Shown here: piece after piece, positions 1-64,000 of the stretch
How the letters are laid out: every line of letters starts with the position of its first letter
How positions within the stretch are numbered: position 1 is the first letter of the stretch
Assembly (NCBI RefSeq): GCF_000006565.2
Contig: NC_031478.1
Coordinates: 3,243,127 to 3,307,126 of the forward strand
DNA length: 64,000 bases
Direction of reading: 5' to 3'
DNA from: Toxoplasma gondii ME49
Taxonomy: Eukaryota > Apicomplexa > Conoidasida > Eucoccidiorida > Sarcocystidae
Program-made: the position numbers and the translations under genes
The notes under the pieces: model-generated
The model's database searches: none
What the model was told of the DNA's origin: nothing
The model's input: only the letters and a program-made list of their open reading frames with translations

Positions 1-407
1 AAAGAGAGAAGGACAAAGAGAAAAACTTCGAACTCTCGAGTCCGCTCACCTCACAGGAGGCAACCAGCGAGAGCCGAAAGAGTGAAACATGTGAAAAAGA
101 GAGGAAAGGCGAATCGCAGTTCCTCTGGAAATGTGGGGAGGAAAAGAATCGAAAGGAAACCGTAGAGAAAGAAAAGTGGAACAGTCACGCAGGAGAAAAC
201 TCGCAGGAAGACGCCGAGGAAGAAGTCGACACACCCGAGGAGAGAAACGAGAAAAGCAGACCACAGAAACAGCGGTCGCCCCCCAGAACGCAGAGAGAGA
301 GAGTTAGGAAGGACGGAGAGACCGAGTTTTGAGAAGAAGCGAAATGCCGAGAGAGGCGCTTAGTGGTACGGAAAGAGACTCCAGAGAAAACTCCTGGAGA
401 AACTCAC

Positions 408-573
408 CTGCTTTTGAAACATGAACAACTGCGGGAGAACGGCGACGGCCTCCAGATACAGCGCAAAAGTCCAGGCAAACTGCGAAAACAACCAGGTATC
501 GGCACACTCTCGCTGTGAGGGAAGTGACTCCAAAATTTGCGCTCTTCTGTGGCCTCGAGCGGCGCATTGCATG

Positions 574-606
<33 letters not shown>

Positions 607-1891
607 GTATGTATGTATATATATATATATATATATGTATATGCATGTATATGTGTGCACGGGCGTGTAGGTGAACGTCTCTGCGCATAATTCGTAGGGC
701 GATTGGGTGAGAGGAGCGCCAAGCGACAGGGGAAGGGGAGGCGCTGCAGCAGGAGGCGGAAGAGGTGAATGAGCTTAGCGTTTCGCGACGACCAGCAGTA
801 GAGTGTGCGTCGTCGTGTCTGGCGTCATTGGTTCGTTCCTTTCACAGGCTTTGTGAGAGCGAAGCCGGATTTTTGACCACAGAAGAGCGCGTCAACTACG
901 GGAGTTTGCGGAGGCCTGGAGACTCGCGCCCACCGCCGAACCGTTCCACTTTTTTTCGAGGCCGAGTGCTCTGCAGGTCCGTCGTGGAGCGCGACTCACG
1001 TCCGCGGGCATGAAGGCGTTGAGAGACGGGTGGAAAAGCAGGGCGAGGAGAGCAGCGGGGACGATCAAGAAAAGGTGATTGAGCGTGTCTCCACCAACGT
1101 CGTAAGTGCTGGCGAAGCGACGTCGGCAGAGATACACGACGGTGCCCGCGAGGAGAAAGGAGAGCGCCTCCACACACTGGTAGAGCCAGTCGCCGCTTCG
1201 GTCGTAGGGCAGATATCTGCAGAAACGAGGACAAGGCGTGATGAGAGCGTGGAGAAGAAAGAAAGGCGTTAAGGGAGAAAAGAGAAAGAGAAGGAGAAAG
1301 AGAAGGAGAAAGAGAAGGAGAAAGAAAACGAGAAGGAAGGAAGAGGAGACACAACTGCCGGAGAGAACCTGACGCGTTTTCCTGAGGAATCTGCTGGGCG
1401 TACCCTTCGAAGGGGATGATCGAGCAGAGTCGGGCAAAGATGAGGACGACGTAGCACTCGATCATCTTCAAGGAGACACCTGCAACGCTTTTGGTCGCTT
1501 CGATCTTAAGTACCACCATGAGGAACGAAAACATGGAAATCAGAGAGCTAAGCGTCATCAAAAAGCTAAAGTCACCGTCGCTGAAAAGGTGATAGACGAC
1601 CAGAACAACCACGAAGAAGCCTGTCCACGCCTGAGACACACAGAAAAAAACGCATGCAACACGAAGAGGTAAAATGACCTGCGGAAATGCAATGCACCTC
1701 CGACGACAGACCTCGAACCGAGGCGCCTTACTCTTGCACTCAAACACAGTCTCACCGATCAGTCTCCACTTGCGTACAACTATATATATATATATATATA
1801 TGATTAGATTTATATATATTTTTCTTTATATATATATATGAATCTGTCTGTATAGAGGTGTGCATACATCCCCTTCATATGATATACATAA

Positions 1892-1925
<34 letters not shown>

Positions 1926-3138
1926 GCATATGTGTTTGTGTGCACAGTTGTATGTATGTGTATGTGCAGTACGTAGAAAGATACGCATGCAGATTGGTTT
2001 GAAAATGCGACGCCGGGAACGAAAAAGTGGATGCATGCGGGAAGTCGAGCACATCGAGAATCAGACGCGTTTAGTTCGACAGCGAGACGCACTTGCATTC
2101 ATGGAGAGCTCGCGAAACTCGTGAATCTCTGCTCTGTTCAACTGTCAATGCCGCGCAGACACACATCTGTGTCCTCCGCTTTTCCTTTGCTCGTTTTCAC
2201 AGACTTGTCGAGACTCACCTGCAGAGATCCGCGGTGAGTGGACAGCCAGAGAGCGAGCTTTTCGCGGTCGCGCACAACGCGAGAAAAGTCTTTGATGGAA
2301 AACGTCGAACTAGACGACCCAGGAAACGAACACACCGCAGGCGCCGTCGTCGTCGACTCAACTCCTACAGAGAAAAACATCTCACCTCGCATACGCGTGT
2401 ATTGATCCATAGACTGAAAGGCTGACATGCAGTTATTTATAGAACTGTATCGATGAACCTATCCATCTACGCAGCTTTAAAGCTACAGACATCTGAGTAT
2501 CTGCCTATATCTCTATACGTACAGAGACACAGTTAGACGTGCAACCATCCGCCGACAGAAACTTACACAAATTTGTATATATTTACATATGTATATGTAT
2601 ATATATATGTATATGTATACATATATTTATATGTATATGTATATATATAAGCAAAGCTACATGTTTGCCTAGTTAACTGTGCGAGTGGAGGAAAGGAATC
2701 CAGGACGCGACACTACGAAGGTGACATAGTAGGCGCATGCACAGACGGATGTCCATCCTCGTTCACAGACAGCGTCTACAGAGAGAGAGAGACGGTGCAT
2801 ACACCCGGAAAAAGTGGAGAGCGACAGGACGAGAAGACGCCGAGTGAGCGACACAAGGAAGAGACACCCAGAGATGAGAAGCAGATATCGAATGCAAGTC
2901 CCTGCACAGACGGACCTCCGGAGAATCCAGGTGGAGATCCGGAAGTTCTGCCGTACGCTGCAGTGATACCCGACCCCGCATGGCCATGCGCCTGGTCTGG
3001 GTACGCGCTGGGCGGCGTCTGCTGGAAACCTGAGTTCACTTGTTCTGCGTAGTTTCCTCGATAGCCGAGCATTCCAGACGAAGCTCCAGTGTACATACCC
3101 CCGGGGGGGGCGCTATAGCCGTACGCGTTCGCCTGCAT
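408..3138 (-). CDS. ERD2/KDEL-receptor family protein, ERP-like (3' end outside window)
   Basis: This is a multi-pass membrane protein of the ER lumen protein-retaining receptor family, probably in the early Golgi. Proposed exons are 3138-2916, 2364-2219, 1630-1404, 1216-1000 and 479-408. All junctions are GT-AG and phases match throughout. Hydrophobic segments carry family signatures: KSVAGVSLKMIECYVVLIFA (exon 3), FASTYDVGGDTLNHLFLIVP followed by a conserved HPS (exon 4), and FAWTFALYLEAVAVLPQLFM (exon 5), close to the WTFxxYLExVAxLPQL motif. The HPS and the hydrophobic N-terminal helix resemble plant ERP-type relatives more than the classical short receptor, so HDEL/KDEL retrieval is not assured. 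The first two exons add about 120 Gly/Pro/Gln/Ser-rich residues. The start is the ATG at 3138, just inside an exon whose acceptor lies at 3144, which implies a 5' UTR intron. No further exon is visible below 408, so the last segments must lie beyond position 1. Confidence 0.87.
571..650. repeat. (TA)n/TATG microsatellite
   Basis: Alternating TA with interspersed TATG units, inside the intron between the last two visible exons of the ERP-like gene. Tyr/Ile/His-rich frames across it are artefacts of the repeat. Confidence 0.9.
1277..1336. repeat. Polypurine tandem repeat (GAGAAAGAGAAG-type unit)
   Basis: Five or so copies of a 12-base GA-rich unit fill much of the 187-base intron (1217-1403) of the ERP-like gene. 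On the transcribed strand this is a long CT tract leading toward the acceptor at 1217. Confidence 0.85.
1781..1924. repeat. (TA)n microsatellites
   Basis: Three alternating TA blocks separated by short AT-rich spacers, in the intron between 1631 and 2218 of the ERP-like gene. Confidence 0.85.
2571..2652. repeat. TATATG/TATA microsatellite
   Basis: Imperfect TATATG repeats within the first coding intron (2365-2915) of the ERP-like gene. Confidence 0.8.
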
Positions 3139-3144
3139 TTTAGC

Positions 3145-6067
3145 CTGAGTCGGAGAGGAGAGACAGCGGAGAGAGAAAGTGGAAGGAGAAGCAAGACAGA
3201 AAGAACGAGGACAGGGGAAGTGAGCCGCACCATGCGCGAACTGCATGCTGTCTCCGTGAGAAGCACAGAGAGAAGACACGGCCGACAACGGTTCGAGAGA
3301 CAGCATGTGAAGAGAGAGCGAGAAACTAGGAAGAGGTTCAGGGTGGCACTCGTGAACTTTGACAAGAGACGCGGCAAAGACAGGGAAAACGCGTCCGTGG
3401 ACAGTCGACAATCCCTGCTGAAAACAGCGGGACGCACGGGGGACTCTGGGGAAGGCTCTCACATTAAAAAGGAAGCAAAACGAAATGCATCTCTTCGCTG
3501 CCGAGACCGCATGCAAGACACACCTCCCAGCTGCCTTGTTGGCGCTGATGAGCACACCGTTGCGCGGAGACGCGCTCAACAACTCTCTGTGGACCCCAAC
3601 GGAAACTCCCGCAGATCTGTAGGTGTACGTCCACTACGACCTGGACAGTGAGCTGGCCTGAAAACTGGACTGGCTATCCCTAGGTGACTTCGACACGGTG
3701 AAAGACGAGGATGCAGAACCACTCAGGAAGAGAATTTCGGGGTCTTGCTCGAAAAGCGCCGCCCTTGGCGAGTGAAAAGGAGTTCTTCAACTCAGCGGCC
3801 TTCCCTCTTCAGAGGAAGCTCCACAGACGCGAAAAAGATCTGGAGCGACGGAGAGGACTCATCGCAAGAGAGGCGCAGAACGGAATACTAGGAAACGTCG
3901 GATCGCGGGAAAGAGTGCGAAAAAAACGGTCTCCGAACCAGCATCGAGTCGCACAAAGGAGGAACATATCCTTCGTGCTCCGCCGGCTTTGACGACGTCG
4001 ACATCAGACGCCTGTTGAGACGCAGGCAGTGTCGCCGAGAGCGTCAGCACCCTCGGATTGGCTGCACAGTTTGCTCTGAAGAAGAGCGCCACCGCTGAGT
4101 TTTTCGAGAGAGATACTGCACGTGAAGGAATCGAAACCTTCCCCGACCGTCCCCTGCGGGGCGGTGTCTGTACACTCGGCGATTCGTGCCGCGGACTTGC
4201 GGAGGGGGGCCGACCTACCGGGCAGAAGACTGTGGACTTTGCAGGGAAATTCGTTCTGGAGAAGACGAGTTGTCGAAGATGCGTTCCTCTCGCAGCGTGT
4301 GCGGCTCGCGAGCAGGAAGAACGACGGGCGAAACAAGAGGAGAACCGCGTATCGGCGCCAGAGGCCGAGGTGACCTTTTTTCCCCGCCGCTGCGTCCGCA
4401 GGGACTGGCGTTGTTCGGGCGTTTTCTTTCGACGATGCAGCCGCCCACGAGAGTGTCTTGTTTTTCGGACGTCCTTCGCCTGCGTTTCCGGAAACGCTGC
4501 CACACGTGCGCAGCCGATGACCGCCTTTTGGACGCGAAAAAGACGCCCGCCGCAGCCGCTCCCAGTTCGAGGCCCGGACACCGGTCAGAAACGCGGAAGT
4601 CCGGCGTAAAAAGCGTGAGAGGAAAACGGCACAAGTCTCTGGATCTCGCGGCGGAAGCGGCCAGACGACAAACAGAAACGGAGGGTCTCTGAACCGTGCA
4701 CAGAGCTGCGCTGTTTCGAGGTCCGGAAGACACTTCTGGAGGAGAGCTGCGAGTGCGTCGCCGAGCAGGGGTCGTCGGAGAAAACTACACCGAAGAGAAC
4801 GACTTTCTGGATTCAGGATGCGCCACACTTGCGCACTCAGAGTGCCGCAGACTGGACAAGAAAGGTCGGAGAAACGACGCGCATGTCAGTGCGATGTACA
4901 CGGGAAGAAGGCTGCGATCCAACACCCACCTCTCAACCGCTGCGGTGCACGCTGGGCAGACGGGAGACTCTTGTCTTCTACAAAGGCTTGCTTGTTTTTC
5001 ACAAAGAAAACGCTTCTCGCAGACGTGAGCTTCTCTCCGACCTCCGAAAACACCGACGCTGTCTCCTCGTTCTGCCGCGATCCAGTCTTGACCGCCTCTC
5101 GTGTAAGACCGTCCGACCCATCGTCCCGCGTTTGCCAGCGACCGCGCCGCGGCTTATATTCCGTAGAGCTTGTCTTCCAGGGTCCCCGAGCCGCGACATT
5201 CTCGACAAGACACGCGTTTTTTTCAGTTTCGTCGCGGCAAAAAAAACGAACCAGACATCTCTCGAGAGATGCAGAGCGTTCGGCGGGATGGCGATACACG
5301 GCGCGGTTTAGAAGCGACCGAAGTGCAGGAGGTGACCTCCGAGGGAGAGGGGGTACGCTGCTGCTTGCTAGCGAGGCCTCAGTCTCAACGTTTCCTCTCT
5401 CAGTGGTTACGCCTTTGCTCTCTCTCTCTCGACTCGAGAAGGAGTGGAAAGACCATCCAGGAATGTCGAACAAAAATCTACTCGTTTTGCCAGTTGACGT
5501 AGCCAGAACATGGGGTGCGCGGCACATTTGCTTCTCTCCTCCCTGTCTCTCCCTGGGGACTCGCGGTCACCGAAGAAAGACTCTCAGGTGCTTGCCCTCC
5601 CTTTGCTGCCTCTTGTTCCGGGCTGATGTCCTGTTAGTCTTCTCAATTTTACACCACGGTTCACGCAATGTCACAAGGAGCCTACCCTAGATTACTCGAG
5701 TCTCTGTAGCAGCTCGAGACTGGCCACTCCAGTCGTTGCATTTCCTCGGCAATTTTCGTTTCAACCGATGCGCGCTGTGTCTCTTCACACGCAAGGAACA
5801 CTTAGGAAGCCCTCCTAGAAAGGCAGCAAGCACTGACTGACCGGCAAACCCCCCTCTGTGTAGGTGGAAAACTTTTCGCGCTTCTCACCACATGCCGCCT
5901 CCCTGGGAAGCGCGGTAGGGAAACAAAGAAACTGCCCTAGACTACGCAGCAGGCTCTACATACGCGTCTGCAGAAACTTCACCTTTTCTCTGCACGCGCC
6001 AAAGATCTACAAAAACCGTACACTTCTGCATAGACGCGCTTCCCTGAGCACCCCCGCATGCCACCGG

Positions 6068-6103
<36 letters not shown>

Positions 6104-6773
6104 TTATATGGAGATATCTGTCGCTCATATATGTCTTGATTTCTGTGTACACTGTTTGCTTTGGAGTGGCAGAAGGAAGGCGATTTTGTCTGTGTACGGC
6201 TCTCGTTTTTGAGTTGGGAGTTCCGACCGCGCGTGTGCTTTCTTGGGTGAAGGTGCACAGTTGTCAACCTGCTCCCGGCACGAACGAAGAGTCAGTATTA
6301 CATGCCTGGAGGAGTGTATGCACAACTGCCTGCATGCATGTGACTAGGTGCAGAGGAGGTGTCTCCCGACAGCGGTGGGAGACTGGTCTCGATCGCGATT
6401 GGGTGTGCGGAAGAGAAAAAGACTGGAGTCTGTCGGAAGTACAGACAAGAGTCAGGCCGACGCAGCGACCCAGGAGAAGCATCAAAAGGAGACAGGCGGT
6501 TTCCCCCAGAGAGAAGGACGAGTTCTGATCGCTGCCGCGGGCGACCTCAGCACCGAGGAGCGCCAAACAGACGGGACCCAGACAGACCACACACAAAAAG
6601 ATTACGAGGGAGTAAACGCACAACTGTTCTCCACAGAAACGCATCTGCATGAAGGGATTCTTTGCGAAACACGAGTTCCTGGCTGCGGCAAGGAGCAGGT
6701 GCATCGCGCGCCTGGCCGCGCTCCGAGAGCGAGGCGCCCATCATCCGCACCACAGACCCTGCGGCGCAGGCAG
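3145..6773. other. Intergenic/upstream region, no supported gene
   Basis: Several overlapping Arg/Ser-rich open frames on both strands (for example 3859-4828) show no family motif, hydrophobic pattern or exon logic and look like chance openings in GC-rich DNA. The part just above 3144 probably holds the 5' UTR intron and promoter of the ERP-like gene. A TA microsatellite lies at about 6068-6105. A minus-strand frame at 6264-6704 has a hydrophobic stretch but no recognisable homology; it may be 3' UTR of the small gene above it. Confidence 0.5.
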
Positions 6774-7161
6774 CTAACTGGTCTTGCTGGCCGGCGCTGA
6801 GGCCATCAAGTCCCGAGCGTCACCGAAGGAGATGTTTTCCAGGAAGAAGGGGTGCCAGTTTATGTTTTCGATCCAGTCGTTCCACCTGCAAAAAAGCACA
6901 AGAGAGGCAACATGCAACGAAGCCTATGGAGGGCGGCGGGAAAGCAAACACTCGGCACACCGCAGAAACACAACTCTGGGACGGTTCGATCCGAACCACT
7001 GGTTCTCAAACCGGTTGTCTGCTTTTGAAGGCGGTCACCACGCACCAGCATAACTCGAGATTGAGAAACTCTGGGAGCCCTCTCGGAGGAACGTCGTGCA
7101 GTTCGATGGTCCGCGCATTACCGTGTGGTGTCGGCAAATAGACACAGAATCGAGCAGACAT
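6774..7161 (-). CDS. Small two-exon gene, 75-residue protein of unknown function
   Basis: Exon 1 is 7161-7046 and exon 2 is 6885-6774. The donor (CTG then GTGCGT) and the acceptor (TTTTTTGCAG) join in phase to give exactly 76 codons including TAG. The product is acidic and aromatic. It contains ELHDVPPRGLPEFLNLELCW before the junction and WNDWIENINWHPFFLENISF after it, and ends in DLMASAPASKTS. No signal peptide or clear membrane helix is visible, and I do not recognise a family. The clustered Trp/Phe/Asn residues do not look like chance translation of GC-rich DNA, which is the main reason to believe it. The ATG at 7161 is the nearest in-frame start; a further upstream exon cannot be excluded. 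Confidence 0.55.
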
Positions 7162-7937
7162 ACACGCGACACAACGGGTGACAGTCGGAAAGCGGAGCGA
7201 CTTCCCCCCTTTCGCACATCTCGCGCGGCGTTGAAAGTCACTGCGTTCGCCACACATCGGTGGCTTCCTGGAAGCCAAGTCCTCAACATGTCAAAGAAAC
7301 AATGAAAACGCTAACGCTTCCTGATTAACGTAACACCAGTGGCGGTGAGCTGCAGTGCGTGCAAACTAGGAAAAAGAACCCGCAGCAAGGAAATACAAAC
7401 AAATCAATTTCAACTGAGAGATACCCCGCGACACACACACTCCTGCCAAGCGTCGAAGAGTGCACACTGAGCACCCGACACGCTCAGGTGTACGTACACC
7501 CCAACAGGGGGGCATTTCGAGAAAAAAGAGTCGTCCGGTACTGCGGCGCATCTCGTGAGAAGCGGGGAAACAGTTTTCTCTTTTTCTCCACATAAGCTCA
7601 GCCGCGATTTGCTTCTCTCTTTTAGCATGTTGTTCTCCATTCCTCTGTGCCTCTCATCCATACACTGAACGGCGACAGAATCGGCTCCCGTAGAACATGT
7701 CGTTCTGTGTTTTTCGCGAAACCGCATACGTCTGTTGGCCATGTCGTCACCTTTTCTCCAACGCCGAAGAAGGAAAAGCCACTGCATGCGAAACGAGGCT
7801 CTGTCTTCTCCTTCTCTGTGAGTCTCGGCTCTCATCCTCGTTTCTCCCCTTTCGCGGCTCTGGAGCTGAGTTCCAAGTCTTTCGCTTCCCCTCTGTTGTT
7901 TCCTTCTGTCTTGAGGTTCCCAGCGTTTTCATTTCGC
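7162..7937. other. Intergenic spacer
   Basis: Separates the 75-residue gene from the 3' end of the pseudouridine synthase gene. Both are on the minus strand, so it holds the promoter of the former and the 3' UTR of the latter. Open frames here (such as 7647-8120 on the plus strand) overlap the last synthase exon in antisense and carry no motif. Confidence 0.5.
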
Positions 7938-8408
7938 TTACACTGTGGTGCTGAAGGAATGCGCGATTCGAGGGAAAATGGCACTCCTTTGAAAGGAGAG
8001 GATTTCCTCTTGAATAGACTCCACTTCAACCGCAGGGAGTTCCGGAGGAGCTGCGCGCGTGCGGTTGTAGGTGTCGTACACCGGCTAGAAATACAGAAAG
8101 CGAAACGACCGGTGGAGTGAAAAACACGGCCGTTCCAACGAACCGCGGAAAACAGAGAGAACGATGGAAAAGGAAATCGCGAAAAGAGATATCAAGCACA
8201 TGCATTCCTTCTTCACGAAGCGCAAACACGTATAAGAAAATATACTCCTACGTATGCAGACGCTAAAACCCCCTCACCCCTACACACACTTGCATTCCCT
8301 ACAAAAACGCCTCTACAGATCAACATAAATATATGCATACATATACTTATTCACACAAATACTTATACACAGATACATATTTATATCTGCATAGAGCAAC
8401 ACAAACGC

Positions 8409-8451
<43 letters not shown>

Positions 8452-11400
8452 GAAGTACATCTGTGTAAGTGTATTTGAACACGGATATATATATATATAT
8501 ATATATTTATTTATTTATATAATTATGTATCTGTATATGTATATATGCATGTGTATAGGTCTATATAAGTCAATACTTGTTTAGGAGATAAACACGATTG
8601 TTGAATAAAGTCTACCACGAGAGAGGAGAACCTCTTACAGAGAGAAGAAGGAGGCCTTCTGCAGGAGCTGTGTGGATGAAGACGTTTTGGCGATTCGGTC
8701 TGAGAGCGTCAGTTAAACTCGTGACAGTTGCGGTGCCTCGGCAGACCTCGACGGCGATTCCTGAAATTCGGGAAAAACAAAGAGCGCGAGCAAACATGTT
8801 TCCTTTTTTTGAAAGGAAGAAGCGAAGGCGAGGGCGCGCAGCGCGAGCGAGATGTCTTGCCTCGCGCTGGAAACTCTCCTGTCTCGTTGGTCTGCTGTCC
8901 AGTCACGCTCTCTGATTTGGACACAGTCCTTCAGCGCGGCTTGCGCCAGCGACGCCTCCTTGCGACAAACGCGTCAAACCACCTGGCGCCAAGACGTTGC
9001 TGGAATCGGATAAAAATGTTCTACAAGTGTCTGAGGGGAGCAGCGGTGGACTGTTCGTGTCGCCCGACTGCATGCACCAGAGTCCGTGCTTCTTGGAGCT
9101 TTTTTTCAGATTGATGGCTGAGAGATGCAACCGGACGGAGAACAGAGAGGAACCTCCGTCGCCTTCTCGCGAGTTGTCGAAAACGACAGAGGCCATTCCA
9201 ATCTCCCTCAGGTGAAGCCCCCCGCACGAAGAGGAAACATGAGGCGAGTAATCGCAGTTATAATCATAACCTTCCACATTAATGATACGAGTTCGAATCG
9301 CGTTATTGGCGCTCTTGGATTTTTAATTTTATAAACATGCGATATTTTAAATAAAATAGGGTGTTTAAAAAAATAGTGATATTTATGTCGCAGTAAAATT
9401 ACCATCTGGTGAAATTAAATTGTGATTAAAAAATTATTTTGCATTTTAGGTCAATTAGAAAACAAAAGAGAAACGCACTCACCAACCATCTTCCTTATTT
9501 GATTGAAGAGGAATGATTGACCTTCGAGCTCAATCACAACAACGTCATCAGAGACGCCATCCAGGTGCGCCTGCGAAACCTGCAAGAAGAAAACATGAAA
9601 TGCGCATCTGTCTCTGCCGTCCTAGTCTCCCGACATATATATATATATATATATATATACGTATATATATATATAGAGAGAGAGAGAGACATCTCTGTCT
9701 ATATCTTTCTACATCTTTCTGTATATGAATATGGATAGACAGATATGAACGAGGAGTTCTGTGTTGCGTGTAGAGATTGAGTTAGAGCTGTGAGTCTTTG
9801 GGGTCAAGGTGTCTACCTGGTCACCAGCGTTTCGCCGCTCGGCTTGGGCGTTTACGTTTTTCTCTCCCGGGAAAGCATTCTGGCCGTGCTGCCTCTCTTT
9901 TCGCTGCTTTTTGCCTTTGCGTCGAGGTCTCTCTTCTCGGCGTCTTCTTCTCCGAGGTCCCCTTCTGCTTTATTCCTCGTTCTCCCCCGTTTCCCTCTGA
10001 GAGACTCCAGCTTTGAAAGGCGAGAGACTCACCGCCGTTCGGTGTATGTGTCTCTTGAAGGCCGCGGGAGAAGAGTCTTTGTGCTTGCCTCGCTTGGTGA
10101 AATTCTGGAATGCATGCGTCCCCTCGAAGACCTTGAAAACCGCACGCAGTTTCTCCTGAGCGACGCACCCGAGCGGGAGCAACAAGAAAACGGAGAGGGA
10201 GACAAGAACGGAGCACAACCTCGAGTGAACGCAAAAAAACCGGTGTGTTGACAAAAACGGCTCGACGGACTCTGTCGAAGCAAGTGGAAGAAGAGGAGGA
10301 CAGCGACGAAGAAAAGAAATATATCTGTCCATCTCTTCATTCACCTCTTCATCAGAAGGTCTCTTCAGCTGCGTACCTCATTATCTAGTCGCCGTCTATC
10401 GATAGATCTCTCCACCTCTGTATCTGTCTAGTCAACTGCCTCTGGATGGACGCAGCGCTCTCCCTGTCTACCTAGTTTTTTATGCACAATAACAGAGACT
10501 TGGAACTCCTAAAACACCCGAAAAAGTCCATCCATGCGGGCCAGTGTGGAGCAAATCCTTTCCAGGCGAACGCGTTCGCCGTACCACGAGTTCTGCCGTC
10601 GACAGAGGCGTTGGCACAGTTTGGTCGTCGTTTTCAAACGCGCTCCGGTGTACGTACTCCCCGTTTTCCTGGAGCGCGAGAGCGGAGATGACAGGCGGGG
10701 GTCCGCCCAAGAGTCTCTCGCCCAGTTGGAATCTTCCCTCGCCTTTCACGGTTTCGGCTGCGCGCTGCAGTTCGCTCGACACACTGCCTGTCTCCGCCTC
10801 GCGCCCCCCGCCGGGTGTCCGTACACCGGAGAGCTTCTGCGCGTCAGGATTCGAGTCCGCCATCTCTGGACTCGCCTTCGCGCTGCCGTCCTCTGCTCTG
10901 GAGAGCTCCAGAGCCGCTTTCAGCTGCCGTTTCGCCTCTTGCGAGAGTGGCTGAAGCGCGGCGACAGGCGCCGGAAGAAGCGGATTTGCTTCCAAAGTCT
11001 CGCCTCCACGGGTCTGCGTCTGTTCGGCGGCGGTCCCGGTCTTCCGCCGCGTCCCGACGGCCAGGAATCCCTCGTCGGCTCGTTCGCGCTTCCTGTCGCA
11101 TCCGCTGCCGCCGTCAGACACACACTCGACAGCCGAAGCAGGAGAGGCAGCAGAAGGAGCGAGAGAACAGCGGAGCTGGTACGCACTCAGGAGTTTCCTC
11201 ACATCCCGGCGGACGGCGATGGGCTGCAGAAGCCATGCAGGAAGGAGGAAGGCGTAGCGCCGGCGAGAACAAGAGACTCTGAAGACGCAGAGACAGACAG
11301 GCGAGCGAGACAGACAGGCGACCGAGATAGAGAGGCGACCGAGATAGAGAGGCGACCGAGATAGAAAGGCGACCGAGATACAGAGACTCTGGAAACTGCA

Positions 11401-13674
11401 GGACGAGGAGAGAGAACGAGAAGGAACACAAACAAGCGCCGGCAGCGAAAAAGAAAGAGGGATGCGACACAAGCGCAGGCGAAGGAGAGAACAAACAAGA
11501 GAGAAACGCAGCTTCTGTCTCTGTTCCTCGGCAGCGTTCCTTCCGTCTCTCGGCAGTTCCAGGCGACAACTTGTTCCTCTCAGCCGTCGTCCCTCACATG
11601 GTCAATCCCCGGAACGCACGAATTTCAGAGTGCATGCGACGTCACCAGTCTGAAGGTGTATTCAGCATCGATACACGCTGGTCCAGAGAGACGAGGTTGA
11701 GAATCTAGCCTGAATGACTTGTCTCCTCCACGAGTGTGTGACACAGGCGGCTTCTGCGTCTAGGTGAGCCCTGTCGGCCTTTGCCTACTCCTCCCCTCTG
11801 CAACCGGACGCAGCGATCTACACAGTGCTCAGCCTGCCCGAGGTTTCTCCGTATATAAGCCGACACGGGGGCAGCTAGGCCCACTGAGTGTCTACAGACC
11901 TGGCATCGAAGTTCTTCGTGACGCGACGCACGGCGAAGCAGCGAATGTCGGGAGGCAGAGCTGCGTTGAGTCTTGCGAGGAAGGCTACCTCTCTCTCGCG
12001 TTGCCATACCAGGCGTTCGCTCTTCTCTCTCATTTTGTCTCTGCTTCCGGACTTCTCTAGATCAGTCGCATTCGAAGTCGCTGCAGACACAGACGCCTCT
12101 CCGCTCGTTTTCTTCCTGTTGTCTCCGCATTCCCCTCCTGCTTCTTTGTCTGCTTTCTCGCGCTCTTCTTCTTCGTCTTCTTCTCCGTCTTCTTCTCCGT
12201 CTGCTTCTTCGTTTGCTTCTTCTCTCTCTTCTTCTCCTTCTTCTTCTCCGCGCCTACCCGCGTCTTCGCCGGGCGCTGCGCCGTCTTCACTTCCGCTTTC
12301 GTCTGCGCGGAAGGAGACGGGACCGAGAGAGAGTTTCAGTGACACTACGTTGCATGCAGCGTGGACGCCGCGGTCGGTGCGAGCCGCCCGCGACCACTGA
12401 AGCTTCTGCAGACAGCCGAGGCAGCAAGGCGCGATGCCTCCCGAAGCCAAGAGAGCTTCTTCGAGCACTCCTTCCACCGTCCGCGGCGGCGCCTCCAAAC
12501 TCTCCAGAGACAGTCCAAGAGACGCAGACGAAGGAAGACAAGAAGAAGGCTGCGACGCAGACGCAGCGGAGGGATCACAGGAAGCAGGGAGGGATCCGTC
12601 GCCGTTTTTCAGAAAGGACGCTTCCTGCGCGGGTGTAGGCTTCACCTCGTCTCTGACCTCGTCGAGGGGAGAAGAGCCGTTGGCGAGAGAGGCGGCCGCC
12701 AGCTCCTGGTGCACCGCGAGGAGTCTGTCGAGCGGCTGCATTTGTTTCTGCAGGCCGTGGAAATTCTCTCCGTTGTATCTGAGAGAGAGAGAGAGTAACG
12801 ACCCAGCAAAGCAGACACCGAGGGACATATCGAACAGCGAACGAAGTGAGGAAGCGAGAAAAGACGCAGAAAGAAGAGGTTGGAAAACAAGGGAAGAGGC
12901 GACTCAAAGACGAAGGCGAACGAGCTTGAAATGAAAGTTGGGAGAGACCAGTCCACAAGAGAAGAATCAACTAGGAAAAAAAAGCAAACGGAGAGTCACT
13001 ACCAAAATTGGGCCTTCTCCCTCACTCCCTGTCTGTCCTCAGTTCGCCTTCTTTCCCGCGCGCCTTTGAACGTCTCCTCGCTTCTGTCGACACAAATTGC
13101 CTCAACATCCCATCGCCGCAACTACTCACCCAAAGAGAAGCGCGTATTTCTTCTTCGGCACTCTGGGTGTAGCGCTTCGTCCGCTCGGCGGCGCTGCTTT
13201 TGACTCTGGAGTCTCTCCGTCGGCCTCTTCGTTTGCGAGCCTCGCGCCGCCTGCTCCGTTTTCTCTCTGCGCGTTCAGCTGCTGGCGAAGCGCAAGGATT
13301 TCAGAATGTTTTTCTAAGCGCTCCTTCCGCCTCTCTTTGAGGAACTTGACGCGCTGAGAGTTCCGCAGGCGCTTGAACTGAGGCTTCTTCTTCTCTCCTC
13401 TGCCTTTCACACAAGCAGAGGTCGAAGGAGACAACTGCGAGGCCGACGGAGAGGAGGAAGGAGACAACTTTGGGAGAGGGGAAGGTCGCGAAGAATCTGC
13501 CTCTTCGGCCTGTTTCATGGACGCTTCCGTTTGCAGGAAAGAAGGGGACGCATCGCGCTCTCCTTGTCGAGGAGGACTCTGCGGCGCCGCATGAGGTGGA
13601 CGTCCTCCCGAAAGGACGGCATCGGGGGAGGAGCGACTCGAGTCGTCAGCGAAGAGTGGGTTTGAGTCGCTCAT
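7938..13674 (-). CDS. PUS1: tRNA pseudouridine synthase, TruA/PUS1 family
   Basis: It isomerises uridine to pseudouridine in tRNA. Exons are 13674-13130, 12778-11900, 11278-10585, 10155-10033, 9579-9483, 8760-8639 and 8084-7938; phases close to 869 codons. Conserved blocks in order: KKKYALLFGYNGENFHGLQ spanning the first junction (about residue 183); WSRAARTDRGVHAACNVVSL with the catalytic Asp near residue 317; LNAALPPDIRCFAVRRVTKN; RRRYAFLLPAWLL; EKLRAVFKVFEGTHAFQNFT (about 707-726); ELEGQSFLFNQIRKMVG; and a C-terminal PVYDTYNRTRAAPPELPAVE block typical of eukaryotic PUS1. At 868 residues it is roughly twice the usual length, because of a Ser-rich N-terminus, a Glu-rich insert after the catalytic motif and a polar insert in exon 3. 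The start is the ATG at 13674; another in-frame start codon lies further upstream. PUS1 rather than PUS3 is inferred from the tail. Confidence 0.92.
8420..8535. repeat. (TA)n microsatellites
   Basis: Two TA blocks in the last intron of the pseudouridine synthase gene (between exons 8639 and 8084). Confidence 0.85.
9240..9470 (+). pseudogene. rpl2: Nuclear insertion of apicoplast DNA including an rpl2 fragment
   Basis: A sharply AT-rich island (poly-A/T runs, very low GC) in an otherwise GC-rich intron of the pseudouridine synthase gene, on the opposite strand to it. At 9375-9440 the plus strand reads NSDIYVAVKLPSGEIKL, then an in-frame TGA, then LKNY. This matches the conserved LPSGEV/IR region of plastid ribosomal protein L2. 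A frameshift follows, and the next frame reads ILGQLENK, which corresponds to the expected IGQVGN block. Stops and a frameshift mean it is decayed. At about 9287-9310 a GTTCGAATC motif resembles a tRNA T-arm, but I could not fold a whole tRNA, so that end is probably a second organelle piece. The apicoplast source rests on the L2 match and composition. Confidence 0.72.
9636..9692. repeat. (TA)n followed by (AG)n
   Basis: Compound dinucleotide microsatellite in the intron between pseudouridine synthase exons at 10033 and 9579. Confidence 0.85.
11292..11395. repeat. Tandem repeat, GGCGACCGAGATAGAGA-type 17-base unit
   Basis: Four to five near-identical copies, preceded by related GACAGACAGGCGA units. 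It begins 14 bases from the acceptor of the exon starting at 11278, so it occupies the branch-point/polypyrimidine region of the intron on the minus strand. Confidence 0.85.
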
Positions 13675-15789
13675 CTTCGGAAGAACGCAGAGGCAATAAA
13701 ACCGCCTGGCGCGCGAAGGAGAAGAGAACGAATCGGTAATTAAATGTGGACGAAATGCATGCACAGCCGACGTTTCGTTCGCTGCTTGTCACCCTGCAGA
13801 GAAGAAACTCCGCAGCAGAAGCAGGCCGACTTTGCGTTGGAGGCAAAGACAGACGCGAAGAGAAGAGAGCAAGTTCGAGAGTTCCTCGGCTTCTCAGAAA
13901 GAAAGACTTCTCGTCTGCTGAGGCAACTTCCTGCCTTTCGCGTTTCCTGGACAGCACAGACAGAGCCATGCAAGCAGCAAGAGCGAGGATCCGGGAAGGC
14001 GAGCGAAGAACTGCGACGGAAAAAGAGAAAACGGAGGGACTGTTGAGGGCAGGAGAGCAAGAACGCGCTACGCCTGCGAAGGAGAAATCTTTTCTTTTTC
14101 TGAGACGACGATGCATGCTCGCGCCGACGAAAACGCGTTCGTCTGCTCAGATCATGTCCTCTCTCTTTGTCGCCTGACATTTGCAGACGCAAGAATCGAT
14201 TTTTAGGAGGCCTCTCATTACCGAGGAGAAACGGGCGTTTTACGGGCGAAATCTTTTCCAAAACGGCGGACGTCCAAGGTGGGCCCTTTTTTCCTCAGGG
14301 CGGTGCATGCGCGCATGCAAGAAAGACTTCGCGGACGCCGCTCGAGTTTGTCACAACCAATCGGCCTTTCGACGTAACTTTCGAATTCTCACACATTTCT
14401 TTGATTTCCGTTAAAAAAACGTGCCCCTGTCCCCCATTCTTGTCTATCTGCAAGAACGGATGTTGCGCAGAAAACCTCCTCTTGATGTTGTGCACACCCA
14501 AGTCCATCTCTCTATGGAATAACCTGGTTGAAAGCACCGCTTTTGTTCGAACCTGCAACTTTCACCGAGCCATGCTCTTTGGTAGACTGAACTGAAAACG
14601 TACTTCTCCTTACACATGCGATTCGTCTTCCTCTCTGCCTACTTGCAGATGTGACTCGCACAAAAAGGATGTCGGTTCTTATTTATAGAGGGGATGCTCT
14701 CGAGTAGATTCAGGCTCTTTACAGATCAGTGCTCAGGTGTAGGATTCTAACAAAGACGATACACATTTTTAGGTGAAATGCACGTCGTCTGCCTTCGCTA
14801 AGTGACCGGAAACCTTCGCTCTTTTCAGCGAGAACGAACGAGAGAAACCTGGAGCTGTCACAGAATCCCTGCCTTCTCTACCGTTTCCGCCCGTGTGAAC
14901 TTCCTCTCTCTGCTGCGCCTCCGACATGAACAAACCGAAACGTTTGGTATCTCGATCGTAAATTCTAAATTACCAGTAGACCGCTTGTTCTGTGCGCGTC
15001 TCCACTTCTCTTCAGTGGTCGGTTCCGACCTCTCGTCCACCTAAAATTCTCAAAAAGAATTTCCATTGAATCTAAGACTCGAAATGGCCCGGCAGGTAGA
15101 CGAGAACCTTCGCTCCCCGTCCATCGCAAAAAACGCGGCGCGAAAGCTTCCTCGACCGAGTCCACAGGTGGTGTGAACGCTGCTGTGATTTCTAAAAACG
15201 GATTTGCATGCTCGATGATTTCCGCTAAAGGCTGAGCATGTTAGAATTTCATGGCCCCCGCGCCTTCCCCCACAGTTACATAGACGGAGACAGGAAATGG
15301 CAGAGGCGCTTGAACGAAATACTCGCGGTTTCACAGAGGACACCGATACCTCTATCTGAGTCTTTCTCCTGAGTTGTGAGGACATCCATCTTCATGCAGA
15401 CATGCAGACATGTACTGCTGGCTTCACAGAAGACACAATGCAGGCACTCGTTACGCGGGAGATGAACCGGAGTCGACCAGAAAGAAAACTTCAAAACGCG
15501 GAAGAACTTCTCGAAAAGTTGTGTGCTCCGCCGCGCCGCTGGGGCGTCGGTACAGCCCAGGCAGGGTGACCGGCGAGTTTGTATGGGGCGCCAGAACGCT
15601 ACCTCAAATGTTTCCTTCCCGACAAATAACGAAAAGCGTCGTTTCGCTCTGTGCGGCATTAAACCAAGGCATTCAAATACAGACAAATCGACGGAGAAAG
15701 ACTATTTATATACATATTTATGTATATGTATAGATGAGTCGACAGACAGGTGAATAAAGAGACGACAGAAAGATATGGATACTGTTAGG

Positions 15790-15825
<36 letters not shown>

Positions 15826-16437
15826 TACATATATATTGATAGATATGGATATGTGCAACTGTCTGTTTTCTACCATTTGACAAAGTTTAAGAAGACTCAG
15901 GAGGTCTGTGACAGACGACGAGATACCCGATGGTCTCGGAGACTTCGGTGCATGCATCGCGTTCTTCTCGAGTGCCCAGACACGGGAGCGACTGGGTTCC
16001 TGTGAAAGGAGGCGTCGTTCTGGAAACGAACGGCGGTAAAACGAAGGTCTCGCGTCCAGAGAACCACAAGGAAATACAGAAACAGAGAAGCAACTCGATG
16101 GCGAATGACGAGCATCGCTTTCTGCAGGCGTCAGACAGACGCTGCGGAGCAAAGCAGAAGTCTCCGATGTTTCTGCCTTGTCTCGCCATTACACAGTGAC
16201 CGACAGAGAACGGAAGTCGACGGAGGAGAACGCGAGGCGCAAACGAAAAGCAGACGCTACGAAGAAAACAAGGCTCCTTTCCTCTCGAACTCCACTCGCT
16301 GTCACATCCCCACTGAACCATCCTTTGTCTCCCTGTCGAGCTCTTCTTCTTCTCTTGTCCCTGTGTCCTTTTCTCTCCCTTCGTTCTCCTGTTTTCTCGG
16401 TTCTTCTTCGTTCTGCGCTCCTCGGCGCTCTGCGTGC
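13675..16437. other. Intergenic region with TGCATGC motifs; no supported gene
   Basis: Lies between the start of the pseudouridine synthase gene and the stop of the P4-ATPase, both on the minus strand, so its left part should be promoter and its right part P4-ATPase 3' UTR. Open frames on both strands (for example 13740-14261 and 15276-15686) lack motifs. A TA/GA microsatellite lies at about 15789-15830. Confidence 0.5.
13756..14319. promoter_or_regulatory. Cluster of TGCATGC palindromes upstream of the pseudouridine synthase gene
   Basis: TGCATGC occurs at 13756-13762, 14112-14118 and 14304-14310, and its reverse complement GCATGCA at 14313-14319. All are within 650 bases 5' of the ATG at 13674. 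TGCATGC-type motifs are known to be over-represented in coccidian promoters and are bound by ApiAP2 factors. The same motif is frequent elsewhere in this window, including inside genes, so a function at these sites is inference. Confidence 0.35.
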
Positions 16438-19400
16438 TCACGGCGACGCGAGCTTCGCATGCTGAGGCGGCTGGAGGGTCTTCTTCACAGCCTTGAAAAT
16501 CTGTATCGGCACCCAGGAGACGAGGGTGACGGCCGTCACTTTCGCCCAGAACGTGAGCGTCATGATGAACTGAAAAAAAGGGGAAGCGGCATGTCGCATC
16601 ACATGAGAGACGCGTCGGCTTTGCTGTCGCCGAAGAGGGAGGGGAGAGTTTCTTCGCATCTCCCCTTCTTCGCTGCGCGGTCGTTTTCCTTCGCGCTTCT
16701 TCTTCGACATGTTCAGCTTCTCACTGTGCCGCTCGTCTCTCTCCCCCTGTTTTTCCTCGTTTCCTTTCCGCTTTTGTCTTTGCTTTTGTTTCGGCTGTTG
16801 TCTTTGCTTCGGTCTCAGAAGCTTTGAGTGCGCATGCTCGTCTCCTTTTTTTCTCTCTGCCTCTGCGCCGCCCTCTCCTTTCTGCGCTCCTCTCTGCACT
16901 GTGTCTGTCTCAGTTTTTCTCTGCTGCTGCCGAAGACTGACTGCCTCTCTCCCGGCCGCGGGGCAGACTCACCGTGATGTCGAAGTAGCTTCGCAAGATG
17001 AACATGGAGAAAATGTAGATCACGACGGTGCAGATCTCCGAGGCGATCATCAGCGGGTGCCTAGACGACGCGGTAGAAAGGGGAAACCAAGCATCTCGTG
17101 AAGCAAGCCAGAGGAGGCGAACAGAGAGAGAAACCGAGAGAACGCCACACAGAGATCGCGAAGTGCCTGTGGAGCTCGGCCTCTGTGACCGCATCCTCTG
17201 TTGACAGCAGCCCTCAACAAGATTCGCACCCACCATTTCACCTCCATGTAAAAACTCGAGACGTCTGCAAGTGAACAGTTTTAGAGTTTCAGATCTTTTT
17301 CCTATGCGTTTGCAGATGGGGAGAAGGAGTACGAATGCAGATACAGCAGGCGGACAGTGCGAGAGGACGCAGACGCCCCGTTTAAGAATCGAAGGCCGCG
17401 GACCTCGCTGCCTCACCAGGTCTGAATCTCCGAGGCGACGTTCAGAAGCTCGGCGAGAATGAGCGCCGTGAAGGTGATGCTGACGACGTTCGTGAAGGAG
17501 TTTTCGAACAGCGCGACGGCGCCCATCATGACCACCGCGGCCTGCGCGCCAAGGGCAGAAGACGGAAGCGCGGCATGGTAGCGAGCGCGAAGAACAGAGA
17601 GACAGCGGAGACTGCGCGACGGCCTAGTCTCGCACAGGCTCCTCCTCGAGAGACTCAGAAGAGAGAGGGAAGAGAACGCATGGAGACGCGACAGATAAAC
17701 ACAGCTCGGAAGAGCGACAGAAGCACGAAGAACGACGGCAAAAAAGATGGAAAGAGCGATCCGAGTGCGAGGAGGAACACAAAACAGCCTCCAGTGCGAA
17801 GGTGAAGGAGAAGGAGCCCCAGAAGCGAGGCGATCCCCTCGGAAGAAGCGTCTACGCAAAAGGCGAGAAGACGCAGAGAAAGCGAGAAGAGAAACCTCTT
17901 CGGCGTCTCACCTGGTAAATGGATTTCCACACCCAGCCAAAGAATGTTTTCACGCTCAAGACGCGGCCGTTCTTCAGCGTTTGATACAGTTCGGGGAACA
18001 TGAAAACGACGTCTTCGGGCAATTCCTCGTCCAGAACGAGCGAGAAAACCGGCGCCATCGTGTAGTAAGTCGCGTACCCCACTTGCAGCCACCCCTGCAG
18101 AAGATCGACAGAAAAGACGCGCTCTCTCCAGAAGGAAAAGTAAGGAAACATCGACACCCGTCAGACGCCAAGAAGGAAATCGACCCACACCCTGCAGAGA
18201 CCGAGCGGAAGCAGAGGCGACGCTTTCGCTCCCCTCTCGAAGAGGCAGATCGCCCTGCAAGCAAGAGCGCGAGGAGAGGAGAGAAGCGCGAAAAAAAAGA
18301 GCCTGATGAGCCTCTGGGTCGAGGAGACCGCTGGAACCGTTTCCAAGCACTCCGGGAGGTTCTCGCCCCCGTCGCGGAGCGTCTAAATAGCCCGCTGGCG
18401 CTTTCCTGTGTCTCTCTCGGCGTCTCGGACGCGTCGACGAGGTGCAACGAGAGGCAAGGAGATTCGAGGAACTGCGAGGTCCCTTTTTGTACCTGGAAAA
18501 TCGCAAGCGGAATGAAGTAGAAGATGGCCGAGAAGATCACTTGGATGAAGGCGATGATCAGGCCTCGGTGGATGACAAATTGCGCCAACTTCGCACTGCG
18601 TTGGTAGGCATTTCTGCCATGCCAGAGAAGCAGCCGCCGCAGGTGAGAAAACTGCGTGATGCTGAAGTCCGCAGCCAGCGACGCCTGGCGGCCTTCTTTT
18701 CCGACGATTCCAATGCCTACGTCCTGCAAAAGCGCCCGGCATACACATACGCATGTCCGCGTCTTCAGTTTCGTCCTGAAACGCAGCGTCCACTCTTCGT
18801 CGTCACTGGGCGGCGCTTCAGACTACACCGATGAGGTCCCCCCCTCCAGGTGAGACAGAGGGAGCGGTGCGCATCACGCTTGACAGTTTCGATGGCGCGT
18901 CTGCCTTCGCTCGTGTCTAGCGGCCCTCGAAAATCTCTGTCGACGCATGCATTACTACTAGGGATGGCCGCCTGCATCGCGGCAGAGAGAAAGAGAGAGA
19001 AAGAGAGAAAGAGAGAAAAAGAGAGAAAGAGAGAAAAAGAGAAAAAGAGAGAAAGAGAGAGAAAGGGAGGGAAAGAGAGAAAGAGAGAGGCATGTGAGAT
19101 AAGCTGGAACGCGTGTGTATGTAGTGGAGAGGAAACGCAGAGCAAGTCTCTCTCTGCGAAGACTGGGGCAAAGTGCTATTCGAGAAGAGAGGAGAGCCCA
19201 ACCGTCGTTCCTTCCTCCTTGTCGCAAGCGAGCCGTTCCTCATCTGAGCTGGAACGCGGCATTCCGCCACTCAGGTTCCACGCCACCGCAGACTGGCAAA
19301 AGCCTCTGCGAGGCGTTTGGAGGAAGACTGTCCGCGCCTCGCAGAGGCGGCGAGGACGGTCCCCGTCGCGGAACCTGTGTATTCGACCGGATTTCTGGAG

Positions 19401-22400
19401 AAGGAGGCGACCTTTCTGACAAGCGAGAATCTTTCCAGGCAAACGGGGATGCTCTGAACGTCTGGAGACGCTCCACGAACGAGCGAGGCACTTACGGCGG
19501 CCTGAATCATCGAGACGTCGTTGCCGCCGTCGCCGACTGCGCAGGCTCTGCGTCCAGTGAACTTTTTCACGAAGCGAACGACGTCAGCCTTTTGCGTCGG
19601 CGAGCAGCGACAGCAGACGACGGCCGGCGCCTGCGCTGCGACGCGAACGAAGTAGTGAGGAAAATGCTGCAGAGCTGCCCCAAGGACGCGGCCGTCGACA
19701 ACGAGGACGCTCTCGCTCGGACCCATTGCGAATCGCTCCAGAGCCTCCTGCGTCTGCGAGCACGAGAAAGAGAGACAAGACGAACGAGATGAGGAGCGCA
19801 GACGGCAGGCGAGAAGAAGGCCGAGACCGGCGACCCGGGAAGCGGAAGAAAACAAGGAATCCGAAGAAGGCTGAACATCACCAGGAGAGCGGGGACAAGC
19901 GAGGTGAAGAAGGACAACAGGGAAGGAGACTGAGACGGTGAGGCGAGACGGAAAAGACGTGAAAAGCGCGGAGTCAGAGAAGGCGCAAAGTGAGAAAGAA
20001 AGACAAAAAAAAGAGCTGCGGCAAGCGGCAGAACAAGGAAGGAGACAAAAAAGACACAAAGAGACGAACACCGTGGGAAAGAAGACGACGCAGAACGCGA
20101 GATATGTCAAGAGACGGAACAAAGACGCCGACCTGAGAAGGCGTTCGAATGCTTTGACTGGAAAGAATCGTGAGTGAGTGCTGGCGAGCTTTGAGGCCTG
20201 CAGAAACAGCGATGCAAGTCGCGGTCTCCACTTTGTCTCCTGTGAGCATCCAAACTTTCACTCCCGCGTGCCGCAAGGCCTCGAGCGTCGCTGGGACATC
20301 CTGAAAAAAGATCAGCAGGCAACTCGATTCCAAACCCGAATCTCGCATCGAAACGCCTTCTCCGTCCTCTCTTCTTCCAGGAGAGAATCGCATAGCTAGA
20401 CAAGCCTTCACAGACAAAGAGTCAAGTAAAATTGAAAAAGAACATCATCCACATCTATAATAGGCGTGGTGCACCTCCACGAAACGATACACATATACAG
20501 AACTCGACACAAACAACCATATGCATGCATATATATATATATATATATTTGCGCATGTGAATCCGTCGATGTATGTGAATAGATGCGGGTCATCTCCTAT
20601 TGGGGCTGTGGGTTCAAACGGACTCTCAGGAAATCCCTTGCGCGGGACTTTCCTTCTCTAGAAAACTTGAGGTTTGTGCGATCGTCGCTGCTTTCCACGC
20701 GAACAAGTCCGTCCGCAATTCGTGCCATCTGATTCCTCGATTTCCTGCATTTTTCTTGGAATTCCGATTCCGGTGCTCCGCGTTTTTCACCCTGAGCCAG
20801 GAGCCTCCAATCCTTCAGCGCCTTAAGAGAGGACTCGAAATCGGCTTCTCCAGGATACTCCAAAACTGCTGAAACTGCACTGGCACTTTCTCTTTTTCCC
20901 TCGTCTTTCTTCTCTCGCAGATCCCTGCTTTCCTCTTTTTCTCTCGTCTTTCTTCTCTCACATTCTGGAGCTTGTCCTCGACGCCCGTGAGGCCGAGGAG
21001 TCTGAGGTCTTCTTCGAGTCTCTCGATCTCCCGCCTGCACTTCGAATGCCGGTCGGTCATCGCAGCGCGGGCAGCTGCATATCGGGTGGCGAAGAGGTCG
21101 TACTCTGCCTCCGAAAGTTCCTTCTGCGCGAGCACGATCGTCCGCAGACCCTGGCGCGCGAAGTTGTCGCATTCCTCTTGCAGCCAGTGAGATCCCTTCG
21201 GCTGCAGCCGCGGAATCATCACGGCCTCTGCGCCCTGAGGAGACACGGCAAAGGAGTCTTCTCTGGAATCCAGAGAGAAGCGGCGGATCGCGACGAATGC
21301 ACGGAAGAACGGGTCTTCCGCGCGCGCGAGAGAGAGATGACGAACGACAGACGTGAGAGAAAACGCGAAGGAAGGCGAAAGACGCGAACGGAGTCAAAAT
21401 GTCTCGCAAGTCTGCGCGTTCGAGTCTGGGATCCGGACAGAGGCAAGAAGAAAGCGTTTCTTCGAAAAAACTCCAAAACATCTGACTCTTCCTTCATAAC
21501 CTTTCATCGACACCAAAAAAGGAGAGGTTATACAAGTCTACCCACCTTGACCAGAAAGAAAATTTTCTGCGAAGAAGCCTCTCTCAAAATAATCCCCATC
21601 CGCTTCGTTTCAGAGCTAAACGGAAACGTAGTCAAGACCGAGTACTCGAGGGCAGCGCCGCCAGGCACCTGCAAGGAAGCAAGGAAAACAAATCTCGAAA
21701 AAAACTGCGATCGAATCGCGGCGCTGATCTGTCGCACTACCGTTCGTCTTTTCTCGTTTCGCGTCTACAAACACTAAACCTTCGGGACTCTATTCTTGCG
21801 CGTACCTCTCCTTCACATGTGCATATGTCAACCATCGATCCATAGTCGAGAGATGCCTAGAAAAGAACTCCCGCCTCTCCTGTTTACTTTCACTCTCCGT
21901 TTTAGATACACATGCAACAGTATGTATTGCACAACTAGGACATGCAAAAAATAGGGATATACATACACATCGATATACGGTGCAACCGAAATACGCAGCG
22001 CTGCCCACAGACAGATACTCACACCAATGTACAAATATAAGTGCACTCATACATATATATATCTCTATTTCTCTATACATCTATCATATATATATATATA
22101 TCAACATCATGTATTCTATAGAATTGTATATATATGTATACATATATGTATATATATATATATGTAGATATAATCAAATATATATATATATATATATATA
22201 TGTTTGTCTCTGTACATAGAAGGCGGATCTCTGCATGGATCTGTGAGTCCTGTGGGACTTTGAAGAGTTGATTTTCTTTTCGAGAGGGATTCGTCTTGCC
22301 TCGAGGCGGATGCAGTGCTCGTCGCGGTGAACAAGTTTGACTCCTATATCTCGAGCGAACGTCACGAGGGCGACTTCGTCCGGCGACGCAGCTTGGAAGG

Positions 22401-25400
22401 TGATCTGAAGCAAAGGTCGCAAAAAACGCGTTCAGGAATGTCGAGTCATGACTCTTCAAAACCTCCCCTCCTGCCCTCGTCTCCGCCGTCCGCTGTTCAC
22501 CGTGAGATCCCTCTCGGCCCCTTCCGAATCGTCTTGCGCGCCTGCGCCTCCTCTCGCTTTCTCCAGAGGTTCCCTTGCCTCTTCCTCTCGCTTCCTCCAG
22601 AGGTTCCCTTGTCTCTTCCTCTCGCTTCCTCCAGAGGTTCCCTTGCCCCTTCCTGTCCCTTCCTGTCTCTTCCTGTCTCTTCCTGTCTCGCACCTGACTG
22701 TCCTCGTCTTTCACGGGGGTGACGTTGTGGCAGAGACTGAGAGCACGAATCGCCTCGACTGCTGCATGCACAACTTCTCCGCGTCGCCCACCCAGTTCTC
22801 GTCCGCGTTCTCTCTCTCCCGTTCTTGCTCGCTCTCTGTCTCTCCAACTGGGCTGGTCGGCGTTCGCAGGCGAGACAGGATGCGAGCGAAGGAAGTAGCT
22901 CTCGAGGAAGATGCGGAGTTCGGTGAGGCCATCTTCCGCGAACATCGCGCGGCCGATGTGCAGGCGCTTGAAGTGCATCTCGTTCCGAGTCAGCGTCCCT
23001 GTCTTGTCGCTGAAGAGGAAGTCGATCCTCCCTAACTCTTCCGGCAGCGTCGAGGTCCTCACCACCTGCGAAGCGGCCGACGGGGACAAGCTCGGGTAAC
23101 TGAGTTCGAACGAGCAGGCGAAGAAAGAAGCAGCGGAGAGGGAGGCGACGGAGAGAGAAGAAGGAAACGAGGAGAAGGAAGAACGCGGGGAGACAAGGGG
23201 GAAATCTCGAAAGAGAGGAACGCGAGAAGAAAGGACAGGCTGTGTCGGCGGACCTACAGTGTCTTTCATTCTTCTGTCGCGCATGATGAAGATGCTGTAG
23301 AGGGTCTTCGCCATGACGAGATTCACTTGGAGGGAGACCGGAATGATCGAGGAAAGCAGAAGAACAAATCGCAGAAAGTAGATAGGCCAGATGCCCTCAA
23401 GGCGACGCAGAGCGACGAGGACGAACGCCAGCAACGCGAGAATTCCAAAGAGAACTTTGCTCATCAAATTCACTTCCAGGTCGAACTGCCCGACCTTCAT
23501 CGTCGCCTGCGAAGCATTCATTGTCGCCCGCGTCTCCTGTGAAGGCCAGACGAACGAAACGCCCCAGCAGCGCATGCAGTCGGCAAAAACAGACAAATGC
23601 CTACGTCACCCCGCGTTCCCAGAGGCAAGTCGCTCTACGCAAGGCCTTCGACAACGCGGTTCCTCGAAAGCTTCGCTCGTCGAGGGGTGGCTTCCCAGCC
23701 GCGTTCCTCCGTCTGAACGAGTCGAGGCCCTCCGGTCGGAAGCGAGTGCATGCAAATAACTCGGCGACTTCTGATCTGCGTCGCAGAGCCTCCAAATGAA
23801 ACGGAACAGACATGCGCGTCTCCACGTCCCTCCGCCTGTCGCTCTGCAGGTCTCCCCGGTGTATATCCAGCTGCCCACCGTCACATGCATGCAGAAATAT
23901 ACACATATATATACATATATATATACATATATATACATCCAAATACATATATATACATATATATACATATATATATATATATGTTGGTGGGCGCACACAC
24001 AGACAATGCATGGGTATGTGAGCATGAGGATGCGTGGACATATGACTGGTTGGCTGCATCTGCGAGTGATGTGCATGCTCTGCATTGACGGGAACGTGAG
24101 TGTGAACCGGTGCATGCGGTGGAAGAGGGAGAAGAGCGCGGGCGTACTTTGCCGGTGTAGATCGCGAGGCCGAGGACAGAGCCGGAGGCGACAACCGTGT
24201 TGGCCCAGAGAACGTTGTCGAGGGTCAAGCCTTCGACGATCGGCTGCTCTCCGTCTCGAGTTGTTCTCCCGCCATGCGCCGAAACCTGGAAACAAAGAAG
24301 AGGAGAGGACGAGAACAAGAGACGCATCCGAGAGTGGATTCTTAGCCATCGTCGTCGCTTCGACTGTCACTCATTCCCCTCTGCTCCACGGTTTTGTCGT
24401 TCTCTCTCGCTTGCTCTCCTTTTGCGTTCTCTCTCTCTCCCTCTCGCTTGATCTCCCTTTTCCGTTCTCTCTCCCTTGATCTCCCTCTGGATCTCCTTCC
24501 CGGTGCCTCGCGTATTCTCTCTCAAGCGACGGCCAGAGCAAAGACAAACGAGGCGCGCGCTCTTGTGGTCGCCTCGCTGGTTGCGTCCTCCCGTCCGGTT
24601 CGCCTGACCATCAGTTGTTCCTCCTCGCAGTTCTTCTTCTCCCCCTCGGTCTGTCTGTCGCCGTCCAGCTCCCCCGCCTCGAGCCGGCTCTCGCAGCCGC
24701 AGTCCCCGTCCGCTCCGAAGCTGGCGAGGGGAGGCGCTGGAGGCGCTGGAGAGGGCGCGCGAGTCAGAACGAATTTTCCTGTGAATTCGTCGATGTCCTG
24801 CCGCGGGGCTTCCACATGACACCAGCCTGTCGCTCGGCACAAGTCCCCCGGCGAACTCAGACGCTGAGTGCAGTGCACAGCTCTTCTGCAGCGCAACACA
24901 GGACGCAGAGATGAAAGGACAGCTGTCCTGCAAACGCCGAGGACAGCGGCTGCTGAAGAAAGGCGCTCCGACACAAGAGAGTCACCCTAAACTCGTCTGT
25001 GTCACACCGCAGCGTCCGAGTCAGTCACACGAGAACGGAACCGAGTCTTCTTTACCTCAGCTTCCAGTCGGTCTCTCCGTCGAGTTGGTCAGTGCGAATG
25101 AAACAGCTCCCGGACTTATCCGTAGTTCGAAGGAAAACGACGTCTGCAGGGACGCGCTGATTCGCCTCAATTTGGATGATGTCGCCCACTTCGATCTTCG
25201 CCGCCATCACGTCTTTCGTTCCTAGAAAAGTCGAAAACAAAAGGAATGAGAACGGTCAGCAGGCAACAACGAGGCGTCTGCGCTGCAGCAGCGAAGGCCC
25301 TCTGCCAGCGTCCCCGAGAAAGCGGAGAAACGGGGATTCTTCAGTGGACAGAGCCGCGAATTTGCACAGCTCGAGTTCCAGACACGAATACGAGAAACTG

Positions 25401-25525
25401 AAGAACGCCTGTACATACACCTACATTCATGCAGATACACGCATATGTCCCCACATTCATACATATATATATATATATATATATATTCATATATGTACAT
25501 ATAGGTACATATATGTACATATAGG

Positions 25526-25563
<38 letters not shown>

Positions 25564-27789
25564 GAACTGCACAGAGGTCGCTGGTGTTGAGAGCAGGAGG
25601 CGACGAAGAGAGACAGTATGAAATGGTGGTCGCATGCAGCAACAGTTCGTTCTTTGAATATATGCGAACGAGTTTCCGGACAAGATCCGGAGAGCGTTGA
25701 CGGTTTTCAGCACACAGACCTTCTGGGGTCAGGCGTTTGTAGCCCTGTTCATTCATCTCGCGGTCGCGGACGTATCTGCAGAAATTCAGAGACGAAGAAC
25801 CGGAAAAGGCCGTGGAGTCCCCTCCTTCTCTCCTCTCTGTTGGGGCAAGTTCTGCGTCGAACTCTCACAGGGTTGTAAGTGCCTTTTCACTGTCGCATAC
25901 ACATGAAACTCTACACCTCGTCTGTGTTCTCCACAGATGTAGATAGATCTACATACATAAATATATTTGCGTGTATATACAGACACACGTATACATAAAT
26001 ACATATGAACTCATGCATGCACGCATATGCATACATAAATGCATCGAGAAAAGAGAGAGACAGAGGGCGAAAACGAGATTAGAGGAGAAAGACAACTGTG
26101 GGAATCACCGAGTCCGTGATTACCGTTTGTAGTCGTCGTAGGCTTCCTTCGCCAGGGTGACGAACAGGACAAAGGCGAGAGGCGCAAGGTAAGTGAAGAG
26201 AGGTCCGACTTGTAGAAGCGGCAGGAGCTGCGCCAAGGCGACCGCCAGGTAGAACAGATTGAAGAAAAATCTGCGAAAAACGCAAAAACGAAAACGGGTC
26301 TGGGAGACCATTGACCTGAAGTCACGCGACTCAGAAGAAACAGACGCAGACGAACTCAGTCCAAAGAGCTGCTTGAGCGGAAGAGACAACGACGAGGGGT
26401 GCCGAGAGATACGGATCATCGGCATCAAGTGAAGACTCCACGACTTGTCTTTGTTTTCGTGACGCACTTGAACTGCTGCATCAAGACCATCGGCAGGAAA
26501 GTGAAGACGTTGTACTTGGTGTTCTTGATCGCGTTGCTCGCTGGAAAAACAAAGGAAGAGAGACAGACTTGGAGACGCATGTCGCAAGGAAACTGTCTCA
26601 CGGACTCCGAGGGCCTCTTTTTTTGAAACCCCAAGAAGCTGCGCGCAACCAAAGCGCCGGGGATAGCAGAAAGGCGAAGGAACAGAAACAAAAGAAAATG
26701 GCAACAGCTGCGGAAACACTCCACGGACCCACTCTCGAAAATCGCGTCTCCACACCCTCTCCCTCTCTCTCTCTCTGGCCTTGTCTTTCTCTCCCTTTCG
26801 CCGTCTCGTTCTCCCGGGATTGCGTCTCAGGGGGCGCGTTTGAGCGAGGAGAGGTCTTACGGAAGTACTGAGGAACGGTTCGGCCGTCGAGGTAGAGAAG
26901 TCGTTCCTGGTACTGAGGCTGCACTCCGCAGCATGCGTGTGCGAGCCATGCGCAGACGCGCTGCAGGCAGTTGCCATCCTGAACAAAAAAAACGCCGGGA
27001 GAAATGGACGCCGAGCGCCTTCGTAGATCGCGCAAGCACAAATATCGGTGCACACAAGCTTCAGCTCTGTTCTTCGCAGGAGAAAACTCTCGTTGTGGTC
27101 ACAGTCTGCCCGCGCGCTGCCAAGAAGGAGCGAAGACTCGCATGCATGCACGGCAGTCTGTAGACGCGAGGGATTCGTCGCTTGTCGCGTCGCTTGTCCC
27201 CGAGTGAAGCACCGAGCCCCGTCGGCTGCTCCGCCAACCGTCCAGGGAGGCGTGAGCGGCTCCACGCCGCGTCTTGCACTGGGAAAAGGGTGAATGCAGA
27301 GCTTCAGAGTTTCTCCCCAGATTCACCTACTTGCGCGCAGGTGCCTCTTCGAGACCCCAGAGTGAGGACTGGCGCATCCTCAGCGGCTGCCTGGTAGTCG
27401 GCGCTGGACGCGGGGGGCGGGACGTCCCAGTCCATGGCGTTTTCCTCTGCGTTCAGCCGAGCAGTTTCATCCTCCGAAAGTCGCGCGCGTCGTTTTTCTT
27501 CGGCTGCACGCAGTGCGCCATGCTCACAACGCAGCGTCCGCCCACGGCTTCTCTCGCGCTTTCCAGAAGGCTCCGAGTTCTGCGCTGCCCTCCCGGCTTC
27601 CCTCCGCCTCCCGAGAGACCGGAACGCAACCGAGGCGGAGAACCCAGGGGGGACGGAGGAAAGAGAAGGAGGCGGAGAAGCTGAGACCAGTGAAGAAGAA
27701 GAAGACGAAGATGCAGGCGCGTCGTTCAGAGAAGACAAGAGGCAGTAGTCCACCGGCCGTTCCGGGGAGCGACGCGAATAAGCGCTCAT
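16438..27789 (-). CDS. P4-type ATPase (phospholipid flippase), NEO1/ATP9 class
   Basis: It flips phospholipids to the cytosolic leaflet, probably in Golgi/endosomes. Twenty exons join in phase to 1285 codons: 27789-27331, 26978-26861, 26540-26468, 26270-26124, 25775-25720, 25221-25056, 24885-24609, 24285-24148, 23536-23258, 23065-22694, 22404-22216, 21668-21546, 21234-20962, 20300-20133, 19753-19496, 18723-18493, 18094-17912, 17541-17417, 17060-16973, 16569-16438. Motifs include [17 protein letters not shown] at M1, DQLDGETDW (DGET about 332-335), PVSL in M4, FSDKTGT (phosphorylated Asp about 591), [15 protein letters not shown] (about 912) and [10 protein letters not shown] (about 1020). Ten predicted membrane segments follow family order, and the end is [12 protein letters not shown]. 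The KEAYDD and [13 protein letters not shown] blocks and the tail place it with NEO1/ATP9. Members of that class act without a CDC50 partner in other organisms. Exon 22216-22404 has the least certain donor. Confidence 0.94.
18984..19092. repeat. Polypurine tract (GAGAAA/GAGAAAAA units)
   Basis: About 110 bases of pure purine on the plus strand in the intron between P4-ATPase exons at 19496 and 18723. On the transcribed strand it is a CT tract. Such mirror-like tracts can form triplex structures, but nothing here shows that it does. Confidence 0.85.
22090..22202. repeat. (TA)n microsatellites
   Basis: TA blocks immediately downstream of the weakest donor of the P4-ATPase model (22215). They add uncertainty to that junction because frames run through the repeat. 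Confidence 0.8.
22555..22690. repeat. Tandem repeat of about 34 bases, then CTTCCTGT octamers
   Basis: Three copies of a CTCGCTTCCTCCAGAGG-containing unit, followed by four CTTCCTGT-like units. The array ends about 3 bases from the donor at 22693 and takes up nearly half of a 289-base P4-ATPase intron. Confidence 0.85.
23898..23985. repeat. (TATATACA)n microsatellite
   Basis: Repeated TATATACA units in the P4-ATPase intron between exons at 24148 and 23536. Confidence 0.85.
25463..25562. repeat. (TA)n with TACATATAGG units
   Basis: Two TA blocks flank four TACATATAGG/TATG units in the P4-ATPase intron between exons at 25720 and 25221. Confidence 0.85.
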
Positions 27790-28599
27790 AAAGGAGACTG
27801 AAAATGAAGAGAACGGACGGGAAGAGACGCGAAACGCAGAGGCGAACGGGTCAGAGAAGAAAAGAGAAGAAGCAGAAGAGAGCGGACAGGGAGGAGAGAA
27901 AAAAGAAGGAAGGAACGTTTCGAGGGAGACCGCAGAGAGGGCGCGAGAAGACAAAGAGAAACGTCAGAGAAATGGAGACGCGAAGGGGAGAGCGTAGCTG
28001 GAAGAAAACAAATCCCAATAACGGCGGGAGAGGGAAAGGCGAATCTCCGCGGCTTAGAACTCCATATCGCCTGTTGCGAGTATTCCTGTTTTCAAGCACT
28101 GGGAGTCCTGCGCTTAAGCATTTTCATTCCGCCTTCTCGGATGTATGTACAGCGCTCCCCTGCAGATTGAGGCGCGTCAGGAGGACGAGAAAACGATGCG
28201 ACCAGGAGTCTGGCCGTCGTGCAGTTTGTTGGTCCTCTTGCATGTCCAGATGTTTTTGTTTTCCCCGCTCCCGTCGTCTCTCTTCAGACGCTTCCGTGAA
28301 AGAGACGCATTCGCCTTCTCTCTCTCTCCCCGGCCCATAAAGCAAATCTGTGTTTACTCCACCCTGAAGCTCTCGGAGTTCGTCCTCGTTCAAGAGAAGA
28401 GCAGGTGGAAATCTCCGGTTGTTTGCCCCTGCGTTTCACCTCCAGAAAAGAGTGCAGGGAGAGAGAGTCGAAAATTCTGCTTCACGGTCGCGACTGCGAA
28501 GAGACAGCTAGGGCGTCAACTGGAGACAGTGTCCTCAGTGAAAAAAAAAACGGGGAAGGTCCGCGGGCGTCTGCCTGCGTGAGCGCTCTTCTTTCCTCG

Positions 28600-28794
28600 C
28601 CGAGGAACACTGCGCTCGTGAGTCTCCGAGAAGCAAGGACGCGACGAGAGTTGTTTCGGCTGTGGAGCCTCGGTGTTGAGGGATCCCAGAAGTTTGAGGG
28701 AAGGTGATGTTGCCTGTGTTGCGAGCGCCGCGACGATCTTTGCGGCCTGCGACTTGTGAAACGCGCATCGATACACTTGACGATCTGGCAAGAC
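28600..28794 (-). CDS. Possible exon of an unrecognised gene
   Basis: A good acceptor (CTCTCGGTGTCTCAG) opens a frame reading VLPDRQVYRCAFHKSQAAKI and then an Ala/Ser/Leu-rich stretch. No family is recognised and the donor near 28607 is only fair. A further possible exon (NEDELRELQGG and following) lies at about 28360-28390. Together they may be part of a minus-strand gene just upstream of the P4-ATPase, or alternatively its 5' leader. The spans 27790-28599 and 28795-29352 show nothing I can support. Confidence 0.22.
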
Positions 28795-29352
28795 CTGAGA
28801 CACCGAGAGAAAAGGCACGGGAGGACAAGGCAAAGAGAGAGAGGAGGAAAGTCGCAAGTATGTCGAGAGGAAACACAAAGAAGGAGACAGGACAGGGAGA
28901 AAAGCAGCGAGGAAAGAAGACGAACTCGCTTGCGAGTGCGGCGAAAGCAAACAAAGCGCTCGCAACTGGAGAGGAGAACTCTGTCGTCGACGAGAGGATC
29001 CAAGGAAAAAAAAGACACAGAGGCAGGACAATGGAGAGGTAAACTTGAAGTCAAACAACAGGACAAGTTAAAAAACAAGAGACATGGGATGCGCCTTTGT
29101 TTTTCGCAAAAGTGCAGACGAAAAACGAGGAAAAGAACTTGCGGCACCTGTCGTCTTGTCTCGCTGTGGCGGGCGAACAGCGAAGCCCAGAGGGCATCTG
29201 AGGTGAAACGCGAGAAAAAGCGAGAGCGCTTCTTGCTGGAATCCGAAAAAAGAAAAGCAAACCACACTCACGAATAACACAGCCAGCGAAAGTGAATGAA
29301 ACGGAGTGAGTTTCGCCGAACGAGGTCGAGGACGACGGTCCTTTTTTCTTTC

Positions 29353-30373
29353 TCAGGCGTTCGCATCCACCCGAATCAGCCAACACCGCTGCATGCAGTT
29401 AATCCAGAGTTGGTCCGAAACGAGCAGCTGTTTTGAGAACGCCATGCATCGAACATCATTTCTTCTATTTCTCTTTACCGCGAACATCGACCAGAACTCC
29501 TGGAAAATACAGAGGGAATCCCCCTGCGTAAAAAACAGAGAGTCTGCACCATCCATTTCGCCGAAGGAAAAGCTAACACAGCCATCGAAGTCATGTCTTC
29601 ACTGTTCCCCGCTCCTACCGCCGTCCAACACTCTACTCCAAAAACCATGTCATCGGTATGCATGTATGGATAACCAAACAGACTGAATTACATATAATTA
29701 TATATGTATATATACGGTAAAACTTCCATAAGTCTACGTTCCGCAGCTTCCTTCTTCCCAAAGACACTTTGTTCGAAGGGCGACGCAGAAACTCTCCAAA
29801 GTCACCCGATATATACCTTCATATCTATGCATGCAACCCTGGTTTTTCAATCCTACGCTTGTAAGACGAATTTAATACTTAAGCAACATATATATATATA
29901 TATACGTACTTATCTCAATAGATGGTACTGGAGGTCTCGAATAACGTCTGTAATTTGTGTTTTTGCCATATCAGCAGGGATGTTGAAGACAGGGAAATGC
30001 CTCAGTTTCGCATTTCTGGAAAAAAAAGGCTGAAAGATGCCTCTGAGGGCAGGGACCCTAACGTGTACAAAGAATCATCCTGCTTCCTGCCTGTCTCCAT
30101 CTGCACATGTCTCAAAAGAGCATGCGTCTCTGCTTGTGTGTATACTATGTGACTGAGGAAAACTCCGTGAAAGATGGCTTTCTTTACAGGTACGGCTCTG
30201 TCCATACACATGGAGATCAGGCGCTTAAACCTGAGACTTATCAACAGACGCTCTAGATCCGTGGAAGTGGAGGTCGATTGTGGCCAGCGACTTGCAAAGA
30301 ACGTGTAAAGTGATCTGTTTAATTCTGCAACGACTTCCAGCACCGGTGGATCACTTCCCCTGAAAACTCGCAT
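29353..30373 (-). CDS. Candidate two-exon gene, about 110 residues, unknown function
   Basis: Exon 30373-30188 encodes MRVFRGSDPPVLEVVAELNR and further Leu/Arg-rich sequence, ending FKRLISMCMDRAVP at a GTAAAG donor. Exon 29499-29353 opens after TTTTCCAG with EFWSMFA and ends WLIRVDANA at TGA. Both junctions are phase 0, giving 111 codons. Composition looks protein-like with amphipathic helices, but I recognise no domain. An acceptor-like TTTCTAAAG just above 30373 suggests that earlier coding exons may exist. The intron holds a TA microsatellite at about 29889-29904. Confidence 0.33.
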
Positions 30374-31029
30374 CGTTTCCTGGAGGCGGCACCTTTAGAA
30401 AGAAAATCATGACCCCGTGACAGTTTACAAGTGTTCAAGTAGCGCAAAAAAGGCGACAGTTTACCATGCAAGTACACGTCAGGTCCCTCTAGCAACTGGA
30501 AGCGCAGCAGGAGAAAGAGGCAGTTTCAAGAACATGCTTATTTTCCTCTCGTAGACCGAAAAGCATGAAGATGACGGCTTGTCTTCGTTCAAGAAACGGC
30601 ACAGACGTTTTGGCCTGCCTTCTCCCGATACCCAGCTTCCCGCCTGTCTCGTTTCCTTCCTAAGTTATCCGGAAATCTGCCCACAGCGCCGCGGAAGTCT
30701 TGAGGATATCTCTTGTTCGTCTCGTAAGGGAGCAAAGGTCGTGACGCCTTCACTGTACACCTCGCTGAAGAGCCTTTCTCCCTTTAGTCTGTTGGTGCCA
30801 TCCTTCCGCGTTGTCTGTCTTTATTCACCAGGCATGCAATCCCATTTGACGAGCAACTGATGCCTTGCTCCACGTTGCACTTTGTTTATGAGGTGGGGTT
30901 CTCCCAGCCGTCTGGAGCTCACGGTTTCTTGCGATCTACTACGATTCTGTCGAGTGGCTCAGATCGTTATTTTCTTTCCCGGAGTCTGCAAGTTTTCTCA
31001 CGTGTATCGCGACAGACATGATGACCGTT
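30374..31029. other. Spacer between candidate gene and the BTB gene
   Basis: Probably 3' UTR of the ankyrin-BTB gene and the start region of the candidate gene to its left. The plus-strand frame at 30579-30860 has no motif. Confidence 0.45.
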
Positions 31030-34000
31030 TTAGGTGTTGAGTTGGAGAGACTCGAGAAGCTGATCGATTTTTTCCACTTTCTCCTGATACAGCCCGCGCA
31101 GAAGCAGCACATCGGGAGCCGCGAGAAACTGTCGCGGTAGACTGGCGTCGGTGGAGAGACGCCGGATCCTCCGAAGAAATACGCTGCCTCTCTCCCGGCG
31201 TCCCCGCTCTGTGCTGTTGAAAATTGTCTGCTCACTCCCTCGCGCTTCTGAGTCGCCAGAGTGACAAAAACAACCCGATTGGCAGAAGGGAACATTCTCT
31301 GTACAGCCTTGACAACAGCAGTGAGCGCTGTCAATAGAGATATCATTGTAGTCGTCTTCCCCCGTGAAAGGCAGGACGCCAGCCGGAGCGAGCCACTGAG
31401 GAAAACGAAAGTCCAGGACGCAGAAAAGAAGACAGACACAACATGCAGATAAAGACAAGAACAAACGACTCGCTCCAGAGGCATTTGTACGCATTCCAAA
31501 TACCGACTGTGGCTGTGTCTCCTTCCAGAGGAAATGCCAATCGAAATCCACATGTATGTAGACACAAGTGAGTTCACAAACAATTATATATATATATATA
31601 TATACGTGTGTGTGTGAGTGCAAATATGAATATGGTTTGAGAAGGAGCGCATGCCATTCCGGAAATGACCAACAGCATCTTCTGAGACAATGGTGGAGTC
31701 GGGAAAAAAGCCGTTTTTTCCTAAATGCCAACAGTGGATGAATGTAGACATGATTTCCTCGAACAGCGAAATTTCGCGTCCAATTTCGTGAACGCCCTCC
31801 TCATGTGGAGGAAACAAGTTTAGACGTAAACGCCAGTACAACTATACATAAGCTCTCTAAACAACAATTCACATCTAGATATTTACAAATATATGTAAAT
31901 ATACATATATGTATACGTCTATTTATTTATCTGCATAGGTACGCTCACCTCTCTCCATATTTATATTTGATAGGGGATATGGTGAAACAAAGATTCGGTT
32001 GTATCTGTGCACAAGTTTTGACGGTGCGAATGTGCTTCTAGCGGTTACTTTTTATCTGTTCTCCCCACGGGTTCTCGTCTCTCTGAATCGCGCAAAACAC
32101 GGACGACTCTCCACGTTGTTTTCGTCCTACAAGTGCGGTAGCTGTGGTGTGAATTGTTCCCCTGCTCACCTCTGTCGCGGCTGGTGTGTCTTCACTTCCA
32201 CAGAGATTTTCGCTGCCGCCATACATCTGCGCCAGAGCATCTACGAGTTCTTCGACGACAGGAATGGAGTCCACAGCCTCTCGATTTTTCAGCGAGTGAG
32301 CAGAAGCGAGAACCAGCTGGTGGAACTCAAGGCGAGGCAGCAAAGAGTCGATTTTCTCCGCCATCACAGATGCACAACGAAACACAAGACGGTCGAGCCG
32401 AAGCAGATCCGCCACTCTGTAGACTGCGCAAACGTTGGAGGCGTCGACGAGGGGCGACAGAGCAGCCGAGCAGACGCTCACCAGTCCTGAAAAACAAAGG
32501 GAAGCAGTGCTAGGAATGATACATTTCAGAGTAAAGTGCAAAGCAAAAGAAAACGCAGAACAGATACAGACAACACGAAAAATAACCGTGGAAAAAGAAG
32601 ACCCGCAGATGCATCTACAAAGGGGCGTACACAAATATCTCTCTCTCTCTCTATATATATATATATGTCGAGTTGAACAGATAAGCATGGAGGCACATAG
32701 GAATCTAGCTGCAATTCATAGCTACTTCTCCGATGCCAGTATGATCGAGACCATCGTACTGGTAGTAACCATCTCTGAGACAGAGCTATTTATATTCTTT
32801 GTCTGGAGAATACTTCCTACGAGAGGGTCTACCGGTTACATCTGGAAGGGCTCCAAAGGGTGAAGTGAAGTCTTCAAAGTCTACGCTGTAAGCGATTTGT
32901 CGATATGCACATGCATATGTATGTACGTTTCGGATATATCCATGTACATGGAAATGCCTGCATGTATGTTTTTGAGAGAGAGGGGAGCAGTAGAGCTACC
33001 GTCGGTGGCCCAAAGAGTGGGGGCCGACGGAGCGAAGATGCGCACGAGGGAAATGGTAAAAACAAGACGTGGAGTCTGGCCTTTCGATCGAGCGCAAATC
33101 AGCGACACTTGAAGGAAAAAGTTCCCTGCACGAGCCTGAGCTACGATAATGACTAACTCAAACTGCTACTCAAATGAGGAAGACAAGACGCGCATGCAGA
33201 TACATGAAAGTCTAGAAGTGACGAGAGACACAACCAACTCCCAAGCTGTCTGAGGCACTTCCCGGGGAGAGGTGACGCAACATGGAAGGACCACCGCAGA
33301 AAAGAAATAAGAAACGGCGAGAAGACTGCAAGACTCACCGGGCATGAGAAACATACTTCCACATTCGATCAAACGCAAAAGGGATTCTGATTGTCTGTTC
33401 TTTGCTGGCTGGACGAGGAATGAAGGAACTTGAAAAATAGCGTCCGTGTACATGTATTCGAGGACAAGGGCAAAAGACCAGACATCGACCTGTGGAAGCG
33501 AGAGGACGGAGACGCAGTCAAAGTCCGGGGTTGGTGGTTGTGTGCGGCTGCTTCTTCGTCGTTGGCCTTCTTCCTTGCTTTTCTCTGTTTCGCAATGCGA
33601 AGAAAAGTTGCCTCGAGGATTCGAAGAACGGGAAGACGCGAAAGAAGAAGGCGAGAAAGGAACAGTCGCACGCGTGGGCTTCAGAGGAAAGTCTCGCATG
33701 TCAGGGGAGACACGGACGGATAAATGGGGACGGTAAGAAGCACAGGAGACCGGCCGGGAGCGGGAAAAGCGGCGAGGGGAGCAGGCGCAAGGAGAAGGTG
33801 AGGGAGCAGAGGCAGGAGTCGGCGAAAGTGAAGATGAAGAGTAGTACGAAGGAGGAGAGGCAAGAGCCGCAGAAGAGCGAGAAACTGTGTTTTCGACCTC
33901 GTCGCTGTGGCAGGCATGAGAAGAGCGGCAACATGCGTACTCGAGAGGAAGAAGATCTCTCGAGAAGTCGACTGAAGAAAGCGGGGGATGCTTTACCTCG

Positions 34001-37000
34001 CGAAACGAAGAATGAAGGAGAGTGGCAAAATACTCGCTTCGCCTCTCCACAATGAATCGATGACAGGGGAAGGGAACTTGCGATGGGCCTACGTAGACGC
34101 ATAGGTCTGCACTGGCAAGAACAACATCTACGTAGCTGTGTTCTTCCTTTGACTCCTTTTGATGTTCCTCCTCATCTTGTTCATTCGCAGTCCTCACGTT
34201 GTGCTCCACTTTTTCCTCGTTCCCCGGATCTCTCCCCTCCCGTGCCCTTCCTGCTCTGTGCTGCCTTTTCTCTTCCGTACAATCATTTACACAGCATCCA
34301 CGCCACCCCTGCCCCTCTTTCACGTCCAGTCCCATTTCCGCATGCCTCGTCGCCGAATCCCTTCGCCGACCTGTTTCATTCAGTCTCCATTTGCCTTTCG
34401 TCTGCCTCTCTCCGATGGTAGTTCCCTCGTCTTCCCTCTGTTCTCCGTTCTGCTCTTCGCCGGCCTCTCCCTTCCCTACCTCTGCCTCCTCCGGCACCCC
34501 CACAGTTCCGCGGCCTAGAGGCGCTTCCAGGCGAGGTTCTTCCTTTTCCGATTTGCCCCCTCTACAACATGCTTTCCATTGCCTCTCTGCATGCCTGAAA
34601 ATTCTGGCAACTCCGCGTCGCATGTCAGAAGCCAACAGAGAGGGGAAGTCCTTCCGGGGACTGAGTCCGAGGGTGTGAGGCGCAGCGAGGAGCTTTCGAG
34701 AGCTCTGGCGATGCATGTGGGTGTCGATCCGCACTTTTTCTTCTTCGATCCTCTTCCGGAGGTCTTTGAGTTTGAAAGCATTCGCTAAAGTCAGAAAACA
34801 ACTCACATCCTCGAGGGGAACTTCCATTTCGTCTGTGTACAAGTACCGAATGATTTCAGTCAGCAAGCAAGGGTAGGCTGCGATGAGGTTGGCCACTGAG
34901 GCAGACGTCTCAACGGCACCGGTGCCCGCCGAGTTTCGCTCGGACTTTCCCCGCTCGAGTTCTTCTCTCTCTGCTCTTGGCAGGGACCTGAAACACTGTG
35001 AAGATCCAGCTTCTTTGTCGTAGTCCGCTTCTGCCACCACCTTTCCTTGTCGCCGCAAGCGGCATGCGACCCGTGTCCGTGGGTCGGAAAACGATCCTGG
35101 GGGGGCCGGAGGGCGAACAGGAACATTTAGAAGGCAGCGGAAGATGCAGTACGGCTTAGAGAGCTGCCGCCTGAAGAAGGAGGAGCGGCAAGCAAGGATC
35201 AACTTGTGTGCATTAACAACCGTGGCATCCGGTGCCAGCCAGACGGAATCAACAGACACCGCAGCGAACTGCGGATTCTTCAAGACACTCAAAACCAGGC
35301 GAGACAAACAGGAAGGCGACGGGACAAAAGTCCACGAATAGGGTGAGGAAAGCGAATTAGGTGTGGCCTGAGAAGCAGAACCGGTCCAGGCAGCCGAAAG
35401 GGGGTTAGAGGATCGTCGCCTCGGCGTCGGTGCTGTCTCCGGAGGGGGCGAGGTTGGAGGCTGATTCTCGTGTGTTGAAAGAGAAGCGACCACTCCATCG
35501 GAGTACGAGCAAGAAGACTCCAAAACGTCTGCTAGCGGAGCTGAAGGTAAACAAGATTGAACGGCCGGCGGGTGAGCTGCTGAACCGAAAGCGAGAGCGG
35601 ACGAACTAGCATACGACGAAACTGCAAGATAGAGATCCCGAACAGACGGAGAAACGGAAGACGAGGCCACTGGGGTTTCAGTTGGTGCCACTGTTTGACA
35701 GATTGAAGATGGAAATGCAGCATGTCCTTCAACCACTCCACCGTTCGTTGTTTCACTCGCGTGGTGATGATTCTGCTTGCTCCTGTCTCTTTCTCTAGAG
35801 CCGTCTTCTGGCTCTCGCGGGAAGGAAGACGTTTCGTCACGGATGTATGCGGAGAGAGCACAAGCCGACACGGGTTTCAGAAGGCCAGCGCTTCCTTCAA
35901 GAAGGGAAGCAAGAGAAACCGCACAGCGTCTATTTCGTCGCGGTCCTCCGTCGTTGTCACACTTTCCCAGGTGCTGGAAAGAGCTGCGCCGACTTCTTCT
36001 GCCTCCCTCACGAGGAAGCGAAACTTGACTCATCTGTCTTGTCAATGGGTTGTTTCGTTGGCGGGGACGCAACCGGGACGCCGGCTGGTGGTGCCCCCTT
36101 GCGGAAGACCTCTTCTCAATGTAGTGTGGATGGAACTCCGGTTCTCTTCGAGTCAGGTGCTCAGTGTTGCCTTGAGGAAGACTGTGCCGATCAACGACAA
36201 CAAACCAGCCGGTCTTCTTCGCCCTGTCTTCTTCGTGAAGAACACCAGACGAAACTATGGAATGATCGTGAGCGAGTCCACAATGATCGGGAGGAACCAG
36301 AGACGAGGGGGACGAAGCAGCGGGCAAATATGTCGAGAGTGGTGAAGATGAGAGAGAAAATGGCCCATACAGACGTGCATCAGAAGGCAATTCGCCTCCA
36401 ATGGTGATGGTGCAGTCCGAAAGAGGGCACGCAACAAATAGAGACCTAAAAAACTGTGAGTAACGGTCCTGGTGAACCACCACTGTCTGGCGATACCTAC
36501 GCAAGACAGCTCGAATTCGATCGTTGAGAGCGCCATACATACACCTGGAACCATAGTACAGAGGAACAAAAAAGCAATTAGAATGGACGGAGATGGTGAA
36601 CGAGGGAACACATGAAGGAGGATGGGCAACCCAGACCAGGCCTCGACCAACACAAAAGCAGAATAAGAGAACTTTGGATGGCAGCGAGGAGGTACCGAAG
36701 AAATGCTGTCAACTGATTTGGCGGGAAGTGGCAATAACGAGACTTGCACACAAAACGTCTGGACGTAGCGTCCCATTTCTGTGTTGCGCACAACAGGTGC
36801 CTCCTATCGGTTTCTCACAAGCTTTAATGAGCACTTTAGGCCGGGAATTGCAAACTGGACGGAGACTGTTCTCTCTTTTCAGGAAGAGTACTCGACAGTT
36901 TTACAGCAGTTTCAGGTGCACAAACACACAAACTAGACACGATTTTCCGGGTTAACCAAAAAGACAGCGAAGCAAAAGATATCGAATGATAGTGAGAGGT

Positions 37001-38066
37001 GAAACGTGTCAAAAGTGATGCCTCAGAAATATCCGATTATTGTGTATGTGGAAGCACAGAAATGATGACGGTGCTACACGATCTGCCTTACGTAGATCCA
37101 TTTGCCGGTGTGTTTGAAAAGCACGACGTTCATGCACTCTACCTTATGATTGGGTAGAAACAATTAGAATACGGAAGCTTACCTTTCTCCGTCAAATGTC
37201 CCAGGGTGGCACCGAGCACCGTAGTTGATGAGCAGTCGCACAACATCCAAATGACCTCCGTAGCAGGCGTAGTACAAAGGGAATGCGTCCCACTCATCTC
37301 GCAACTGTGTAGAGAGAAAACGAAAAGTCGACAAGTGTAAGAGAAGTGCTAAGGCCGACGGGAAGCCAAGCCAGGATAACTGCATTGCAGAGGCAATATC
37401 CCCGAGGGCAGGACAGAAGGCAGTCAAGGCACGAGGAATACACAAGATGCGTAGGAGCTAATAGTGTAGGCGGTCGATTAAAATAAACCAGTTTGTTATT
37501 TAGCCCAAGAATACACAAACTGTTAACTGCTTGCATGGTCTTGACTTCAGAGTTTCAATAATGCTCCCCCAACTGACGTAGCCCCGTTGTTCATCAACAC
37601 ACCTTCGCGATACCCAGTCTCCTGCATCGCAAGATGTGCTTTCTGACGACTTGGACCATGAATTTCCACACTGTGCAAATATGAAGCGATCAGCTATTCG
37701 ACGACCGAGAACAACTCTTCCTCCGTTCTGTTGCGGCCGAAAAAAGTACGACTGATTTCGGCTTCACGCAAGCAGTTCGATACGCTCTGGAGCAACGTCG
37801 AGTGAAGGAAAGTGAAGGACAGAGGCAGTAACCTGCCCGAAAACAAAATTAGCCTCGGATGATATGCATACATTAACGTTGACGTCTCCTTCCTCGAGCA
37901 TGTGCCTGACTGAATCGAGGTCGCCAAGCTTGCACGCCGAACAAAACGCTTTCTGTCTGTCGGTGTTTGGGACCGTCTGGACAGTTTGGAAGCTCTCAAT
38001 AACAGCGAGGCCATCGTGACCAAGCATAACGTCAGAAAAACCGCCAGGCCGTCCCCCAGTCACCAT
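31030..38066 (-). CDS. Ankyrin repeat and double BTB/POZ protein, ABTB1-like
   Basis: Likely a scaffold or cullin-3 substrate adaptor, as for animal ABTB1/BPOZ. Exons are 38066-37872, 37304-37183, 36544-33339, 32486-32170 and 31395-31030; phases close to 1402 codons. An ankyrin pair comes first: FCSACKLGDLDSVRHMLEEG, then WDAFPLYYACYGGHLDVVRL and the linker CHPGTFDGERCMYGALNDRI, which matches ABTB1 closely. BTB1 carries VVNAHKLILACRSSFFRRQL (about residue 545) and RYLYTDEMEVPLEDV (about 670). BTB2 carries VPFPCHRFIVERRSEYFATL (about 925) and LVLEYMYTDAIF (about 1135). A BACK-like segment with VDSIPVVEELVDAL follows, and the last helix is EKVEKIDQLLESLQ, both as in ABTB1. It is nearly three times longer than animal ABTB1 because Ser/Arg/Glu-rich disordered inserts split the BTB folds. 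The exon at 31395 rests on acceptor and phase; most of it is not conserved. Confidence 0.9.
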
Positions 38067-39365
38067 TTCGTGACTCAGGTTTCCTGTCAACAGAGGCGAA
38101 CAGCACGCATCGGGTAACGTAGCTCCACGGTGACGTTGTCAGAACTGTGCCTGCGGCTCGTTTCGCGATCGTTAAATGAAGCGCCGAACTTTTCCATTCC
38201 ATCGAACAGGCGGAATAGAAGAAAAGTGAGTCCCTCCTCCCTTGGCAAGTTCTCGGATTCGCTCGCACGGAACCAGACACTCGAGGCTCTTTCACCTCGT
38301 CAGGAAAGGGTGTCCCTCGTATCTTCCATCTGCGGAAAATGAGAATTCCACAGAGTCAGAACTCACCAGTGGCTAGTAAGGACTTCCCTTATTTAGCCCA
38401 ACTGCTCGATAATGTTTAATGTTAGCTCATCTGAACACCAGGTTGCAAGATTAACTTCCGATCTGTAATCTGTATCATGCAGAAGCAACACAACCTGGCA
38501 CATCTGGGACTTCCCCGCTAGTACCTTATTGTGGCATCCGGCCAGTGATGAGCAGCGTAAGGCGATTGGTGGTGCGACGAGATCTTTTTGACCAACTGAA
38601 TTATCGAGAATTTGGAAGAGTGGAAGCTGCTGCAAATGGAAGTCAGACACCACACAAGCCATATAGAGAAAAAGAACAACCATCTCCGCTGCAAGATCCG
38701 GCTGTCAAGCCAAAAGATTCAAACGAGCTCGTGGGTGCGATTGCAGTGCGGTTTCCGAACTCTTGGCGCTAACGAGTCACTATTAGAAAACACTCTAGGA
38801 CTCAAAAGCCCGCATGAACATACGCGGAGCACATGGACGAGAAGCAACTGACCAAAAGCAACCCTTTCAAAATAGAGACGCTTCCACAAGCACGTTTCTT
38901 GTTTAGCGTCCAGGCGAGTCTCACCATTGTGCTCGTACACACAACTACTTCCGCATGCTGCAGTTCTGCCTGCAAACGCTTCAACGCAGAGAGGGGTCAT
39001 TTACGGAAGGACTTCGTGAAGTGGTGCAACGGTTGTGTGTAAACCTAGCAAAATGTTGTGACAGTCTCATGCAGTGACCCTGAAAAATGGAATAGTGACG
39101 AAAATTGTCCGTTTAAGCAGCAGAGAAAGCTGTGTGTGTGCCACAGTGCCCACAGGTGTGCGGATAGCTACTGGATCGACAACCATTCAGGAGTCCTTTG
39201 TTTACATTCAGGAGCATACTGTTAAACTCAGTGATACTGCATGTTCACACTAATACAACCCAGAATGAATAAACACAGGCACCTTCAATGGGTCGAGCGA
39301 CTGGTCGTCGCACCGGCGCCTGAAGGAGGGGAAGACCTCCTACAGCATAAGCAGTGGAATGAAAA
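38067..39365. other. Left part of divergent intergenic region
   Basis: Upstream of the ankyrin-BTB start, so expected to hold its promoter. Short frames on both strands (for example 38393-38683) have no motif. No TATA box or terminator can be assigned. Confidence 0.45.
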
Positions 39366-39430
39366 AAAAAGTCATTTGAGTCACAGGCTCTCCTATAGAT
39401 TCCCCTATTAAAACTCCCATACTCTGACTT
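39366..39430 (-). pseudogene. rpoC2: Nuclear copy of an apicoplast rpoC2 segment
   Basis: The minus strand reads SQSMGVLIGESIGEPVTQMT, which matches the highly conserved (A)xSIGEPGTQ(L/M)T block of the beta-prime RNA polymerase subunit. In plastids that block is encoded by rpoC2. Only about 20 residues remain before a T-run (39360-39370) and unrelated sequence. The lower-coordinate flank (39250-39360, FHSTAYAVGG frame) could be another fragment, but I cannot place it. Confidence 0.72.
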
Positions 39431-39570
39431 AAAATGTTTTTCCCAAGATAGCACCGACAATAACATGACTGAAATGTATACCAGTAAGTATAAATAGACC
39501 ATTACCAAATCCATTATCGTTAATATAAATAGATAGACCTAAGTATTCCGTACAGACTAACATTTGGAAG
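39431..39570 (-). pseudogene. cox3: Nuclear copy of mitochondrial cox3 fragment
   Basis: The minus strand reads VCTEYLGLSIYINDNGFGNG, then LFILTGIHFSHVIVGAI. This is the helix-loop-helix region of cytochrome c oxidase subunit III, with the His-rich LTGxHxxHVxxG motif. About 45 codons are present without start or stop. It abuts apicoplast-derived sequence on both sides with no nuclear spacer. Confidence 0.8.
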
Positions 39571-39640
39571 GAGACCGCGGCTGCTGGCACGGAGTTAGCC
39601 GATACGTTTTTAAACTTAAACGTCAGTATTATTTTTTTAA
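39571..39640 (-). pseudogene. rrs: Organelle SSU rRNA fragment (530-loop region)
   Basis: The minus strand contains GGCTAACTCCGTGCCAGCAG followed by CCGCGGT, the near-universal 530-loop core of bacterial-type small-subunit rRNA, flanked by AT-rich sequence. The intact bacterial-type core favours an apicoplast source over the fragmented mitochondrial rRNA. It is far too short to function. Confidence 0.75.
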
Positions 39641-39641
39641 G

Positions 39642-39714
39642 CAAAAAAAGGACTTGAACTCTTAAGTTTATTAGATCCTAAATCTAACGCGTCTACCAAT
39701 TTCGCCACATCCGC
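39642..39714 (-). tRNA. trnL: Apicoplast-type tRNA-Leu(UAG), nuclear copy
   Basis: It reads 5' GCGGATGTGGCGAAATTGGT and continues with a canonical D-arm, an anticodon arm TTAGA-TTTAGGA-TCTAA (anticodon TAG), a short variable loop and a TTCAAGT T-loop. The GCGAAATTGGTAGACGC D-arm is typical of plastid tRNA-Leu. The 3' acceptor strand is a T-run giving several G-T pairs and a T-T mismatch, and one T-stem pair is broken. Position among other organelle fragments makes it a dead copy rather than a working gene. Confidence 0.68.
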
Positions 39715-39792
39715 ATTCTAATCTTAGTTAGGCCACGCCCAGTAATTTTGGAAAACGCTTGTATCCCGCGTATTACCGCGGCCTCAGGATGT

Positions 39793-39827
<35 letters not shown>

Positions 39828-40946
39828 AATATGGACTATCTGGAGAGATCAGCCAGCATTGCATCCTATTAATAGAGAACTGCATAGGTTTTCCATGAGA
39901 TCTATTTGGAAGAAGAGGCTCGGATTTCCACTGTCAAATACTCTTTGTCAGCTACTTCCAAAGGACCAGTCTTCGGCCGAAACTGACTGCTGTTGCGTGC
40001 TTGTTTTCGTTTTATTGGCCCTACACCGGATGATGGCCACAGACCGCATGATCTATCCGTACCTACGCCGTCCTAGGTAGTCTGTTCGTTGAAACTCACT
40101 AAGGCAAGCATCAAGAAGATTCAGGCCCTACTTTTGCCCGCAACAAAGGTATTTGTGCTGTCACTGGACTCTTTCAGTGACACGCGGGGGGAAGGCTACA
40201 GCCCGAAAGCATATGTTTTTGTTGGAAATCCACACGAAAAGGCAATGGCGATTGCCGTTTTTACCCACTGAACTGAAGTGTTTCGTGTATTTGCATACTC
40301 TCTTCTTCGTGTTATTTAGTGTAGGGACCATCGTTGCTCGTCTCCAACCCGTCAAGACGGACAGAACCGGATAGTTGGTCTGCGAAGTTCCCACTAGTTC
40401 GTACGTATACGTAACCCAAGAAACGAGGTTGGCATGGAAAAATGCACACACCTTCAACTGATGCCACGCAGCGGCGCTGCACCCCTAAAGTGTAACTCAT
40501 CGCTGTAAGTGAATGGACGTTCAGACAACTGAGGTACGGGGACCGCTCCGTCCCTGCAGCGTGCATGCACCGATTCCAGACAAACGTATGCACACTCACA
40601 TACCTTGCGGCTGCGTGGAAACCCAGTGCGTCCCCACTGGAAGGTGGCATCTCTAGGCAGTCCTTCTCTAATAACTGGTCGCTGGTAAAGAGCTATTCAC
40701 GCTTGCTGTACAAATTGTTATCCATGCGCCTACATTCCATAGGTTTGAGACACATGCCTTTTGGCAGCACGTTCGGCGCCGTCAGACGCAGCGCCTGTGT
40801 TCGGTTGGAAAAACGTCTTCCCGTGAAAATCGTTACTTACTCGAAGGGGCTGCAGCCTCGAGCCACTAAGCGTGCAAGTTTGTCTGCGTACTTGAACACT
40901 GATCTGTTGTTGACAGAATCATCCTGTGTTGAGACCATCCGTGGAA
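39715..40946. other. Right part of divergent intergenic region
   Basis: Upstream of the SRS gene, so expected to hold its promoter and 5' UTR. The frame at 40565-41035 runs into the SRS exon in another frame and has no motif. I see no further organelle pieces here. Confidence 0.45.
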
Positions 40947-42342
40947 ATGGCTCGTGTCTGCAGAGTAGCGGTGGGCGTCAGGCAACAGCTCGCTGCATCC
41001 GTCGTCGCTGGCCTGCTCGTCACACTTCTCACTGACGTAGATGCCTCTCCTGTTAATGCGCTGCCGCCTGATCCAGCTGAGTCCACAGTGCCAACGTGCG
41101 ATGAAGGTCAGGAGATGACCATAACTTTGTCGCCCGAGAAAAACGCAGCCAGTTTCATGTGTGGTACAGCCATAGGGAACATTTCACCGCCACTACGTCC
41201 AGCAAAAGAAGGTTTCGAGGCCTTTGTTGATGAAGCGGCGACTACAGTAGTCCGGTTTCACTCTCCAGATGTCCAGCTAATTGAGGAAAATAATGTGTAC
41301 ACAGTTACCGCAGGCATCTTTCCTCCTGTTGGCGGCACGTGGTATCTTTTCTGTTTGGAGCCGGGGATCGGCAGCGCTGCAGTCAACACCGTCAAAAAGA
41401 AGTGCCGCGTAGAGGTCGTCATCAAGGGAACATCTATAATCCGTAAGTGCATGCGAAATACGGCCTTGTTAAACGAATAACGAAAGGCAGTTGCGATAGG
41501 AGCAATCGCGCCGATAACACCACACCTGCAGCAAACTGAAAACAGTGAGCAGCGGAGAAGAGACGGGACAAGACATACTGTCGCGTTCTGCTACACCCTT
41601 TGTTTCTATTGGCCGTACCATCGATGTTTTTGGTTTCCCGCCAGCGTTTTCTTAAGTTGGAGTCATCATTGTCAACAAACCCAGCTGCGTTAGATCCGAA
41701 GGACTCTATCTAATCGGCAGTAGCTGAGTCATGCCAATGCGGATTGTTGCACGAAGTTTACAAAGACGACAGGTAGCTAACAACGCTCAATCTCATATGG
41801 GTTCGTGTGTGTGTGTGTGTGTGTATCTTTGTCTTGCTGGGAATCTGCTGTCACGCCTTGCTTGTCGGGGTGACTCTGCGCCTATCACTCCAGCTCAACA
41901 GTGTACCACTGTGGGAGGCTCAGTTGATCTTCGCATTCGTGGTCCCGGATATGCAGTAACATTTGGGTGCGGTCTGAGCTTCCCGCAGCTTGACCCTCCA
42001 CTGAGCGGAAAGGAGGTATACGTCGGCCGGGAATGCTCAGAAAAGCAGCAGTTGTCAGCGCTAGTTCCGAGTGCAGCGCTCGAAGTGGGACCTGCCGGTC
42101 AACTATATACTCTGTTTGTTGATAAACTCCCTCCTGTGGGGCGATTGTTGTGTTACAAATGTGTAAATGACTTAACCGCTGCATGCAAGGCGTTAATCGT
42201 AGTCCCGCCGTCTGCCGAAGAAGTCGCTACTACGGTCGCCAGCACTTCAACATTCGGACCGTCCTCAGACGCTACAATCGCGCTGCACTCATCCAGTTCT
42301 TATCTGTTGATCGCAGTTGTCTTTCTGCTTCGACTGATGTAG
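40947..42342 (+). CDS. SRS-domain GPI-anchored surface antigen
   Basis: Member of the SAG1-related family of coccidian surface proteins, probably displayed on the parasite plasma membrane and involved in attachment or immune recognition as for other family members. Exons are 40947-41442 and 41894-42342; the CC-GTAAGT donor and ATCACTCCAG acceptor join in phase to 315 codons. An N-terminal signal peptide (hydrophobic core ASVVAGLLVTLL) is followed by two SRS domains, each opening with Cys and a hydrophobic FxCG/FGC strand and containing the PPVGxxxxxC element (FPPVGGTWYLFC; LPPVGRLLCYKC). Domain 1 has four Cys and domain 2 six. A Ser/Thr-rich stalk then leads to a hydrophobic tail (LLIAVVFLLRLM) as expected for GPI addition. 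Sequence identity to a named SRS was not attempted. The intron carries a (GT)n run. Confidence 0.86.
41804..41825. repeat. (GT)n microsatellite
   Basis: Eleven or so GT units in the single intron of the SRS gene. Confidence 0.9.
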
Positions 42343-44420
42343 TTGGATGTGCTGGAGCAGAAACGTGGAATTTTGGGACGCGGCATCATCCGTGCTATAA
42401 TGTACTTCCATGCACTCATCCACTGTGGCTGCGTGTTCGGGAGGAAGCCGACCACGAGCGTTTGAAGAGGGCTCGGCGTACCAATGCTTCAACATTAGCG
42501 CGCATCATATGCAAATAAGGTAATATGGATTTCACTTGTCTGGTTTCTTCAAATTTCTAGGCTCTTCCATTCAGCATCTGTGTATGCGGCTGTTACTCCC
42601 ATCGAGGGGGGGAACTTTTCTCCGGTACGAAACGAATTCGTTTCAGCGGCTGAGAAAGACACAGTCATTTGACCTGTGGGTTAGTACATGTTGGTTTATT
42701 ACTTACGTCAGCCGGTGTCCACGTTTCTTAATCGACTCCCCTCACTTAGTCAGTCCGACGCTGCCTTCGAGAGGTATTTAGGGTAGAATCTGGCGATGCT
42801 TCGCTGAAAATCAATGAATCTTTCCTCCGTTCAGTCGTGACGAGTATCTATGTTCTCATGGTAGAACTCTCTAGGAGTTGTGAATGTTCATGTGAAGCGG
42901 CAAATGAATGGATGCTGAGAAGTGAGGCCAATGCCTACTGGACAGCTAAGGTCCCCGTCAGATCATCCTGTGCCTCTTAAAGACCTTGTTCTTTTCAAAC
43001 ACCAATAACAACATAGTAAAACGCTTTTGCCTCATATTCTTCTTACGAGTTTACATCACCATCTCTGACTTGAGCACTCCTCTGCTCCTTATAAACTTTA
43101 TCGCCAGGGAAGCACAAAACCTAATCTCTGACGGCTCCATCGCTGGTGACGGCCTTCGGCTATGCAGACACATAATTCTTAGACAGAGGTTTCCCTCTTC
43201 AATTCTGTCTGGTGTAGCTGCGTAAATAAGATCGTCAATGGAGTAGTAGAAACTCTGGAAGTGGGTAGACTCGAAGGTGCTGGCGTGCTTCTTCGAGACT
43301 TCTTTCCACCCCAGAAGCAACGAAGCGTGGTGCTGTGGTAGAAAACGTGTTGTTCCTAACCGCACAAGTCACAATAATTCGATAGGTGGAAGTCGCTTCA
43401 CGAACTTCAGCTGCTTCCCAGCCCCTTTCATTTGTGCATGTGCCTCGATGTGACCCGTGCCTTGCTACAGGTCAGCTTTTCCCGTAGTCGGGAGGCAAGC
43501 TGCATAGCTTGTAATGGTCACATTCAGCGTGACCAGATCCCAGTCCATTGACCCTTTCACTCTTCAGTAAAAGCCCCTTTTTATAGACTTTTTTCATTCC
43601 CAATCGGCAATCGTCCTTCCCCATTTTTCGAACACTGCTCGGGAAAACAATATTGCGCTCGTCGGTGTGCTGACATGCACGAGCAGTAGTGGCGGGCGAT
43701 TCACAGCGAGGCAAGCGGCTTCTGATGCCGCAAGACCAATCCGAATTCTGAGCTCGCAGAAATAAAGGACGTTGCTGTTTCATGCAAAAAGCAACTGTCG
43801 TCGTGTAAAAGTTTGGACTTTCCGTCGTTTCGCCGAGGGAGGGACTTCGTTGCTTGCGTGAACTACTCCTTTCAGTAAACTCGGGAAAAGTCTGAAGCAC
43901 ACGTCGAGGGGGGTCTGGCAAAGCAGCGGCCTGCCCGTAAGACCGTGGTTATCCGCGATAAATCTGGAAACAACGAGAACGACAGAAACGATTACAAGAA
44001 GCAGTGGTCCTCCTCGTCCTTTCCGTCTGTGTATCAAGTGAATTTTTTTCGAATTTCAAGAATGTTAAGCGAGAGGCTGTGTCTTCGTCAGCGGCAAGAC
44101 CCACCGCCGCGTGTCTCTCGCGGCTACTTTGGGGTTGCAACCGACCTTCTGAAAATGTTTATCAAGAGAAGTCCCATGTGTACACTTAGCGATATCGGCT
44201 TGCATGCTTGAACGCCTGTCTCGGCTGAGCGGTTCTATCTTCACATCCATCGCCGGCCTGCGTTGTAATCCGACTCGCACACTTGTTCCCTGCCCTCTGC
44301 GTTCTGAATCGTTTCTTCGCGGAGCTCTTCCCACTTCAAAAGAGAACCTTAGGGCCTCTCTTCGTGCGTACCCTCTACGCTTCGGCGCCGCATGTATCTG
44401 CAAGCAGCTCGGTTCCCGCA
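42343..44420. other. Intergenic region, no supported gene
   Basis: Separates the SRS gene from the AP-5 mu gene, both on the plus strand. Minus-strand frames at 43051-43365 and 43472-43921 are open but show no motif or exon context. It should contain the SRS 3' UTR and the AP-5 mu promoter. Confidence 0.45.
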
Positions 44421-47400
44421 ATGTGTTCCTTGAGAGGGTGGTGGCTACTGGAAGTCGCCGATGAGGCGGCCCCGGTGTTCTTTTATTCCGCAGACCAAAC
44501 CTATTTCGAGGACGGGAGTTTTCGAAGAAGGCGCGAGCAGCCTGGAGGTGCCTCTCCGGGACCTTTGCCGTCGGGAAGAGTTGCTTCGGCTCCTGCAACA
44601 GGATCGGTAACTGGAGGCTCTGGAGAGCTTGAGGCCACTCCAAGGAGATCGAGAACTGTTACAGAGAGCATTTGTGATGAGGAAAAAGGTAGAAACTTGC
44701 ATGCGGTTCGTGTCCTACTCTCCCGACGCTATGCCACAGTCGATGAGAGGTGGCGGAAACTGGCGGTACGTTCCCACTTTCCGTTGGTCTCGACGTACGT
44801 GACTGCACGCGAACTTCTAGGAGAAACTGTTTTCTGCTGTCTGCGTGTTTACATTTAATTTTCACGTATCGACGGCTTTCCGTGTCTTTCATTTTATGTC
44901 ATTGGGTGTGAGCTCGAATCCTGCAACTGCGCAGATTCAGGCGTTTTACCGATAGTGCTTTTCAGCTGTTCTCGACCACTGCACGTTGCCTAAAAATGAA
45001 AACTGCGAGGTAGACACATAGATCTCACGTTGTCTTACCGGACTGCTGAACAAGGTAGAAACGCAGGGGCAGTGCGGAGGTCGCGAGGAATGATCGCTTG
45101 TCGTGAGCTGCTGTCGGCTCGTATGACGACCGTTTGTTGCGTCTCTCCCACCTGTGACGTTGTGAAAGTATATACGGCAGAACTGATGTGAGGGTGAGGC
45201 GTCGTTCCTAACGGAATCCGTCTTCCCAGAGGCAGCTTTCCCCCGAGTTCCTGGTGTATTTCTGAGACAGCAGTTTACGGGTAAATCCCGTACGCAGCAC
45301 AGGTGACTTGCAGCGTATCTTTGTATTGCGCTTCCCCTTCCAGCTTGAGACAGACGATCGTTCTGCGGCGAGTTCCCATTCTCACCTAAATGCCAATGTG
45401 ACACGCAGGTTTTTGGTTCTACATCAACTCTTTTTTGGCAACGAGAGTTCCTCGGGTTTCGCTTTTTCCTCCACAGGGTCCGGGGTACGTGCCTCTGCCG
45501 TCCGACGAGGAACTTCGGCAAGCCTTCGAAACGCAGCTTTTGTACGAGCCGGAAGACGATGCGTGGAGGTGCTGTGCATGCTGTTCGACAGCGAGCGGCG
45601 GTGAGAGAGGTTCGTCGCTTCTTTCCTCTCCGTCTGTCTCGAGCTGTCAGGCGCATACGGCGTCAGGGAGCCCCCCCGAGTCTCCGTTTCACGTGGAGGG
45701 AGAGCGACCAACAGCTGACAGCTGTGTTCTTCACTCAGAAGACGCCGAGAACGAAGACGGCATTTTCGAAAACAATCCGTCCTTCTATTACGACTTGTAT
45801 CAGGAGAGGTACTTTGAGGAACCCACATGGCCCTGTGGCCCGACGGCGATGCTGGTTCTTCCTTCTCGTGCTTCCGACTCTTCTCCCCCTCTCCCAGGTG
45901 GACGGGGCTCTCCTTCGCTTCCTGGGCGAAGCTGTTCTTCCTGGGATAATGCGCCCTCTCCGTCCCCTCACAGTCACCGCCTTTCAGATCCAGGGCGCTG
46001 TGAGAGGGGGCTTTGTTGTGGATCGTGTAGGAAGAGGCCCGAAAGATCTCAGAGAAAGTCTCCGTTTTCTTTGTCGGACGAAGCAGGCGCCAGAGGCGTC
46101 TGTTCTCTCCCGTACCGCACGGCCCCTCAAAGAGACGCCCTTTCCGGATACCCGTCTCCCTCAGCCTGTCCTCCGTCTCCGCCCAGAACGGGCCACGGTC
46201 TCCCTGTGAACAGTCCCCTCTTCTCGATTCTGTGGCCCGTCGTCTTTGTCCGCAAGGAGATACCTGCGTCCCCGACGGAGACAGATTCGCTCGCCCTTTC
46301 TGGAGCCGGCAAACCAAGTGCCGCCGAGTTGACCGGGACCCTTGCGGTCCGGCGACAGACCTCCGCTTTTACTGGCGGGACACCTGTCCCGGCGGCCCTC
46401 CTGCGCCCAACTAGCGCCCGCAACAGGCTCGAGCTCGCCGCAGCGGGTCCAAACGGCCAGCAGGCTGAAGACCTCGAAGATGCGCTCTCGGCGGGCTTTC
46501 CGGTCGCCGGATCGAGACAGGGACAGAGCGGCAGAGTGATTGTCGCCTTAGCAGCTCTGGCGATCGACGACGCTTTGGAAGTCGACTCTCTTCACCCGGC
46601 AACTGCACGCAGTTTCGGCTTGCCTCAGGTAGCGATCTGTGCCTCTCGTTTCTACGGCCTGTACATTTATTTTCGACGTAGATTGCCTTTCGAGCGATCA
46701 CACTAGAAATTGTTCTTCATGAATCCTCCGCTGATGCGCTGGGAATCGTGAGACGCTCGTTTGAGTCTGTGCCTCATACTCAGTTTCCTCCAGGTGACGA
46801 TACAACGTAGGGCGTCTCGTGCCTGTGCATGCGTGGCTTCTTCTGTTTCCAGAGTTGTTAACGTGGCGACTCAACGTGTGTTGGGCTGCAGAAAATCAGG
46901 ATGCATGCAGGGGATGTAAACGGAGAAAATAGAGCATGTCGAAAGGGAAAGTACCGTGCCCTTTCAGGTGAAGGTCTCGGCGAAGCAGACAGTGGTCTTT
47001 GTAGTGATTTTGGAGCTCAAACACACGATGACCCCAAACCCTGAGCCGCAGTTCCTCAGACCTCTGCTCGCCAGAGCGTGAAGGTTGTTCTTCCATTCGA
47101 TCTGACTCAGTCCTCTCACAAATCAAGATTTTGGCCTGTTTGTCTGATTCGTTCCCCAACCAAGGTTACTGCAGCTTTCCACGTCCTAGACCATGTGATC
47201 GATCTGTACCTTTCGTTTTCGCTGGCGTTTCCTTCTCCACCACTCGCGACGGATCCGGCTGCGTCACCAGTCAGTGGCGCGTCGAAACGGCGTGACGCTT
47301 CCCCGCCACGGGCCTCGGCCGCCCCTCCGTATGGCTCGCCGCCGTCTCTTCCCCACACGGCTCCAGATGTCTCCGCACACTGGCCCCGGCAGAGGCCTTT

Positions 47401-49916
47401 CGGGCCCTCAAGAGGAGACAGTTCGGCGGAGGGCGGCTGTGGAGCTCACGGCCGGCAGCCTGCCTTGCCCTTTCTGACCGCCCTGCAGCTCGCTCTTCCC
47501 TTTGGGCGCCCGAAGCTGACGTCTCCAACTCTGCTCCAGCACGCATACGAGAGTGTCTCCTCGCTGCCAGTCTCCTACTCGTTCTTGCCGCCTCGGGCGC
47601 CGCGAGAGACGACCCGCCGGAAAGCGGGGGCAAGGGGCCTTTCGAGAGACAGTTTCGACGACGCGAGCGACTGCAGTCGCGGCGTGGCTGAGGAGGCGCG
47701 GGCATCGTCGGGGCGAAGGAGACGCCGGTCTGAGGGGAGACGTAGGAAAGGAGACATGTTCGAAGACGACCCGCAACTATCTCTGGTGCCGCCGAGGCCT
47801 CCGGGTCCAACAGGCCCTGCTCAGTCTCTTGCACAGCTGAGAGAGACGAAAATGAGAAAGGTAAGGCTCAAAACAGCGGTAGACTAAGGAACCTCCGTCC
47901 GTACATAGACAGGCACCCGCAATGTATATTGAGCGATACACACAGCGACATATGGGGAGAAATATTCAACATTGTTGAGGGAGAAACATACAACTACATA
48001 GAGAAGGAAATTTTCAGCTGTATAGAGACGGAAATATTCAACTATACAGACGGAGAAACATACAACTACATATTGAGAAATAGACAACTACGTATAGAGA
48101 AATATACACCTACGTATAGAGAAATATACACCTACGTGTAGAGATAAATATGCAACCAAATAGGGCAAGAAATATGCAGCTGTCCACAGAGAGAAATATT
48201 CAGCAATGTCCGATCGTGTAATGCACTCTGTGCTCAGAAGTTCTGTGACGAAGGTAGAGAGTGTCTCATATCTTCATCTTCTGTGTGACGTAATCCATAA
48301 AGAGTACCTTTTCACCGTTCCCGCCTGAGTCTCTTGCAGACCTTCTTGCGTGCATGCACTTTGAATAGTTCCTGCGTGCATCCACCGAGATCCGTTTTTC
48401 TCACGTGTGAGGAATCGAAAGACTGACGTAGTTTTCCTTTCCTTGAAAACACTCTTCTACGATTTAGATAAACTCCCTGGCCCTCTTGTGCTTCTCTCGC
48501 ACTCAGTGAGCTATTGAGTGACACCAACCGCGAGCGCAAACCTTGGCATTCTCAGTGGTTAGCGTTCGAACCCTGTCCGAGTGCTATTCACACAGTTCAC
48601 TTTTGTAGTGTTTGCCTCTGTCTTCAGTATCTCCAGTCTCTCTCCCCGGACTTTTCCACTCTCGACTCCGCGGAACTGCCGGCGGCCTCCGCAGATCTAC
48701 GAGCGCTTCAGCTCCGGCACTGGCGCCGCCAGCTGGAGGCGCAGCGCGAGTCTCTTTCGAGATGTTCGTTTTCGGGGCCTTCTTCGGACTTCTTTGAGTC
48801 CACGCTCGGGAGTTCTGTGTGTCTCGACTTGGAAGACCAAGGGGCTGCCTTTTCAGATGTCTCTTTCTCTGACTTGTGCCCGCCAGTGGCGGCGCCGCAC
48901 TCGCGGACGCACCACCGGCGCTTTTTCGAGCACGCGCTCTGGCGCCGGCGCGCCACGTCGCCCTGGGCCGGCTCCGACCCCGTTGGCGCCCAACTAGCGA
49001 ACGCCTCGGCGCTTGCATGCGCGTCCGCGTTTACGCCTGCGGCCGCGGGCTCGGTCTGGGCCGTGCCGGCGTGGCTGCCGCAGCTATCGCCCTCGGGGTG
49101 GGTCCACGGAGTCCCCAGAGACAGTGCAGAGGGTGGGGACAAAAGAGGTTTCTCCAGGCGCGAAGCAGGCTCTGCGTCACCTCCGCCGAACCGCGCCTCG
49201 CGCCGCTGGTGGTGGGTGCTCGGCGCGAAGACGAGCGGGAAGAACCGAGCCCAATCCCTCGAAGGTTCCGGCTCGGGGGCCCGCAGGGGCGGGCCTCCAC
49301 ACCCGGCGCTGTCGATAGAGCCGCGCAGACATAAGGGGAGACCATCGTGGTGGAAAAGCTCTCGCGAGGCGAGTCTCGGGGCAGTGGGCGAGGAGGCGCC
49401 GAATGCGAGAGGAGGCTCGTGGGAAGAGGAGCGACATCGAACGGAGCGCGAGTGGCTCTGCGACAGTGGAGCCCTAACAGACGTCGAAGCCTGTTTCGAC
49501 GTCGGGCGGCGCCGTGGACGGTCGAAAGAAGAGAGACACGCTGCGCGGCACCGCGAAGAGCACGAAGGCAGTCTGGTGATGTTGAATGGTGAGCTCACCG
49601 GAGAACGGGTCCCGACTCCAGCTCGAAGAAACAAGCCTTCGTCTTCATCTCTCAGCCCACGAAAAAAACGCCCCTCCGGATTCTCCATCTTCTCGGCTTT
49701 CGGGCGCGCAACGGGCCTCGTCAGCACCCCAGACGCCGACACCCAGCAACGAGCGGCGCAGTGGAACTGGCTGACTCGCCACAGCTGGATTCGCTTTTCC
49801 ATCGTCGAGAACGTCCACTGCGCAATGCATGAGCCGAAACAAGGAGTCCAAGGTCGTGCAGCCAGAGAGGCAGATGAATCCTCCATCGTGGTGAGGCATA
49901 CGAGGCACTCGATGCA

Positions 49917-49953
<37 letters not shown>

Positions 49954-51338
49954 CTGGTCTACGTGTGCGTATTGTATACGCGTTTGCCTGAATTCGTGGA
50001 GTGGAGGGACCTATCTGTGGCTTATCTCTGTATCGAACGAGAAGTCAGGGACCCATTAGAGACGAATGACCCCGACGTGGACAGTGAATCCCTCGGTCCA
50101 CATAGTAGAAGGTTGACCTGTGTTTAAACAGTTCCAGCAGTTTCAAGTGTAGGCAACTCCCCGGATGCATATAAACGTATATATATGTATAAATTTGAGT
50201 GTTTACATCTCTATATCTGTTTGTCTGTGTGTCTGCCTCGATATATATATACATATATACATATACATATATATACATACGCATATGTACATATGTTCGT
50301 GTGCATGCGTGCTCACATGTGAGCTGTTGTGTGCGCTGGATTGGGTTGTGTGTGTCCAGGGAGATGTATACGTCACCGTCTGTCTTCCAAAGATGATGGA
50401 GGTTTCTGCGCCGCTGGCGTTCGCAAGAACCGAGTCTCTCCCTGACGTGTACGTACACCCTACGGCTCGGCTCAGCAACAGGTACGAATCAGACACGCGT
50501 CCGGCAGTTCTCGTTTTGTGAACACAGCTGTCTCTCGGCTCGTCCTCGTCCTCTTGCTTTTTCTTTTTCGAATCTCGTCGCCTCGTCTCAGCGAATCCTT
50601 GAAACTCTCGGACCTCGAGAGGGACAGCTCGCCCCTTGCTTTTATCAAACTCCCTTCTTGCCAAGGGGAGCCGTTCGCTGAGTGTGAAACGGCAGCTCCG
50701 TAAGAATAGTACTCGCGTCTCTCGTGGAGGCGGTTGCAAAGCTGAAAGCCTTTCAAATGCACAAAAGCGATCGTCCCCTTGCTAAACAGGTGCTGAATCA
50801 ACAGGAATCCGATCTGTGTATTCCTTGGCGGACTCACGCGGGAACAGACCGTACGAGGATCCGCTGTGTCCAACTGGGCATCTAAGTTGAAACCTGTATC
50901 TCCTCATCCCTCCGGTTTTTTCGCAGCGCTGTCGATCTCCTCAGCTGCGCTTCTGCGATGCCTCCCGCGCGCCGGGGGGTTGGCGCCGAGCCTGGAGAAC
51001 AGGAAGGTGACCGGGACAAGACCACTGTCTCCTTCTCTTCGGCTAAGGGCCAAGAGGCCCGCAGTGTGCTTGAAAGACACGCACTGCCGCCTCTCGTCGT
51101 CAGTTGCGTCCCTCCGCTTGGAGTGCACTCTTACCTCCTCTGTAAATACCGCTTCGGCAGCCTTCCTTTCTACCCTATGAAAGGTATATCATGTCTGCTA
51201 TTCTACTCAGCATGTCCATAAACTTCTGGAAATGCTTGTGTACTCACCAATTGGTCAAACATAGTCCTCCCATGCTCGTCGAGAGCGCGACTCCAAAACA
51301 CGCTACATTCAGAAAGATATATCGATACAAAGTTACAA

Positions 51339-51371
<33 letters not shown>

Positions 51372-51513
51372 AACACAGATGTTGGTGCTTCGTGAATGGA
51401 TGTGTGCGTCTATGCATATAGGTTCGAAATGCGTGAGAGACGTACTATGCCAGTTGGATGCTCTCTACTGCCCTATCTATACGTATCTGTGTGTGCATAT
51501 ATATGCATGCCTA

Positions 51514-51544
<31 letters not shown>

Positions 51545-54500
51545 GCATTCTTACGGACTCACAGAAGTGCCGAGCTAGACGAGATGTCTGCTTTTCTCAA
51601 CGCGTCTGTGAGGAGCCGACCACGACGGTTTGTGTGGAAACTGCGCGAAGGAGACTCGGCCTTTCTTACCGGTGTAGAGGAGTCACTGCAGTGGACCTCG
51701 GCGTTTCGCCGTGTGTGCCGAGCGGAAAGGGCCGCAGTAGAAATAGCGGCAGGAAGCGCGCAAGGAGAAGAGCAGGGCCGGATCAGTCAGGAAAGAAGTC
51801 GGGCACTGCAGAGAGAACGACGGAGAGAAGAACGACAGACCGTCGGCGAGGCGCCGAAGAGGCACCGGCTCTCGTCGTGTCGTTTGCTCTGCGCCGCGTT
51901 CTTTGTGGAAGAGCATTTCGTTCCTCGTGCGATCCAGGAGTCTCCGTTCCACCTTTGCTTTTTCTTGTGTGCCCTCCTCGTTCTCCCGACAGCTGCAGGC
52001 TCGCTCTCCATGTCTCTGGGAGATTTCCGGCGACATCAAACAGCCTCTGTCGACCTCTCAGGGCATGGCGTTTACTGGTTTCCTGGAAACAAATGTTTTC
52101 TGCCCTGCGCCGCGTTTCATCGAAGGTCGTCTGTGCGTTTTCGTTTTTCAGCGCTCTACCAAGTCAAGGAAATCCGTCCTGGCGTCTTGCGCCTGCTGCT
52201 CCAGCTGCAGATCCATCCGGGAGTCGTGGGCAGACTGCATGCGTGCTCGCTCTGGATTCCCTTCGGCCACAAAGGCAGGATCGAGTCTCATGATTTGAAG
52301 GCCTCTCAGGTGAGATGAAAGAGACCACAACGGCTTGAGCGCAAGAAGCTGACGCACAAGGCGCGAGCGAGACACCTAGGGAAGAAGGACCCGGAAAAAA
52401 GCGAGGGAACAAGAGGAGTTGTGGAGGAAGAGAGCAACATGACGAGGAAGCGGCCGGAACCCGTCACGAAGAAAAACGGTGTCTGGAGGCTCGAAAAAGC
52501 GTTCCTGACCTGGACTCTTGTGGGCCAGCCCCAAACAGAGGCTCGGCGATGGACTTTCGCCTGTCTCTTCTTTGTCTATGTCTCTTTGTCTACATCTGTC
52601 GACCTATTTGTATTGATCGATAACTGTAGAGATCTGTCTCTGTCGATCTGTATCTTGTGACGTAGCTATCTAGATATTTATCTGTAGCTACATTTATTTT
52701 TCTGTATCTTTTTACCTATATCCGGGAGACGAGCTGTGAAGACGAAACTGCAGGACCATAAATTGAAACATGTTTGTCCTCGGCCTCTTTCCTGTCTCAC
52801 TCCGTGGAACTCGTGATTTTTTTCTGTGTTGCCCGACTGAGACCCATACTTGGGGCGCTGGCTTTAGGTTGTCTTGTGTTTGCGTGTCTCGAAATTCAGT
52901 TCAAAGTGTCTCTTTCTTTCGCTTTTTACAAATTCGCTGTCACTTGCAGGGAACGTTTCGCATCGTCAGCGGCCAACAGGCCGTTCTCTGGACCCTGCCC
53001 AAGCACCTGAAATCGACGCCAGTTGTCTCAGGGTCGCATGCAGCGGCGAAAGGTAGGACTTTGAGCGTCGCTGTTTGCGAGTCTCCTTACTTGCGTTTCA
53101 ATATACTTCACATAAAGTAGAATACCTGCACTGTTTTTAAAATAGATTGCTCGTTTACAGACGTTTTAGCAGTCTGTTCCTCTTTGATCCTTTTCATTTC
53201 TCGCCTCGACCCGCTTTCTTGTCTCCAGCCCAAATTCGCGGGCTTCTTTGCTAGCACCCGCATGTCGCTGTCTGCGTCCCACGCACGAGAAGAAGCCTCT
53301 GAGTCTCTGCGGAGTTCGCAGAGGAGTAGGTGCATCTGTTTGCTGGGGCTTGGAGACAGAAGGCCGCGAGCCGGGAAGTCGGCATGTCATGTAGTACCCT
53401 CTACGGACTCAAGGAGTTTAACAGGACCTACGAGAAAATGACGTTTGTTAGGACGCCCCAGAAAGATACTCGATCTTGATTACTACAATCGTGTTTCGTT
53501 CCCAGAGCCTCGAGAGAACCTCTCCTGGTCAGTTATCCATTCAACGCTCTGGGGGCGAGCGTACATAGCCAGGACTGTCGCTCGATGAAAATGTATAAGG
53601 CGACTGACAAACGCTTCTTGCAACAGAGAGGAGTTCCTGAACGCAGCCGCTAGCGTGGACGAAAGTCGAGTTTAAAACGGTTCGAAACAGAAAAGGCGGA
53701 AAGACAAGTCCGAAGATACATGCTGTGAAACTCGATGCCACAGGTGGGAGCAAAGAGACACAGAGAAGACGAAAATACGCACTACGTCACGTTTCGTTTC
53801 TCTCTGGAACTCTGCGGGAGAAACACTCTTGTGCACTGGCGAAATCATCGCTACACCCTGCTGGCGATGTAAATTGCGAAACTTCGCTGTTTCCCGGTTG
53901 AACGTAGAGAGCGCCCGTGGGGAGGGGAGGAGGCGTCCTAGTTGCAGGTTCCGTTCCCTCACTGTTTTCTAAACTGGCTCCTTACCCATGTTGCCCCCTC
54001 TGCTTTTTACATGCTGTCCTTGAACAGACTCAGCAGGCGCTTCTCCGAGTGCAGCTGCTCCTGGAGGGAAGGAAGAGGCGAAGGCGCCGCCGTCCGGCCG
54101 TCCTCAGGTGTCTCTTCTCGGAGAGCTGATCCTTGCCTCACATTCCTCCTCGACGGACCGCGAAGCCGGGAACGCCTACGCGGGCTCCAAGGCTTCGTCC
54201 GCCTGGAGTGAGAGGTTTCCTCTGTCGACTCGACGGCGCCGAAGAGCCGGACGGCTGCCTTCGGATTCCCAGCACGCGTCCGGAGGGTCTCTTCGGCCCG
54301 CCGGCTGTGGAGACACGTTGGGCGCTTCTTTTGATCCTCACATTCTGGGCCGGAGCGGGGCGGACTCAGGAGGGCTTCTTGGAGCCCAAGGCGGCGGGGC
54401 TGCAGGCGCATCGGCAGGGCCTTTTCGCGCCTGCTCGGCTCCCACTCCTCAGGAGAGTGCCTCGCGGTGGCGGCGAGACAACCTGATTGCTGCAGCGGGT

Positions 54501-56333
54501 GCCGAGGAGCGTCTCCCGCTTGCCGTGCGGCGCTTCTTGGCAGACGAAGTCGAGCGCGAAGAGGCGGAGACCTGCCGATTTGCGAGCGACCAGGAGCCAC
54601 CAGTCGGGACCGGGCCTGGGGACTCGGGCCCAGGCGCCGAAAGCCTCGACCGCGCCCAAGGGCTGAGCGGCCCGAGAGGAGGCGCCTGTGGCACCTCCGG
54701 TTCGGGGGAAGAGAGACGGGCCAATTCGAACTTCGCCCCAGGGGACAAACGCGTCGAGAACGTATGTACAAATGCAGTGCATGCAGAGAAGAAGCCCTTG
54801 CGAGCCGGACAGGCCCCCGGCGGCGGCGCCAGGGACCCAGGTGTCGGCGGTGACGAGGGGACATCTTTGCCGTTGCCGGACCGAGTTGAAGGGTCTGGAG
54901 CTTCCGCGAAGCTGCGAGTGAGAAGTGAAGGTGGACGCAGCCGAGGTACACGCCCTGATGAAGAGTGGCGTCACGCCGGCAGAAGCTTCGGGCCCTCTAC
55001 ACTTTTCGCAGGAGACAGCGGCTCCCCGTATCGGCCCGGGGTGACCCCTCAAGGCCCGCTGGGGTCTTCTGGAGCCGGGAACGACGGCGCTTCCAGCCGG
55101 GGCGCAACCGCGGTCGGACATGGCCGTCCAGGGGGCGGCGTCTCTGGCGCCGGGTTTCGGGAGCGAGAGCCTCATGCAAGTCTCGGGAGCAGTGTCAAAG
55201 GCCGTTCTTTCGGCTCGCCTCAGAACTCTGGAGTGGGGAGGGGCGGAGTGTACGCGACGAGTCGCACCGAGCGAAGTGGCGGCGGTCTTCTGACCGATCG
55301 CGAAGAGTTGATTCTCCAGGAAGGCGTCAACAACTTTCTAGCTCTCATTCACTTCGAAGTGAAAAGCATGACGCTTTCTGGGGCGACCATTGACAAAGAA
55401 GCGGTCACGCTGTATCCCTACCAGCACCTCGAACTCGCTCCGCCTGTGCACTGGAGCCCTGAGGTAGACGGAAGCTCGGCCGGGGCTTCGGGCTCGGGTC
55501 CAGGAGGCGCGGGGTCGCTTGGCGACCGCGAGAAACTCAAGGGGGCACCTGCGTGGATTCGATCTAGTGGCGGAAGTGGAGACGACGCAGGATGCTCCAT
55601 CTCGGTCTTCAAGCGAACGATTGCTGGACGGTGAGAACGGCTGGGGACCGTCCACTGGGTTCTTCTGTGGTGAAGCGAAGCGTTTTCTCCACGAGCGGGG
55701 TTCCACATTTGCTCTGGAACGCGAGGCTCTCAGCTGCGTTGCGTTTCTTGTGCTTAGCAACAGAGTCCCAGGTGCGAGAAGCATTGTCATGTCTACGCTC
55801 GATTCGCTTCTGTGTGTGTCCTTGCTTCGCTGTTCAGATACGTCGTATGGAACGCGCTCGGAGACAACAAAGCCTCGAGGGTGAATCTTTCCTTCGACGA
55901 GGTCGAGACAGAAAAGGAAGCGGACGCGTGTAGCAGCGAGTTTTCCACGCACACCAGTGGACCTCGTGGCTCTTCTAATCACCCCGGTGGGTTCCGCTTC
56001 GCGGCGAGCGCGATGCCGGCGTTTCCTTCAACTGTAGCGAGTCTCCAGGCGCTCGCGTCCGAACACGAAGGCTCGGCTTCTCTCCGAGGGGAAACCGAAG
56101 AGGGAACGACGGTCTCCCACACACCCGCCTTTCCCGATGCCGACGTCCGAGTCGACAAAAGTCTTTCAGGCCAATATTCAGAGCCAGTTAGGATTTCTGG
56201 AGCGGCAGCAGCAGAACGGGAACCGGGTGTACATACAGGCTGTCCATCGAGCACTGCAGGGTCAGATGGCTGTCCGTCGCCGTATTCTCAAATTGACGGC
56301 GACAAAGTCGAGGCCAAAGCAGACGTGCGATGA
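44421..56333 (+). CDS. AP5M1: AP-5 adaptor complex mu subunit, greatly expanded
   Basis: Probable cargo-adaptor subunit of AP-5, a late-endosomal coat complex. Exons are 44421-44765, 45477-46628, 47165-47860, 48628-49890, 50360-50481, 50927-51183, 52152-52309, 52950-53052, 54028-55630 and 55838-56333; all phases match (2065 codons). The N-terminus matches mu5 in order: MCSLRGWWLLEVADE, LLSRRYATVDERWRKLAG, then GPGYVPLPSDEELRQAF and ILWPVVFVRKE. The mu-homology domain is split by introns: WIRFSIVENVHCAMHE, GDVYVTVCLPKMMEVSAPLA with DVYVHPTARLSN, LPFYPMKALYQVKEIRPGVL, LHACSLWIPFGHKGRIESHD, FRIVSGQQAVLWTLPKHLKS, NNFLALIHFEVKSMTLSG and RYVVWNALGDN. Animal AP5M1 has about 490 residues; here low-complexity inserts in exons 2, 3, 4 and 9 raise it to about 2060. 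The 3' end is uncertain (see 56170-56765). AP-5 rather than other mu proteins rests on the N-terminal match. Confidence 0.85.
47944..48140. repeat. Degenerate tandem repeat, GAGAAATAT-ACAACTACATA type (about 27 bases)
   Basis: Seven or more diverged copies built from GAGAAA(T/C)A, a short AT block and CAACTAC(G/A)TA(T/C)A. It lies in the AP-5 mu intron between 47860 and 48628 and is not a simple dinucleotide tract like the other intronic repeats here. Confidence 0.75.
49918..49952. repeat. (TA)n microsatellite
   Basis: Pure TA run about 30 bases downstream of the AP-5 mu donor at 49891; the open frame crosses it only by chance. Confidence 0.9.
51342..51545. repeat. Pair of (TA)n microsatellites
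   Basis: Runs at about 51342-51370 and 51518-51545 in the AP-5 mu intron between exons ending 51183 and starting 52152. Confidence 0.85.
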
Positions 56334-56765
56334 GTGCCGGGTCTCTAAGGGATTTGACTGCATGCGAGAACAGCGTACCCTTCCGCGAGAGTGCAATGCT
56401 GCCGTTGGCGCCTGCCAGACGCGAACGCAAAGACAGAGAAGTCAATTCACGTCGGGGTGTGCCAGCGCGCTCTGCTGTAGTGCAGTCTGCTCTGTGGGAC
56501 AATGTACGCGTTTCTTTTAGGTTGTGAAGACGTGGAGTGAAGCTCAGATTCATGTTTTCGAAAAACACTGGTCAAACGTGACCCAGCAGGTTTTTGTAAA
56601 GCAGGAACACAGAGAGGCGCGCGTTTTTTCCTCGCAGGGGTAAGCCGGGCTTGTGCGTAGGATATGGTGTCATCTTTGACATTGGTGCTTCGGAAGTTGT
56701 TTCGCCGAGAACTGTTGAGTGTCACCGACGGGACTTCGGTGGAGGTCGCGAAGTCATTCGTATGA
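56170..56765 (+). CDS. Alternative 3' exons of AP-5 mu, or a separate small gene
   Basis: Three phase-0 segments follow each other on the plus strand: 56170-56340 (after GTCTTTCAG; QLGFLERQQQNGNRVYIQAV, RALQGQMAVRRRILKL), 56521-56589 (after TTTCTTTTAG; VVKTWSEAQIHVFEKHWSNV) and 56661-56765 (after TTGTGCGTAG; LTLVLRKLFRRELLSV, stop TGA). They look more protein-like than the low-complexity tail of the last AP-5 mu exon, which they overlap in another frame. Splicing from a phase-0 donor in that exon (AGG-GTGAAT near 55881 or GAG-GTCGAG near 55899) would attach them to AP-5 mu. An ATG at 56137 could instead start a 125-residue protein. The donor after 56340 (GTCTCT) is weak. I do not recognise the sequence. 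Confidence 0.35.
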
Positions 56766-57696
56766 AGCTGGACAGTTCACTCCTGGCCCGAGTTTACACA
56801 CGGCAGACCGGCATACGCTAGTCTCAAGGATGGAAATCGACACGTGAGGAACGTCAATCGGAAAAGTCGCTTTGTGCATCTGTCTTTTTTGAAAGCGGAG
56901 CCTTTGAGTTTCTACGGAGATGATGCCCCCGCTCTGCGTTTTTCACCTCTCTGAGTCTCGCTAAAAACGATCAACTGTGGCGTCGTTCCTTTTCCTCCAT
57001 GTGGTGTTTACTTCGACGCTCGAATGCGGGGTAAACAGTGGAACATTTGGATAGATGGTTTTCGAACTGACAGGCAAAACTTGGTTCGAATGTTGTTGTT
57101 AACAGCGGCGGACCACCCCATGGGCACGTACAAGCAAAAGGATGCGTAACCCCACGGAAGCTTTTTTTCTAACGAATCCAGACTACAGCTTAAGAGAAGA
57201 AACGGAAACTCCCAGCGCTGTATCTATACCGTGGTTGGTAGAGTCATGTAAATTTACGTAGAAGATATGTGAAGCGAGTATCCCACACGGGATAAAAGGC
57301 AGAATGAACATTTATACGAAGACAGGGTCTACGCGCACTGTGCCGCGCTCCGCGTCATTCCTGAGAGAAATCCCGAATTCGTTGTGCATACTCCAGAGAG
57401 AACGTGGACTCGGTAGGATTTGCCTACAAGAACGAAGGAGAGCGACGCAGTAAACTACGGTGCAAGCTGTTTTCTTAGTCTAGTAGCGGTGTCCGAATTT
57501 TCAGCAGCATGCCTAGCGACCCAAACGAAATCTCGTCGCCTACCACACATGTGGAATACAGATGCCCCAGAATGCGGCACTTTGTTGCTCAGCAGCGAGA
57601 TTTTAAGAGTCATGTTATGTATTCGGGTAGCGGAGACAGTTCTATGTGAGAGGCCACCCAGTTGCGAATGCAAAGTTGTCGAAGCTTCGACGGTCG

Positions 57697-58303
57697 ATGT
57701 ACGCTGACAAACCCGCTGAGTACGTCACAGACCAAGCCGTAGTGCTCGGCCTGCATTGTTCCAAGACAGAAGAGAGTTTACGCAAATTTCGACTCCAGCG
57801 AAACAGCTTGGAGAAGCGGTTTTGTTCCTTCTTTGGTGTCAGTGAAGTAGCAGCCTGGCATCCGACGAAACAGGTACGGCACCTGAAATGAAAGACGTGG
57901 AAGTGTAGCGCCGTGAATTTATTCGTCTTTGCGATAATGCCAGAAATGCATTCTCTGTCTCGACTTTAAAACGTGGTTAACGAGCTACTGAGGCGCTTGA
58001 AGGTGCTCTGTGTCCTCCACTGGACACAGCGGCTTTTCCTGCTTTGGCCGTACCGGTTGCAGCTTGTTTGCCCCATCCAACGCCGTACAGTCATGCTAAC
58101 AAGAAACAAGCACCGTTTTTCGGGGTTCAAGTGAGTGATGCTGCCGCACACGGGATGCAGTGAATGTTTCATTCCGAATTCCACTTCGCTATGCATGTTT
58201 TTTCCGAGCGATTCATCGACAGGGCAACTGATGCCGCCTCGAGGTCAGAAACTTCCCCTACACACCGTGGTAATAAAGCTTATCCCACCTCACAAGAAGA
58301 TCG
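57697..58303 (+). CDS. Candidate multi-exon gene, unrecognised
   Basis: Segments 57697-57873 (from an ATG; ends EVAAWHPTKQ at CAG-GTACGG), 58030-58130 (after CTGGACACAG; ends at AA-GTGAGT) and 58223-58303 (after CATCGACAG; ends at CG-GTAAGTG) join in phase. Splice signals are good, but other frames in the second and third segments are equally open, so the translation is not settled. The region 56766-57696 upstream shows nothing I can support. Any further exon would lie above 58303. Confidence 0.25.
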
Positions 58304-58315
58304 GTAAGTGTCAAA

Positions 58316-59098
58316 TCATAACAGAATGCGTAAATGTTGTCCCCACGAGCAAATGACTATCGTTCGGCCCGTCCGTCGATTTTCCCAATACACTTTTCGC
58401 ACGTTTGCTCGTAGCTGCGAAAAGTGCATGCATTGTCCCCTTGGAGGGTGAGACAGACGCCCTCTTGATTGTTTCTCGTTTTGTGACTGTGTCTCTTGAG
58501 AACCCCGTAAAACGTTGGACGGCTTTTGCAGTATGTTTCGTTTGAGCGAAGGAAAAGTGTTGGTTCTTAAAAGCGGGTCCCAGTTCGTCTGTCGGCGCGC
58601 GCGTGTCTTGTGCCTGTGACTCTCACTGTGTATTCTTTTTCTCTGCATCACAAAAAGTCCTGAGAAACTGGTACGCAGTTGATTCTCCCTGAAGAAGCGT
58701 CTGTTTCTGATAAGCCGAGAGTCGCTGGTCCGAATCCAGCAACTGTCCGTCTCGGCTCGCATGTGCACTGTGATGCCGACTAGCGACGAGGAATTCATCA
58801 CGCGAGACGCGAAGTACCGTTTAACGAGCAAAGCTGAGGAATGGGGTGCGGACGCATCGACAATATACAGCTTCTGGTTCGTCGCGTCTTCTCCCGAAAC
58901 TCTGCTCACGTCGACCTCCACGAAAAAGGACTCCCTGCAGACACCTAGCGACTTCCCCCGCGAGTCTCCTCCCTTCGCGGCTGCAGGACTCTTTTTCTCC
59001 CCTTTTTGATTCCTGTCTGAGACAATCACACCACAGGAAGGTCTCCCCACCTGCCAGCAAAGAGCCTCGCCATCCGCCGCTGTTCTTTTCCGTTGCAT
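58316..59098 (-). other. Overlapping open frames on both strands, coding status unresolved
   Basis: A 260-codon minus-strand frame (58316-59098) faces a plus-strand frame at 58683-59009 (LISRESLVRIQQLSVSARM and following). A third frame on the plus strand is open from 58679 to about 58785. All three look moderately protein-like and none has a motif I recognise. The plus frame could continue the candidate gene to its left. A CWIRTSD-like translation here is explained by a tRNA-resembling stretch that I rejected as a tRNA. The span 59099-59485 is COG6 5' flank. Confidence 0.3.
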
Positions 59099-59462
59099 GC
59101 ATCTGTCTGCGTTAAGGGCGACAACCTGGGAGCGACTCTTCTACTAAAACACTACAAAGAAGAGAGACAGATCTGTCAAGAGCAAAGGGCGATTGATTTC
59201 CGGGCCACCGAGAGACCCTTCTTGGATAGGATCCTGCCGTCGCGTCTTCTCAACAGATCCCGGCACCGCAGGTTGTCCTCTCTTTCTCAGCTCGGTTTCA
59301 CCTCTTCGACCCACAGACAAACTCACGCGCGCAGCTGTTCCCCCCAGAAAAGCATGGAACTGGGGGTGTAATTCTCTACCGTTTTTTTCCACTCGCGACA
59401 ACAAGGCTTTGGTTGAAGGACGGCGGGGTCTTTCAGAACTCCAGGGAAATCGGCCTCTTCGA

Positions 59463-59485
59463 CTCTGTTCTCTCTCTCTCTCTCG
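59463..59485 (+). promoter_or_regulatory. CT-rich tract immediately before the COG6 start
   Basis: An almost pure TC run ends directly at the ATG. It could be a pyrimidine-rich initiator/5' leader, or the end of a 5' UTR intron if the true first exon lies upstream. Confidence 0.3.
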
Positions 59486-62400
59486 ATGGAGTCTTCTTCT
59501 GGAAGTATCTCTCTTGGAGAGGCCGCTGCCTCAGCCGCCCCGCTTCCCTGCGATGTGCCATCCCAGTCGCCTCCTCCATTCGGTGTATCTGCGCCAAGCA
59601 GAGCCGCGGGAGTCTCTCTCCCTACCTCAAGCGCAACTCCTGTCTCTCCGGTCCTTCACACTTCCTCTTTGTCTTCGTCCCATTCGTACAAAAGCCTGTC
59701 TCGGAGTGCAGAACCTGCAGCGAAGTCCTCTGTATCGGCCTCGAAATTGCATCCGCTTTCTCGCGAGGTCGCGCGCATCCTGTCGCATCCCTTTCTGGAG
59801 GCTCCATTCTTGCCGGAGGCCCTTGCGTGTCTGTCTTCGTGCATTGACGCGGGAGACCAGACAGCTGTCTCCGCCGATTCCAAGACCTGTGGAGACAGCG
59901 CGCTCTCCGCAGACTCTTCACTGACTCCAAGTCAATCTTCGGGGCTGGAGAGACCATCTTTTCTCGGCCCTCTAATCTACCGTGAGAAGCTGCGAATACA
60001 CCAGGAGGCTCTTGGCGCCTTCGCGCCTATCCGGCGTCAAATCGTCGAGGTCGCGGAACAGGCCCAAACTCTGTCTCGCATGTGTTCCCAGTCTTCTTCT
60101 CAGCTGCGGCGAAGTCGCGCCCAACTCGCCGGCCTGCTCTGCAAAGTCGAAGGACTTCGGGAGCAACAGCGCGCGCTTCAGAGCCGCCAGCGCCTCTGCC
60201 AGCTGCTCCTCGACGCCCTGCAGTTGCCGGCGCGTCTTCTGGAGGCCCTCACGGGCCGCCGACGTGCATGCGTCGATCTCCCGGAGACAGCGCATGGAGA
60301 CAAAACGGCGCTTGCGGGCGCGGCGAAGGGCCCCAAGCAGGGTCTGGGTCCAGAGGGACCCGGAGAAGGAGACAGCAAGGAAGATCTGCAGCTCGACAGC
60401 CGCTTCTTCGAGGCTTTGAAGGAAGTGGAGAAGATCCGGAAGCGGGCGCTGAAGCTGCAGGCGCAAACGTCGATGGCAGATCGGGATATCTCTGAGGAAC
60501 ACCAATCTTGCATGCAGAACGCGTCTCTCGCCAACAGATCTGACCGGATGCTCTTCGGGGGCGCTCCTCCGCGCCTCGCAGACGACGTTCTGCAGCACAC
60601 AGCGGACCTCCGGGAAGCGGCGTTCGAGCGCTTGTACCTTTGGATGCAGCGAATCTTCAAAAGCGCGTGCGTCGGTGGAGTCAACGCCAAGTCGAGGCAA
60701 GACCGCAGAAGCGACAGAAGCGACCACAGCGGCGGGCAGAGCTCTCGACATGAGCGAGAGACGCCCTCCGGGGACTCGGAGACCCTCGACGCTGTTCAGC
60801 AGGTCGAGGCTTTCGCAGCCGCGCTCGCCACCGCCGGCTTGGCGCGAAAATGGGAGCGGGAGGGGCTGGCGCGCGCAGGCGAGACGCAGAGCCTGACGAC
60901 AGTTCTGGGCGTGAATGACGAACCATCGCTGTTGTTTCGAGGCTTCCAGGCCCTAGAAGACCGGCATGCGTACCTCCAGCACTCTGTCCAGGAGTTCTCG
61001 CGGGTGCGGTCTCAACTCATCATAGACGCATTCTGGGGCTCGTCCCTCGAAAGCGAAGCTGCGCCCCCTGCTCGCGCATCGACGGGGCCGGTCTCGGGCC
61101 TTCTGGCGAGGACCCGAGACCTCGCTCAGCACTGGAGAAAGGGGGGCGTTTTTGGAGGGAACGCCGGACTTGGCGGGGGGTCGCCGGGAGACGCAGACGG
61201 TCGAGCCGCAGCCGAGGCAGCAAACGGCCTCGCCCTCGGCGCCTCGTTCGACACGGTCTGCCGAGCTGAGCCTGTCGAATTCTTGCGCGCCACTCTGCAG
61301 TATGTCGTGCATGCAGTCGCTGCGGAACGCGCAGTCATTCGGGGCCTTCTGGGCCTGCTTCCGAGGGAGGATACACAGCCTCCCGGGGGGGCTTCAGGGG
61401 GTATAGGCGCTTTAGGGTCTCTGGGACTGGAGACTCCTGGAGGGCGGTCAAAGTGCCTCGCTGAAGAGACAGACTCCCTGGGTGGGGCGGAGAGGAGACA
61501 GACAGAGCCTGTGTCGGGCCTTGACGTGGAAGACCCGGCAAAAGAAGCGCGTGAGGCAACCGTCGAGACGCGGGAGGGGGCGAGGAGACACCTAGACGCT
61601 CAGGAGTGGGTCCTTGATGAAAATGGAAGGCCTGGGGCTCTTCCAGATGGCCCGTCGGCGGAGGGTAAGGAAGGCAGGGGCGGCGACCTTGGAGCCCCGG
61701 ACAGAGCTTGTGGCGGAGGTGAACCGAGTGGAAGCTGTGGGGAGATGTTGGGAGTGCGAGAGGCCCTCAGAGGCACTCGACTTCTCCAAGAGACAACAGC
61801 AGGCATGTCTCGGCCTTTACGGGCAACCATCGAACAAGCCTTTTCTATGATTCGAGCGAGCGCGACGGCTCCAGGAGCGGCGGGAGGAACTCGACTTCAG
61901 CAGCAGCATGTTCTCGGGGTGCTTCTCATGGTTCGCATGCTGGACGTTTACGCGGCTCTTCTCCGGTGTCTCCTTGTCTTCGATATGGGGCTTGCTTCCG
62001 CCACACGGCACCCGCAGGAGCCCAAGGGCGGCCCAGGGCCTCAGCCTGTGCCCGGAGAAGGACCGCCGGAGAACGTTCGTGAACCTTCGGTGTCGGATCC
62101 GACGTATCCTTCTCCGGCTGCGCGAGGGCGACTCGAAACGCGCACTGGAAACGCGGTTGTCGAGACGTCCTTCACCGTTCCAGAGCTAGTTCTCTGCTGC
62201 GAAGAGTACGCAGAAAAGGGTGAAGAACTGTTTCTCTCTCTCTGGGAGCGGCAAGTTGTTCGAGCTGCGTCCTCCTCTACAGCGGCTCAGCTCTCGTCCG
62301 TGCTGCTCTCAGGTCGCCTGTCTCCCGGGGTTCCTGGCACTGAAGGAAGCGCAGGGCTTGGAGGCGAAGGCGAGTTGATCGCAACAGAGGGCGGCGCGTT

Positions 62401-63382
62401 CCTCGAGCTCACAGGCCGACTGCGAGAAGCTCTTGAGATCCTGAATGCGCCCGTGATCTCTGTCGAAGAAGAAAACGAGCTCTGGCTCCTCGCTTCTGGA
62501 GCCGCTGCCGCTGCCTCGCGACGCTCGCGCCCGATGGCGGCAGGCGGCCTGCCGGCCTGGGCTGACACTCCGGTTGTCACCAATCTCGTGAGGGACAGAG
62601 ACGCTTCTGTGTGGGGGACTGAGGTGAGAAGGCGGAGTCACTTGGCAGGACGAAGAAGCCGAATCACAGGGATGCGTGCCTTCGAGGACCTCAGCAGTGA
62701 AGCGTGTGAAGGCGGCGAGGGCGAGCAAGCCAGCGAAGAACTGCATGCGTGGGTGGAAGCCTCCGTCGCGCCTCTCTTGAACTTCTGTAGACAAGAGGCG
62801 CAGCGCTTCAGCGATGCCGGGGAGACCGCCGTCTGTCTCATCAATGCGTACGCCAGCGTGCAAGAACCGCTGCGCCGCTTCCGTGTTTGTAGAAGTTATC
62901 TGCGGGTGCTCGCTGAACTTTTAGATCAGCAAATGGTTAAGCTCATCGAGGTTGAGTCGGGCAAAATCCTCGCCTATCTCGGACTCGCTGACAGGCTCGA
63001 GGCTGTCCGCCGAGCTGTGGAACGAGAGAAGGGGCGGCTTGGAGTCGCGGGACCCGACGCTCTCCCCCAGGTCGGTGACGGCAAGGCGCCTCTCCAAGTT
63101 GGCACAGAACAGAGCGGAGATGCGGGGCCTGACGACGAGGTTCTTCTGCACAAGGAAGGGCTAGTGAAGTTTTTCGGCGAGTTCTACGTTGCACTGTATG
63201 GACTGAGTGCGCTGAACCTCGACTATGTCGACAGGCTGATGCATTGGCACTTGCGGTCGCATGCAAAAAAAGCCGTGCTCAACGCAGTCCTACAGGCCTA
63301 TTCGGAGATTTACAATCACGTGAGCCACTTACGAGTTGCTACTCACACCCCTGGAGATGTCGCTCTGCTTCTCGATGTGTGA
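59486..63382 (+). CDS. COG6: Conserved oligomeric Golgi complex subunit 6
   Basis: Subunit of the COG tethering complex that returns glycosylation enzymes to Golgi cisternae by retrograde transport. One uninterrupted frame of 1298 codons. The conserved order is: LHPLSREVARIL (start of the conserved core, about residue 87); a long coiled coil (RRQIVEVAEQAQTLSRMCSQ onward); DSRFFEALKEVEKIRKRALK; LREAAFERLYLWMQRIFKS; FQALEDRHAYLQHSVQEFSR; EPVEFLRATLQYVVHAVAAE; SRPLRATIEQAFSMIRAS; APLLNFCRQEAQRFSDAGET; and the C-terminal VLNAVLQAYSEIYNHVSHL. It is about twice the length of animal or yeast COG6, through Gly/Glu/Arg-rich inserts at roughly residues 400-430, 530-600, 650-760 and 830-880. The start is the first in-frame ATG after a CT-rich tract. 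It is the only intron-free gene recognised in this window. Confidence 0.95.
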   Translation: MESSSGSISLGEAAASAAPLPCDVPSQSPPPFGVSAPSRAAGVSLPTSSATPVSPVLHTSSLSSSHSYKSLSRSAEPAAKSSVSASKLHPLSREVARILSHPFLEAPFLPEALACLSSCIDAGDQTAVSADSKTCGDSALSADSSLTPSQSSGLERPSFLGPLIYREKLRIHQEALGAFAPIRRQIVEVAEQAQTLSRMCSQSSSQLRRSRAQLAGLLCKVEGLREQQRALQSRQRLCQLLLDALQLPARLLEALTGRRRACVDLPETAHGDKTALAGAAKGPKQGLGPEGPGEGDSKEDLQLDSRFFEALKEVEKIRKRALKLQAQTSMADRDISEEHQSCMQNASLANRSDRMLFGGAPPRLADDVLQHTADLREAAFERLYLWMQRIFKSACVGGVNAKSRQDRRSDRSDHSGGQSSRHERETPSGDSETLDAVQQVEAFAAALATAGLARKWEREGLARAGETQSLTTVLGVNDEPSLLFRGFQALEDRHAYLQHSVQEFSRVRSQLIIDAFWGSSLESEAAPPARASTGPVSGLLARTRDLAQHWRKGGVFGGNAGLGGGSPGDADGRAAAEAANGLALGASFDTVCRAEPVEFLRATLQYVVHAVAAERAVIRGLLGLLPREDTQPPGGASGGIGALGSLGLETPGGRSKCLAEETDSLGGAERRQTEPVSGLDVEDPAKEAREATVETREGARRHLDAQEWVLDENGRPGALPDGPSAEGKEGRGGDLGAPDRACGGGEPSGSCGEMLGVREALRGTRLLQETTAGMSRPLRATIEQAFSMIRASATAPGAAGGTRLQQQHVLGVLLMVRMLDVYAALLRCLLVFDMGLASATRHPQEPKGGPGPQPVPGEGPPENVREPSVSDPTYPSPAARGRLETRTGNAVVETSFTVPELVLCCEEYAEKGEELFLSLWERQVVRAASSSTAAQLSSVLLSGRLSPGVPGTEGSAGLGGEGELIATEGGAFLELTGRLREALEILNAPVISVEEENELWLLASGAAAAASRRSRPMAAGGLPAWADTPVVTNLVRDRDASVWGTEVRRRSHLAGRRSRITGMRAFEDLSSEACEGGEGEQASEELHAWVEASVAPLLNFCRQEAQRFSDAGETAVCLINAYASVQEPLRRFRVCRSYLRVLAELLDQQMVKLIEVESGKILAYLGLADRLEAVRRAVEREKGRLGVAGPDALPQVGDGKAPLQVGTEQSGDAGPDDEVLLHKEGLVKFFGEFYVALYGLSALNLDYVDRLMHWHLRSHAKKAVLNAVLQAYSEIYNHVSHLRVATHTPGDVALLLDV

Positions 63383-64000
63383 AAAACCTGCGGACTCGAG
63401 AGGGGGTTTCGAAAAGGTCGTCGCATTGTCAGTTGGAAGCCGTAAAAAACTGAAACATACACTAGCGCTGGAACCATTCACAAGGCACCTTTCCATCGTT
63501 TTTGATCAACATTATCAGCCACGGTACTCTTTCGCAACTTTCTCCAATCTGTGCACGTGCTATGAAGGCACGAAGCAAGCAGTTGGCAACTCGTGGCTCA
63601 GCCTTTTCTGGAGAAAAAGCGTTGGCAAACCTCGTAGGCTACTCGGACAGAACGGCATCGAAGAGTCGCAAATAGCCCACACACTCTACACTGTGCGACG
63701 CGGTCCTAGTTCTGTGGTTTTCGGGGCACTCACAAGGTCACACATTTTCACCCTTCAGAATATCGGCATTCTTGCCTAAACCCGGACCTCTTTGGATGTC
63801 CGAGTGTAGTTACCCGCCAGCTTTGTCGATAGGCAGCTGCCCTCTAGATATGTGAAGAATATAAAAAACACGGCAATCCAGTCCCTGCCCTTGTCTTCAG
63901 AGGCTTCTCTTTAGAGCCTCTGGTCATCAGTTTCTACATAAACTGGGTTACTCCTTTGCAGACCGGAAGCCTCGTTACAACCAACTGCAAGTATGCCGCC
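63383..64000. other. 3' flank of COG6
   Basis: Probably COG6 3' UTR. Frames overlapping the COG6 stop (63244-63453, 63336-63779) are out of frame with it and show no motif. Confidence 0.5.

Follow-up and report, generated by a model that had tools for sequence, protein, structure and literature searches.

A seamless mosaic of apicoplast and mitochondrial DNA fragments in a Toxoplasma gondii chromosome

Nuclear insertions that combine mitochondrial and plastid DNA have been described in plants as numins (Portugez et al. 2018, PMC6215612), and that study puts them at 2–10% of the organelle insertions in nine plant genomes. In Toxoplasma, over 9000 NUMTs have been reported (PMC9490983), and a separate account gives 8118 masked sites, corresponding to about 1% of the nuclear genome (PMC10948144). 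Non-homologous end joining (NHEJ) has been implicated in the integration of organelle DNA in this parasite, and MMEJ is seemingly absent (PMC12181080). In the literature searched, relevant use of the term "numins" was found for plants only. No paper on apicomplexan mosaic insertions appeared among the matches listed, as seen from title and start of abstract, and the central PNAS 2023 Toxoplasma paper may well describe such mosaics.

Here, we describe a locus of T. gondii ME49 that shares several defining features of numins. Certain mitochondrial and plastid fragments occur together at one nuclear site, and the inner junctions are blunt or carry short microhomology.

Composition and location of the mosaic

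The window, a stretch of 64,000 nucleotides, was compared by BLAST with the apicoplast contig and with mitochondrial sequences (sets of 8, 31 and 50) of the same assembly, which comprises 65.28 Mb in 1959 contigs. The apicoplast contig (C1959, 34,996 bp) holds apicoplast rRNA, tRNA and rpo/suf genes, as identified with Rfam, ARAGORN and Pfam. Piece borders were set with a stricter BLAST scoring; +1/-1 scoring over-extends pieces and hides some chain members. The mosaic spans about 39368–39920 (553 bp) and consists of eight back-to-back pieces, six apicoplast and two mitochondrial, each 31–134 bp long. In window order, these are:

39368–39441, minus strand: piece 1, apicoplast rpoC2 fragment (API 22408–22482, 92%, E 1e-24; gene sense on the minus strand of the window)
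39442–39575, minus strand: piece 2, mitochondrial cox3 fragment (ORF residues 159–202; 99.3%, E 3e-64)
39573–39650, minus strand: piece 3, apicoplast SSU rRNA fragment (API 1269–1345; 97.4%, E 1e-31; source within the RF00177 match)
39651–39734, minus strand: piece 4, 3'-truncated apicoplast tRNA-Leu(UAG) together with spacer and 6 bases of tRNA-Arg (API 2015–2098; 96.4%, E 2e-34)
39735–39782, minus strand: piece 5, apicoplast SSU rRNA fragment (API 1230–1277; 95.8%, E 2e-16)
39781–39854, minus strand: piece 6, apicoplast LSU rRNA fragment (API 4823–4750; 97.3%, E 2e-30; source within the RF02541 match)
39855–39885, minus strand: piece 7, apicoplast sufB fragment (API 28535–28565; 27/31 bases, E 2e-4)
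39885–39920, unstranded: piece 8, mitochondrial stretch of 36 bp (97.2%, E 5e-11)

The original prediction had recognised four fragments (rpoC2, cox3, SSU rRNA and tRNA-Leu) and let the mosaic end at 39714. All four are real, each being a strong match to the organelle contigs of the same assembly at its predicted place, but the pieces number eight and the predicted end fell about 200 bp short.

The source ORF of piece 1 carries an RNA polymerase domain (PF04998) and that of piece 7 a SufBD core (PF01458); the names rpoC2 and sufB were assigned from these domains together with gene order. The source ORF of piece 2 was identified as COX3 by Pfam (PF00510) and by its match to solved cytochrome c oxidase subunit 3 chains, and the source tRNAs of piece 4 were called in the apicoplast contig by ARAGORN. 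The left border of piece 1, at an A-run, is uncertain by up to about 15 bp, and in a search of the parasite's own genome this piece was the only nuclear copy found for its rpoC2 stretch. The cox3 piece shows a single change across 134 bp, which is non-silent. Of the 50 mitochondrial sequences pooled, 15 contain piece 8 at 97.2% identity, and an Rfam search of four mitochondrial sequences gave no match that would name its gene.

The weakest member, the sufB piece, fills exactly the gap between its neighbours. Its score was reached by none of 2000 dinucleotide shuffles and by none of 3000 AT-matched 31-mers from the window. Furthermore, nine 31-bp tiles flanking the mosaic, three on the left (39280–39372, with five bases of the last tile inside piece 1) and six on the right (39921–40106), scored 9–13, against 23 for the sufB piece.

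The apicoplast sources are scattered over 22.4, 1.2–1.3, 2.0, 4.8 and 28.5 kb. With these five source regions and two mitochondrial pieces besides, derivation from a single contiguous organelle block, the outcome that would have spoken against a mosaic, is ruled out.

The mosaic is nuclear, lying between protein genes within a contig of 7,486,190 bp (C12). On this contig the window covers 3243127–3307126 and the mosaic 3282494–3283046. It occupies part of a 2.9-kb gap that separates two divergent genes, 1302 bp from the likely ankyrin-BTB start and 1027 bp from the likely SRS start. The surrounding features are as follows:

33166–38066, minus strand: left flanking gene, BTB/ankyrin protein (likely first ATG at 38066; provisional, inferred gene model)
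39202–39281, unstranded: older mitochondrial insertion, separate from the mosaic event (76%, E 2e-10; ends 86 bp upstream of the mosaic)
40947–41480, plus strand: first exon of the right flanking gene, SRS-domain surface protein (PF04092 at 21.1 bits, cut-off 21.0; likely ATG at 40947)

In the left gene, the BTB domain (PF00651) lies in 33166–36540 and the ankyrin match in 37179–37385, while the putative first exon (37764–38066) is without a Pfam match. A further older mitochondrial match of 21 bp is located upstream at 39186–39206.

Junctions, decay and origin

The mosaic is very probably a nuclear insertion of organelle DNA, that is, a numin, in which eight fragments were end-joined during one break repair and then left to drift. 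In such a sequence of events, the apicoplast and the mitochondrion would have released fragmented DNA, and a nuclear double-strand break would have arisen between the two divergent genes. In a single repair, classical non-homologous end joining would have connected the eight short fragments with one another and with the chromosome ends at the break, and the insert would since then have drifted as non-functional sequence.

The seven internal junctions are seamless, confirming that no nuclear spacer separates the pieces from the two organelles. Counted on the alignments, the junction overlaps are 0, 3, 0, 0, 2, 0 and 1 bp (sum 6), with zero untemplated bases; pieces 2 and 3 have GAC in common, and pieces 5 and 6 have GC. 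Under random breakpoints the sum has a chance mean of 4.7 and reaches 6 or more with a probability of 0.33. The overlaps are thus no greater than chance, so that microhomology is not needed, in agreement with classical end joining. Additionally, the two SSU pieces (3 and 5) come from touching sources (1269–1345 and 1230–1277), which overlap by 9 bp, or by 4 bp if the shared junction bases are assigned to the neighbours. In a post hoc test, any two of six random apicoplast pieces abutted within 9 bp in 2.1% of simulations, and one shattered apicoplast molecule therefore fits the data. This contact hints that a single apicoplast molecule may have been broken at that point, with both ends filled in and ligated to other fragments.

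All pieces diverge from their organelle sources, with 21 differences (events) in 552 bp (3.8%). The spread of all differences across the pieces is uneven (p=0.037), because silent changes concentrate in two pieces, rpoC2 and sufB. If silent changes are excluded, 13 events remain over the 552 bp (2.4%), with no heterogeneity among the eight pieces (p=0.89), and a common age for all of them is the simplest reading. Capture at a single break repair, as originally proposed, is consequently matched by the seamless joins and by the even decay outside silent changes, but not by the decay over all differences. Both flanks were also searched in the parasite's own genome for a pre-insertion (empty) allele; beyond the locus itself, only organelle-type stretches of the queries found matches, so the search yielded no such allele.

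The uneven raw divergence is what would be expected if separate organelle insertions had accumulated over time at a fragile spot. The older mitochondrial insertion upstream points the same way, since it means that organelle DNA has entered this neighbourhood on two or more occasions. Such stepwise growth nevertheless appears distinctly unlikely, given that nuclear spacer is present at 0 of the 7 internal junctions and that decay is homogeneous after removal of the silent changes; in addition, the plant study found no recurrent cases in rice (PMC6215612).

The original prediction further placed the mosaic where both promoters should be. That placement is a location, not a result, and a promoter role is unproven. 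Recruitment of the insert as a regulatory element, active in a region shared by the ankyrin-BTB and SRS genes, would agree with its position in the gap between divergent genes. A PNAS 2023 Toxoplasma paper is also said to describe reporter activity of some NUMTs. We regard this recruitment as improbable: the likely start codons lie about 1.0 and 1.3 kb away, the even decay gives zero sign of constraint, and the presumed motif patterns WGAGACG, TGCATGC and GCATGC are absent from 39368–39920. A role for the embedded tRNA is likewise not expected. Its organelle 3' end is replaced by rRNA-derived sequence, leaving it without complete acceptor and T arms, and although ARAGORN and Rfam still call it a tRNA, it scores 35.5 bits in Rfam, whereas the organelle gene scores 55.7. 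The nuclear tRNA-Leu copy should therefore not work.

On the plus strand of the window, each of the seven pieces whose gene orientation is known reads antisense (two-sided p=0.016). The predicted single strand orientation thus holds for transcript sense; it fails in apicoplast coordinates, because the LSU piece runs opposite and the inverted repeat is the source of four pieces. This coherence is not predicted by random joining and counts against the end-joining reading. It is how the insert would look if a polymerase had switched serially between organelle RNA templates and the resulting cDNA had been inserted. All seven pieces also lie in or across genes, and the joins show little or no overlap, as such a route would allow. 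Even so, we consider the RNA route very unlikely. Ten control chains have two or more oriented pieces, some of their gene strands being assigned from ORF length alone; eight of these chains are mixed in sense and two are coherent, both of the latter with just two oriented pieces. At the mosaic, no RNA-only features (processed ends, tails, CCA) were observed, the spacer between tRNA-Arg and tRNA-Leu is kept, and the joins carry no added bases. Since piece 4 spans the tRNA-Arg end, the spacer and tRNA-Leu, the RNA route would need an unprocessed precursor; moreover, Toxoplasma is not known to carry retrotransposons. The shared sense of the seven pieces is probably due to chance.

An assembly chimera of organelle reads can be set aside almost entirely: dozens of small contigs with mitochondrial matches show that the assembly took in organelle reads, but each piece has its own differences from its source, which makes a raw chimera unlikely, none of the pooled organelle sequences matches across a join, and matches to other places are confined to the old mitochondrial stretch for the left flank and to organelle pieces for the right query.

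Silent differences in the rpoC2 and sufB pieces

Of the 9 substitutions that the rpoC2 and sufB pieces carry (at five rpoC2 and four sufB sites), 8 are silent. Under neutral change, this outcome has a probability of 3e-5 to 5e-4 for transition weights from 1 to 8. Silent sites have diverged by about 31% and the remaining sites by 1.3%, which gives a ratio of roughly 24. The silent share also differs (Fisher p=0.001) from that in a control set of 15 coding pieces, 14 of them from fetched nuclear loci and one from the window, where 69 silent and 141 other changes were counted. This count leaves out L071 5182–5242, which lies in tRNA/LSU, and L075 346–366, which has zero substitutions. It retains L075 28195–28288 (0 silent, 12 other), whose ORF assignment may be wrong, and several of the control ORFs are identified by length alone, without a Pfam check. 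The same lean is seen in two controls, L073 (22% vs 2.4%) and L067 (30% vs 5.1%), while the ratio in the other 13 ranges from 0 to about 3.

One candidate cause, change of the organelle after insertion, was tested at the four sufB sites with two nuclear sufB copies, L077 (81%) and L078 (82%), which are presumed to be older and served only for this comparison. Such evolution predicts that older copies carry the mosaic's base. Over the eight comparisons, the mosaic's base was seen once, the extant base five times and a third base twice; this reading is therefore not clearly supported. L077 has the extant base at three of the four sites and a third base at 28541, whereas L078 has the extant base at two, a third base at 28560 and the mosaic's base at 28562.

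As a lead resting on nine changes, the pattern suggests that the donor apicoplast may have been unlike the extant one at silent sites. It is conceivable, though doubtful, that the donor belonged to an apicoplast lineage diverged at these sites (from a different strain group or from a sister species, by crossing), in which case the insert would be a record of past organelle replacement or hybridisation. A scan of the viral_contigs set with the rpoC2 protein as query found no relative. From the silent-site pattern, inserts of this kind might act as dated archives of former apicoplast haplotypes.

Separately, the sufB copies L073 and L069 (apicoplast 29029–29137) have two third-position differences from the extant apicoplast in common, at 29048 and 29081, which are likely to be real organelle changes. 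Four further third-position sufB differences are private to L073.

Related insertions and known systems

Other organelle-derived sequences were found in the window. An older apicoplast chain at 9259–9472 joins API 18702–18819 (80%) to API 8251–8346 (88%; 5 silent and 5 other changes) across a gap of 3 bp, and a single mitochondrial insertion (79.5%) lies at 32722–32852. Weak mitochondrial-like matches (62–77%) at 3876–4006, 30825–30994, 45102–45184, 48499–48621, 50830–50893 and 56644–56713 are either very old insertions or chance. Weak apicoplast-like matches (61–69%) at 8341–8607 and 22026–22221 probably reflect shared AT-rich composition.

Across the genome, apicoplast 20001–30000 and 1–10000 as queries identified many nuclear places, at the least, with neighbouring matches (scoring covered 39 candidates out of 75 for the first query and 39 out of 317 for the second). 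The comparison set comprised 13 further nuclear regions that contain apicoplast pieces. Nine were chosen for listed neighbouring matches (L066, L067, L068, L070, L071, L072, L073, L074 and L075), two as coding copies (L069 and L076), and two came from the right-flank search (L035 and L038). In 11 of the 13, at least two pieces lie within 17 bp of each other, and in three (L070, L073 and L074) both organelles occur within that distance, the mitochondrial piece of L070 being weak (E 1e-4). These mixed-organelle chains are located at L070 134–550, L073 1–357 and L074 20–451. The chains comprise six pieces in 540 bp in L066, six in L038 and five in L067, so that the mosaic, with eight, is the longest of the chosen set. 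L031 and L057, with mitochondrial pieces only, have two neighbouring pieces each.

The chain at L066 136–675, a single-organelle counterpart of the mosaic, consists of six apicoplast pieces in 540 bp, filler-free and in mixed orientation. L057 1320–2029 holds a 0.7-kb cox1 insertion (78%); next to it lies a short cox1 piece in the opposite orientation. Finally, a 1.6-kb apicoplast insertion (79%) at G000:C7:1557388-1558994 covers sufB and its neighbour and is far longer than the usual pieces.

The mosaic is a clear and unusually complex case of the organelle DNA insertion already known to be common in Toxoplasma. It provides a base-level, non-plant example in which plastid and mitochondrial fragments came together before or during what was probably a single nuclear repair, and bears on how organelle DNA leaks and gets joined. 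It also cautions against dismissing short organelle-like sequence in Toxoplasma chromosomes, which can be genuine.

Templated (RNA-derived) insertions at breaks also bring together short pieces from several sources. The mosaic resembles them in the one transcript sense of its seven oriented pieces, and differs in that RNA features are absent and control chains are mostly mixed. With the NUMTs and NUPTs of T. gondii (Namasivayam et al. 2023, as cited in PMC12181080 and PMC10948144) it shares the kind of genome and the build from small organelle pieces within nuclear DNA, and NHEJ is implicated there. Compared with plant numins, the host is an apicomplexan and eight short pieces are packed into 553 bp, whereas the maize example described in PMC6215612 has four fragments in 3,573 bp.
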